Below are positions 1-64,000 of a stretch of DNA of 64,000 bases, piece after piece (within the stretch, counting starts at the first letter, position 1; each line of letters starts with the position of its first letter). Below the pieces are notes generated by a model. It was given only the letters and a program-made list of their open reading frames with translations. It was not told where the DNA came from and did not search any database. This DNA comes from Diplolepis rosae (taxonomy: Eukaryota > Arthropoda > Insecta > Hymenoptera > Diplolepididae), in NCBI GenBank assembly GCA_030998225.1, contig JAPYXD010000466.1, positions 7,171,001 to 7,235,000 on the forward strand. Reading direction: 5' to 3'. Both the position numbers and the translations under genes were made by a program.

Positions 1-2409
1 TCTCTCTTCTTAAAGCGCCTCAAGTAGGCGTTAAAACAGCCATAGCCTGAGAGCGCTTGCGCCAAGTAAAAGCCGACTTCCCCGTGCTTTCTGTTCAGCC
101 AGGCGGCGAGCTCCAGGATCAGGCGGTAGGTCCATCTCCCTGTCTGCTCACCACGCCATCTCAACTGCCACTTCTCGACGAGTCTGCGCCTTCCATCCTT
201 GCAGGCTATCTCCTTTGCGCGAGCGATTTCCTGAAGGTCGGCGCAGGTAAGCTCCTTACGAAGCTGAAAGATCTCCTGCCTTTCCTCCGCCAATAAATCT
301 ATTGGCGGGACGCTCGCCAGGACCAACACAGCGCTCGTCGAGATAGTTCTATATGCTGAAACTATTCTCAGCGCGACAAGGCTCTGCGCCGAGAACAGCT
401 TCTTCTGGATAGCATGGTTTTACAAGGCATTGGCCCAGACCAGAGCTGCATAAAGCAGCTTTGAATGGACCACGCTCGCCAACAATCTTCTTTTCGCTTC
501 CCTGGGTCCACCAATGTTTGGCATAAGCCGGGCCAAGTTCGCTCCACATTGGATGGCTTTGGCAGCTGCGATCTTTAGGTGTTCGCCAAAGCTAAGCCTA
601 CAATCCAGCGGCACCCCCAGGTACTTAATGCTTGTTTTCCACTCGACTTCATGCTCTCCGAGAACGATCCTCGGGTATTGGAAGGATCTCCTGTCCGTAA
701 CGAGCAAAGCCTCGTTTTTTTCAAGGGCTATTTTAAGGCCTGTGTTATCCAACCAGCGCTTTGCTCGCCACAGACTTTCATTGATCCTCAGCTCTAGGAT
801 TCCGACGTCGTCAGCGGTGCACACGACAAGTGCGTCATCCGCGAAGCCGACGATGCTCGTTCCAGCAGGTGGGTCCATGCGCAGAAAATCATCGTACATG
901 ACGTTCCAAACGAGTGGACCCACCCACGACCCTTGAGGAGCGCCGCATGTCATCTCTTCTTTAAGAGACCACTTGTCGCCCTCGTATATCACCCACCTGT
1001 CGCTCAGATAGTCATCCACCATTCGCAACAGGTAGTCTGGAACCTTTTTCCGCATCATCGCCTCGATGCGGATGTCCCATCTCGCGCTATTGAACGCATT
1101 GCGTATGTCAATGCTAATGAACGCACAGAATCCCTTACGCTTACCAGTTCCTTTTCTTGCATTTGTGGCGATGTTAACCACAGTTTGGTTGGCGTCCACA
1201 GTGGACCTGCCTTTCCTGAATCCGAACTGGTTTTCCGAGAGCCCGTTCTCCCCGACCAGGAGAGCCTGAAGCCGTTGTAGAATCAACTCCTCCAGAAGCT
1301 TCCCCATCGTATCCAATAAGCATATTGGTCTATACGACGAGACAACCCCTAGAGGTTTGTTGCCCTTCCTCAGCAGGACCAACCTCTGCTTCTTCCAATC
1401 TGCGAAGAACCTCCCATCCCGAAGACAGGAGTTAAAGGCTTCTAGGAGGATCTCCGGGTATACGCCGATCGCCTCTTTGAGGATCTCGTTTGGCACCCCG
1501 TCGATACCCGGTGCTGTATTTGCCTTAAGCCTTCCACCCGTTCTCTTTAGTTCTTCGAGAGTGAAAAGTTCTTCGCGCCGGACCATGCAAGAACTTCGGT
1601 CCTGTCTTTTGAACAGCTCCACGTGTGGAAACAAGCTCCGCACAATGTACTTGACTCGATCGGGATTATCCAGGCTCGGGGTCTTTCTTCTAGTCACCAA
1701 TCTCTTAGTGACTATTTTGAAGGCGAGACCCCATGGGTTACTTCTCGACTCCACCGATCAAGTCTTTCCAGCACTGAAGTCAGCTTTTCTTTATGTCTTG
1801 CCTCAAAGCTGATTTTGCTATTTTCCATGCCTCGTGCAGCAGAGGATTATCCTTTGAGCGGGTAAATCTCTGCCGCGCTGTGAGGCATTTCCGACGCAGG
1901 ACAGACAACTGGTCGTCCCAGCAGTACATCGAACCCTTGGCTTGCCTGCGCTTACGGCGAGGAATCGAGTAGTCGCAAGCCGCGACCACCTTCTGCCTCG
2001 CGGAGCGCACAGTAGCTCCAAACGACCCAGCAGGGCAGACCCAACCAAGCTCATCAATGAGCCTGGTTTCTTCGAGGTGTTCGCGAAGTCTTTCCCTGCT
2101 GAGTCGTCTCGTGTTCAAAGAGGGGCTCCTTCCTACGCCGCCCCTACCCTTATCCACCGCTCTACACAGTTGTTCTAGTGTACCCAAACGAACCCCGCGT
2201 CGGACTCCAGGAAATCCCCGACGCTCAAATCAGGGCTACAAACAAGGATGCCGGCCCTCCTTGCTGCATCCTGAAACCAAGAGGAGTTTTCGGACCATTT
2301 GTACTGCTCACTAATGAGCAGCACTTCGGCCCCGCCTCTCCCTGGCAGTCTGCTTCAGGAGGTCCTGGGCATCCCTCCCCCTTCCGAGGTTGAGTTGCAG
2401 GAACTTCAT
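1..2409 (-). pseudogene. R1-like ORF2: endonuclease (deleted) plus reverse transcriptase, broken
   Basis: The start codon (2409-2407) overlaps the ORF1 stop as ATGA, an arrangement used for reinitiation in R1-type elements. The first ~60 residues are APE endonuclease N-terminus: 'QLNLGRG' carries the catalytic Asn and 'LLISEQ' the catalytic Glu. A frameshift lies near 2330. The rest of the endonuclease is missing, with a jump near 2180 into linker sequence (2187-1780). A stop near 1780 and a frame change near 1740 follow. The RT frame is then open from 1754 to 420. It holds the fingers motif 'TAPGIDGVPNEILK', 'FISIDIRNAFNSARW', 'GAPQGSWVGPLVWN' and the active site 'FADDALVV'. A single TAA at 422-420 interrupts it, after which the same frame stays open to base 1 through the C-terminal region ('WLNRKHGEVGFYL'), typical of R1/TRAS. 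The 3' UTR and tail are outside the window. Confidence 0.85.
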
Positions 2410-3550
2410 TTCCTGCCTCTCAACCTCTGAAGCTCTTCCCGGAAGACCGGGCAGGAGCCGCAACCAGAGACATGGGCGACATCTTTATCGCCCCTGTCTA
2501 GACACGTCAGGCACTTCTGTGTTGCTTCGCAGCTCCTGGCCATGTGTCCCGCGACGCCGTATCTCCAACAGGAATTCTTCCTGTCGGGGTTGCTGCAGCC
2601 CCGGGACCTAATTTTACCCAGCTGAAGCAGACGCATGGCGTCTGCCTGAGCTATCCGGATCACTGCAGTCTTCACACCACCGAAGCGGGTGAAGAGCCTG
2701 CAGGACACGTCGAGTACTGGTCTGCCCAATGCCAAGCACAGGGCAGACACAACCTCTTCTTTTTCAACGGTCTCGTCGAGGTCCCTAATTTCGAGGTACC
2801 TCGTCGAGACCAGGGCTGAAATTTGCGCCCTTTCCCCGACCGCCAGGTCAAGCTCCTTTCGGAAGGCTGAAACGTCTCCCCCCTTTTTGAGGACCAGAAG
2901 GACTTCTTCCTTCCTGGTCCTCCGGATAGACAGCACCTCAAGTCCTGCCTTCCGGGGGTCGACTTTTGCCTTCATTTCCTTCAAGATGTCGGCGTAGGAC
3001 TGGCCGTCCTTCGCCGACACCTTGATGGCGTCGCCCGACCTGGCGGGCGAGGAGCGCTTCGAAGTCCTCTTGGCGTTTGTACCCTGTGCTTCTTGCACAG
3101 GGTCCTTCGCCCTTCTCTCCGCATTCACTTCTTTCTTTTTATTTATTGTTTTTTTTTCTTTTTGGCGACCACTTGCCAGTCCCCTTCTTTACTCGGGGCC
3201 TGGCTCTTGGCCACCTGTGCATACGACGTTGACGGTCCGCCCTTCCCCCTCTTAGGAGTTCTTTCCTCAGGGGGGGAGGGGGCTGCCCCCTTCTCACCTT
3301 TAGAATGAGATTTTGGGGTGTCTCCCAGAGACGCTAAGCGCGGTCTCCGGTAGATACCCTTTTTTTTCGAGACGGGGTGGGTCTCCAGCCTCTTCTGGAG
3401 TTCCACCCCACTTTCAAGTAGGCACCTGTGGGTGTTGAGCATACCGCCCAACACCTCAGCTGCCTCGTTTACTGATTCGTTTACAAAGCCAGGGTTGTTC
3501 CTGAGCATACCCTTTTGTATTACGCTCAGGGCCCTGGCTAGTTTCTCCAT
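2406..3550 (-). pseudogene. R1-like ORF1 (gag-like nucleic-acid-binding protein), frameshifted
   Basis: This is the ORF1 of the R1-like element. The N-terminal part reads 3550-3143 and is basic, ending in a lysine run encoded by an A-rich tract. The frame then shifts within the A-run around 3130-3150 and continues 3128-2406. The second part includes a Lys/Arg-rich stretch, a segment typical of R1-type gag ('SALCLALGRPVLDVSCRLF') and CCHC zinc knuckles near the C-terminus ('GHMARSC', 'CLTCLDRGDKDVAHVSGC'). The first knuckle has lost its second cysteine: it reads C-W-R-Y, where C-x-x-C is expected. ORF1 binds element RNA and forms the RNP used for target-primed reverse transcription. The poly-A frameshift could be a sequencing homopolymer error. 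The Cys to Tyr change is more probably real decay. Confidence 0.82.
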
Positions 3551-4241
3551 TTTCTCATTCTACTCCTTCAGGAGCTGAAGGACGTCCTTCCATCTTTCAG
3601 CTCCAGAAGAAGCACCCAAGTCCTCTTTCCCCATCGTTTTCTTTTTTATATCCATAAATCATCTTCACCAGCGCATCGTGCGTAGAGGAACGGGTCGGAA
3701 TAGTTGGGAACGGGTGTACCCTCGGACCGAAGTCCTACCCCAGTTCCCTGAGGTCCAACCTCCGCTTAGCCGATCCCGGAATACACGGACAGACCGGACT
3801 CGCTCGAGGCAACACAGGCTCCGACACCTGTGTTTAATACGCACTACCTGATCAAGGTCCCGAAGGGGCTGGCTTCAGATCCCGCATGGCACACCACCTC
3901 GGCAGAGCTAGGCTCACATCAGCATCGCCTTCTCGTGGGCCGGGGAAGACACCACTCAGCGACGAAGCACTCCCAGTGGGACGCCATACGGAAACGATCG
4001 TTTGGACTGTTCTTGGTCACAGACTGCGGAGGCTTTGCAGTGTCCCCCAGGAGATTCCATACACCAATTCGCTCTTAGCCTCTTTCAAGAGGGAGACCGT
4101 CTATAGGTTCTCCTCTCACATTCGAAAGACACATATCACAGTCATGCGGCGCTGACATTCGTTCAGTTCACTCATTCCTCACAAGCACTCGCAGACTCAC
4201 TCTCAGCGCCGCTACCTGGGGCATACATCCTTCTCCATGCA

Positions 4242-4345
4242 TGGGGATAGACGCGTTTATAGCGTCCCCCACTTTCAACCTGGGATAGACCCGTTTATAG
4301 GGCACCCTTCACGCAATGGGAAGATGCCCGTCTATAGAGCCCCCT
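4242..4345 (-). repeat. Three imperfect repeats in the retrotransposon 5' UTR
   Basis: Three copies of a motif close to GATAGACCCGTTTATAGGGC start near 4243, 4281 and 4322, about 38-40 bp apart. A fainter relative ('CCGTCTATAG') lies near 4097. They are in the leader of the R1-like element, upstream of ORF1. Each copy can pair with itself weakly (CCC...GGG). Subrepeats in 5' UTRs are common in non-LTR elements and may carry promoter activity; that role is inference. Confidence 0.6.
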
Positions 4346-4475
4346 GCATTTTTTTACATATTCATTGGGACACTACAACCTTCATGACCCGAGGGCCGTC
4401 TGCTAAGCCTCCCCACACATCCTTTTTGGCATAGCCAAGAGAAGGACTTTGTCAAGGTACCAGTCCGAGGGGAGG

Positions 4476-5394
4476 GGTATATTCTTGATTAGAATAACAC
4501 TTAAAATGATGGTCAAGGTATTGAATCACATGTTTTTAAAACTCTTTATAGTTATTCAAACATAACACTTAAACGTAGACTTAAATCCTGATCACATTTT
4601 TTTAAAGCCTTATTCATTTATCATAGAAATTAATATTTAAGAAAATATTCAAGATAATGTGTCGAAACGAAAGAAAGTCATACGAAATTTTAAGGAATCC
4701 ACTTAAAACGAACACATAATGTCCACTAATCATCATCTTCTAATTTAAAACATAAATAATTGAAATTTATAGCAATGTCATAATGTTACATTTGTCGTTT
4801 TCTGATTATACTGAGTGATTTACTATTGTTTTAAAGTTTTTGTAGCAGATACGGTATTTCCAGTCCAAGTATATGAAATTGTAGTTTAGCCTAACTGCAA
4901 ATTCTCACTGAAAATTATAAAAATACGTTTTTCTTTCTGCAAAATCTAAAAAGCAGTGATTTTTACTTAAGCAGCCACTTTTAGTTTCAAAAAACTGGTT
5001 TAAATATGAGTGTGGTATCCCATAGTGGTTTTTCGTTTCCAGTGTAAAGTTGACTCTTCTGCAGATACGCTCATTTTCATTGCACGGCAGAGTTGGCAAT
5101 ACGATACGCGCGCATCAAGGTACTTCTTCTTCTTCTTCTTCTTGCTTGTGGCTTCTTGCTGGAACTAGTAAATAGCCATATCAACACACATTAATAACTT
5201 GCAATATAATTAAATCTACCTCCTATAGCAAAATACAAGAGAAGCGAAGTAGTAAGCGGTTAGCGTAAAGCATCCTCAGCAGCAAAAGTTCCATGCCAGC
5301 AGGTGTAAGCGGCCAACATTGTCTTAGGAAAGGGTAGGTACCGTGTACAGTCTAAGGTTCATGCGTCAAGGGTAGGTCTCAGCTTAATTAAATT
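4476..5394. other. AT-rich intergenic DNA with a (CTT)n microsatellite
   Basis: There is no convincing coding frame here. The only simple feature is a perfect CTT run of about 21 bp at 5123-5143. The left side borders the presumed 5' end of the R1-like element. Confidence 0.6.
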
Positions 5395-6780
5395 TTAAAT
5401 AATCATATCAGCAGAGCGTAGGAACCTTCCCAGCTCTCCCACAGCCTCAGGGTTCAGTGGAAAGACGAGATCGCCCAAGTCGACGTGCTCAGGGGGTGTG
5501 CCCGGAAAACTTTGCAGGAAAAACCGAAAGAATCTCGGTCTTCGATCAGAGAAAATCGGACTTTCCCGAATCAAGTGAGGGAGGCTTTTCAGGACCACGC
5601 CACAGCCGTATCCCACCTCCAAATCCCACCCCATTCTCGCAAAGTGAGACTCAGTACACACGTAAGACGACCTCAAGCGGGTGATCAGGCAGATGTAGCT
5701 CGTAGGAAAACTGAGCTCCGAAAACCGCCACATATTTCACGTGCTGCAACCACGTAACTCGGGCGTCCAGAATGACCCCCAAAAATTTAAGTGAGTCGCA
5801 ACACTGGAGCCGAACCCCATCAACCTCCATCACGACATCCGAAAAAATCGCGACGGGCTCTGGTGAAAAGACTCATATGACATGTAGGGATGGAAAACGA
5901 GTCACAAACTGCGTAGCCATGAGGTCAGAGAACCCACAGCCCGCTCGAGATGCAGTAAGGCCTGACGAGGATCACTATGCCCGGAGTACAGAAGAAGGTC
6001 GTCCGCGTACATGGCGGCCCTGACCTCCGCCGGGAGGATCTTGTTCACCCTCCTGATGTGAATGTTGAACAATATGGGTGAAAGAACGCCTCCCTGCGAG
6101 ACCCCCACCGCAAACGTCTGGGAGAGGTATCACCATGAGAGAATTTCAATATCCTTCTGGTGGTGAGAAAATTGACAAAATTAATAATTCTCGCTGGAAC
6201 ATCCAGCTCTGAGAGCTGATGAAGAAGGATGCCCGGCAGAACCGCATTGAATGCTTCTTTCAGGTCCATTACCAGCGCCAGGGTGCCCTCAGCCCAACCG
6301 AAGCCCTGAAGAACATCTGCGACCAATGAAGCTGCACAATCCATGGAAGAACGGCCCCTCCTGAAGACAAACTGATTGCCTGGTACTCACCTATTTCTCT
6401 CCACAAGGAATTCAAGGCGCTTCTGGGCCATTTTCTCGAAGGTTTTACAAAGCGTGGAGGCTAGCGAAATGGGCCGAAACTTCGTGAAACCAGGCTTCGG
6501 CAGAAAAGTCACCAGAGTGTCGCACCAGGAGGGAGGGAATCTAGACTCGGCTGACATACGATTGAAAAGAGAGAAAACAAAGCCTCTAGCCCGCTCCAAC
6601 ATGCCCCGGAGTACTTCATATCCTATGCCATCCAGCCCAGGAGCCGAGCGTACATTGAAAGACCCCAGGGCAACTGAGAACTCTGACACCGAAAAGGGGC
6701 CATTCATGGGATCAGTCTCGTCAACCTCCAGCAGCATCGGGACAGACAATGCCAGGACTGTCTATTCTGGACTAGAGGAT
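5395..6780 (-). mobile_element. Non-LTR retrotransposon RT fragment (Jockey/I-type group), heavily mutated
   Basis: On the minus strand the pieces of one reverse transcriptase follow each other in different frames. 6749-6387 holds 'SAPGLDGIGYEVLRG' and 'FRPISLASTLCKTFEKM'. 6344-6045 holds 'LALVMDLKEAFNAV'. 6108-5902 holds 'GVSQGGVLSPILFNIHI' and the active site 'YADDLLLYS'. 5833-5651 holds 'LKFLGVILD'. 5733-5395 is a C-terminal stretch. The order matches RT motifs 1 to 8 of the Jockey/I group, and it differs in sequence from the R1-like element to its left. At least three frameshifts and no intact ORF make it a fossil. No ORF1 or endonuclease is visible, so the copy is probably 5' truncated, as is usual for such elements. 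Confidence 0.85.
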
Positions 6781-6919
6781 CCTTATTCTGGACTTACCTT
6801 CGAAGGTGTTTTTAGACCTCTCCAGCTGCGGGCTGGCAAATCATCGACAGAAGCTGATTTTACGATCACCAAAACATTGCTGTGCCAAGTCACCAACATG
6901 ATTCGATTTCAATCTTAAA

Positions 6920-7827
6920 TCATACTTGCAATTTTGTTCCGATTTCACTTTCTGATACCTTAAGCAATTTTAAATTTTGCAAATTGCCATCTCTAGCCAA
7001 TTCCTTATTCATTTTACGTACAATTTCGAGGTGAATCTCTCTTGGCTTAACAGTCTGCAAAACTTTCTGCGTTTCTTCTTGAGCTTTACCAGCTAACCGA
7101 TAGGAATGCCTCGGTTCATCGTGAATAACCTCTCTAGCTACTTTACTATAAACGAAGAGTGTTATTGGACCGTTATCAGAGTAACTGTTGTGGAATTGAA
7201 ACCTTTGGGAATGAGATTTGTATATACAGATACTATAAATAACATCGAAATCTTTATTCCTTTTGTAGCTATAAAAGCGCAAAGTACATGTGATTTTAAA
7301 TTCTTTAGGCAATATGTCAATGAGCATTTGACGAATGAGACTTCGTATTCCAAAAAGCTATGGTGTTTTGATTCGGTACAAACACTGTCTGTTTTCAATG
7401 ATTTTAAAGCCAGAAAAGAAAGAGATCGAAGGATTGCAAAAATCCCCACAATGTGTGCCTTTGTTTAGCTATTTGTAGTAGAATCTGATGACTTAATAGA
7501 CATTTTATTGTTATTCGGGTCTGGATATTCTATAAAAATTTTTTCTTTCTTCACGTTTTCTTTCAACTGTTTATTTTGCCACAAATCTTCCACAATATTT
7601 TTAATACAGCTAACATTGTAGTTCCACATTTTTTCAAACTTTCGCATCTGCTTAGGAAAACTTCTAATCCTTAGTTTTCGGCAAATCTTATAGCATAACG
7701 AATCGTTTGAAAAGGTAGTAAAGGAGACTGCACTTAGTGTTGATACATTTTTCGATATCACTTCTGCCATCAATTTCAAACGCTCGTCTGAAAGTGTCTT
7801 CTTCTCTTCTTGTTGCATTTTGCGCAC
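6920..7827. other. Overlapping unrecognised open frames, possibly a decayed coding segment
   Basis: Three frames of about 90-135 codons stay open here in AT-rich DNA. 7818-7465 (minus) gives a Lys/Glu-rich protein of about 117 residues from an ATG, starting MQQEEKKTLSDERLK. 7327-6920 (minus) is open 135 codons without an ATG. 7106-7468 (plus, ATG start) overlaps it on the opposite strand. I recognise no domain in any of them. They may be remnants of one transposon-encoded gene or chance frames. No splice model or neighbour supports a host gene. Confidence 0.25.
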
Positions 7828-7830
7828 ATT

Positions 7831-8878
7831 TTTTTTTCACAATTGGATTTTAATCTAGTCCTTCTGGAAAAAATTGTTCAAACCAGTAGGCTTTTTCTTA
7901 ACAATTTTACAGGAACAAGGAAGATTTTATTGTCGACAAAACTTAAACTATATAAAATCAGAACAAACTCGCACCAAGGTATTTCAAAAAACCTGGTAGG
8001 TCAAGAAAAAAACTAACAAAAAGAAGATAAAATTGATAAACCTCAATTGATTTCTTCGCTTATGCGGTGACATGTAGTTTTCGGTAAATGTGCCTATGCC
8101 TGGTAAAAAAACAAAACTTTTTGTAGTATTTCGGCAGATAAAAAAAGAATAACTTATGCAAATTTTGTATAACAAGCCTCGAAATTGAGAGTCCGGATCA
8201 AAGTACTCGTTCAATGCTCGAATACTCGTGAAAAATTGTGCCAAAGTCGCAAAACATCAAAATTTTCGGTTGTGGATTTGATATTTTTTCTTTATATCCT
8301 TTTAAATAATGACAAGAGATATATTTCGCATATTTAAAATTAGACAAATCCTCTAAATTGAAAAGGACTATTTAAATCGGATAACATACAATCCTTTTGT
8401 TGAGGAAGATCTTATAAAATTTTATAAATTATGTATTAGGAGTTTCCAAATCAATAAACCATTTTTTAATTAAACTATTCGGATAGGCTTTAGAAATAGT
8501 TCTGGCCTTTTAATGCATAAAAATGCGATTTTCGAAATGCAGAACTAACTTCACGCATCTCCACACTATCGGAGAAACAAATTCTTTTCCTGAGTTCCTG
8601 TTTCAGAGTTGCAAAAGTTTTGTTGAGAGTTTTGGATTATTCTCAAATTAATTTTCTACTCAATTACTTCTTCAGCATGGTCTGTTTTATTTCTATTTAA
8701 TGCTTTAGATTACTTTTTTATTAAAAATATTGCCACTTTACGGACATTCAACAATTGGCGTTCTCATATGATGTATTCCACTTATGCAAAGTGCTTCGCG
8801 AAGAAAAATGTATTTGGGGTTCGATTTCGAGCTGGGCGATAGAAGTTGTGTGACGATTCGTCTTATGACATATATTGT
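7831..8878. other. AT-rich DNA, nothing recognisable
   Basis: Short open frames only (for example 7984-8244 minus). No repeats with visible boundaries, RNA genes or coding motifs were seen. Confidence 0.5.
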
Positions 8879-8983
8879 GCAGTAAAAGGACTATTAAAAT
8901 TTGAAAATGTCTTAAAGCATTTAGAAAATAGTTAACAAGAATTCTTAAATTTGAGTGATGTTATAACGTTTATATATTTATCT
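8879..8983 (+). repeat. Left copy of a 105-bp direct repeat bracketing the BEL/Pao remnant
   Basis: This segment starts GCAGTAAAAGGACTATTAAA and ends TATATATTTATCT. It recurs in the same orientation at 13661-13766 with only a few differences. The two copies bracket the BEL/Pao pol remnant and its nested solo LTR. The right copy abuts the broken integrase directly. The sequences beyond each copy do not match. They could be LTR remnants of the BEL element or one repeat duplicated during rearrangement. Confidence 0.75.
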
Positions 8984-9011
8984 TGTGACGTGGTAAAATT
9001 TACCCGTCACA
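8984..9011. repeat. 28-bp near-perfect palindrome TGTGACG...CGTCACA
   Basis: TGTGACGTGGTAAAA is followed immediately by its near-complete reverse complement, ending CCGTCACA. It abuts the right end of the 105-bp direct repeat. TG...CA-type ends suggest an LTR boundary or a fused pair of transposon termini, but no partner end was found nearby. Confidence 0.6.
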
Positions 9012-9603
9012 TTAAAGAGATTTAATTTCATAAACTCACAGCCATGACAGGTGGGGTTATGTCCCTGGGGAAATAGTCGTGTGACGAGAGACCGCGCTTC
9101 GTCACCACCCGAGAGCACTCGAAATACACTAATCACACACTGCACGCACTTACGCTTCCTGTCCCGTCTGTTCCATGAGTGATACCAGGACAGCAGCACC
9201 GGAGGACAGCAGCGTCGGAGATGAGACACAACCGGCTACCGAGTCAACGTAAACACTGGCCGCCATGACGATTTGCGAGCATCGATACATCGATGCTTCG
9301 ATTATAGCCGCCATCGATCGTCGGAGAGCGACGCACGAAACGACCAGATGCCACCACGTGACCCGGAAGACGTACCCTGGGGCACATAGACCCCGGGACT
9401 TGATATTTAGTATTTTAGACATTTTGTGATACTAAATTTACGTCGTAGGATGTAAATAGACACTAATCATAATAGTGCCAATCCACTACACGCGCCGTTC
9501 GTTATAATTGAGAACCGCGTGTTTGTAGAAAATATTTGCCGATGGCAACTACTATACTAGACACGGGTTGTCTAGTCGTCTATTAGATGTATGACATGTT
9601 CGA
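9012..9603. other. Moderately GC-rich stretch of unknown origin left of BEL pol
   Basis: Base composition is more balanced than the surroundings, especially 9040-9400. No long frame encodes a known protein. It may be LTR or leader sequence of an old retroelement, but I could not find paired boundaries. Confidence 0.35.
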
Positions 9604-11609
9604 TTGCTATTTAATGATTACAAAGCCCAACTCGGAAAATCACACTCTCCAGCTTCCCGTCGCTTTCACTATTTAGAAACTCGCTTCGTAAAAAATCCGA
9701 ATTTGAAGGAAGAATATATCAAATTTCTAGAGGAATATGAGTCCTCAAAGCATATTTCGATAATTGCAGATGATAGTCCCCTTGAAGCTGGATTTTATCT
9801 TCCTCATCATGCAGTGATAAAAGAAGACAGTATCACTACAAAGGCTCGTGTTGTTTTTGATGGATCTGCAAAAACCTCTTCTGGCGTGTCTCTCAATGAC
9901 TCGTTAATGGTCGGTCCCACGATACAGGACGATCTTTTTTCCTTATTGATTCGATTCCGTTCTCACAAATACGCTCTCACTGCCGATATAGAACAAATGT
10001 ATCGGCAAGTGCTGGTGCATCCTGATGATGCAATTTATCAAAAAATCACATTTCGCATGGCTACAAGTGAGCCTACTAAGTCATATTCATTGAATACTAT
10101 GACGTACGGCACATCGTGTGCCTCGTTCCTTGCTATTCGAACATTACATAAATTGGCTGAGGATGAAGGAGCACAATATCCAGTCGCAGCCTCTGTACTA
10201 AAAAGGAACTTTTATGTCGACGACCTTTTGACTGGTGCCAACTCATACCAGGCAGCCAGTGCTCTCCGTGATGATTTAATTAGATTATTGAATAAACGTG
10301 GGTTTCCCCTGAGAAAGTGGGCATCAAATGATCCAAGTTTGATTTCCAAAGACTCTGATCGTTCAACCAACACACATTTGGCTCTGGACCCAAACTCCAC
10401 TGTCAAAACATTAGGCATTTATTGGAACTCTCTGAAAGACTCAATTCTCTATTCAGTTAATCTTCCAAAATCTGGCGAACAAATAAGTAAACGATCGATC
10501 CTGTCGCAAGTCGCCAAATTATTCGATCCATTAGGATTACTAGATCCAGTTATAGTGAGAGCAAAAATAACAATTCAGCTTTTCTGGAAGGCTGGTATAT
10601 CGTGGGATGAGTCCATCCCATTGCATTGTCATGATCTGTGGCTTAACTATAAAAATCAACTACCACTCATTAGCAATATTAGTTTTAATCGTCTTATTGT
10701 AGCACCTGGCGTAATCAATGTTCAGCTTCATGGTTTTTGCGACGCCAGCGAAAAGGCATATGGCGCGTGCATTTACGCACGTTCAACTAATCCACAAGGC
10801 AAGCTCCATCTCTCATTACTTTGCTAGAAATCAAGAGTCGCACCTGTAAATTCCTTGACTCTACCTCGCTTAGAACTATGTGCAGCTCCCCTGCTCTCTC
10901 GTTTTTATACAGCAACTAAATTATCGCTTCCAATCAATTTCAATAAAATTTATCTCTGGTCAGATTCAACCGTGACTCTGCATTGGATAAACACACAGCC
11001 TCATCTGCTAAAGACCTTCATTTCAAATCGAGTTGCTGAAATACAAAAACTCACAGAGTTTTGTGAATGGAGACATGTAGCGTCTCAAGACAATCCTGCT
11101 GATCTTGTGTCTAGAGGTCAAATGCCTCAAGAATTTTTAGAATCACAGATTTGGAAAAACGGTCCATCTTAGCTCTCACGAGAGCCGAAATTCTGGCCGC
11201 TCGAAAAAATTCAGTCAATTGAAATTCCAGAAAAAAGAACAACCATCGTTTTCCCAATTTCCATAAAGGAAAACTTCTTAAATCAAGCCTTAATTGAAAA
11301 TTGTGGATCTATAATAAAATTAAAATCAACAATTGCTTATATTTTGCGTTTTATTTTCAGCATTAAAAATAGAGGAGCTAGACGTATAGGCTTTCTTACT
11401 GCGATCAAGCTAGAAGAATCCAACAAACTCATAATTCAGCTCATACAAGCTTCTAAATTTTCAAAGGAGATTTATCAATTAAAACGTGGTGATCTCTTGA
11501 GCCAGAAAAGTCGATTACTTTCTTTAAACCCATTTCTAGATGAGCAAGGAATCCTAAGGGTTGGTGATAAATTAATCAATTCAGATCTGTCTGAAGATCA
11601 GAAGCACCC
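9604..11609 (+). pseudogene. BEL/Pao retrotransposon pol: RT, RNase H, start of integrase
   Basis: One reading frame runs from 9604 to 11609 with only two stop codons, TAG at 10825-10827 and TAG at 11170-11172. It opens in the RT ('RRFHYLETRF', 'EAGFYLPHHAV', 'RVVFDGSAKTSSG', 'LTADIEQMYRQV') and carries the BEL/Pao-type active site 'FYVDDLLTG'. 'AKLFDPLGLLDPV' follows, then RNase H ('GFCDASEKAYGACIYA', 'LWSDSTVTLHWI', 'SQDNPADLVSRG'), then the pre-integrase region ('DEQGILRVGDKL'). It stops at the solo LTR inserted at 11610 and resumes at 13461. Gag and protease are absent, so the element is 5' truncated. The protein would copy and integrate element cDNA; this copy is dead. Confidence 0.93.
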
Positions 11610-12372
11610 TGTTACGTCCCATCGAATTAGACGTGTAGTTAAACAAATTAGTAACATCGGTTAGATTTAGATCAGAAGAAATTGTATCACCCGGTAAATG
11701 TGGAAGAACGCCCTAGAAACTGGACCTTGTCCCTTAACAAACAGACTGAGCACTTGAGATAAGAGTGCAACTGCCGGTCCAAGGTGCGATATCCGGTGCA
11801 TATACTGATTGACTCAACCCACCTTTTAAACTATTCCAATATAATTTTATTATATTTTCCTTTTCTTTGAACAAATATATATGTAAGTATAGATAGGTAT
11901 GCGTATAAAATAGTTTTAACAAACAAGTGTTATAATATGTATATATATATATACATTTGATTATATAGACATATATATTGTAATACTATACTAAGCGTGC
12001 AAATAAGAATTACGTTCAATCAAATATGTACATCTAAAACTCGATAAAAATATTAAAAATAATAATCATTTAAGATTTCACATAGACTTTCCATAAATTC
12101 AATATATACAAATCTTACCTTCTTATATTCTAAATAGAAATATTTTTCATTTCAACCCAGGCTTACAAATATAAGCTTTAGCACATAAATAACAATTTTA
12201 CTTAACAGAGTAAGTTATTTAAAAAAACTATAATATACAGGAAATAACAAATGCAAGATCTGAATAATAGATTCATGTAAAAGGCAAGGAGAATACGAGG
12301 ACACTCAGTATAATCCTTATCTACACTCTTGCTCTCCTTGTCTTACGCATAGCCCTTATGGGGGTTAAGGCA

Positions 12373-12408
12373 TATAAATACGAGCCCAAATTTTAACGGG
12401 TGTCAGTC
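12373..12408 (+). promoter_or_regulatory. Retroelement promoter: TATA box and arthropod initiator
   Basis: ATATAAATA at 12372-12380 is followed by TCAGT at 12403-12407, about 30 bp downstream. This is the spacing and initiator consensus of arthropod TATA promoters. It would start transcription on the plus strand inside the solo LTR, giving a U3/R boundary near 12404. An AATAAA lies at 12513-12518, consistent with the R region. Confidence 0.7.
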
Positions 12409-12647
12409 TTCGATCAGATCTAGATCTGAGGTTTTTACCTCATCTAGTTTTCTACAATAAGTACTAGTTCAACTGTGGGGCGTTCGATTTCAATTTGTAC
12501 AACTTCAACTTCAATAAAGTACAAGTAAGCAAATAACGTTTTTCTTCAATTTCTTTTTCTTTTACATTGAAATCCATTTGTTCACCCAACTCTCGATTTT
12601 CTAAGTTCATTTTTAACAATTTTCCAAATTCTCAAATTTATATTTGT

Positions 12648-13128
12648 GTGGTCAGGCCTTTAATAGAGCTTACCACAGTTTATGTTTTATGACTTTATCC
12701 ATTCTCGAATTTATATTTGTGTGGTCAGGCCTTTAATAGAGCTTACTACAGGTTATGTTTTATGAATTTATCTATTCTCGAATTTATATTTATGTGGTCA
12801 GGCCTTTAATAGAGCTTACCACAGTTTATGTTTTCTTCTGATTTTACCAATTTCTCATATCTTATATTAGTGCAGTGTCAGGCCTTTAATAGAGCTTAGC
12901 ACGATCCAAGTTTTCTATGATTTTACCCAATTTTGCATTTATGTGATGTCAGGCCTCTAATAGAGCTTAACACAGTTGATGTTTTCTTATGGTTTTACCA
13001 ATTTCTCGTATTTTATATCAGTACAGTGCCAGGCCTTTAATAGAGTTTAGCACAAGTACATTTCTCTCAGATTTATCTTAGTGCCAAGGTGTTTTATGTG
13101 GTGCCAGGCCTATAAAAGAGCTTAGCAT
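12648..13128 (+). repeat. Seven-copy array of ~68-80 bp repeats with a hairpin core
   Basis: Seven copies of a core AGGCCTTTAATAGAGCTTA are each bounded by short complementary arms. Copies span about 12648-12676, 12721-12749, 12794-12822, 12875-12902, 12942-12974, 13026-13053 and 13101-13128. Arms read GTGGT/ACCAC in copies 1 and 3, GTGGT/ACTAC in copy 2, and GTGC/GCAC in copy 6. Copy 4 has GTG/CAC, and copies 5 and 7 have shorter pairings. Several arm changes are matched on both sides while the core stays nearly constant. The array lies 3' of the TATA/Inr and AATAAA, so it would be in the transcribed U5 part of the LTR. Spacer sequence between cores is AT-rich and less conserved. Confidence 0.85.
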
Positions 13129-13460
13129 ATATTTAATTTTCCATACCTTATACCAGGAGTGATGTTTGACACACATGAATTGTCCATCAATTTACCAATC
13201 TATCAACGTTTTTAATCGTAAAATTTATATTTGTTAGGAATTTCATCATAATTAAGGATTCTGGGGTTCGACCCTTAATATTTTCTCGAAACAAGGAATT
13301 AATACTTAGTATCGGTCCGTAATCATCTCGTGGCTCAAGTTTGCTAACAACCTATTTTACATTAGGCGTTCCCTAGGCTATAGCACGTGGGTGTTGGCCT
13401 AAAGGATAATCAACAACATTTGTTGATTTTAAATTTGTGAGTTTCCGGACATAACAACCC

Positions 13461-13655
13461 GATGTTGTTGCCATCTAATCATCACATGACTCGTCTCATA
13501 ATTCGTGAAGAGCATCTTCGACTAAAACACGCTGGAACTCAAGCGACTTTATACTCGGTTCGAGAACGTTATTGGCAGAAGGAATATTTAAATCAGCTAA
13601 ATATTCGTATAATTTTAAAATTGTGTTGAACGTGCTCGTTCAAAGGGGCCGGCGT
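13461..13655 (+). pseudogene. BEL/Pao integrase zinc-binding segment, continuing across the solo LTR
   Basis: Directly after the target duplication the pol frame resumes with the HHCC zinc-binding region of a BEL/Pao integrase: 'HHMTRLIIREEH', 'HAGTQATLYSVRERYW', then C-x2-C residues near 13624-13632. The middle codon of that last pair is a TGA stop. The frame ends where the 105-bp direct repeat begins at 13661. The catalytic integrase core and 3' end are lost. Confidence 0.85.
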
Positions 13656-13660
13656 GTTGC

Positions 13661-13766
13661 GCAGTAAAAGGACTATTAAAAGTTGAAAATTATCATAAAG
13701 CATTTAGAAAATAGTTAACAAGAATTCTTAAATTTGAGTGATGTTATAACGTTTATATATTTATCT
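13661..13766 (+). repeat. Right copy of the 105-bp direct repeat
   Basis: Nearly identical to 8879-8983 and in the same orientation. It cuts off the BEL integrase reading frame abruptly. The following ~230 bp (to the MITE at 14002) show no gene. Confidence 0.75.
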
Positions 13767-14001
13767 CAAGCCTACCTTCTCTTGCCCATTCTGTATTTAC
13801 AATAAGCAGCTGCAAGGAATAAACAGGAAAATTTGTAAGCTCAGAATATACAAACTAATTTGTCTCTTCGATCCAACTCATCTACCTAGTCCAACAATCC
13901 GCCTACAGCCCCCACCATCTAATTTCGAAAACCAACCAAATCTCCCAACACCTTCCTAGATTTGCTTCTTTTGAACTTAAAGTACAATTTCTGATGTACA
14001 A

Positions 14002-14502
14002 AACCTTTCTAAATCATTTCAGTCGATTATGTCGATAATTAGAAAAGTGTATCACTCACCATGATAACTGAACTCTACCATATCGACCTTATCAACCTAG
14101 ATTTAGAATTAACGTCATTTAAAATCAGATGGAATTTTCAATACATATTTAAACAATTTTTTCTGTGAAAAAAGGAACGCTTCCACTCCCCTGGGTATCG
14201 AGCCCAGGACCTTTCCATTGCCGGTCGAATGCTCTATCATCAATTTATTGAATGACCCTTAGGGTCTTTCAGGTGCTTGGAAGGGAGGGATGCATGGGGT
14301 GTTAATTCAGTTTCCTGTTGGCGTTCCGTGGAGGAGGGTCTGCGTCCCCATGGAGGGTGATAGGAGACACACATTTATTTAAATATTTATTTTTATAGTG
14401 TTACAGCTCTGAAGAGTTCTGAAGAGTAGAGTTCAGTTATCATGGTGAGTGATACACTCTTCTAATTATCGACATAATCGACTGAAATGATTTAGAAAGG
14501 TT
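14002..14502. mobile_element. MITE with 77-bp inverted arms enclosing a SINE
   Basis: The left arm (14002-14078, starting AACCTTTCTAAATC) and right arm (14426-14502, ending GATTTAGAAAGGTT) are near-perfect reverse complements. Between them lie a tRNA-derived SINE (about 14140-14240) and a GC-richer stretch at 14270-14350. I could not settle a target duplication. Confidence 0.8.
14140..14240 (-). mobile_element. tRNA-derived SINE copy 1
   Basis: On the minus strand GATAGAGCATTCG (14238-14226) resembles a pol III A box, and GGGCTCGATACCC (14205-14193) is a tRNA B box inside a T-arm-like stem (CCTGGG...CCCAGG). A tail follows, with a CGTT/CGTC, a T-rich run and CACAGAAA. The same tail follows tRNA-like heads at 35960-36070 and 43400-43505. 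This links the three as one SINE family rather than tRNA genes. Confidence 0.65.
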
Positions 14503-15032
14503 AACCCTCAAGCACTCGTTTCTTTTTCTCTTCACAAACCTATCCCTTCTTAGTTTGCAATTTAAGGGATATCTTGCGTTAAACTAAACGCGAGACATAA
14601 CAGCATATATGCAGTCTTCGCGGACATTGCACAAATAGCCTTGACATATGAGCAGAGTTTTTTAGAAAATTTTTTTGTTAACCCGGTAAATTTTATCCCG
14701 AACTGGGGTACAAAATGCATTCGGTTTATAGATGAATTGTTTATTGCTTCTATTGTCTTTCTTTGTTACCTGATCTAGGGATCAATTCCCGTCTCATAAA
14801 AAAATTTTCTTCCAAATATTTCATCTAACAATTCGTCACAAGTTTGGGTTTGAGACGTCTCAAACTTCTATATCATTAGAATAAAGCAGTTGTTATGGCG
14901 TAAAAAATTTCAGTTTTTCCATGCTTTGAGTAAAAAAATGATTAATAAACAAATAGAGGAGCAAAAGTTCAGACGGCGAAGCTCTTCAGAATTTATTGCA
15001 CTTTAATGTTAATAAAAAAAGATGAAAAATTT
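14503..15032. other. Intergenic, nothing recognisable
   Basis: AT-rich sequence with many stops in all frames. No boundaries of known elements. Confidence 0.5.
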
Positions 15033-15189
15033 GGTAGGTATACATTGTACCATAGTTTTAGTTGCCCAAAGTTTAAATTGCCCATAAAATCACCAGACGT
15101 CACTAAATTTGAAAAGCAGTGTTAGGCGAAGATTATGAAAGGAATGTGTTGGCGAAAACTGCAAGGATTTGGTACAATGTATACCTACC
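15033..15189. mobile_element. Short MITE (157 bp) with TIR GGTAGGTATACATTGTACC
   Basis: The left end GGTAGGTATACATTGTACC and right end GGTACAATGTATACCTACC are perfect inverted repeats. A related, longer foldback copy with the same left end begins at 46439. The two share the internal segment AGTTGCCCAAAGTTT...ATGTGTTGGC. Confidence 0.85.
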
Positions 15190-15896
15190 GAAAAATTTGA
15201 CCAAAATTGAAGGTTCTGGTCATTTTTAAACGAAAAAAGTGCATTTTCTCCCAGTGTGCGGCACCTTCACAGATCCTTTTAGAGGATCTTCATTGGTTCG
15301 TAGTGTTCTAAAGATTTGTGTAACCAAAATTACGTTTTTCTATCTATAATAACTTTATGATAATAACTCTGTATGCGAGCACGAGAATATGACCGAGAAA
15401 AAAAGCAAAAAGTGTGAGTTTAAAAGGTATCGAAATTAATACAATAATTTTATTTTTTAGCGTTAAAAAATAAAAAAACAATACCTATCATTGAAGGCAG
15501 TGCAGTGGTTCACCCGGTTCACCATTTGCGAAACGTCTCCACCGTTAAAGTTCTCCATTGGTTAGAGTGAGACACAACTATACTTTAGGTGACATAAAAT
15601 ACGAAACGCGAGTTTCACATAGAGGGTGAGATATGAAATGTTGAGTGCTTTTCCAAGAAAATATTAGTATACTTAGGTACAGGGAGCAAGTCTACTTTTT
15701 AAATTTGAAACCAGTAGCCAGCGAGCCTCGGTAAGGTATTAGTGGGAGTCGATGCGTGACGTCTTGTGACGTAGCGCTAATTTGATCGCGAATATTTAGC
15801 TTGTCAATCCGGTCTGAGCCGAAATTTTGTTAAGCTTAACCAATAAATATTAAATCCGATTCAGCGAGCCTATAGTCTTTATTTAAAAATTTATGG
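15190..15896. other. Intergenic DNA with a fragment of the 28.5-kb foldback family
   Basis: 15478-15592 resembles the interior of the foldback at 28261-28845 (shared GAAGGCAGT(G/A)CAGTGGTTCAC and GAGTGAGACACAACTATACTTT). Nothing else is recognisable. Confidence 0.5.
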
Positions 15897-16055
15897 TGCA
15901 TTTATACCTCTGTCTGCCATGACCGGTGCGGACAGAAAATACATAAAAGCAAAAAAGACTGACGTTTTCTTTTTGTCCAATTTTACACTGTCTGTCTCCT
16001 TTACTCTTATGTGTTTTCTGTCCGCACCGGTCAGGCAGACAGAGGTCTAAATGCA
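15897..16055. mobile_element. MITE (159 bp) with TIR TGCATTTATACCTCTGTCTG
   Basis: Left arm 15897-15942 and right arm 16010-16055 are reverse complements over about 45 bp (CTCTGTCTGCC, ACCGGTGCGGACAGAAAA) with few mismatches. The loop is ~65 bp. Target duplication unclear. Confidence 0.8.
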
Positions 16056-16129
16056 TTATTAAATCTCAGGATAGGACACACCAATCACAAACTTGCGAGT
16101 TGTCGCACCTGCACGGCTCGTAAGATTGT

Positions 16130-16965
16130 TGTGATAACCCCCATCGGTCACAATGCCGTTTAAGTTTTGCGCGGGCTTTTTTTTTTTATTTAAATATCCA
16201 TCGGCCGGCTTATGAAAATAAGGACGGAAGATCGTTGTAAGAGCAATTTAATAAAGATTTATTATAAACAAAAGGTTTAAAACTTCGAGAGAACGGACTT
16301 CCTTAGTCGAGAGTTAAGACAAAATTCTGTCGATCAGCTATAGCCGTTCTTGCGTGTTGCTGGGCCCGGTCAAGTTGAAGGCGATGGATCACCCCCGCTA
16401 AGCCAATCGTAATCTCTAAAACCACCCTCTAGAGTTGCGAGTCACGCCTTCAAAAGTTCACTAGAGAGGGAAGGTTGAGAGATGACCATTTCTTTCAATC
16501 TCAAGAGTTTCCAGAGACCCTTGAAACAAAACACCCTTTCCTATTTTTTTTTATAATTCGCAGATATTGTTTTCGCTGAATGTAACTTGCCCGTCTACAT
16601 TAATTATTGACAGTTCGTTTCATCCCCTTTTTTTTATAATGCCTAAAGATTTATTTCAGGAGTGTCCTGGACACTCCGTGGGAAAGATACCAAGTCTTAT
16701 TTCCCAAGAGTAGCCCAGACTAGACTCGCAGTCTAAAGAAATAGAAAATATTAACTTAATATAAATTCTAACATTAATTTTTATTCTAAAGTCTCCTTAA
16801 TAGATCTACAATTTTGCCATATGAATATGAATTTGTAAAAGTTCAACTCTACTTCGAATTTAAATTTATCACGTGATATTAAGAAGTGATAGTTGTGAAT
16901 ACGCCTTTTATTTGCTCTCTCTCTCTCTCTAAAATAAAGATGAACGCACGAATGCAATCATCACA
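16130..16965 (-). repeat. 3' LTR of the Ty3/gypsy element (836 bp)
   Basis: Matches 24030-25044 closely in its shared parts but differs by two large indels. It has a ~57-bp segment with a CT microsatellite (about 16887-16943) that the other LTR lacks. It also lacks a ~235-bp segment present in the other LTR at about 24452-24687. Confidence 0.95.
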
Positions 16966-16976
16966 CCTTCCTCCTT
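16966..16976 (-). promoter_or_regulatory. Polypurine tract
   Basis: On the minus strand AAGGAGGAAGG immediately precedes the 3' LTR start TGTGATGATT. This is the expected position and composition for the plus-strand primer of reverse transcription. Confidence 0.85.
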
Positions 16977-17429
16977 ATTCTTAGAAAAAACGAGGATACG
17001 AGTTTTTTCGTGCAGGGAACAATATCGACATTACCAACACTATTTTGTGTAATACTACGAGTGCGTTATTTAAATAAGTGCGCTGAGTTTACATTGAAAA
17101 CCTATTTGTCCATTTGGTAATGTATAAAAATTTTGAGGTTATCCTATAATTGTTTTCATAAGGTAAGTATGAATGTATTATGTGTACAGGAATTTAAGTT
17201 TCGCTAAGTATTATAAAAATAGAAATATATGTTCATATTCTAGAGGTTATCTATTTTTTATTATTTTATATATATATATAACTCTACAAGAGTGTTGGGG
17301 TATAGGTGGAGCAATTTTCGTAATCAAAATGTCCAAATTAATTTAATAATAAGATGATTCTTATTCAACGTGTCTTTAATATAATTTATATTTCCTCTCC
17401 CTTATTTAACGCAAATTTTTTTTATTTTT

Positions 17430-19115
17430 TTTTTTTATTGTTATTCTAATATTTCGAGGTTTGCTCGTAAGTGGGCTAGCTTTAATTTATTTTTGTGGAC
17501 TATCTTTCGTCTACTTTCACTAATAGCTATTTCTATGTTATGATCTTTAAATACGTTGGTAATTTTATATGGTCCCTCATAGTGATCGTCGAGTTTTGAC
17601 GTTCGAGGTTCCTTTTGAACATATAAGTATTCACCGATCTCGTAGTTTGCTACCTTTGATTTTTGATCATAATAGTATTTGTACCTAAGTTTGGCCTGCT
17701 CGATATTTTCTCAAGCTGTGGACTGAGCTTCGAAAATCCTAAACAGTAAATTATTTAAGTGTTCTTCGTAAGTAATCGACACTTCTCCACTTTCAAATTC
17801 GGATGGGATGCGAGCTTCTTCGCTGAAGACTAACCTATGCGGAGTAAATTGAGTTGAGGAATGCACTGTAGTGTTGTAGGAGAACATGGCGAATTTCAAC
17901 CATTGGTCCCAATTATACATAGTGCAGTAATGTCTCAAGTACTCGACAAAAACATGATGGCTTCGTTCGAGACCACCGAGGGATTGAGGATGGAAAGCTG
18001 TAGATTTAATTTGCTTTATCTGGAATATGCGACAGAACACCTTCATGATTCGGCTGAGGAAATTACTACCTTGGTCAGTGTGAATAAGCCTGGGACAACC
18101 AAATCGACAAATTATATTTTCTGCTAGTGCTACTGCGATTGCGACAGAATCTATGGTTTTTAAAGGTATGGCAGCTGAGTATTTCGTTAAACAATCTTGA
18201 ACTGTTAAAATATACTTATTTCTATTTTCAGTTACAGGAAGGGGGCCTACGATGTCGATTTGAATCTTGTCGAAGGCTTTTCGGGGTGTGTCGGTAATTC
18301 TCATGGGCTCTTTTCCTTTTTTTCTAAGCAATTTCCGCCTTTGACAACTCTCACATGACCACAAAGTTTTCGATGTCTTGTTTTGCTCCCTCCCAGAAAA
18401 ATCTATTGCGCAAACGAAGATATGTTTTCGAAATTCCCAGATGACCTCCGGTGGTAGAAGAATGACATTCTTCTATTATTCGTTGTCTGTCTTCAAAAGC
18501 TAGAATTTTTAATTTATTGGTACAAATTGTGATTGTCATTCCACTTCCACCGAATATGCCTCGAATAGTATCTTCTATTTCCACCCAAGATAAGCGATCT
18601 AACCCATTTCCTGTTTTTGAAACACTACATGTTTTGACTTCTAAGGCGTCCATAGCGTTTTTGAGTCCAACCAAGCACTGTCTCACTGTTTCCAAATGTG
18701 GTCTTTCGTCGTAAGTAGATTTCACGACCAAATGGAATATATACTTGTTCTCTTGTTCGAACACTACCGCGTTTCCCATTTGAGGTTTTGTTGAGAGTAG
18801 AGCTTCGAAATTAACTAAACCTTCGCTTTCTAGCTTCTTACTACTTTCCGTGGTAAATTTACAGTCTTGTGAGATAAAGTGTATAATATGATCTCCTCTT
18901 GCCTCAAATGGTTCATTCTTATATCTAATACATGAATTAGGAAGTGCCGAGATTGTTTTAATTTTAAAGGGGATGTTTTGTTTGTCTGTGCTCAACTGGA
19001 ATCCTCTCCTTTTGAGTTCAGACAGATAACTTATTTCATTAGCAATATTCATTATTTTAGCTTCGACACTCACTTCCTCATCCTCGGGAAAGGAGGCAGA
19101 TTTATCTGACGTCAC
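17430..19115 (-). pseudogene. Ty3/gypsy integrase with zinc domain, catalytic core and GPY/F tail
   Basis: 19115-18351 leads through a linker to the HHCC zinc region ('IIEECHSSTTGGHLG', 'YLRLRNRFFW'), then after a frame change at ~18355 to 'SCESCQRRKL' (18364-17711). The catalytic core shows 'FDKIQIDIVGPL', 'LIHTDQGSNF' and 'HPQSLGGLERSH', that is the D, D and E of the DDE integrase. 'FSYNTTVHSSTQFTPHRLVF' follows. A TGA at 17713-17711 interrupts, and the same frame then continues to about 17430 with 'LDDHYEGPYKI', a GPY/F module. The enzyme would insert cDNA and produce the 4-bp duplications seen here. Confidence 0.92.
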
Positions 19116-19851
19116 CTATCCTTCTACGAGGTCCCTACCCCCTGGCCGGCAAGCCAAACCTTTTTCACAAATACTTGCACATTTGCCTATAGGTCTTTTC
19201 AAGTCGGAACGAGAGTGTCTCTCCTCGGGATCAGGTGGCAGAGGTAACTAATGTAAATTTGCGACCGTGAAGATATGGTCTAAAATTTTCAACTCCGAAT
19301 AATATGGCTAAGAGTTCTTTTTCGATTGTGGCGTATCGTGTCTCGGCTTCGTTCAAGAGCCTTGACGCGTAGGCCACAGGAAGATCTTCGTCAATCTTTC
19401 CTTGACTCAGAATAGCCCCAATTGCGTAATCGGACGCATCTGTTGTGACAATGAAAGGTCTTTTGAAGTCGGGATATTGGAGAATAGGGTCGGTTATAAT
19501 TAAATCTCGCATTTTCTCAAAAGCTCTTTGCTGGGCTTCGTCCCAACGGAATTTGACACCTAATTTAGTAAGCACGGTTAAGGGTTTTGCCAGTTTAGCG
19601 AACTCTGGTATGAACCGTCGATAGTATCCAATTAATCCAAGAAATTGTTTAACATTTTTTCGCGTTTTGGGGCGCGGGAAGTTTTTGACGGCGTCTATCT
19701 TTCGTGGATCTGGTTTTACTCCGTTTTCGGTAATTACATGGCCTAAATATGTGATCTCTCTCCTTAGGAAATGACATTTTTCAGGTTGCAGAGCGAGACC
19801 TGCAGTTTTTAGTCTACCCAGAAGTTTCTTTAGTTCTTGAGAATGTTCTTC
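19116..19851 (-). pseudogene. Ty3/gypsy RT connection and RNase H, 3' part rearranged
   Basis: After the stop at 19854 the frame reads on through 'LGLIGYYRRFIPEFAKLAKPL' into RNase H (19575-19231): 'WDEAQQRAFEKM', 'IVTTDASDYAIGAILSQG', 'YASRLLNEAETRYATIEKE' and 'GVENFRPYLHGRKFTLVT'. The usual 'DHKPL' that follows TLVT is missing. The sequence passes into about 100 bp of unrelated DNA (19230-19116) before the integrase linker starts. This is a deletion or replacement that removes the end of RNase H and the start of integrase. Confidence 0.88.
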
Positions 19852-21198
19852 CTATGAACTGGAGTATACGACGATGTCGTCCATATACACGAAGAGTTCA
19901 AGACCTTGAAGACCAGATAATACTTGGTCCATGAGTCTTTGGAAAGTTGAGGGGGCAGTTTTTAGACCAAAAGGCATTCGCTTATACTCATAATGACCAT
20001 ATGGCGTAGAGAAAGCAGTTTTAGGTTGGGATTCAGGATCCATGGGGATTTGATGGAATCCTGATGCCAGATCGAGGGTCGAAAAATATTTTGCTCCTCC
20101 TAGTTGGTCGAGTATGTCGCAAATGTTTGGAAGTGGGTATGCGTCGCTAATGGTTTTTTCGTTTAAAGATCTGTAGTCTGTAACCATACGGGTTTTTATT
20201 TGACCATTAGAGTCAGGTTTTTTGGGCACAATCCATATTGGCGAGTTATAAGGAGAATTGGAGGGTTTTATAATGTCATTTTTTAACAACTCCGCGACAT
20301 GTTTTAAAGCTTCTTCCTTGTGAAATTGAGTTTGACGATATTGTTTAACGTTTACTACTTTTTCATCGGTGGTTTTTATTTTATGAGCAATTACGTTAGT
20401 ATTTCCACGTTTGTCTGCTGGTAAATGAAATTGGTAGGGAAAAGTATTTATAATTCCAAGTAAATAAGTCTTTTCTTCATCATTTAAGTGACCTATATTT
20501 AATAATTTAATAATATCGCACAATCTTTGGGCGTGAGCAGGTGTTTTTTCTGAAGAGGGATCATTTTTATTTAAACTTTGTTTTTCTAAATTAACAAAAT
20601 TAAAATCCTCCAATTCTACGGGTGGCAAGGTCAGTTCAGTGTCTTCTGAAGTCGAATTTATGGCAAAAACTTTAACGAACCCATTTTGTGAATTTACCAA
20701 AACTTCTCCTAAAAAAATTCCGGGTCCCGCTTGAATTTTTCTGATGTATCCTGTTTCTAAATTATTATTTTTTACGGGGAGCGTTACCAAAACCTTTTGG
20801 CGAGCTGATAGTCTAATAGTAGTATGAGTTTCGAAGGGAATACTCATTCCACCTATCATTAGATCCCCATTTGAGTTTCTTTTAAATCTTAATGTGGCTT
20901 CCTGAGATTTCAAAAACTCTATTCCTAAAATTCCTTCAGATTGAATATTAAACTTTCCAGGAACCACCTGGAACTTAATTAATGTCCCTTTTATTTCAAT
21001 TTCTACTTCGCCTAAGGTTCTGGTAATGCCCTTTCCTATACCGATAAGATTGAATATTTTGTTTTTATTTATTGAAATATTATCTATAAGAACTCCCTGT
21101 TTTATTAAATTTAGATTCGACCCAGTGTCTATAAGGAATTCGGCAGTTTTATTTCGGAAAGAGTTCTCAGTAAAAGTAATAATTGGGTCTTTATTCAT
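19852..21198 (-). pseudogene. Ty3/gypsy protease and reverse transcriptase
   Basis: A 448-codon open frame. Near its N-terminus (residues ~22-32) is the aspartic protease motif 'LIDTGSNLNL'. 'GILGIEFLKSQEATL' is the downstream protease motif. RT motifs follow: 'KPSNSPYNSPIWIVPKK', 'RMVTDYRSLNEKT', 'YFSTLDLASGFHQIPM', 'YEYKRMPFGLKTAPSTFQRL' and the active site 'FVYMDDIVVYS'. A TAG at 19854-19852 ends it just after the active site. The downstream sequence continues in frame, so this is a single nonsense mutation. It is the best-preserved part of the element. Confidence 0.95.
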
Positions 21199-21339
21199 TT
21201 TTCATGAGTCGAGGTTCCAAAGGACCCGACGTGTTTGGACGTGGAAGGAGTTGGTGCCTGAAAGTTGGAGTGATTGAATTTTTCTTTCACACCTTTTCGA
21301 GGTCCATTCTGAAAATTTGTCCCTTGTTTTATTTCGAAA

Positions 21340-22531
21340 CTGCGTTTTGCTAGGCAATTTTCTTCATAATGATTGGGACCCCTGCAGAAACCGCATTTTC
21401 CAATTACTTTACTAAATTTATTCGACCATCGGGGACAATCGCTTTTATAATGGCCGAATTATCCACATCCATAACATTTAATTTGATCTAAGTTAGGGCA
21501 GTGGATTTTGTTATTTTGGTCTCTAGTACCCTCTACTTTGTGAACTCGGTAATGTTCATTTCTATTCCGATCTCGGATTTTTTTGAATTGCGTAAATTAT
21601 TCAAACATTCGACTTCTGTTTCGACAGTCATCGCGACATTCATAATAGCTTGAAGACTCTCAGCTCGCCGAATAGTCATTCTTGTTTCTATTTTCTCTGT
21701 CAACCCGCGAATGAAACAAGAAATAGCGTTTTGCGTGGCACCTAATTTCATACCAGCAATTGCTTCAATAGGAAATCCTTCCTCGATAGCATCAAGGGTG
21801 CGTTGAAGAATTTCACTAACGCGGATTCCATATTTAAGTACCGACTCATTTTGAGATTGTGCTACATTAGAAATCTGAGCTTGAAGTTGACTCAGATCTT
21901 TTTGGGGGCTGAAGGCAGATCTAATTGCCTCCAGTTAAGAGTCCATAGAGTCGGGTTCAATATTATTTTGGAGATACAAATCGGCATTTCCTATAATTTT
22001 ATTTCTAACCAGGGTAACGAGGAAACACATATCGCCCGGATGTACGACTTTTTCTGCGGGTCTACAGGCTCGAATAAAAGAAAGTACTGAGGGTGAATTG
22101 CCGTCGAATTTAGGCACCATGTCAGCGGCTAGCTTTATGCTAAGATACCGTCGTGACTTAGATAGTGAAGTAGGGGATGTGGAGGATTCTTTCTCGCATT
22201 CAAGAGGAGAAACTTTGTCAACATTGAATTGAGGGCTGTCGATACTTCTGAATTCTGAAGATTAATTTCGAGAAGAATCTATTTCTTCGGTGAATTTGTA
22301 GGGAATAAGTTTTCCATTTTTGCTTATCGCGTACAGGACTAGGGGGGCATTTGAATAGGCAGTGCTTGCACTTGCGGGGGTTTCAATTAAATTGAGAGTT
22401 AGGTCGATATTCCGAGAAATGTCTGTCTGATTCTCATTTTGGAGGACAGTGGTGTTTGGGAGGTTGTCATTGGCATATTCAAGGTTATTTGCAGGCATCT
22501 CGCTCGCACTACGGTTGGATTCTCCGTCCAT
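21340..22531 (-). pseudogene. Ty3/gypsy gag region, several breaks
   Basis: 22531-22262 is the first frame from an ATG (starts MDGESNRSASEMP), ending in a stop. 22120-21935 ('VPKFDGNSPSVLSFIRAC') and 21751-21533 ('GATQNAISCFIRGL') are capsid-like pieces typical of arthropod gypsy gag. Near 21480-21420 the minus strand encodes a zinc knuckle, C-Y-G-C-G-stop-F-G-H-Y-K-S-D-C, with a TAA at 21461-21459 inside it. A second cysteine cluster lies near 21385. Gag would package element RNA. At least three stops or frame changes are present. Confidence 0.82.
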
Positions 22532-23783
22532 TTTGAAAATCGTTCCCTTTAAGAGAAAAAAGGAAAAGAGGGAAAGAGAAAAGAAAAATGAAAAAGAAAG
22601 TTTTTAACCTTACTAATTTAAAAGAGGTGAGGGTTGTCTTGAAAGGCGATAATATAAGATATCCTACAGTGATTTTATTTAATCGCAATTTCCCAATTGA
22701 TTCTAACGTTTTAATTATAAAAATTCAAAATCTACAAATCTTCAAAATATAAGTTCATTCACTCTCTATTCTCATAATTACGCACAAATCATTCTTTATG
22801 TTCGTATATGACTTGACGGTCACGAAAGGCACCCCTTTTTTTTTCTCTCTTATGGGTGCGTGGACCCCGCGCCGTATGACAACCCCGACTTATGTCGTAA
22901 GAACTCACAGGAAACCCATAAAATCCTGAGAGTAAGTTGCAGCCCTTTTTGTTCAAAATATATAAAATTACAATTAAACGCGGCTATAAAATTCATTCAC
23001 AAAAGGTTTCGTACAATGGTTAAATTCTTAATGCACACGCACATTTATTCTAAATTTTATTTCCTATTAAACATTCGATTATTATGAATATTATATTTTG
23101 GGAAATTGCAATAAGGGAGACACAAAATAAATGGCAAAATTGAGATCCAACGAAAGAGACTTACCGTTCTGCATACAGCACTCAGCATACGAATTAATCC
23201 AATTTATGCACTTTTCACTTTACTATTATTATCGAAAATGCCTTTAAATCACTCCCGCACTAACACTATTTTTCACCACTTTTGTTCCAGGTTCGATGTT
23301 CTGTTCGCGGTCTGCCGGTTTCCTGGTCTCGAAGGTGAATTAGGTCAGGAATTTGACTTCTGGATCCAAATCTTCCTCTGCTCTCCGTGGTCCCGGGGTC
23401 CAACGTTGGATTGCACTTCGAGTACAACCGCACCGAGCGTTGGACTCGCAGGCTTGCGAACCTTTTCTTTCTTTTTTTTTTCTTGAGAATTGCAGTTTAG
23501 AATTATCCTTCTAATATTGTTGTTTAATAATCTCCTTTAAAATTTTTCCAATTTTATTTGCAGGTAGGATCGCCTCTAAGGTGAAGAAGCGGCTGGTCTG
23601 TGATTAATAGAATTTCACGGTTCAAATTGATCTATTATATACTTCATAGGTCCTAGGTGGATTCACGGTTTCACTCCTTTCCACGACACATCTTTAATTT
23701 TTGTGATTATAAATTTATTAAAAGTTCTTACTAATAAGTCGAATTTGATTAATTATTAAGTCATATACATATATTTATATACG

Positions 23784-23821
<38 letters not shown>

Positions 23822-24005
23822 CGTATTTATATGTATTTTTTTATATCAAATAAATTGTCTTTAATTTACACTAGTCCAAAATTTTGTTTGTTTACACCAG
23901 TCCGAAACTTAGTTCACTTAGTTTTTAACTTTCACTCACTATTTGATGGTTTTCTTTTAAAATTCACTTCCGATTTCCGACCGATAAAATAATTATTTTA
24001 AAATA
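22532..24005 (-). other. Leader between gag and 5' LTR, with a CA/TA microsatellite
   Basis: An unusually long untranslated leader (~1.5 kb) of the gypsy element. It has a (CA)n-(TA)n tract at about 23781-23821 and a GC-richer part at 23290-23470. No frame of note. Confidence 0.7.
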
Positions 24006-24022
24006 TCCCACCGCTGTCACCA
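24006..24022 (-). promoter_or_regulatory. Primer binding site
   Basis: On the minus strand TGGTGACAGCGGTGGGA begins 7 bp inside the 5' LTR boundary. TGG pairs with the CCA end of a tRNA, as in Ty3/gypsy elements. I did not assign the tRNA species. Confidence 0.75.
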
Positions 24023-24029
24023 GATAATC

Positions 24030-25044
24030 TGTGATAACCCCCATCGGTCACAATGCCGTTTAAGTTTTGCGCGGGCTTTTTTTTTTTATTTAAATATCCA
24101 TCGGCCGGCTTATGAAAATAAGGACGGAAGATCGTTGTAAGAGCAATTTAATAAAGATTTATTATAAACAAAAGGTTTAAAACTTCGAGAGAACGGACTT
24201 CCTTAGTCGAGAGTTAAGACAAAATTCTGTCGATCAGCTATAGCCGTTCTTGCGTGTTGCTGGGCCCGGTCAAGTTGAAGGCGATGGATCACCCCCGCTA
24301 AGCCAATCGTAATCTCTAAAACCACCCTCTAGAGTTGCGAGTCACGCCTTCAAAAGTTCACTAGAGAGGGAAGGTTGAGAGATGACCATTTCTTTCAATC
24401 TCAAGAGTTTCCAGAGATCCTTAAAACAAAACACCCTTTCCTATTTTTTTTGATAACCGTTGTGTCGAGGCTGTAAAACCCGAGCCCCTTGGTGAGTTAG
24501 GTCAGAACATGCGTTTATCGTAAAAGTCTGAGTGAGGTCTTAGAAAAGCTATAAAATCAAAGACTGTAATTCGAAACGAGAAAGGGACTAGGTTAGTTAA
24601 AGACAGTCTTTCCGGTCATTTTATTATTTAGAAGCTTGAAGAGTGTAAGATTTATATTTTTTCGCATCTCTCGAGCTTCTTTTTATTCTTTTTCGCAGAT
24701 GTTGTTTTCGCTGAATGTAACTTGCCCGTCCACAATAATTATTGACAGTTCGTTTCATCTCTTTTTTTTATAATGCCTAAAGATTTATTTCAGGAATGTC
24801 CTGGACACTCCGTGGGAAAGATACCAAGTCTTATTTCCCAAGAGTAGCCCAGACTAGGCTCGCAGTCTAAAGAAATAGAAAATGTTAACTTAATATAAAT
24901 TCTAACATTAATTTTTATTCTAAAGTCTCCTTAATAGATCTACAATTTTGCCATATGAATATGAATTTGTAAAAGTTCAACTCTACTTCGAATTTAAATT
25001 TATCACGTGATATTAAGAAGTAACGCACGAATGCGATCATCACA
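24030..25044 (-). repeat. 5' LTR of the Ty3/gypsy element (1015 bp)
   Basis: Same ends as 16130-16965. Contains the ~235-bp segment (about 24452-24687, from GATAACCGTTGTG to the T-rich run before CGCAGATGTTG) missing from the 3' LTR. Outside the indels, single-base differences between the LTRs are few. Confidence 0.95.
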
Positions 25045-25724
25045 TTGTGTGGATAGTAACGCTACCAACGGCGTATCATAAAACTACTTTTACTAAAGGG
25101 TTTCAAACAGTCACTTTTCGCGAATGCAAAGGTGTCTCAAGAAGCACATTTGGGTTTGTTGCTGACCAATAACGCATATTTTGCTTATTAACAAAGCCAT
25201 TGAGCCAGAAATGAGCTTCATCGCTGAAGATGATTTTTCGAAGAAATTCTTCATTTTCTTCAAGCTTTGCCAGAGCCCAATTGGAGAAGTTTCGGCGTTT
25301 CAAATGATCAAGTGGCTTTAGTTCTTGAGTCAATTTAATCTTGAAAGCATGTAGGCCAAGATTTTTTGGCATCATACGCCACAGTGTCGTTTGAGCGATG
25401 CCCAATTCTTGAGAACGACGTGGAATCGACTGATTTAGCTAGGGATGTTCGATTCCGATTCGATTCTCAAAAAATTCGATTTCTTGGTAGAACGATTTCG
25501 ATTTTTGAATCGATTATTTGCTGTTCGATTTTCTTGAGAATCGATTCTTTACCCCCTCTCTTTCTTCCTTCTAGATTTTATCCTTTATCAGCAGTCACGA
25601 CCCTATTGATAGAGGGAGAAAGCATGATCTCGTGGGTCGTGTGGTATTTTCCATCTGCATAGAAAGAAGATATTAAAGCACCCAAGGCAGCCATATTTAT
25701 TGATCTAATTAAACCACGTGTTGA

Positions 25725-25870
25725 GGTGTCGTTCCATGTGAGCGCAAAGTGCAAAGCAGAAAACGAACTACCAATTACAGAAAAGCTTAAGATTTCTTTC
25801 TTCTCAAAGGTGTTATGTAATTGGCTTTTCGTTTTCTGCTTTGCACTTTGCGCTCACATAGAACGGCACC
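25725..25870. mobile_element. Hairpin MITE copy 1 (GGTGCCGTTC family)
   Basis: Inverted arms of about 55 bp (CATGTGAGCGCAAAGTGC, AAAGCAGAAAACGAA, CCAATTACA) surround a short loop containing AGATTTCTTTCTTCT. A second copy with the same arms and loop is at 61096-61241. Confidence 0.8.
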
Positions 25871-26273
25871 CTTATGCGAGCATCCGGCATTGTGAGCTAC
25901 GCACAAAGCACAAGCGTGAAACGAGACAATGTAAAATGTAAAAAGTATTTCGAATCCGCAAAAAGTGTAAAATCCTAACAATGCTGAATATCGAAGCCGA
26001 CTTTCACCTGCGCATTTGCAGCAGTTACTATTCTTATACTCTTTGTCAAAATTAGAATGGCAACTATAGGTAATGAATCTAAAAATTTAAAAATTCTTAA
26101 AACTGATTTTGTTTATTTTCCAAATTCTGATCTGATATAAAATTTTCTTTTTTTCAGGTGTAAATGCAGAAGATATTAGTATTGTCTGATCAGTATTATT
26201 GCCAGTAGTGTAGAAAAAACAAATTTTTAATCTCAAAGATTGAAACATGCTTGTGTAACAAATGATTTGTTAA

Positions 26274-26715
26274 GCGTATCCCTGGCGAAAGTATCGGATA
26301 GCAATTCATTTCGAGCCAATAAAAACTATTCCTAAGCATTCCGATGTCTGTATCCGAGCAAATGCGAATCATTCCCAACCAATCTGAAAAACGTTTTGTA
26401 TCTCGTTTGATGAAAAACGGTGAAAGATCGATCCGGCCTAATCCGCTTTAATCCAAAGCAACAATCCGAACCAATCCGAAACCAAATTTTGAATTAGAAT
26501 CAATCCGAATCGAAATTGTCGGATTGTTACTTCAGATTGAATCGGATTAGGTCGGGTCGATTTTTGACCGTTTTTAATCAAACGAGATACAAATCGTTTT
26601 TCAAATTGGTTCGGAATGATTCGCATTGGCTCTGATACAGATATCGGAATGAATCAGAATAGTTCTGATTGGCTCGGAATGAATTCCTATCCGATACTTT
26701 TGGTAGAGATATCGC
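26274..26715. mobile_element. Foldback MITE inside the hAT-type element
   Basis: Arms of ~140 bp (left from GCGTATCCCTGGCGAAAGTA, right to TATCCGATACTTTTGG...ATATCGC) are imperfect reverse complements with a central segment rich in AATCCGAAT-like repeats. It is nested three deep: foldback in hAT in mariner. Confidence 0.75.
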
Positions 26716-27425
26716 TATTATGAATTTATAACTATGAGAAAATAAATATTTTTTACGAATAGATTCTTGGGCTTTCCTTTGGGAAAGACGACTAAACCAA
26801 GGATTGCAAAAGAAATAATTGAGTATCAACAAAAATATTTAGAAGAGAAATACAATAGTTTAAAAAATGTCGATTTTTTACGATCGATTCTTGCAGAATC
26901 GATTCTTTTATTTCGGTTTTTACGTGAATCAATTCTGTTTTATTCGGTTCAGATTCGATTCAAGAATCGATTATTTTTGAAGAATCGAACACCCCTAGAT
27001 TTGGCTCATTTTGAATCGATACACTTACGGCTGCGATTAGTTCTTCGCTTCGAGCAGTACGACGTCTTTTTGGCACCGGAACGTCCAACAGTGTAAATTT
27101 GGTCTCGAATTTACACACTATAGCACACACAGCCTGTCGGGTGGGACGATTATTACGGTTGAAAATTGGTGTAAGCGCTCTTAAAGTTGCGACCACCGAC
27201 TCAGAATTTCGGTAGTAATTTTTAATAATTTACAAACGTTGCTGGTTCGTCAACTTTACCATGATGAAAATGTTGACTTTAACTAACGTTTTGACATTGA
27301 CAGTTCATTAAAAAAGTTTAAGGGTGCGTTCATATAAAGATACGAAATTGTTATGTCCCTATTAGAAAACCCTTTATATTTTCCTGTAACATTAATTGGA
27401 ATAATAATACCAATATATATATATA

Positions 27426-30312
27426 CAGAGTGGGTACGAGTGGGGTGCAGATAGAGTTCTGAGTCGGTTATATTACATTGAGAACGGTAACGAGAATGAG
27501 AATATTACCGAGAATATAACCGGCAGATAAATTCTCTTAAAATTTATGAGAATTTTCTCATTTTGACTTTTTAAATGTTTTAAACAATCAGAATCAATTA
27601 TTTATTGCATATAAAATTATAGTTCAATATTTCAAACATATTCTGATTGTATATGATAAGCGTCTGTCGAAATTTAATAAATATCATAATCACAACACGT
27701 CGTTTGCCTGTTACCGGTGGTTGCCTGGTCTGCAAGTACTTATCACGAAAAGTTGATCCTAATGAGACTGAATGAGACAAAGCGAAGGATATCAAATGCA
27801 ATGGAAACATTAGTTTATTTAATTAGAATACACTACCGGTCAAAATAGGGGGACCACGTGTTTTTCGATGATTACTTAAATTATCTTAATTTTAATTTTG
27901 TGAGTGATGAAATTTGCTCTCATTATGAATTGAATGCCATCAAAATTCTCTATAAAATGAGTCCAGAATGAAGTTGTTTTGTTAAATTTTGAAGAAGGTA
28001 TAGCAAAAAAAATCTAGATTTCAATGTTTTCTTAAATTTTAAAAAACTTTCAAAATAATCAACATTTATCAATGTTCTTGGGCTTATTTTAAAGCTAAGA
28101 TTCTTCCAAATCGCAGTAAATTGTCATTATAAATGTATAATTTTTTTCTTGCACTATGCAAAAAGTTAAAATTGTAACAAAAACGAAGGGAAAATTCGAA
28201 AACATTCCATCTGCAGGGAAATCATAATAAAAATCATATAAATATATGTTTGAAGGGAGTCCCTAGCGAACTGGTTGAACGGTAGCTTTACGCTGTACCG
28301 TAAAGCTATCGTAAAGCTATCGTAAAGTAGCATTATAACTCATGAATGAGGCAAAATAAAAATTCAAAATGTTTTCATCCTTATTCTACGTTGAAAATAA
28401 CGTTAACTGGTAATTGAAATATGCAATAATTTTATTTATTTACGCTAAAAATTAAAAACATAATACCTGTCATTGAAGGCAGTACAGTGGTTCACCTTTT
28501 GTGGAACTTCTCCGTTAAAGTTGACCATTGGTTGGAGTGAGACACAACTATACTTTCATCTCACTCTAACAAATATTCAATCCTGACGGTGAAGACATGG
28601 AAAGTGATGAACCACTGCACTGCCTTGAATGACAGGTATTATGTGTTTTTCAATTTTTAGCGTAAAATATACAAAATTATTACATATTTCAATTACCAGT
28701 TAACGTTATTTTCAACGTAGAATAAGGATAAAAACATTTTGAATGTTTATTTTGCCTCATTCATGAGTTATAATGCTACTTTACGATAACTTTACGATAG
28801 CTTTACGGTACAGCGTAAAGCTGCCGTTCAGCCAGTTCGCTAGGGGTACTATAGAAAATTCATGATTATATGTTTTATATACCTTATAAAAATGTTTTTC
28901 TTAGCAAAAGCAATATTGGAATTTTTCCAATTTTTTTATTCGAACTTTAACCTAGTGCACTGTGCAAGAAAAAAATTATTGGATTTCCATGAATCATGGC
29001 TTATTCTTTTGGGGAAAAGATTCTCTATAACTCTACTGTTTCCAATTTTAAAAGTACAGTTTTCTGTTATTAAAAGCGTTGAAGCAATTTTTCAAAAAGA
29101 ATTTTTTTTCAAAATAGCTATATTTGAAGATTTTCCACTTATTTTCAAACTGGGAAACAGTAGGGTTATAGAGAATATTTTCCCTGGTAAAATAGGCCAT
29201 GATTTATGAAAATTCAATTATTTTCAAAAAATTGATAAGAAGGTTTAGTAAGGAAAGATTCTATTACAACAAATAATGTTAAAAGTATTATTTTTCGTGA
29301 TTTTTAAATTTTCTCCATAAGAAATAATTTTTTCTGTTTCATATGAAACGACTAATGATATCATTTCAAGTCTAAAAATCATAAAAGAACTTTTTTCTTC
29401 AGAGGCCTGTTTCTTGGCACGACAACTACCTTAATGATAATATGTTAGCCTCATATTTTTCGACAACGATAGGTACATACTTAGGAATAGGTAGAGAATA
29501 GGTATAAGTGATATTAATATTTTTTTACTAAAGTTGCATTCTCAAAAGTTTTTATACTACGATTTAAGCGTTTATAAAGGTCAAAAGTTAAATATTTTTT
29601 TTTAAATGTAGCTTAAGCTATATTACTCTATATTTTACATGCTAGGTCTTAAAAAGTTGAACAGTATTGAGGAAAATGAAAACAAAAGGCTGAAAATGAT
29701 TACTAAGATTCTCAAGCTCATTAAAGTAATGTGTTTTACATAATTAAAATATAATAATGTACTATTTTGTTCTAATAAAAATTGTTTAAAAAATTTCATG
29801 CAAATAAGACGTTTAATTTACTGAAGAAATTAATATAATTCATTGAAATTTTTATAATTATGGAGATAATGTTAATTTAAAATCTTTAGTATTAAATTCA
29901 AAGTGAACATAACCTAAAATTTTGAGCGGTGAAAAGTTTTAATATCTTGAGAGTAAAACAATTTCAAGGTTCTTTTTCATTTCAAACACATGTACACAAT
30001 CAAATGCCTCTTATTTAATAACAAACATGTTTTCAAAATTGACAAGTACACATAAATTGATATTTAAAAGATAAATTCTCCAAATTCTCTTTATATTCTC
30101 TTATATTCTTTAAATTCTGTAATATTCTCAGTTATATTCCACCAACTTAAATTCTCGAGCATTTAAGAACTCTAGTTGCAGAATAGGAATATACTGTTAA
30201 GACTTTAGTATACTGTGTATAATCTGTTTTACCGACTGAGAAAAATGCATTGTATGCTAATCTATTTTATATTATACAATTCCTATTCTGCAATCCACTC
30301 GTGCCCACCCTG
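27426..30312. mobile_element. Possible 2.9-kb TIR element, TATA target duplication
   Basis: The left end CAGAGTGGGTACGAGTGG and right end CCACTCGTGCCCACCCTG are inverted repeats with a few differences. TATA flanks both sides. The interior has no recognisable transposase. It encloses a partial TIR-like motif CACTACCGGTCAAAA at 27829 and the foldback at 28261-28845. Further inward, sequences with repeated GAGAAT/ATTCTC motifs at 27480-27560 and 30060-30160 pair loosely. The call depends on the two ends belonging to one element. Confidence 0.55.
28261..28845. mobile_element. Foldback element, 585 bp, almost fully palindromic
   Basis: CCCTAGCGAACTGGTTGAAC at the left is matched by GCCAGTTCGCTAGGG at the right. 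The arms extend about 230 bp each (through TTACGGTACAGCGTAAAG and CCAGTTAACGTTATTTTCAA), with a unique middle holding GAGTGAGACACAACTATACT. The middle has a relative at 15478-15592. Target duplication not clear. Confidence 0.85.
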
Positions 30313-30891
30313 TATACAACCAGAATTTTTTAACCACAATAAGTAAACAGTTTTTCTGGTGAAATTAACTAAAAGTTTAGTCATTTTAACCGGAAATTTT
30401 TTAACCGGTTACCTTTAGTAAATTTAATCGAACCTCTTTTCTGAGTGAGAATTTGTTATATAAAATTTGTTATATTCTTGCTTATAAATATGTTGTAATT
30501 TTGTTCTCGTCGGTGTAAAATTTGATGAATATTTCTTCAAAATATAATAAATTCCATAAATAATAGTTTTGAGATATTAATGAAATTGTTATTTATTTTC
30601 ATGAATAATCGTTCTGAAATATTATAGAAATTGTTATTTATTGTAATCGTGAGATATATTTCAGTATAAAATATATGCATAACGATTTTATTCAATTTTT
30701 AACGTCCATAGATGCTCCAGGTAATTGACATGAATTATTCCGCGCACTTCAACTTATCATATTTTCGAATACACGGTATAGAAAATGCTGAAAATCAGTA
30801 TAAATATACATTAAACAATAACAATCAACTTCCCCGTGAAAATTTGAGTGCAGGTAAATAGTTTGTTAATGTTTTTTAAACGTAAAGATAC
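30313..30891. other. AT-rich intergenic DNA, nothing recognisable
   Basis: Stop-rich in all frames. Ends in the AAAGATAC target sequence of the next element. Confidence 0.5.
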
Positions 30892-32739
30892 CAGGCTGCT
30901 CAGAACAGAAACGGCAAGCTCACTAACACGGAGACCGTCCTGTAGGTGTGTTCCCCACCATGTTTTCATGCGGGGGCATACACAATCTAGAGTTCCGTGT
31001 CGGTGTGTATCTTCTACTTCACTTCGGGACTTCGGTTTCACGTTAATAAAATATCAACTCGAAATTGAAAATTGTTTCTCTTGAGTTCTTGCGAAAAAGG
31101 CGCGAAGCAGACGAAAATTTAATACTTATAAAATATGTAGTTGAAGAAAGAACACTTCTTTTTGCGATATTTTGGGTATAATCTGCTTGAAATATATATC
31201 TAAGAGACTTTGATTAAAGTTAAAGATTAAAAGTATTAAAGAAAATATCAAGAAAATATAAACATAAATTTTAACCTTAAAATTTAACATTTTTAGTTTT
31301 ATGTTAGAAATATTTTTATGTCACGTTTTTGTAGCCTAAACACAGATGTTTCATTCGAAAAATGAAATGATTTACGAAAAGGATGAATTTTCCAATTGAA
31401 ATACATAAATCTAAAAAGCAATTAATGTGTTCAATCTTATCTTGATATGAACCTATAAACAAATATTGTCTTCAAATTTTATATAAATTTTTTTTTAAGT
31501 ATTTAAATCTTGTTACAATTTTAAAAGATCTCATGGGTGTTTTTTAGACGAATTTTCTGCAAATTTAAGAAAAAAAGTATTATCTTTCAAATAAAATACT
31601 TTGTCATTTTTTATTTTCCTATTCTTCTGGATTCGTAAAAGGATTTGAATACTAAACGAAGAATTTTGAAATAAAATTCAAGGTTAATTGTTAAATGCCG
31701 AAAGTTTTATATGAAGAGATTACAAAATTTAGAAATTTAGATTTACATTTTAAACTCAAATGCTATGTTCATATTTTCTTAACAGAAAATAGTTCTCTGA
31801 ATGCAACTTTATAGATTTACTGGATTAGTAAAAATTGTGGGAATATTACATTTCTGATTTTAGCTTTGATTTATAAAGCTTTTTAAGTGGTATTTCCTGT
31901 TGGCCTATAATCCATCCTTAAATAAATTTACAATGATAAGAAACTAAGGAAAAATAAAATAAATTTGGGGTGCTTAATTGACATGAGTCCCCATGCCTCT
32001 CACATAACTTTTTATACATGCTTAATATTCTAAAATTCAATTAACAATATCAAAAACACTTTTTTTCTTAAATTTGCAGAAAATTCGTCTAAAAAACACC
32101 CATGAGATCTTTTAAAATTGTAACAAGATTTAAATACTTAAAAAAAAATTTATATAAAATTTGAAGACAATATTTGTTTATAGGTTCATATCAAGATAAG
32201 ATTGAACACATTAATTGCTTTTTAGATTTATGTATTTCAATTGGAAAATTCATCCTTTTCGTAAATCATTTCATTTTTCGAATGAAACATCTGTGTTTAG
32301 GCTACAAAAACGTGACATAAAAATATTTCTAACATAAAACTAAAAATGTTAAATTTTAAGGTTAAAATTTATGTTTATATTTTCTTGATATTTTCTTTTA
32401 TACTTTTAATCGTTAACTTTAATCAAAGTCTCTTAGATATATATTTCAAGCAGATTATACCCAAAATATCGCAAAAAGAAGTGTTCTTTCTTCAACTACA
32501 TATTTTATAAGTGTTAAATTTTCGCCTTCTTCGCGCCTTTTTCGCAAGAACTCAAGAGAAACAATTCTCAAATTGAGAATTGATATTTTATTAACGTGAA
32601 ACCGAAGTGAAGTAGAAGATACACGCCGACACGGAACTCTAGATTGTGTATGCCCCCACATGAAAACATGGTGGGGAACACAGACCTACTGGACGGTCTC
32701 CGTGTTAGTGGGCTTGCCGTTTCTGTTCTGAGAAGCCTG
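30892..32739. mobile_element. Long-arm foldback transposon, 1848 bp, perfect 8-bp TSD AAAGATAC
   Basis: CAGGCTGCTCAGAACAG at the left and CTGTTCTGAGAAGCCTG at the right begin inverted arms of ~680 bp (30892-31578 and about 32061-32739). They are over 90% alike by eye and surround a 480-bp unique centre. AAAGATAC flanks both sides exactly (30884-30891 and 32740-32747). The 8-bp duplication and CAGGC end fit a hAT-type foldback. No protein is encoded; the small open frames near each end (30848-31084, 32455-32661) are the same arm read in mirror image. Confidence 0.93.
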
Positions 32740-32785
32740 AAAGATACTCGAGCACGCTCGAGTGTATCAAGAGACTATTGCATAT

Positions 32786-32947
32786 CAGTGATCCCAGAAC
32801 GTGGGAGCTGGCGGCCCCCACCATAGATGCCACGAGCTCATTGTGTCTTCCTCACTCAACCAACCTATGGCAGTCGAGCGAGGAAGAAGCCATGAGCTGG
32901 TGGGGTCTATGGTGGGGGCCGCCAGCTCCCATGTTCTGGGATCACTG
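32786..32947. mobile_element. hAT-type MITE copy 1 (162 bp), perfect TSD TTGCATAT
   Basis: It starts CAGTGATCCCAGAACGTGGG and ends with the reverse complement. TTGCATAT flanks both ends (32778-32785 and 32948-32955). Inverted arms of ~42 bp include GGCGGCCCCCACCATAG, GC-rich against an AT-rich background. The same family is at 44696-44863. It lies 73 bp beyond the predicted stop of the gene at 33021-34710. Confidence 0.95.
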
Positions 32948-33020
32948 TTGCATATGTTCAGTGGCACTTAAGCGCGCGAAAGGAGTTCAATTTGATTAAA
33001 ATTAAATCAACCTGAATTAA

Positions 33021-34710
33021 TTATTCCCCGATATCGAGAGAATCACATTGTCCAAAAAGTTCCTCAAAGTGATGACTATTTGAAAAGGAAAGATAGTAGG
33101 AAAGTAGAAAATGTATATACAAAAGAAGAGCAGTGAATTTACTATATGATTTTAGGAATGCTAAATCATTTTTCTGCGTTGGAGTCCATGTATGAAAATC
33201 ATTCCTTTTTCTCTTTGAAACTTTCTGTAATTGAATTTTCGATAATTATTTCTTGATTCTGTATTCAAATTCAACATCGAATAAGAAAATATCGAAAAAT
33301 TCTTACTTTTGCTTTACAAAGTTCTTCGATTTCTGGAGACAGATTTTCTAAACAAATTTTTATAAAATTCTGACTAATTGATTTTTTTTTTATAAAATGG
33401 ACTCGGATTCTTACCTGAACATTGGCAGGCTGGGCTAAAATCATAGGTCGGTGAAATAGATTTCCGATCTTTTTTTACAGAAACCAATTTTCGTTTCCTG
33501 TTATTACAAATTTCTATTTCTGTCTAAAAAATAAAATTTACTTTTGAAACGTTTTTTTTCTTTTTAAGTGAAAAATAGATTATTTGATTTTTTTTAAGCC
33601 ACCTCTTTATTTTGAAAATGATTTTGGCTGACTGCGTTTTTATTTTTCTGAAATTCAACTCTAAGAGTTCTAATTTTTTCAAATCGCGCTTCAACACTTT
33701 TTGAAGTCTGTACTTAGATTTAGCAAAATTGAATAAAATTAAAATTTATGTGTGTCTGAATAATTGAAATAATTTTGAACGTTTTTTTTTATTATTACGA
33801 TGGAGGATGACCATCCAGGATCTTGACCACCCCTTAATCGCATCAAAGAAATACCTGTAAAATATTATAAATACATTATAATTATAGTTCAACATATTTT
33901 TGTTAGCCATAATAAATTTAAATTTAACTTTAATAAACTGAAAGAGCAAAGTCATATGTTTTCAAAATTGAATGTGTCTATTTATGAAATTTGTTTTGGA
34001 AAATAAATAGTAAAAATTAACCAATTTACTGTTGGACTTTGAACAAGGATCGACTTTATTTCTCGAATTCTTTCCCGCTTTCCTGAAATTCTTTACTTCT
34101 GAAAAGTTTCTTTTTTTATATCTATGAGTCAAATTCTGTAAAGTGCAGAAGAAGAGTAATAGTCACACTATCTTGAATGATAAAAGGAAATCAAAATTAA
34201 AGCTTCCCCGCACCCTTGTCTGAAATTTTTGATTCACTGCTTTTCCTGTTATTTTTGAGACTCCATAATCCTTTATAGATTCATCTTCAAAATTTTTTGC
34301 AATTTTTCCTAGTTTCTTTGAATTTACTTGGTAACAAAATTTATTTATGTTATCTTGTGGAATGCTGAAAGGTTCTTTCCTCATCAAATGTTGTTTAAAA
34401 TTATCCGCTGCATAACAAAAATTTCTATCTAAAAGAAATGAGAATAGAGAAAGGAAACTCGGCTTTTAAGGCTTACCCAATTTTGACAGAATATTTTGAT
34501 TAGAGAAGAATAATTTTCTATTAAAATATATTTTAGATTGACAAGTTTTATAATTTTTGTAACCAGATACTTGGATTTTTAAAATGAAAAATTTATTTAT
34601 TCACCTTGACTAAACGATTTGTCAAAATTATTTTGAGGTTGACAAGATCTTTTTTGACGAGGTTTACAATCCTCGCATTTTTCTTTGCCAAAATGTATGT
34701 GTAACACCAT
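33021..34710 (-). CDS. Unrecognised host gene model, five exons, about 216 residues
   Basis: Model (minus): exons 34710-34605, 34428-34238, 33523-33415, 33347-33307 and 33224-33021. The start is an ATG in the context GAAAATGG. The junction donors are CAAG|GTGAAT, GCA|GTGAAT, TCAG|GTAAGA and AAAA|GTAAGA. All phases agree and leave one frame through to a TAA. Residues are non-repetitive and protein-like, for example 'GKEKCEDCKPRQKRSCQPQ', 'FSIPQDNINKFCYQVNSKK', 'SPTYDFSPACQCSG' and 'NLSPEIEELCKAK'. There are several Cys and many Lys but no domain I recognise, no signal peptide and no membrane segment I trust. The exon 2 donor is weak: exon 2 may instead read on to a stop at 34163, giving a 123-residue two-exon product. 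The last exon may also contain a further 67-nt intron. It lies ~2.2 kb downstream of MED15 on the same strand. Confidence 0.55.
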
Positions 34711-34924
34711 TTTCAATTATTTAAGAATTATTTAAGAATTATTTAGTTTCATTTATAATAAATTTCACATTTAGAATGCAAATAAAAAATAAAATATTTC
34801 GGAGTCTATTTAAAACTTCAAAAACTAGATTGAAAAAGTCGACTGTCTTTTCTTATTGTAAAATATTTAAATTTTATGTGTTAAGTATACATATTTATGT
34901 ATATACAGTAAAGTTTAATGAAAT

Positions 34925-35945
34925 CTTCTATCATACATTCAAATTTATTTCTTGTAATTTAATATTAATACTCAAGTCAATTTTATAATATTGTAAATGT
35001 GAATTAAATTTTCTCAAAGTTACTAAATTTGTTCTTGATTTCAAATGAAAAAGGAAATTCTATTGACTTAAGGCTCTTCCAGCATTAAACAAAAATTACA
35101 TGATTAAAATAATTCATTTTCTTCCAAATACTATGAACAGGAAAACAAATCATAGACATTATTTAAACGAAGAATTTTGCATTTTAACGCTTTTATCATA
35201 TCTCACATATTTTCGTTAAGAAAAGAAAGTTTTTAATTTTTCAAATCAAAACATAAAATATTCATCCTATCTAAAAATGTCCTAATGAGAATTTGTAGAC
35301 CTCATTTAGGAAAATAATTTTCCATCTCAACGTTTTTTCATTTCTCACATATTTTGTATAAAAATGGAATTTTTGAATTTTAATGGTATTTTTTAAAATT
35401 CATACGAAAAATACACCTTTTATCAGAAATAGATTTTGAATAGTATTTTCTTAAATTATAAAGAAAAATATACATCTTATAAAAAAATATTTTGATTCAA
35501 ATTTGTAGATCTTTTTGTAGCAAACAATTTTTTATTTTAACATTTTTTTCGTAATTTGTATAATTTAACTGTAAAATGGAATTTTGATATTGACTTTCAA
35601 TTTGGTTTACTCGAAAAATGTTATTAGGATAATTAGTAGAAATTTATGAACATTATCAGAAACCAACATTGTAATTTTTGATTTAAAGAAAAAAAAAAGT
35701 TTCAAAAACACAAAAAATGCCCTTATTTTCACAATTTTGGTCGTATGTGGCTAGTTAAGGAACACGTCCTTTCTTATTGTGCCCTCAAGAGGTGTACCAA
35801 ATTTCAATCCAAGTCAATAATTCATAAAAACCGTTTTTTCTGACTCAGGTGGTCTCAAAACGTAAAGATTTGATGAAAATTCCGAGAGTAATTTTTCACA
35901 TAAAACCAATACCTTCTCATATGATGAAATTGTAAAAATACAAGC
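34925..35945 (+). repeat. Diverged third copy of the X/Y transposon interior
   Basis: This matches, with clear divergence, the segments of copy X around 53830-53950 and 54575-55400. Shared strings include TTCTCAAAG, TGATTAAAATAAT(T)CATTTTCTTCC, AATGAGAATTTGTAGAC and CTCAAAACGTAAAGATTTGA. It lacks element E at the place where X and Y each carry one. It also has several degenerate ~140-bp units. No ends of the parent transposon are seen, so it is a fragment. Confidence 0.75.
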
Positions 35946-35959
35946 ATCAAAATATGCTT

Positions 35960-36070
35960 TAAACAGTAAAATCTCTCGACCGGAAATCGAAAGACCTGGG
36001 CTCGAATCCCAGCTCAATCAAAAGCGTCTTTTACCACAGAAAGATTTTCAAAATTCTTTAAAAATTAATT
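35960..36070 (+). mobile_element. tRNA-derived SINE copy 2
   Basis: The B box GGGCTCGAATCCC (35998-36010) sits in a CTGGG...CCCAG stem. It is followed by AAAAGCGTC, a T-rich run, CCACAGAAAGATTTTCAAA and TTCTTTAAA. The tail is shared with the copies at 14140-14240 and 43400-43505. The A-box half is poorly conserved. Confidence 0.65.
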
Positions 36071-36875
36071 TACTTCGTTTAATTAAATTGGTTTCCACTC
36101 ACTTCTTAAGTGTTTAAATTAGAGTAATTGGAATAAACTTAAAGTTTTATTTTTTGAAAAATATTGATAAGTTATGGATGACTGAAAATCGTAAAAAAAT
36201 AAGAGCCTAAAGTTGTTTTATTTTAATAAGAAATTTATTATATCTTCGAATAATTATATATAATTGTTAAAATATTGAAGATAAATATGTGCTTAATATT
36301 TATGTGATTACAGCATAAAAGTACCAATTATAAAATAATATTACGATATATCTCTTCTATTATGAAAAAACTATATCAAATTTACCAACATTAAATTTTC
36401 TCTTAGATATGTACGCTTCTGCCAAGAGTATAATGCAGCAAAACGACTTACTCAATTGAAAATTACAGTAATTCAACCACTAAATGGTTTTTATAATCAC
36501 TTAAGATTGTCTGCCAATATTAAAATAAATATGTCATAAATACAAATTTTGGTAAATTCAAAGCATCAAATTTGAACGCATAAGTTCTCTCGAAAATAAT
36601 CAAATACCATCTAATTTCCATAATGAGAATACAACAATTATATTTAAATTCCATTTAATTCAAAGCAAAGTATGTTTAATTTTTCTCTTACCAATATCAA
36701 AAACTAAAATATGAGCGTTATCAAATTAAAATCTTAAATGATATTTTATTGTTTTAACATTCCAAATTAAATGTACATTATAATATAGAAGTTTGGATAA
36801 AGTAAATTCCAGTCTTTGATTCCCATTACAGGAAAATTGTATCACAAAAAAAAAAACACCGAAAACTGCGATTTT
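36071..36875. other. AT-rich 3' flank of MED15
   Basis: No coding frames. Contains the likely MED15 polyadenylation signal near 36745-36750. Confidence 0.55.
36745..36750 (-). terminator. Likely MED15 polyadenylation signal
   Basis: AATAAA on the minus strand, ~125 nt downstream of the MED15 stop codon. It is a consensus hexamer at a plausible distance. AT-rich sequence makes chance matches common. Confidence 0.45.
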
Positions 36876-39800
36876 TTATATTCCCATTAAAACTCCAGTA
36901 GTGTTTGGGGTTTTAGAAGACGGAGCACTAGCCTGACGAACACTCATTTCCCAGGTATCCAGTAACTGCGAGACAGAAAATTGCTTAGGCAGTTTTGAAA
37001 TTCGAGCACTTAGCGCTTCTTTTACTCCACTTAGAAAAGTTGTAGTATATTCGTGAGGTGCCATAACGCATCTGGGAGGCGTCAAAGGATAATCCGCTGG
37101 AACTGTCACCGAAACTGGAGGTACACAGGGAAGGTGTCGATCATCTAACCAGCAAATCAACTGGATGCAAAGCGATCCACTTTGTTGCGCTGGATCCAAA
37201 CTCACCTGTAATCATAATAAATTTTCTATACAATGCATTTTGTTTGGAGCAATGGCAATTTCAAAAATCACCTTAAATTCTAAGAAATTAGATATTCAAC
37301 CAAAAATATGTTGCATTATCACTTATCAAAAGAAATTACAATCGATTAGATTTGTTTGAATCTACTTGAGCCAACTGACACAATCACATTATATGTAGAT
37401 GAAAATATCATGTTACAATATTGAAATTTTATTTTGAAAAATTGCAATAAATAGTTTAAATTATGCGGTTTTTGAATTGCTAATGATCTAAAATTTAAAT
37501 ATATTGAAACTGTAATGTATATTTACATCTTGTTCAAATCGAACAATTTTTTAGTTTAATTTTTTTTGCTGTTAGTGATATTTCAGATTTTAATTCTTTA
37601 TGATTGAATATTTAAAAATTTCAATTCCCCTTTGAATTGGAAATTTTAAAAAACCATTTTACTTAATTTCTGATTGTAAAAATTAAATTTTTTTGTTGCA
37701 ATTGAGGAAATGTTTAGAATTGCGATATAATTCGAGTTATACCGATTTTCCGAATATTGCATAAAATTAATCTACATTTTTAAATATGTATATTATATAT
37801 AAATTATATGCGGGGTGTGGGGTAAATTTTTGAAGTGTCGTTTATTCCCTTCGAAAATAAAGTTTTTAATACAGATATTTTCTTAGTACGATTTATGATG
37901 TCTCAAGATGAAAAACTCACATTCTATATTTAAGTAAATTCCATTTTTAATTTTTGAGCTTGTGTTTTAACTATTTACAGTTTTTTCTTTAACGAAATGG
38001 ATTATCATATTCAAATAGTTTAAACTTTACTCATATTATCCAATACGGTTCTTCAGGCAATGTGGAAATAGTAATATAAAACTATTTGTTTTTTAGTCAA
38101 CGTTTCAGAATTATTATTTGAAAACCTTCATGGCCATGGATAACCCAAATATTCCAACCTTACCGGCATTTCAGTTCCTGTATCTCCATTCCCATGCAAA
38201 ATGAAATATCGAGTTGAAAATTTGTGAAATTTTTTTAAGTGCACTAAGATAGGCGTGTAGGCAATGTGTTGGAATGCCGGTAAAGTAGAAGTATTTTAGA
38301 GTTTCATGGCCTTAAAATCCTTTTTATTTATTGTATATAAATATTCGCAAAGAACTTTAGACATACTTTGAATCTTTGGTCAAGTCTCGCAATTTCTCCT
38401 TGTAAGACATCAGGAATTTCACTTGCTGATTCTTCAATTTTCTGCCGTTTCAATGGTGGTGGCAGGTTCCTGATAAATGAAAAGCATAGTCTTGTTATTT
38501 CAATCAATCTTGTTCAAAATATTAAATTCAGTTATAGCTATCGATCGAAATCTATTTTTTAAAAACATTTCGAGCCTTTACTTGATTTCTGGACCGAAAA
38601 ATGCTTCAAGACAGGGACCAAAGGTTCTTTGAAGAGTGTGATTGGCGACTGGACTTTGCAAATGTGTGCTCACTGCTTCAAGAAGTGGGCTGAAGAAGTG
38701 TTGTTCTTTTAAAGTTGCAAGCACGGGTCCAACGCTGCCATCACCTCTTTTTGAAAAATCCATCTTTTCCAAAACAATTTCACATTTTTGTAATGTCTCC
38801 AAAGGCATTCTCTTTGAAGGACTAGATAAAATCTCGAGTAGTTTTTTCATTTTCGCAGTTTTGTCAGCGTCTGTCGCAATTCAAGTAAAAATTGCTCACA
38901 TAAGCAGTGTATATACATAAACTGATAAAGAAACCACGCAAAGTGAAAAATTAAAATTTCTATAAAACTTTGTAGGAATGTAGAGCGTAAAATCTCAAAA
39001 ACGTGATAAAAATAAAAAATTTTGCGAGAAAGTCCTCATATTTAATTTTTAATTACTTATAACGCCATTTTTTAGTTAAAGTGATTATGGCACCAGATCC
39101 AGATAACTAGAGTGACCTAGTGACAGGTTGCCCTAGATGTCAGTGATCATAAACATTAATTTAGTGAACAATTCTGCAGCTACTTTTGAAATGAAGCAAT
39201 ATAAACATTTACAATGTGGAAGAAGTTTACTTATTTATAGTTACCAATATGAAAATAATTCCTGGCTTTACATTCTAATTATATAATTAAAACGTATGTA
39301 ACAGCAATCAAAAAATTTGACATATCCTGTTATTTTTACTAAATATTTGTAATATGAGATATACGACACACTAAAAAGTATTTTAATGTTTTTCGTTTTT
39401 GGTTTCCGAGTTATAATAATTTATAAAAAATACTAAAATTTCATCTCAATCTTTAAATAAAAGTTTGTCTATATTCATGTCTGAAAATTTCTGAAAATTT
39501 CCGAAAACTACGGAAGCTAGTTTAGAGATTGTTAATATAAAACATGTACTGTACGTATAACAGAGTTTAGTTTAGATAACCATAACATCGGCTGAGCTAC
39601 GAGTTGACCACCCATGTATTTGAAACATCTTTTAGACTTGTGATAAAGAGTGTGTGTTGCGAAAACGTCAAGACGAGTAAGATAAAAAGACGCAGGCAGA
39701 GTCGCAAAAGATTGTAACACTCATTTTTTTTCAATTACCTGGATTTATCTGAAATCGTTTCTTTTTGATCGCTTTAATAAATTTTGTTTCTTTACACTAA

Positions 39801-42800
39801 TTTCGAATCTCCTTATGAATTAAAATATAACACCTATTTATAAACATGAAAGCCCGTTTAACTTTGAAAAGTTATTTTCCCCATTTAAACTATCCATCAC
39901 GACAAAAGTGTATTTGCATAACTTGTTACATTCTAAATTCCCGCAAAGTTTTATAAACATTTTAATTTTCCACTTCGCAAGTTCCCTTGTAGATAAAAAG
40001 CTTGGCAAATAATTAAAAATTAGAGATCCTTACTTCCTTCGCCGTTTGATCTTGCAACCATTTTCCTCAGCGGATCGATGTATTTCATTAATCTGCGAAG
40101 CGTTTCTTTATAAACGTGATCTTCCATGGGACTTGGAGCTGCGCCCATACCAGCAGGTGTGTTCAGAGAGCTGCTAGGAGAAGCTGCCATACCTAAATTA
40201 ATAAACAGCATAAATAAATTCTCCAAGTGTGACTTATCTTCACGTTATAGTTGCTATTGTCCAAGAACACAGTCGTAATTGAATCCAAAGTAAAAATTTA
40301 ATATAGATTATACTTTTAAATAACTTACCAGCAGAGCGCTGCCCAGAAAGAACTGAAGGTTGAGACATTGGAGAGGCAACTAAAGCAGGCGAAGGTACCA
40401 TTTGATTGCTACAAATAAAATCATTGAGTTAAAAATTTAGCCTATTTTTCTGAGGAAGTTTTTGTTACCTTTGAGGAGCTCCTAGTCCTCCTGGACTTGG
40501 TACGGAAGGAGAAGGACTTTGATTCAAAAATTGATTTGGTGTAACATTTCGTGGTCCTGGAAAACCAGCGTTCATCATTTCGGGAGGCTGAAATAAGATA
40601 AGAATCATTTTAATATTATTATAAATTCTGGAAAGCCAAGGGTCTAACATTTTCAACCTTTCGCTGAACGTTATGCAATTGCTGCTGCATCTGATTTGAG
40701 CCCATTTGGCTCATCTGCTGTTGCATTCCACCTTGCATGCCTCCTCCAATCGATCCTCCCATTTGTCCAGCAACCTGATTTTGAATTTGATTCTATTGAA
40801 AGAAGAGCCATTAGATATTAATTCAGAAATCTTTAAATATGTCTTTTTTTCATATAAAATACAAACCTGCATATTTTGCTGGGACTGAACTCCTCCCATT
40901 TGACTTGCCATTTGACCCATTTGTCCAGGTCCGATTTGCACCATTTGTTGGGGCATATTTCCCTGGCTAATCTGATTGATTTGTGTAAGAATCGCGCTGT
41001 TTTGCATTCCCTGCATTTGACCCATGTGGCCCACTGCGCCTCCAGTTTGTCCAGATATCATTCCCATTCCAGCCATTTTATTTTGCATGCCTCCCATGTT
41101 CACACCTTGCCCGGGTCGTTGATTCAAACTCTGAAGAACTGAAAACCATTACCCATTAGAACATCAATAACTCAAAATTTATATACTAGACACGATTGGA
41201 AGATTTGAAGATTCATTTTCTTATTTGAAGCATGACAATGATTAAAAATTGTAAATCTTGAATATCCTAATAATGTTTTCTTAATTCGTTAGACAATTTA
41301 TAGTTGAACTTAAATTAAATTTTTTTTAAAGTTATTAAAAGTGAAGAATTTTAATAATTTTATTGAATGTTCAAAAATTCTAATTTATTTAGAAGTAAAA
41401 TATTTTTTCTTTTAAGTTCAAAAATTTATTTTAAAAGTAATGAATAAAACAATTTTTTGAGGCAAAAGTTTTTAGTAAAATGCTATGTTGAAATTTTTGA
41501 ATTTACAAAAAGAGGAATTTAGAGAGAGAAAAAATTTATTCAAGCAATATTTATATAAGTTTAAAAAATGTTCAAATTATAAGTGACAGAAAAATACGTT
41601 TAAATTATGTTTTTAAAAACGAATTAAAAAAATATTTTAAATCACAACAAATTATATCAATTTGATTAACTTTATCCAAATTTTTGTGATCTCTCTAGTG
41701 GATATTGTTTTATTTTAAACACAAAGATTGGATATTAAAAACTGGAATAACTAAAAAACCTTTAAGTTGAAAGAGTTCAACATTTAAACGTTAAAAATAA
41801 AAATCAAGAAATTTTAAATTAAAATGGTTTTATGATTTAAGAAAATAAATACTTTGAGGGTTAGAAAGTGAAAAATTGGAATATTGATTAATTTAAGAGT
41901 TTTTAAAATGCCAATCTGAATAGTTTGAAAAATGTTATGTTACAAGGCAAAGATGCTATATTTTTAGAATTAATTATATAGATATTTGGAAATTACGTTA
42001 AAGGCATGTAATTGACCTGAATTTATCCAATACTTTTCATGTTTCCTATTTTTAAATTATTAACTCAAATAAATTTTACATGGCATATAAACGTACTTTG
42101 ATCTTTCTTTTACGTCGATCTGAGTTATTAATTTAAGAATATCAAGCATGAAAAGTATTGGATAAAGTCACGTCAATGATATACCCTTAAACATTAAAAG
42201 TATGAAGAAGCTATAAATGAAAGATTTTGTCAGGCTTTTTGGTTGAACTTTCCGCTCTCTCACTTGAATTTCCACCTTGCATATTATATTTGTTTTACCA
42301 TTAGAATTTTGCTAGGGAACTTACGGTTTGTTGCCGCGTTGGTATTAGGTTGAGAAACCATCCCTTGGGAATTAGGGCCAGGGTTTGGCATTCCCATCAT
42401 CTGATTATTTCCAGTTCCTTGTCTTGCCAGATTCTGCAAAGCTCCAATTGGATCAGACATTCCTGGACCTCCACCACCCCCTGTCGGCATTCCTCCACCT
42501 TGTTTTTTCGAATCTGCAAACATTTTCAATTTTAGCAAGCTCTGCAAAAGTTTCAGAATTAAAATACTAATAATTTATATGTACTCATTTCTCTGACGTG
42601 AAGTATCAGTCTCGCAACAAAGCCCAAATATTCTTCCTATAAAGACAAAACAATTAGTGAAAATTGTAGAGGTAAAATTAATTTTTGACAACTCTAAAAT
42701 CTGAATCAGCTACTAGCAAGGCTACTAGAATTGCTAAAAAATGTGTAAAAATCTACATGCAAGATTCATTATTCTTATGTTTCTATTTTAAAAAATTAAT

Positions 42801-44012
42801 AAACAAAAAGCAACAAGAAATTAATTAGTTTTATTGTAAATACTTAAGTGTTATTGATTCATTTTTTTTTTATACTTTTGAGAATTGAAGTGTACATTAA
42901 AAATTATTATTTTCTTCCAGATATGAGAAAATAAAAAACTTGTAGGAATCAGACTTATTATGCAGATAATTATTAAAATATTATAAAATTAACGAACTTT
43001 CATAATCGTTTTAATGCTTTTTAGATCCTAAGAGTTGTTTCAAATCACGAGTCATGGAAAAAAAATTCTTTTCTCTATTTCTGGAAAACGTGTAAGTAAT
43101 TTATATTTAAAAAAAAAACACTTAATTTAAATTTGTATGTCAAATTAATTAAAACAACAACTTAATGCTACTAAATATTTTATGACAGGACTCTAATATT
43201 GTAAAGTTTACAAGCATGCTATTTTTATTTACTTAAATATTGACCTTGCTTTTTGCTTTCAAGAAAACGTGACTTTCCATATCACTACTGTTCTTTGCTG
43301 TTGGCATTCCGGATTTTTGAATAGCCTCTTCTCTATAAAAATATCATTATACAATAATTATTTTCTTCCATTTCATAGATATCTGAAATCAGGGTGCAAA
43401 TGCAGCAAAAAATGTAAAAGCTCGTGAATCAAATTCCCAGCGCAGTCGAAAGCGTCATTTTTTCCACAGAAAGATTTTCAAATTCTTTAAATATTGAATT
43501 TATTTGCATTATTTGCGATATAAGAGTTTGAAATTGTCTACGAGGACACCTGTCGACAACGTATCCTATCTGATACGCGACTAGTGATCCTCCGATAATG
43601 TAGGCAGTGACAAAAATTTCAAACTCAACTAATTAATTTGAAAATTTTAAATTCTTTAATATTAATAAAAGTACACAATCAAAAGAGAAATCTGAATTTA
43701 AAGTAAAATTCCCGAGATTTCTCAATTTCTTCATTGCCACAGGCATCCTGGAAATCATTATAATTGCGAGGAAAATATGTACCCCCTAAAAATATATTAT
43801 TTCATTTTTATAAATTCTTTTACAACATCAAATTTGTTGTCAATCACATTTTTTACTATTTATTTTTCAATTATTTTTTATACATATATTCTCAAGGCAA
43901 AAATATAGATTCTAAAAAGTTGAATTGATTCTTGTGGATTAAAATCTTACATTCTTGCAGCGATTCCTTGCCGGAACTTCGGAGTTCGCCAGGATGTATC
44001 TTCGGATGCCAT
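36876..44012 (-). CDS. MED15: Mediator complex subunit 15 (ARC105), 12 exons, complete
   Basis: MED15 is the Mediator tail subunit that links activators to RNA polymerase II in the nucleus. Coding exons (minus): 44012-43951, 43332-43245, 42636-42585, 42513-42325, 41138-40867, 40792-40658, 40587-40469, 40408-40329, 40192-40034, 38870-38582, 38469-38367, 37205-36876. All introns are GT-AG and phases agree, giving 1878 nt, about 625 residues. Exons 1-3 encode the activator-binding KIX domain ('EDTSWRTPKFRQGI', 'SSDMESHVFLKAKSK', 'EEYLGFVARLILHVREM'). Exons 4-8 are low-complexity Gly/Met/Gln/Pro-rich linkers. Exons 9-12 are the conserved MED15 C-terminus that docks in Mediator ('RRLMKYIDPLRKMV', 'PLETLQKCEIVLEKM', 'VPADYPLTPPRC', 'QFSVSQLLDTWEMSVRQA'). 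The start is the first ATG before the KIX motif. The glutamine tracts are short compared with fly or human MED15. A SINE lies in intron 1 and a small foldback in intron 4. Confidence 0.95.
42000..42188. mobile_element. Small foldback MITE in a MED15 intron
   Basis: TTAAAGGCATGTAATTGACC at the left and the complementary TATACCCTTAA region at the right pair imperfectly. Arms contain ATCCAATACTTTTCATG and CATGAAAAGTATTGGAT. TTAA at both ends may be the target duplication. Confidence 0.65.
43400..43505 (+). mobile_element. tRNA-derived SINE copy 3, in MED15 intron 1
   Basis: The degenerate B box GTGAATCAAATTCCC (43424-43438) is followed by the family tail GAAAGCGTC, T-run, CCACAGAAAGATTTTCAAA, TTCTTTAAATATT. 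Antisense to MED15. Confidence 0.6.
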
Positions 44013-44695
44013 CTTTGTTACAAAATTCTGGTATAAGAAATACCTTTTATTAGATGCTGCAGTAGATTGTTATAAATAATAAAATTCTTGAAAGTAAAGC
44101 AAATTTCCAAAAAAATCAGTACTATTCTCAATAAATAAATAAACATAAAGTCCCAAGTACTTAAATTATGAGTATTCTTTCAAAATGTTATTTACTACCC
44201 AATTAATCATTGAAAATTTGGTAAAAAGATTATAAAAAGGTCAAGTTTGTTAGTTTTTCTTATATACTGCTGCGTAAGTCTTAAGTTTGCAATGAAAGTT
44301 TGTTTACATACCTATATACATATATGCACACATAATTTTTACTAAATTTCAGTCTATTTTATAAATATATATTTTGATATAGTAAAAAAATTAATACCTG
44401 TGTATAATTTAAAAAGTAGAATGTAATTTCAGACATTAAGAAATGTTTATAATATTAATAAATAGTAAGTTCTTACCTTTTTTTTTAACTTGCCTTGTGA
44501 ATATGTTTATCCTACTTGACACAAACTTTAACGAAAATTGAATTTTTAATACAATTTAAGACAAAATTTAACTGAAATAAGCTCAAAAACTGATACTTTT
44601 ATATGGTTTTATAGTTTGTGTCTGTATACAATTCAGAGCAGCACAAAAATTAGAATGCATAGTGAAAGTGAAGAGGTTAGGTATGTATGATGCTG
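44013..44695. other. MED15 upstream region
   Basis: The 5' UTR and promoter of MED15 are presumably here. I see no clear TATA box and cannot place the transcription start. AT-rich, no frames. Confidence 0.4.
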
Positions 44696-44863
44696 CAGTG
44701 ATCCCAGAACGTGGGAGCTGGCGGCCCCCACCATAGTCCCCAACAGTTCATGGCTTCTTCCTCGCTCGACTGCCATAGGTTTGTTGAATGAGGAAGACAC
44801 AATGAGCTCGAGGCATCTATGGTGGGGGCCGCCAGCTCCCACGTTCTGGGACTGGGATCACTG
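44696..44863. mobile_element. hAT-type MITE copy 2 (168 bp), perfect TSD TGATGCTG
   Basis: Same terminal sequence and arms as 32786-32947 (CAGTGATCCCAGAACG, GGCGGCCCCCACCATAG). It is flanked by TGATGCTG at 44688-44695 and 44864-44871. It carries a 6-bp extra copy of GGGACT near its right end (CTGGGACTGGGATC). Confidence 0.95.
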
Positions 44864-44879
44864 TGATGCTGATGATGCA

Positions 44880-44990
44880 CAGGGTTGTGAGCATTGTGAG
44901 CGATGAAACGTTTCATTGAAACATTGAAATTCTCACGTGAAATTTTTCAATTTTTCACGGTTACGTTCGTTACGTTTCATAGACCTTTTC
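44880..44990 (+). mobile_element. One end of a hAT-type element (CAGGGTTGTGAGC)
   Basis: CAGGGTTGTGAGC followed by ATGAAACGTTTCATTGAAAC and a CACGTGAAA motif. The reverse complement of the same terminal sequence occurs at 63258-63360. The other end is not adjacent. Confidence 0.55.
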
Positions 44991-45522
44991 ATCTTGAATA
45001 TTTTTTGGTGCGCATGCGTCTCGAATAATTCAAGTTCCGGTGAAGATTAGGTCATTTCAGTGCAAAGTACATTACGAATTGGCAATAATATTATTTAAAA
45101 AATAATTTGATAAAGTTTAAGTAGAAAAGTGAGTAAAAAAAAAATTTATTTACAAAGTTGATATCTTAACTTCAAATTGTGTGAAAATATAATTTAAGGT
45201 TGCCATATTCTCGAACCAAAATCGAAGTCTCGTCATCAACTTCTTTATGTTACTGTCATTTTATCTTATTTCCCACATTCGTAAAAATATCTGTATTAAA
45301 TTAAAAATATATCAACTTCTTTCTTTTTAAACGATTAATTTGCACAATAAAACGAAACCAACAGGCAGTAATACGAAATAATACGTACAAATATTATTTG
45401 TTTGGAAATAATTATTTTTTTATTTGAACATTTATCTTCGAGAAAAGGCAGCGTTACATATATATACAGAGTATATTTCTTCAGAAAATTTTATAAAAAA
45501 TACTTTTTCTTTATTATAACTC
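44991..45522. other. AT-rich intergenic DNA, nothing recognisable
   Basis: No frames, no repeats with clear ends. Confidence 0.5.
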
Positions 45523-45868
45523 CCCTATTGAAAATTTCTATGTAGGATACCACATAGGATCTCATATAGGATCTTACATAAGTTCCTATGTATTTTAAAG
45601 TAATAATTTTCGCCTTTACATTCTAATTCAAAATTTTCTGAATAATCTGATCTATCAGGATGCTAGCAGCAGAATTTCATTAATGAGTTACTAAATACAT
45701 TTTAACGATATTTTTTATTATAAAAAGAAAATAATATAGATCAGATTATTTAGAAAATTTTGAATTAGAATGTAAAGTTGAAAATTATTACTCTAAAATA
45801 CATAGGATCTTATGTAAGATCTTATGTAAGTTCTTATGTGGTATCCTACATAGGATTTTTCAATAGGG
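45523..45868. mobile_element. Foldback element, 346 bp, with TATGTAGGATACC subrepeats
   Basis: CCCTATTGAAAATTTCTATG at the left is mirrored by CATAGGATTTTTCAATAGGG at the right. Arms of ~140 bp contain several AGGATCTTACATAAG-type subrepeats and pair through GATCAGATTATT. The central loop is ~70 bp. Confidence 0.85.
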
Positions 45869-46438
45869 TCATTAAATATAAATTTCCACATCACCTAACG
45901 CCTTCTAATTAACAATTAAATACTTCACCATTTTCATAAAAAAAGTAGATATTAGTTCAAATATACTACTTTTTATCATTAAAACTACAAGTGCCAATCT
46001 GATTTTTAAACTTTTTATATTATTACATTATTTTTCATAGAATATTTACATGAGAAAGCATACATCACGCATCATGAAAGCATAACCTCTCACCTTGCAA
46101 TTAAATCGTGTTTTCTTCCTGTAGTCAGTTGTTTTCGACAACTCAGCCACCTTCGCAGTTGTTCACTGCTGTTGCTTTCCACTTTTCTATGTGGCAATAT
46201 TGCACCCGGTACATCTTTCTCCTTTAAATTTATTTTTGAATGAGGTACACTTGCAGCACACATGTCGATATCCAAAATATGACCTAATTTATGAATTTCG
46301 CGGGAAGTGCCATGGCAGCCGCGTATGCGCACATCAACTTCCTATTCAAGATGAAAAGGTCTATTGCTTCATGATGATTTCGCGGGCGAGAGGGGAAAAA
46401 TTTATCTGCGCATGAGCAGATGCCAAGTCAGGTTAAAC
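45869..46438. other. Intergenic, with a GCGCATGAGCAGA-type repeat
   Basis: The segment 46388-46438 (ATTTATCTGCGCATGAGCAG) recurs inverted at 62685-62715. Otherwise no features. Ends in CAGGTTAAAC, which recurs at 61014-61023. Confidence 0.45.
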
Positions 46439-46709
46439 GGTAGGTATACATTGTACCATAGTCTTAGTTGCCCAAAGTTTCAATTGCCCATAAAATCACT
46501 AGACGTCACTATATTTGAAAAGCAGTGTTAGACGAAGATTATGAAAGGAATGTGTTGGCAAAAACTGCGAGGATTGCAAGATGCAGGATTCCTGTACATT
46601 TGATATATACTTGCAATTTTTTCCAACGCATTCCTTTCATAAACTTCGTCAAACACTGCTTTTCAAATATAGTGACTTCTGGTGATTTTATGGGCAATTG
46701 AAACTTTGG
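46439..46709. mobile_element. Foldback MITE of the 15033 family, cut at its right arm by transposon Y
   Basis: It starts GGTAGGTATACATTGTACC like 15033-15189 and shares AGTTGCCCAAAGTTT. Unlike that copy it folds back over ~120 bp (CCTTTCATAAACTTCGTC, GGGCAATTGAAACTTTGG). The right arm stops where transposon Y begins at 46710; the expected right terminus is missing. Confidence 0.8.
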
Positions 46710-47364
46710 CAAAGATATTATAAACCTAGATGCGGCCAATTATAGTTCGGTAGACTTAAATGTAGACGTCGCTTTCGGCGTGTTTTTCCCGGTCCCCTCT
46801 TGCCTCTCACCCCGCCGTATGATCAATCCGAATTAGTTCCTCGAAAGCATTATAGAGGCGCTAAATGTATCTCCCTCCAATCCCCTCCACCCGCTGAGAT
46901 ACCCAATAACCAGAAAGCGCGCTTTAAAAATTTAAATTTAAATTATATATATTGAAGAAAATTAAAAATTGGTAAACAAAGCAAGGAAAAGCGACGTGTA
47001 AAGTGTTTCAATGTTACTTTATGTGTATTTTATTTTGCTTTATAGTATCATTTTGATATTGAAATAGGTTACAGTGAACATGCATTGCTAAATTAACTTT
47101 CTGTCAGTGAAAGATAAGTATGTACATGAATGAAAAACCAATATTTAATTATTATAATTTGAACATGTATGCAATAGAAAGAGAATTAGTTTCTTATTTT
47201 TAAAAAGTTTAATTTCTTATTTTCGTATTTTTAATTCTTTTTTTTACATTCTCATCATGGATGAGAAGGTATTGGTTTTATGTGAAAAATGACTTTCGAA
47301 ATTTTCATATCAAATCTTTACGTTTTGAGACCCCCTGACTCAGAAAAAACGGTTTTTACGAAAG

Positions 47365-47385
47365 TGTCTGTCTGTCTGTCTGTAG
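47365..47385. repeat. (TCTG)n microsatellite in Y, mirrored in X at 55287-55308
   Basis: A run of TCTG/CTGT units within the conserved part of the C segment. Its complement is in X. The neighbouring block CTCAAAACGTAAAGATTTGA is the best conserved part of the family across all three copies in the window. Confidence 0.8.
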
Positions 47386-47689
47386 TAGGCCATGTGCGGC
47401 AACACTCTCGATAGGATTATCAGATTGAATTGAGCTTTGGCACACTTTATCGGAGCCGAAAAAGTAAGACAACTTCGTTAACCAGCCACATCCAATCAAA
47501 ATTGAGGGATTGAGCACTACTTTTGTGTTTTTTGAAAATAACTTTTTGAAAAAATTAAAAATTTCAATACTGGTTTTTGATATTGCTCATAAATCTCTAC
47601 AAATTATCCTGATAACGTTTTTTGATTAAATCAAAATTATAAATGTTACAGCATATTCAAATTAAAAATAAAACCAATACCTTCTCATC

Positions 47690-48290
47690 CATGATGAGAA
47701 TGTAAAAAGTCAATATCAAAATTCCATTTGCCAGTTAAATTATACGAGATACGAAAAAACGTTATGATACAATATTATTGAATACATAAAGACCTACCAA
47801 TTTGATTTATAACATTTTTTCATAAGATGCATATTTTTCTTTTTAATTAAAAAAAAATCTATTGAAAATCCAAAATTCAATTTTTTAACAATAATATGTG
47901 AAATACGAAAAAAACGTAGGATTACAAAATTGTTCGTTTCAAAAAGTTCTACAAATTTTGTCTTATACAGTTTCCAATAAAACATATATTTTTCGTTTCA
48001 ATTCCAAAAAATACGATTAAAATTCGAAAATTCCATTTTTTAGACAAAATATGTGAGATACAAAAAAACGTTTAGATGGAAAATTGTTTGCCTGAATGAA
48101 GTCTACAAATTCTCATTAAGACATTTCGGGACAGGATGTATATTTTATGTTTTAATTTTTAATATTAAAAAATTTCGATTTTTTTCACCAAAATATCTGA
48201 TACGAAATAAGCGTTGTTCTGCAAAATCGTTTCCTTGAATAAAGTCTACGATTGTTTTTTCTTTTTGAGAGATTTGGAAGAAAATAAATT
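47690..48290 (-). repeat. Degenerate ~140-bp tandem array in transposon Y (about 4-5 units)
   Basis: Units share a consensus like AAATTC(C)ATTTTTTAGAC, ATATGTGAGATAC(A/G)AAAAAACGTT and AAGTCTACAAATTCTCAT. The matching array in X (about 54700-54985) is ~270 bp shorter, about two units. The third copy at 35060-35700 has its own set of units. A cluster of GAAGCGCGAGCG-type sequence follows at 48340-48360. Confidence 0.7.
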
Positions 48291-49881
48291 ATTTTAATCA
48301 TGTAATTTATTAAAAAGTTACAGAAATGTATACAGAAAATCGAGCGCGAAGCGCGAGCGTCATGATGAGAATGTGTTCCTTAAGGCTGATAGAGCCTTAA
48401 GTAAATTGAATTTCCTATTTCACTTAAATTCAAAAAGAAATAGAGTGCACTGAGAAAACTGGAGTGTCAAACTTTAAGTGTCAAAATGTAGATAGTCAGT
48501 CTGAACTTCTAGATAGTACAACACTCTTTCCAAAATTTTTTCTTTTTGGTCAGGGAGACACTCATTTGATATTCTGCTTAACTGTTACCAGAGTGTCAGA
48601 ATCACTATAAAGAGTGTCGATTGGCGAAATACGCGCCAAAATTGAAAAGTCACGTGGGTTCGCCTATTTTTCCTCCAATATCACCAGCGTGGACTCTAAC
48701 CTCATTGCCGGTTTCGCGTCCTTTACATGTTAAAGTGTCACGAGGGTTATTTTTGACAACTAATTGGCGAGTACCTATTTCACTTGTTATAATAACATAA
48801 TAATTGTGAAAGCTTAAATGTAATAGTTTTGAGGTTAGCCATAGAGGTAGATTATAGTATATTTTTCACTCTTCGATAATCTATTTTTCTCTCTGCGATG
48901 ATCAACTTTTCCCTCTAAAGTCAAAGATATTATAAACCTAGATGCGGCGAGTGGCCTCGGAGTGGGAGAACGATATATATAGAACATCACTCTTTCTTGG
49001 GTATCGAGGTGCTGCCCTCTTCACAACTTTCAGACGTTTCCATGGCGACGCGTGTTTCACGCAGTGTCTTCTGAATTCGAAAACACGGAGATGCTCGAAA
49101 ATCTTCGGGAGACTTCGGCTCTCTCCTTATTTCGTCTATATATAGCATATACGAAATAAAGTAAAAGCAAGCGTTCCCAAACTTTCTGAGTTTCTGCGAT
49201 TTCTTCGATTCGATGTCTCATGCATCTCGTCGTCTGCTCGCCCGGTGACTTCTGTTTACAAAATTTGACAGCTGACAAATTTTGTAAAAAGTCTTAAATA
49301 ATTTGATGACGTGACATAAATTTTATGAATTTCAGGAAATGTTAAATAATTCTTTCGAGTGTGTGATCTACAAGGACTATTTATTCGAAGCTATTTGTTT
49401 GTAGAATTTAAATGCAGAATTTGAGGTTAGGTTCATAACCTGTTGTATTCAAGTAGTTTTATTTTTTAACTTTCTTTGATTTCACTCAATTGATTTTGAA
49501 TATTATAAATTCAAAACGTTAATTAATTGCATTTTTATGTAAATTTTAAAAATAATAATCATTTTTAATCAATAAATTCTGTTATAATTACCTTTCTTGT
49601 AATTCTATTTTATGAGAATATAAAAACACTCCTTTAAAGATAAAATGTGGAAACCTAGCTTCAAGTTTGCTTACGTAGGAAAAACTTTGCAGCCGACCCG
49701 AAATTTATGAAATAACTAAATAAATAATTACTTACAGGAAATAACTATTTAATATTCATTCTTACCTATACCTTATGGTAATAAAGTACATCTATGAAGG
49801 GAAAAATTGTTACTGTCAATATTTTTGGTCGAAATGAGAAATTGAAATTTTGAGTTTAGAATTTAAATCCAATACTCTTAC

Positions 49882-52319
49882 AGTCTTGCAAATGAAAATT
49901 AAATTACAGTTATTGAAATTTTACAAAAGTACAATGTAAATCAGATGAATTAATGATACAATAATCTAAAAATGAAAGAGTTTTAAAATGGTTTGAAATC
50001 AAAATTTTTTAATTTTCAAAGGCTTTTTTAAGGCTATAAGTGCTTTTTACAGGTGATTAATTAAAAGCTTACCTTACTTAAAAGTTGGGAATATTTAAAT
50101 AAAAAGATCTACGCAAATAATTATAGTAGTTCCTCTTAACAAAAATTTTAATTGCAAACAATTCCAATTGTAAAATATCCTCGATTTTCAAGCGTTTTTA
50201 AAATAAATCTATATAATTTAAAGTAATTTTAGTTATATATCGAAAAAATTGAAATAGTCCTCGGACTTTAGAAAACTAGAAAATTTATTCATCGAAATCA
50301 TTTCAAATTGCATTTAATGAAATATTTCAAATGAAACAATTATTTTTTGTGCCCTCTTTTGAGGATATTGTTAGAATTTCCTTTTCTCACAATTTTACTG
50401 GGAATTCTTATATAAATCAGGATCATCTTCGGTAAGTACGCTTTATTTCACTCTCTAAATCAAAATAAGTGCACTCAGAAAAAAGATTTGATTGAATCAA
50501 AGAAAATTATTTGCTTGAAAGACTTTCTTTGATTTAAAGAAATGATTTGTTTAAATGAAATAACATTTTTTTAATTCAAACATAATGTCTTTAAACGAAA
50601 TAAATATTTGTTTGAATCAAATTAATTTTTCTTCAAAACAAAGAAATTAATTCAATGATATATGGTCAAAGATATAAATTGTTTGATTGAAGGCAGAAAT
50701 TTATTTGATTCGAACAAATATTTATTTGGTCCAAAGATATTTTGTTTGAATCAAAAAAATTTTGTTTCATTAAGGTAGTTTTCATCCACGAAAAGTAAAC
50801 CTCAGGCAAAAATAGATAATTTTGCTTTCAAGAATAACAATATTATTATTGAAGGTCTATTTTGGAAGAGAAAAGATTAATTCCCATGAAAAAAATTTGA
50901 AATACAGAAAAATAATTTTATTAATAAATTTTATTTTTGCCCCAACTTTTTTTCTTATCGCTTCTTACCAAATTTCAAAAAATTATGCAATTCTAATAAA
51001 TCATGAATCACTTTTACAGAGAAAAGATTTCCCACAACTTAACCATTTCCAATTTTCGAAAATTAATAAATTATTATCAAATTCAGCAATTTGTTTATAA
51101 AAATTTCGTTTTGGAAAATGTTTTTTTATTGGTTTCAGCCATTAATGAATTTATTTTTAAAAATCAGAAACGGTGAAGTTGTGGAAAATCTTTTCTCTGA
51201 AAAAATGATTCATGATTTATTAGAATCGCATAATTTTTTAAAATTTGATAAGAAGCGATAAGAAAAAAAGTTGGGTCCAAAATAAAATTTATTAATAAAA
51301 TTATTTTTCTGTGTTTTAAATTTTTTTTATGGAAAATAATCTTTTCTCTTTCAAAATAGCCCTTCAATAATAATATTGCTATTCTTAAAGGCAAAATTAT
51401 CAATTTTTGCTTGTTCGAATCAAATAAATTTCTGCCTTCAATCAAACAATTTATATCTTTGACCATATATAATTGAATTAATTTCTTTGTTTTGAAGAAA
51501 AATTAATTTGATTCAAACAAGTATTTATTTCGTCTAAAGACATTATGTTTGAATTAAACAAATTTCATTTCATTTAAACAAATCATTTCTTTAAATCAAA
51601 GAAAGTCTTTCGCAAATAATTTCTTTGATTCAATCAAATCTTTTTTCTGAGTGCACTTATTTTGATTTAGAGAGTGAAATAAAGCGTACTTACCGAAGGT
51701 GATCCTGATTTATATAAAAATTCCCAGTAAAATTGTGAGAAAAGGAAATTCTAACAATATCTTCAAAAGAGGGCACAAAAAATAATTGTTTCGTTTGAAA
51801 TATTTCATTAAATGCAATTTGAAATGATTTCCATGAATAAATTTCCTAGTTTTCTAAAGTCCGGGGACTATTTCAATTTTTTCGATATATAACTAAAATT
51901 ACTTTAAATTATATAGATCTATTTTAAAAACGCTTGAAAATCGAGGATATTTTACAATTGGAATTGTTTGCAATTAAAATTTTTGTAAAGAGGAACTGCT
52001 ATAATTATTTGCGTAGATCTTTTTATTTAAATATTCCCAACTTATTCAATTTAAAATTGGAAATATTACTATTAAGCAATTTTCAATACCTCATTATTTT
52101 TTAATCTGCCCACTTATGATTTTCTTGTAAGCTTTTAATTAATCACTTGTAAAAAGCACTTATAGCCTTAAAAAAAGCCTTTGAAAAATAAAAAAATTTT
52201 GAGTTCAAACGATTTTAAAACTCTTTTATTTTTAGATCATTGTATCATTAATTCATCTGATTTACATTGTACTTTTGTAAAATTTCAATAACTGTAATTT
52301 AATTTTCATTTGCAAGACT
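49882..52319. mobile_element. Foldback U1 (2.44 kb) within X
   Basis: AGTCTTGCAAATGAAAATTA begins the left arm and its complement ends the right arm. The centre near 51130 is again palindromic (GTGCACTCAGAAAAAAG at 50471 mirrored at 51655). The same element, U2, sits at the same place in Y. The arms contain many GATTTGATTGAATCAAAG-like short palindromes. The open frames near 50822-51466 are arms read in mirror image. Confidence 0.85.
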
Positions 52320-53408
52320 GAGCACACTACTTTCTCGAGTCGCGGGTCGCGGGGAAGGTCGGAAGCACCGAAATCTCGAGTGAAATTGAAAACCGAGCCC
52401 CAGCAAAGCTTGCTAGCGAAGGAGCGCGAGCCAGCTTAGATTTTAGCCAAAACCGAAAATCACGGCGCGGTGAACTTTTTTGAGAAAACTTTGGTTTTAA
52501 AAATTCAATGGTAAAATAAGGAATACAAATTTTTTAAATGAATTTTAGTTTGATTATTTAATTATTTTATAATTGTTTTCATTTTTAATTAATTTAATTC
52601 CATTTATTTTAAAAGAACCCCAACATCTTAAAATAATGATTAATATGCGGCGAGGATATACTTCGTTGAATAAAAAATTATGTAATAAAAATTTTGTTCA
52701 AAGAACAAAATCGTTTATTTATTGAATCAAATTTTTTAGTGAATCTATCTAATATTTTACATTCAATTAAAATAAATATTTGATTGGATATATTAAAGAA
52801 AAATTTGGTGAGTCATACATTAACCAAACTGTCCGAAACAATAATTATAATATAAAGTAACATAACATTTTTTTTTAATATTTACATTAAAATGTAACAA
52901 ATGTAACAAATTAAGTAATTTATTAGGTATAATTTTTGTTAGAAAGTTTTAGTTTTATTTTTTTAATTCTCTTTAAATATTGAAAAACGTTTATAATAAT
53001 TTATTTGCAGCATTTGGCATAGTTTTAATGAAATTAATATAAATTATTCATATTTTTTTGATGAGACAAAGTTTCCAAAAAGAAAAGCTGCTGAATATAT
53101 TCAGAAATCAGTTAACATTTATTGTACATAAATAAATTCATTTGAGTTTTTTTGAAAAACATTGATCTATTTTTTTTTCAGAAAAGTGTGGAATTATCAC
53201 TTTTTTAATAAGAAAATACAAGAACTAGCCATAACTTACAATGAGATTTTAAAACATTCTGACTAGTGTGAGTCAAACAAATATTTTAGAAATTACAAAT
53301 TATTGAGCTTCGGACAACCTACTTCTTTAAATTTTCAAAAAAAATTTCTGTAAACATTGAGCTTAAAGAAGGAGAAGACTTCAACATTTGAACTGGTAAG
53401 ATATTGAT

Positions 53409-53620
53409 TTAAGGGTATGTGATACTTTACCTTGAAAGCAATTTAGTTTACACAGTTGTTTTTCCACAATTTTGAATTTATCAAAAAAATAATAGTGCCG
53501 AGACGTAAAGAAAATTAACACTGACGTCTGTGCACTATTATTTTGTTGAAAAATTAAAAATTGTGGAAGAACAACTGTGTAAACTAAATTGCTCTTATGG
53601 CAAAGTATCACATGCTCTTA
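53409..53620. mobile_element. Foldback MITE with TTAA ends, copy in X
   Basis: TTAAGGGTATGTGATACTTT at the left mirrors AAAGTATCACATGCTCTTAA at the right. TTAA is a likely target duplication. Arms of ~90 bp include GTTTACACAGTTGTT. Confidence 0.8.
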
Positions 53621-53953
53621 AGTCTAAATTTTTAATTAACTAATTAATTTAAAATTTTATTTTTAAAATTGTAATTATTAATTTGAATAATATTTGAAAA
53701 GAATAAAAATCCTGGAAACTAGAAGTTGTTCATAATGAAAAATCTGCGCGCAGCTCGCTTCGCTCGCAAGTTTGAGCGCGCGATTTGATCGTCGTGCTTC
53801 GCGCTCCGTTCTTGTGCTCTTCACATACATTCAAGTTTATTTATTATAATTTGATACTAAAGCTCAAACCAATTTTATAATAATATTACAGATGATGTGA
53901 ATTACATATTTTCTCAAAGTCACTCAATTTCTTTTTGAATTTAAGTGAAATAC

Positions 53954-54561
53954 ACTGAGAAAACTGGAGTGTCAACCTAAACATTTGGAGGGTGAAGCAG
54001 ACTATATTTGAGCTTAAACTATAAGACAGCCTTCTAGATAGTGTAACTTATTACCTGTGAATTGTGAAAATAAGATGGTCAACTTGAATACTTTAGAGGG
54101 AAAAGTTGATCATCGCAGAGAGAAAAATAGATTATCGAAGAGTGAAAAATATACTATAATCTACCTCTATGGCTAACCTCAAAACTATTACATTTAAGCT
54201 TTCACAATTATTATGTTATTATAACAAGTGAAATAGGTACTCGCCAATTAGTTGTCAAAAATAACCCTCGTGACACTTTAACATGTAAAGGACGCGAAAC
54301 CGGCAATGAGGTTAGAGTCCACGCTGGTGATATTGGAGGAAAAATAGGCGAACCCACGTGACTTTACAATTTTGGCGCGTATTTCGCCAATCGACACTCT
54401 TTATAGTGATTCTGACACTCTGGTAACAGTTAAGCAGAATATCAAATGAGTGTCTCCCTGACCAAAAAGAAAAAATTTCGGAAAGAGTGTTGTACTATCT
54501 AGAAGTTCAGACTGACTATCTACATTTTGACACTCAAAGTTTGACTCTCCAGTTTTCTCAG
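53954..54561. mobile_element. Element E, intact copy in X (608 bp)
   Basis: The ends CTGAGAAAACTGGAGTGTCA and GACTCTCCAGTTTTCTCAG are inverted repeats. The copy in Y is split by X: 48450-48921 plus 55968-56102, together 607 bp. It contains the uncut CTAAAGT used as target by X. Confidence 0.88.
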
Positions 54562-56419
54562 AGCCTTAAGGAACACATTCTCATCATGACGCTCGCGCTT
54601 CGCGCTCGATTTTCTGTATACATTTCGGTAACTTTTTAATAAATTACATGATTAAAATAATTTATTTTCTTCCAAATCTCTCAAAAAGAAAAAACAATCG
54701 TAGACTTTATTTAAGGAAACGATTTTGCAGAACAACGCTTATTTCGTATCACATATTTTGGTGAAAAAAATCGAATTTTTTTAATATTAAAAATTAAAAC
54801 ATAAAATATACATCCTGTCCCGAAATGTCTTAATGAGAATTTGTAGACTTCATTCAGGCAAACAATTTTCCATCTAAACGTTTTTTTTGTATCTCACATA
54901 TTTTGTCTAAAAAATGGAATTTTCGAATTTTAATCGTATTTTTTGGAATTGAAACGAAAAATATATGTTTTATTAGAAACTGTATAAGGCTTTATATTGG
55001 TTTTATTTTTAATTTGAATATGCTGTAACATTTCTAATTTTGATTTAATCAAAAAATGTTAACAGGATAATTTGTAGAGATTTATGAGCAATATCAAAAA
55101 CCAGTATTGAAATTTTTAATTTTTTCAAAAAGTTATTTTCAAAAACACAAAAGTAGTGCTCAATCCCTCAATTTTGATTGGATGTGGCTGGTTAACGAAG
55201 TTGTCTTACTTTTCGGCTCCGATAAAGTGTGCCAAAGCTCAATTCAATCTGATAATCCTATCGAGAGTTATGCCGCACATGGCCTACTACAGACAGACAG
55301 ACAGACACTTTCGTAAAAACCGTTTTTTCTGAGTCAGGGGGTCTCAAAACGTAAAGATTTGATGAAAATTTCGAAAGTCATTTTTCACATAAAACCAATA
55401 CCTTCTCATCCATGATGAGAATGTAAAAAAAAGAATTAAAAATACGAAAATAAGAAATTAAACTTTTTAAAAATAAGAAACTAATTCTCTTTCTATTGCA
55501 TACATGTTCAAATTATAATAATTAAATATTGGTTTTTCATTCATGTACATACTTATCTTTCACTGACAGAAAGTTAATTTAGCAATGCATGTTCACTGTA
55601 ACCTATTTCAATATCAAAATGATACTATAAAGCAAAATAAAATACACATAAAGTAACATTGAAACACTTTACACGTCGCTTTTCCTTGCTTTGTTTACCA
55701 ATTTTTAATTTTCTTCAATATATATAATTTAAATTTAAATTTTTAAAGCGCGCTTTCTGGTTATTGGGTATCTCAGCGGGTGGAGGGGATTGGAGGGAGA
55801 TACATTTAGCGCCTCTATAATGCTTTCGAGGAACTAATTCGGATTGATCATACGGCGGGGTGAGAGGCAAGAGGGGACCGGGAAAAACACGCCGAAAGCG
55901 ACGTCTACATTTAAGTCTACCGAACTATAATTGGCCGCATCTAGGTTTATAATATCTTTGCTAAAGTATTCAAGATGACCATCTTATTTTGACAATTCAC
56001 AGGTAATAAGTTACACTATCTAGAAGGCTGTCCTATAGTTTAACCTCAAATATAGTCTGCTTCACCCTCCAAATGTTTAGGTTGACACTCCAGTTTTCTC
56101 AGTATGACTTTGAGAAAATATGTAATTCACATCATCTGTAATATTATTATAAAATTGGTTTGAGCTTTAGTATCAAATTATAATAAATAAACTTGAATGT
56201 ATGTGAAGAGCACAAGAACGGAGCGCGAAGCACGACGATCAAATCGCGCGCCCTAGGCGCGCTCAAACTTGCGAGCGAAGCGAGCTGCGCGCAGATTTTT
56301 TTCATTATGAATAACTTCTAGTTTCCAGGATTTTTATTCTTTTCAAATATTATTCAAATTAATAATTACAATTTTAAAAATAAAATTTTAAATTAATTAG
56401 TTAATTAAAAATTTAGACT

Positions 56420-56631
56420 TAAGAGCATGTGATACTTTGCCATAAGAGCAATTTAGTTTACACAGTTGTTCTTCCACAATTTTTAATTTTTCAACAAAAT
56501 AATAGTGCACAGACGTCAGTGTTAATTTTCTTTACGTCTCGGCACTATTATTTTTTTGATAAATTCAAAATTGTGGAAAAACAACTGTGTAAACTAAATT
56601 GCTTTCAAGGTAAAGTATCACATACCCTTAA
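56420..56631. mobile_element. Foldback MITE with TTAA ends, copy in Y
   Basis: Reverse-orientation counterpart of 53409-53620, with almost no base differences. This shows that the X and Y copies separated recently. Confidence 0.8.
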
Positions 56632-57720
56632 ATCAATATCTTACCAGTTCAAATGTTGAAGTCTTCTCCAATTTTAAAGCTCAATGTTTACAGGAATTTT
56701 TTTTGAAAATTTAAAGAAGAAAGTTGTCCGAAGCTCAATAATTTGTAATTTCTAAAATATTTGTTTGACTCACACTAGTCAGAATGTTTTAAAATCTCAT
56801 TGTAATTTATGGCTAGTTCTTGTATTTTCTTATTAAAAAAGTGATAATTCCACACTTTTCTGAAAAAAAATAGATCAATGTTTTTCAAAAAACTCAAATG
56901 AATTGATTTATGTACAATAAATGCTAACTGATTTCTGAATATATTCAGCAGCTTTTCTTTTTGGGAAACTTTGTCTCATCAAAAAAATATGAATAATTTA
57001 TATTAATTTCATTAAAACTATGCCAAATGCTGCAAATAAATTATTATAAACGTTTTTCAATATTTAAAGAGAATTAAAAAAATAAAACTAAAACTTTCTA
57101 ACAAAAATTATACCTAATAAATTACTTAATTTGTTACATTTGTTACATTTTAATTTAAATATTAAAAAAAAATGTTATGTTACTTTATATTATAATTATT
57201 GTTTCGGACAGTTTGGTTAATGTATGACTCACCAAATTTTTCTTTAATATATCCAATCAAATATTTATTTTAATTGAATGTAAAATATTAGATAGATTCA
57301 CTAAAAAATTTGATTCAATAAATAAACGATTTTGTTCTTTGAACAAAATTTTTATTACATAATTTTTTATTCAACGAAGTATATCCTCGCCGCATATTAA
57401 TCATTATTTTAAGATGTTGGGGTTCTTTTAAAATAAATGGAATTAAATTAATTAAAAATGAAAACAATTATAAAATAATTAAATAATCAAACTAAAATTC
57501 ATTTAAAAAATTTGTATTCCTTATTTTACCATTGAATTTTTAAAACCAAAGTTTTCTCAAAAAAGTTCACCGCGCCGTGATTTTCGGTTTTGGCTAAAAT
57601 CTAAGCTGGCTCGCGCTCCTTCGCTAGCAAGCTTTGCTGGGGCTCGGTTTTCAATTTCACTCGAGATTTCGGTGCTTCCGACCTTCCCCGCGACCCGCGA
57701 CTCGAGAAAGTAGTGTGCTC

Positions 57721-59750
57721 AGTCTTGCAAATGAAAATTAAATTACAGTTATTGAAATTTTACAAAAGTACAATGTAAATCAGATGAATTAATGATACAA
57801 TGATCTAAAAATAAAAGAGTTTTAAAATCGTTTGAACTCAAAATTTTTTTATTTTTCAAAGGCTTTTTTAAGGCTATAAGTGCTTTTTACAAGTGATTAA
57901 TTAAAAGCTTACAAGAAAATCATAAGTGGACAGATTAAAAAATAATGAGGTATTGAAAATTGCTTAATAGTAATATTTCCAATTTTAAATTGAATAAGTT
58001 GGGAATATTTAAATAAAAAGATCTACAAATAATTATAGTAGTTCCTCTTTACAAAATTTTTCTTCAAAACAAAGAAATTAATTCAATTATATATGGTCAA
58101 AGATATAAATTGTTTGATTGAAGGCAGAAATTTATTTGATTCGAACAAGCAAAAATTGATAATTTTGCCTTTAAGAATAGCAATATTATTATTGAAGGGC
58201 TATTTTGAAAGAGAAAAGATTATTTTCCATAAAAAAAATTTAAAACACAGAAAAATAATTTTATTAATAAATTTTATTTTGGACCCAACTTTTTCTTATC
58301 GCTTCTTATCAAATTTTAAAAAATTATGCGAATTTAATTATTCATGAATCATTTTTTCAGAGAAAAGATTTTCCACAACTTCACCGTTTCTGATTTTTAA
58401 AAATAAATTCATTAATGGCTGAAACCAATAAAAAAACATTTTCCAAAACGAAATTTTTATAAACAAATTGCTGTATTTGATAATAATTTATTAATTTTCG
58501 AAAATTGGAAATGGTTAAGTTGTGGGAAATCTTTTCTCTGTAAAAGTGATTCATGATTTATTAGAATCGCATAATTTTTTGAAATTTGGTAAGAAGCGAT
58601 AAGAAAAAAAGTTGGGGCAAAAATAAAATTTATTAATAAAATTATTTTTCTGTATTTCAAATTTTTTTCATGGGAATTAATCTTTTCTCTTCTAAAATAG
58701 CCCTTCAATAATAATATTTTTATTCTTGAAAGCAAAATTATCTATTTTTGCCTAAGGTTTACTTTTCGTGGATAAAAACTACCCTAATGAAACAAAATTT
58801 TTTTGATTCAAACAAAATATCTTTGGACCAAATAAATATTTGTTCGAATCAAATAAATTTCTGCCTTCAATCAAACAATTTATATCTTTGACCATATATC
58901 ATTGAATTAATTTCTTTGTTTTGAAGAAAAATTAATTTCATTCAAACAAATATTTATTTCGTTTAAAGACATTATGTTTGAATTAAAAAATTTTTATTTC
59001 ATTTAAACAAATCATTTCTTTAAATCAAAGAAAGTCTTTCAAGCAAATAATTTTCTTTGATTCAATCAAATCTTTTTTCTGAGTGCACTTATTTTGATTT
59101 AGAGAGTGAAATAAAGCGTACTTACCGAAGGTGATCCTGATTTATATAAAAATTCCCAGTAAAATTGTGAGAAAAGGAAATTCTAACAATATCCTCAAAA
59201 GAGGGCACAAAAAATAATTGTTTCATTTGAAATATTTCATTAAATGCAATTTGAAATGATTTCGATGAATAAATTTTCTAGTTTTCTAAAGTCCGAGGAC
59301 TATTTCAATTTTTTCGATATATAACTAAAATTACTTTAAATTATATAGATTTATTTTAAAAACGCTTGAAAATCGAGGATATTTTACAATTGGAATTGTT
59401 TGCAATTAAAATTTTTGTAAAGAGGAACTGCTATAATTATTTGCGTAGATCTTTTTATTTAAATATTCCCAACTTATTCAATTTAAAATTGGAAATATTA
59501 CTATTAAGCAATTTTCAATACCTCATTATTTTTTAATCTTTCCACTTATGATTTTCTTGTAAGCTTTTAATTAATCACTTGTAAAAAGCACTTATAGCCT
59601 TAAAAAAGCATTTGAAAATTAAAAAAATTTTGATTTCAAACGATTTTAAAACTCTTTCATTTTTAGATCATTGTATCATTAATTCATCTGATTTACATTG
59701 TACTTTTGTAAAATTTCAATAACTGTAATTTAATTTTCATTTGCAAGACT
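57721..59750. mobile_element. Foldback U2 (2.03 kb) within Y
   Basis: Same ends and flanks as U1 (TGTGCTC on one side, GTAAGAGTATTGG on the other), in opposite orientation. About 400 bp shorter, mostly in the left arm around 58030-58070. Confidence 0.85.
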
Positions 59751-60418
59751 GTAAGAGTATTGGATTTAAATTCTAAACTCAAAATTTCAATTTCTCATTT
59801 CGACCAAAAATATTAACAGTAACAATTTTTCCCTTCATAGATGTATTTTATTACCATAAGGTATAGGTAAGAATGAATATTAAATAGTTATTTCCTGTAA
59901 GTAATTATTTATTTAGTTATTTCATAAATTTCGGGTCGGCTGCAAAGTTTTTCCTACGTAAGCAAACTTGAAGCTAGGTTTCCACATTTTATCTTTAAAG
60001 GAGTGTTTTTATATTCTCATAAAATAGAATTACAAGAAAGGTAATTATAACAGAATTTATTGATTAAAAATGATTATTATTTTTAAAATTTACATAAAAA
60101 TGCAATTAATTAACGTTATGAATTTATAATATTCAAAATAAATTGAGTGAAATCAAAGAAAGTTAAAAAATAAAACTACTTGAATACAACAGGTTATGAA
60201 CCTAACCTCAAATTCTGCATTTAAATTCTACAAACAAATAGCTTCGAATAAATAGTCCTTGTAGATCACACACTCGAAAGAATTATTTAACATTTCCTGA
60301 AATTCATAAAATTTATGTCACGTTATCAACATTATTTAAGACTTTTTACAAAATTTGTCAGCTGTCAAATTTTGTAAACAGAAGTCGCCGGGCGAGCAGA
60401 CGACGAGATGCATGAGAC

Positions 60419-60707
60419 CATGGAGACTAGGTATAAGGAGACCAATCTCCATATATCTATTCCCGAAATGAAGTTCTGCTAAGTACATAGTTACAAAACT
60501 TCCCGATGAGGGCATGTATGTTCCCTGGGTGCAAAATGTCGATGCCCAAGACGCGATGCTTATAAGCCGTGGATGCCGCCATTTTGCACTCAGGTAGCAC
60601 ACGTGCCCTCATCGGGAAGTTTCCTAATTAAGTACTTGGCAGAACATCATTTCCTGTTTTGTGAAGTACGGCCATAAGAGATTGGTCTCCTTATATCTAG
60701 TCTCCAT
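60419..60707. mobile_element. MULE-like MITE (289 bp) in the right arm of Y, 9-bp TSD
   Basis: It starts CATGGAGACTAGGTATAAGG and ends CTTATATCTAGTCTCCAT. It is flanked by GCATGAGAC and GCATGCGAC (60410-60418, 60708-60716). Copy X lacks it at the matching site (near 49220), which gives a clean unoccupied site. The 9-bp duplication suggests a Mutator-like mobiliser. Same family as the dimer at 62732-63249. Confidence 0.9.
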
Positions 60708-61095
60708 GCATGCGACATCGAATCGAAGAAATCGCAGAAACTCAGAAAGTTAGGGAACGCTTGCTTTTACTTTATTTCGTAAATGCTATATATAGACGAA
60801 ATAAGGAGAGAGCCGAAGTCTCCCGAAGATTTTCGAGCATCTCCGTGTTTTCGAATTCAGAAGACACTGCGAGAAACACGCGTCGCCATGGAAACGGCTG
60901 AAAGTTGTGAAGAGGGCAGCACCTCGATACCCAAGAAAGAGTGATGTTCTATATATATCGTTCTCCCACTCCGAGGCCACTCGCCGCATCAAGGTTTATA
61001 ATATCTTTGGTACCAGGTTAAACAGGTGGATGCCAGATCATGACACATATATTTGAATTGCACTCGATTCAAACTTTTCCACTACCTATGTTCAA

Positions 61096-61241
61096 GGTGC
61101 CGTCCCATGTGGGCGCAAAATTCAAAGCAGAAAACGAACAGCCAATTACAGAAAACGTTTAGATTTCTTTCTTCTTCAAGGTGATCTGTAATGGGATATT
61201 CGTTTTCCGCTTTTCGCTTTGCGCCCACATGGGACAGCACC
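61096..61241. mobile_element. Hairpin MITE copy 2 (GGTGCCGTCC family)
   Basis: Same arms and loop as 25725-25870 (CATGTGGGCGCAAA, AAAGCAGAAAACGAA, AGATTTCTTTCTTCT). Independent point differences in each copy. Confidence 0.8.
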
Positions 61242-61270
61242 CTCAGACGACGAATTTTGTCGTTTTCGCA

Positions 61271-61303
<33 letters not shown>

Positions 61304-62498
61304 GTCTTGCGCTAGAGATGTGAAGAGTATGTATTTTTTGTTCATCGGATGTGCGAATGTGTTTATACCATGCGTAGCCTATGATGTGTGATTCGGCGTG
61401 ACGATTGACTTTAGATATACTCAATTTGTTCCGTAGCGGCTCGTGCCGCCGAGATTTGAAAAGAGGAGAGAGAGAGCCAGTGCGTTTTTGTGTGTGCTTT
61501 TTTATGCATGATTAGTCAGTCGCAATTAAGAAGCCCTTGAGTAAAGCTCATGTGAAAAAAGTGTATCATCCACCTACTTGTATCTTGTTTCTACAAGCCA
61601 GGTGCATACCTTCTCCTTTATATAGCGTTTTAGTGACGCAATAATCGATACAACATTCAATTTATTTGAATGTAGCAAGCGCTGAAAGCTTGTACGCTTA
61701 AATATTATTTAACAACTGATTACTGTTAAACGTAGTGAATAATAAAGAAGGACAAGGGGTTTTTATGTCGCAAGGCTTTTCCTTTTGAAGCAATTGAAGG
61801 CTCAAAAATTGTGTTTAATTCTTAAATCCTGTCACACCACAAAAAAAATATTATAGACATGAAGTTCGGGAATTATACCATGTTAGTAAAGTTTCCGACT
61901 ATACAACCACAATTTGAAACTTTGAAATGTTTCAATACATCCCCAAAGTCTCATGGAACTTTAAATTAGGCCAAAGTATAATGAATATTATTTGAGGGTG
62001 TCTTCACGTCATTTTACCAAAGAAGATTTTCTATTTCCTGCTAAGTAATATTCGATATTAACCTAAACAATTTTGATCTTCCAATTAAAATAATAATTTT
62101 TTTTGCACATTTTCTCCCCCGATAAAATTTATTTTTCCCGGATTGATTTCGGCCTATTGGCAATTTTCTTGAATCGTTAAAATCATTGTTAAGTATAGAA
62201 ATAAACAGAACCACATATGTAAACAATGCATCTCGACACTTAGTTTCGGCCATATTGGATCATGTGACCATCGTGAATTTGGAAAGCCACGCCTCCATGT
62301 CCGATCCCAATAGGAGCGCGTAATCGCGTATAAGTGGGAACATCCAATCGTTAGAAAGAGAGAGGCGAGGTTGACGAATCTTAAGGCCGTGACAGCGTAT
62401 TTTTTTCAAGTCGTTCGCACATGCGTATCGCGTCATGAAAGAGAAAAAAACTAATTCGATTCTCTTTCTTCTTTATCTCTGCCTGGCATCCACTTTTG
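61242..62498. other. Intergenic, with a (TC)n microsatellite
   Basis: A TC run of ~30 bp at about 61273-61302. A 70-codon frame on the minus strand (62253-62041, starting MAETKCRDALF) has an ATG but no recognisable domain or neighbour support. 62240-62400 is GC-richer. Nothing else found. Confidence 0.45.
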
Positions 62499-62662
62499 TA
62501 AGGATCCTCTATGGAAGGATGGGACAATGTTCCCCCACTGAGCCCTCTACTATAACAATTTGATCGGAAGTGACGTCATACGTATTCTTGATCGTCTAAA
62601 ACAATAACACGTATTAGGCACGGGGTTTGTCGCATGTCGCATCCTTCCCTAGAGGATCCTTA
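62499..62662. mobile_element. MITE (164 bp), perfect 8-bp TSD CACTTTTG
   Basis: It starts TAAGGATCCTCTA and ends TAGAGGATCCTTA. CACTTTTG is on both sides (62491-62498, 62663-62670). Inner arms include GGAAGGATG and CATCCTTCC. hAT-like by duplication length. Confidence 0.92.
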
Positions 62663-62731
62663 CACTTTTGTAAACGGACCTGACATCTGCTCATGCGCAG
62701 ATAAATCTTTCCCCTCTTGCACCCAATCATT

Positions 62732-63249
62732 ATATAAGGAGACCAATCTCCATATATCTATTCCCGAAATGAAGTTCTGCCAAGTACATAGTTACAAAAC
62801 TTCCCGATGAGGGCATGTGTGTTCCCTGGGTGCAAAATGGCAACGCCCATTACATGATTCTTATAAACCGTGGATGGCGCCATTTTGCACCCAGGGAACA
62901 CACGTGCCCTCATCGGGAAGTTTCCTAACTGAGTACTTGGCTGAACTCCATTTCGTGTTTTGTGAAGTACAGCCATAAGAGATTAGTCTCCTTATATCCA
63001 TTCCCGAAATGAAGTTCTGCCAAGTACATAGTTACAAAACTTCCCGATGAGGGCATGTGTGTTCCCTGGATGCAAAATGGCAACGCCCATTACATGATGC
63101 TTATAAATCGTGGATGGCGCCACTTTGCACCCAGGGAACACACATGCCCTCATCGGGAAGTTTTGTAACTATGTACTTGGCAGAACTACATTTCGTGTTT
63201 TGTGAAGTACAGCCATAAGAGATTGGTCTCCTTATATCTAGTCTCCATG
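62732..63249. mobile_element. Tandem dimer of the MULE-like MITE, TSD CAATCATT
   Basis: Two head-to-tail copies meet near 62995. Each has AAACTTCCCGATGAGGGCAT and its complement around a hairpin, with TTTGCACCCAGGGAACAC. Only one pair of CAATCATT repeats (62724-62731, 63250-63257) flanks the pair, so the dimer moved or formed as a unit. The first copy is closer to the second than either is to 60419-60707. Confidence 0.88.
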
Positions 63250-63257
63250 CAATCATT

Positions 63258-63360
63258 CATGAATCGTGCATGAAACAATGAAACTTTAACCGTGGAAAAT
63301 TGAAAATTTCCACGTGAAAGTTTCAATGTTTCAATAAAAAAATTTATCGCTCACAACCCT
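63258..63360 (-). mobile_element. Second CAGGGTTGTGAGC-type hAT terminus
   Basis: Reverse complement of the terminal motif at 44880 (AGGGTTGTGA, TTGAAACATTGAAA, CACGTGGAAA). The CAATCATT target of the dimer lies at its inner side. Confidence 0.55.
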
Positions 63361-63495
63361 ACTACTGATAGCATTTGCATATAAAGGGTTTCCCAATAGG
63401 GGTGATATGATTTTGAATGTCCCTATCGGGCTCATTTGAACTGAAATTTTTGACGTCTGCTGTCAGTTGTCATCAGTAAGGTTTGCCATTTAATC

Positions 63496-64000
63496 ATGAG
63501 TAGTTTCACGCTTCCACAACGTTTGGAAATTGTCCAATTATTTTATCAAAATTCGAGAAGTTTTGTCGGTGTTCAAAGAGCATATCGTGCAAAATATGGT
63601 CGTCATTCTGCTCCATCCGCGCTCTCTATTCGTCGAATAATCGATAAGTTGGAGAGTGAATTTACTCTATTGGATACTAAGCCTAAAAATCGTATGCGTA
63701 CCGCACGTTCTCCACAGAATATAGCCGCCGTACAGGCCAGTATCGAGGAAAACCGTGAATTGTCCGTGCCACGCCGATCTCAGGAATTGGGCCTGTCCAG
63801 GATGACTACCTGGCGTATTTTGCGATTCTGGCCCAAGAACTGAAGCCTAATGACCATCGTTTGCGTCGGGAGTTCGCGGATTGGACTCTGGAATCAATTG
63901 AAAATGATCCCAATTTTTATCAAAAAATCATCTTTTCTGATGAGGCGCATTTTTGGCTCAAGTCTCGGGGGACATTTGGCCGATATATTGTTTAAATCAT
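63496..64000 (+). pseudogene. Tc1/mariner-superfamily transposase, frameshifted, near window end
   Basis: The ATG at 63496 opens a 116-codon frame: helix-turn-helix part 'FTLPQRLEIVQLFYQNSRSF', 'GVQRAYRAKYGRHSAPSALS' and 'LGLSRMTTWRILR'. A short deletion and frame change lie near 63822. The second frame then reads from 63828 'LAQELKPNDHRLRREFADW' to 'KIIFSDEAHFWLKS', where Asp is a catalytic residue, and stops at 63993. The N-terminus is of the DUF4817-like type seen in insect mariners. It is a sister of the copy at 25096-27374. A terminal AAAGGGTTT lies at 63384. The 3' end is outside the window. Confidence 0.88.

Follow-up and report, generated by a model that had tools for sequence, protein, structure and literature searches.

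A DNA transposon apparently nested in an inverted member of its family, probably within a palindromic MITE upstream of the probable MED15 start codon in Diplolepis rosae

We describe a nest of transposable elements in Diplolepis rosae (assembly GCA_030998225.1, contig JAPYXD010000466.1), located in a stretch of 64,000 nucleotides that is referred to below as the window. The sequence strongly supports a self-insertion, in which one element, here called X, entered a member of the same family lying in inverted orientation, here called Y. For the nest as a whole, we consider it very probable that a palindromic MITE came first, that Y entered the MITE, and that X then entered Y in inverted orientation. 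The parts of this history that can be read from the sequence are the ends of the elements, the 7-bp duplication of X, the uninterrupted homologous site within X and a 9-bp duplication that brackets the nest.

Results

Terminal Repeats and the Inner Element

A 17-base end motif is found in the 64,000-nt window exactly at 46710, 48922, 55960 and 61009, twice on each strand, all four being the positions given in an earlier note on this DNA. The conserved end is 27 bp long (CAAAGATATTATAAACCTAGATGCGGC) and is located at 46710 (+), 48922 (+), 55960 (-) and 61009 (-), with 0, 0, 0 and 1 mismatches. When up to three mismatches were allowed, four occurrences were found in the window, compared with a mean of 0.00 and a maximum of 0 in 100 shuffles. 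The pairing of 48922 with 55960, as that note had proposed, delimits an element of 7039 bp with CTAAAGT abutting both of its ends:

48922..55960 (+): X, inner complete element, 7039 bp, with 27-bp TIRs at both ends and CTAAAGT on both flanks
48915..48921 (+): left copy of the target-site duplication of X, CTAAAGT, directly outside the end of X
55961..55967 (+): right copy of the target-site duplication of X, CTAAAGT, directly outside the end of X

Any given position would carry this heptamer by chance with a probability of about 9e-5. The ends of the family and the 7-bp length of its duplication are taken from the two full copies available, X itself and Y through its match to X from end to end.

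Outer Element and Its Alignment with X

On both sides of X lie the two parts of Y, inverted in relation to X:

46710..48921 (-): first part of Y, similar to the right end of X (BLAST match to 55960-54090, 98.6-99.1% in three blocks)
55968..61009 (-): second part of Y, similar to the left end of X (BLAST match to 48922-54096, 96.8-98.6% in four blocks), with the TIR of one mismatch at 60983-61009

After removal of X and one copy of CTAAAGT, Y measures 7254 bp. The interrupted element between 46710 and 61009 had been described as a copy equal in length to X; it is indeed a copy of the family, matching X from end to end, but the lengths differ (7254 vs. 7039 bp). Aligning X with the reverse complement of Y, a check suggested beforehand, gave an end-to-end match at 98.9% identity: across 6523 columns there were 72 mismatches, and of the 22 gaps seven were longer than 20 bases. 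The aligned columns amount to 92.7% of the length of X and 89.9% of that of Y. The description of the segments as occurring once on each strand is only roughly right, because each element is partly an inverted repeat itself and X and Y each have private pieces.

The point of Y at which X is located has an uninterrupted counterpart within X:

54090..54096 (-): single target heptamer inside X, ACTTTAG on the + strand, a paralogous empty site with ungapped alignment through the junction

The block spanning this point is 608 bp long, gapless and 98.7% identical. With the heptamer single at 54090-54096 and a 7-bp duplication around X, the clear reading is that X transposed into Y. The earlier proposal of one family member inserted into another in opposite orientation has strong support from precise TIR ends, the duplication and the paralogous empty site.

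Geometry of the Inverted Repeats

Along the strand, the order of the segments is A (46710-48921), B (48922-54096), A' (54090-55960) and B' (55961-61009), with A' repeating A and B' repeating B in inverted orientation; the heptamer of the target site accounts for the few bases that neighboring segments share. The pairing of A with A' involves about 2 kb in three blocks, separated by a spacer of 5.2 kb, and that of B with B' joins 48922-54096 to 61009-55961 across a spacer of 1.9 kb. The earlier estimate of hairpin arms exceeding 5 kb came close, the B and B' arms being 5175 and 5049 bp long, but the match is made up of four blocks with gaps between them. Because the repeats cross in the order A-B-A'-B', either A and A' or B and B' may pair, and not both in one simple hairpin; the interpretation of the region as a giant palindrome was wrong and is rejected here.

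The same geometry bears on whether the nest is a segmental inverted duplication of one element, made with no transposition at all. We regard such an origin, which would fit two adjacent copies about 99% identical, as extremely improbable, since the A-B-A'-B' order, the precise 7-bp duplication and the completeness of both inner TIRs are not what a simple duplication produces.

An imperfect palindrome was also found within the element itself:

49881..52320 (no strand assigned): internal imperfect palindrome of X, with outer arm blocks at 96-97% and 79% over a self-match of 2080 columns

In Y, the internal palindrome is shorter (57720-59751), 478 bp of one arm being absent or never having been there. 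Elsewhere in the window, the segment 28970-29437 has weak similarity (66-69%) to the core of the palindrome of X, a core that possibly originated as an independent palindromic element. A divergent remnant of the X/Y family is located at 34932-35952; it is about 71-92% similar in pieces and devoid of the family ends.

One further insertion distinguishes the two copies, X having an uninterrupted site at the corresponding point:

60419..60708 (no strand assigned): MITE of 290 bp present only in Y, with 8-bp flanks CATGAGAC and CATGCGAC, alike at 7 of 8 positions

Two tandem copies with a period of 240 lie at 62733-63251; their relationship to this 290-bp MITE was seen with a BLAST query (60424-60713) that lay five bases off the element.

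Two long stretches of the X-Y alignment are devoid of substitutions, one of 774 columns (52110-52884), the longest, and one of 690 columns (55271-55960); if gaps are also taken to end a run, the top two are 714 and 599. The 774-column run exceeds the uniform expectation (P 0.006, 2000 random placements) in a test that was chosen post hoc and that ignores rate variation. Local gene conversion between X and Y is possible, and the run is only a hint of it. With 72 substitutions and 22 gaps between them, the arms are not fully homogenized.

The MITE Probably Holding Y

The left 7-bp flank of Y, ACTTTGG, is unlike the right one, GTACCAG. The left flank is part of a palindromic MITE, which was recognized together with its duplication; neither the mismatch of the flanks nor the MITE is mentioned in the earlier note:

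46439..46709 (+): left part of the palindromic MITE holding Y, with TIR GGTAGGTATACATTGTACC; a second copy is at 15033-15189
46430..46438 (+): left copy of the 9-bp target-site duplication of the MITE, AGGTTAAAC
61015..61023 (+): right copy of the 9-bp target-site duplication of the MITE, AGGTTAAAC, five bases past the end of Y
61011..61014 (+): possible TACC remnant of the right end of the MITE, adjoining the 9-bp duplication and too short to be proof by itself

On the plus strand, AGGTTAAAC is found in the window only at 46430 and 61015; about 1.4e-4 occurrences would be expected in 25 given positions. The second copy of this GGTAGG MITE has a shortened right arm and a perfect 9-bp duplication:

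15024-15032 and 15190-15198: MITE duplication GAAAAATTT, perfect 9-bp match

We provisionally take the MITE holding Y to be of MULE type, a type mobilized by a Mutator-type transposase, from the length of its duplication, 9 bp at both copies (GAAAAATTT and AGGTTAAAC).

Because AGGTTAAAC is present on both sides of the nest, Y most likely lies inside the MITE, between flanks that would be continuous chromosome. At 61010, the MITE has most likely lost the greater part of its right end, at most TACC being left, and the right 7-bp duplication of Y is presumably missing there as well. If the MITE was symmetrical, the loss would total about 35 bases, about 30 from the MITE together with the 7-bp duplication.

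The bracketing duplication also bears on the nature of Y and on the assembly. Y could be a recombinant, formed by ectopic exchange between two family copies, with flanks of different origin and hence no duplication of its own. Its mismatched 7-bp flanks are in line with such an exchange, as is the precedent of Galileo in Drosophila, for which the available portions of PMC2775673 describe ectopic exchange and copies at inversion breakpoints with exchanged duplications. Nevertheless, the 9-bp duplication of the MITE on both sides makes it most likely that the flanks belong to one insertion site; we therefore set aside the view of Y as a rearrangement breakpoint of the Galileo kind and consider a recombinant Y very unlikely. 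We give equally little credence to an assembly artefact, in which two copies or two haplotypes were misjoined in inverted order. Assembly is difficult where long inverted repeats are nearly identical, but here each of the four ends coincides exactly with a TIR end, the 7-bp duplication of X is perfect, 72 substitutions and 22 gaps separate X from Y, and the 9-bp duplication is on both sides of the nest.

Position Relative to MED15

A gene for MED15 is encoded in several exons on the minus strand at 36879-44012:

36879-37211 (-): Med15_C, Pfam
38581-38880 (-): Med15_M, Pfam
42583-42636 (-): N-terminal KIX piece of MED15, Pfam, 16.7 bits, below the cut-off
43245-43331 (-): N-terminal KIX piece of MED15, Pfam, 42.5 bits (cut-off 24.1)

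The KIX scan covered the minus strand of 42575-46709 and 61010-64000. The first coding exon (MASEDTSWRTPKFRQ...) likely starts near 44012, a position that was picked from among four matches of a motif. Measured from this probable start codon, the upstream distance is about 2.4 kb to the MITE and about 2.7 kb to Y. A location of the nest between coding exons of MED15 is disfavored, since the Pfam domains and the probable first exon all have coordinates below those of the nest, which may be inside an intron of the 5' untranslated region. Other ORFs of the window include one bearing an RT (423-1757), a Pao-type one (9595-10824) and another with an RT (19855-21201). Among the 10 window ORFs submitted to Pfam, six had a family match.

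Discussion

Proposed History of the Nest

The first step would be the landing of the palindromic MITE, with a 9-bp duplication. Y, a large element with 27-bp TIRs and devoid of recognized genes, would then have entered the MITE, and finally X, about 99% identical to Y, would have transposed into Y in inverted orientation, duplicating CTAAAGT. The movement was probably by cut-and-paste, with a transposase supplied in trans. During the insertion of Y or after it, a small deletion at its end would have removed the right 7-bp duplication and about 30 bp of the MITE. That a deletion should start exactly at the terminal base of Y calls for a particular cause; cleavage there, followed by faulty repair, may have produced this loss.

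Against this history, Y has no 7-bp duplication, and AGGTTAAAC has a further, minus-strand occurrence in the window, at 56038. On the other hand, the left flank of Y read outward (CCAAAGT) and the duplication of X (CTAAAGT) are alike at six of seven bases, a similarity noticed post hoc.

Class of the Element

In terms of class II features, the 27-bp TIRs lie exactly at the ends, and a duplication of fixed length is represented by 7 bp at X with no match at Y, these being the two full copies available. A transposase of its own, needed only for an autonomous member, was not found in X by Pfam. The search of X in six frames, with stops masked and E values up to 0.1, gave no Pfam match, so that X is at most non-autonomous. 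Between 45000 and 63000 there are seven ORFs of 80 aa or longer; for the four of them submitted, Pfam likewise returned 0 families each. The TIR had no match in IMG/VR contigs, a collection in which the family is not expected, and no mention of the four end strings of the X/Y family was found in published papers of the one literature collection searched.

Non-autonomous elements are classed largely by their ends and the length of their duplications in Repbase, and an example command given there seeks hAT families with 7-bp duplications (available text of PMC4455052). By duplication length, X shares its 7 bp (CTAAAGT, in X only) with Galileo, of the P superfamily. In the portions of PMC2775673 and PMC4168063 available to us, Galileo is rich in inverted repeats, makes 7-bp duplications (8 bp in three D. 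willistoni copies), has TIRs of up to 1.2 kb and includes copies without the transposase segment. The duplication consensus that appears in PMC4168063 is GTANTAC (GTAGTAC, GTATTAC). Here, by contrast, the duplication is CTAAAGT and the TIR 27 bp; since CTAAAGT departs from the consensus, the family is not filed as Galileo. No Pfam domain of any kind, and thus no P-type transposase, was detected in X, although a non-autonomous member could still belong to that superfamily. The AAAGT within the duplication of X is misplaced relative to the P-type target motif in the available text of PMC4168063 and was given no weight.

Dada elements make duplications of similar length (6-7 bp) and target small RNA genes, but the members Dada-U6 and Dada-U1 are without TIRs in the sections of PMC3706591 at hand, whereas a 27-bp TIR is present here. 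The window had 0 Rfam matches at gathering score and 0 ARAGORN genes, and a TIR with no Rfam or tRNA match does not fit Dada as described there. The Tetris foldback element of Drosophila virilis resembles the present family in being rich in inverted repeats, apparently non-autonomous and placed by duplication length instead of transposase; according to the available part of PMC4079207, it differs in having 8-10-bp duplications, vs. 7 bp here, and tandem repeats of about 220 bp within its TIRs.

Self-Insertion and Its Possible Consequences

Insertion of a TIR element into its own kind, as seen here, is also known for transposons derived from the P element in Drosophila, such as P{lacW} (available text of PMC4744444), but those are engineered P elements, whereas the element here has no recognized transposase.

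The earlier note predicted breakage, gene conversion and double-stranded RNA for such structures. By their size, the two inverted repeats that cross in the nest (about 2 kb and about 5 kb) could plausibly give rise to hairpin RNA or to rearrangement. A more far-reaching scenario, which we consider improbable, is that the family prefers CYAAAGT targets, as the likeness of the duplication of X and the left flank of Y might suggest, and carries one in its own body, so that it would tend to nest within itself and create crossing repeats, which near MED15 could yield dsRNA and silence the family.

The nest is a real but fairly ordinary product of transposons, and the kind of event is already known. 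It represents a clean case of self-insertion in a DNA transposon family, in which the duplications reveal the probable order of arrival: MITE, Y and X.
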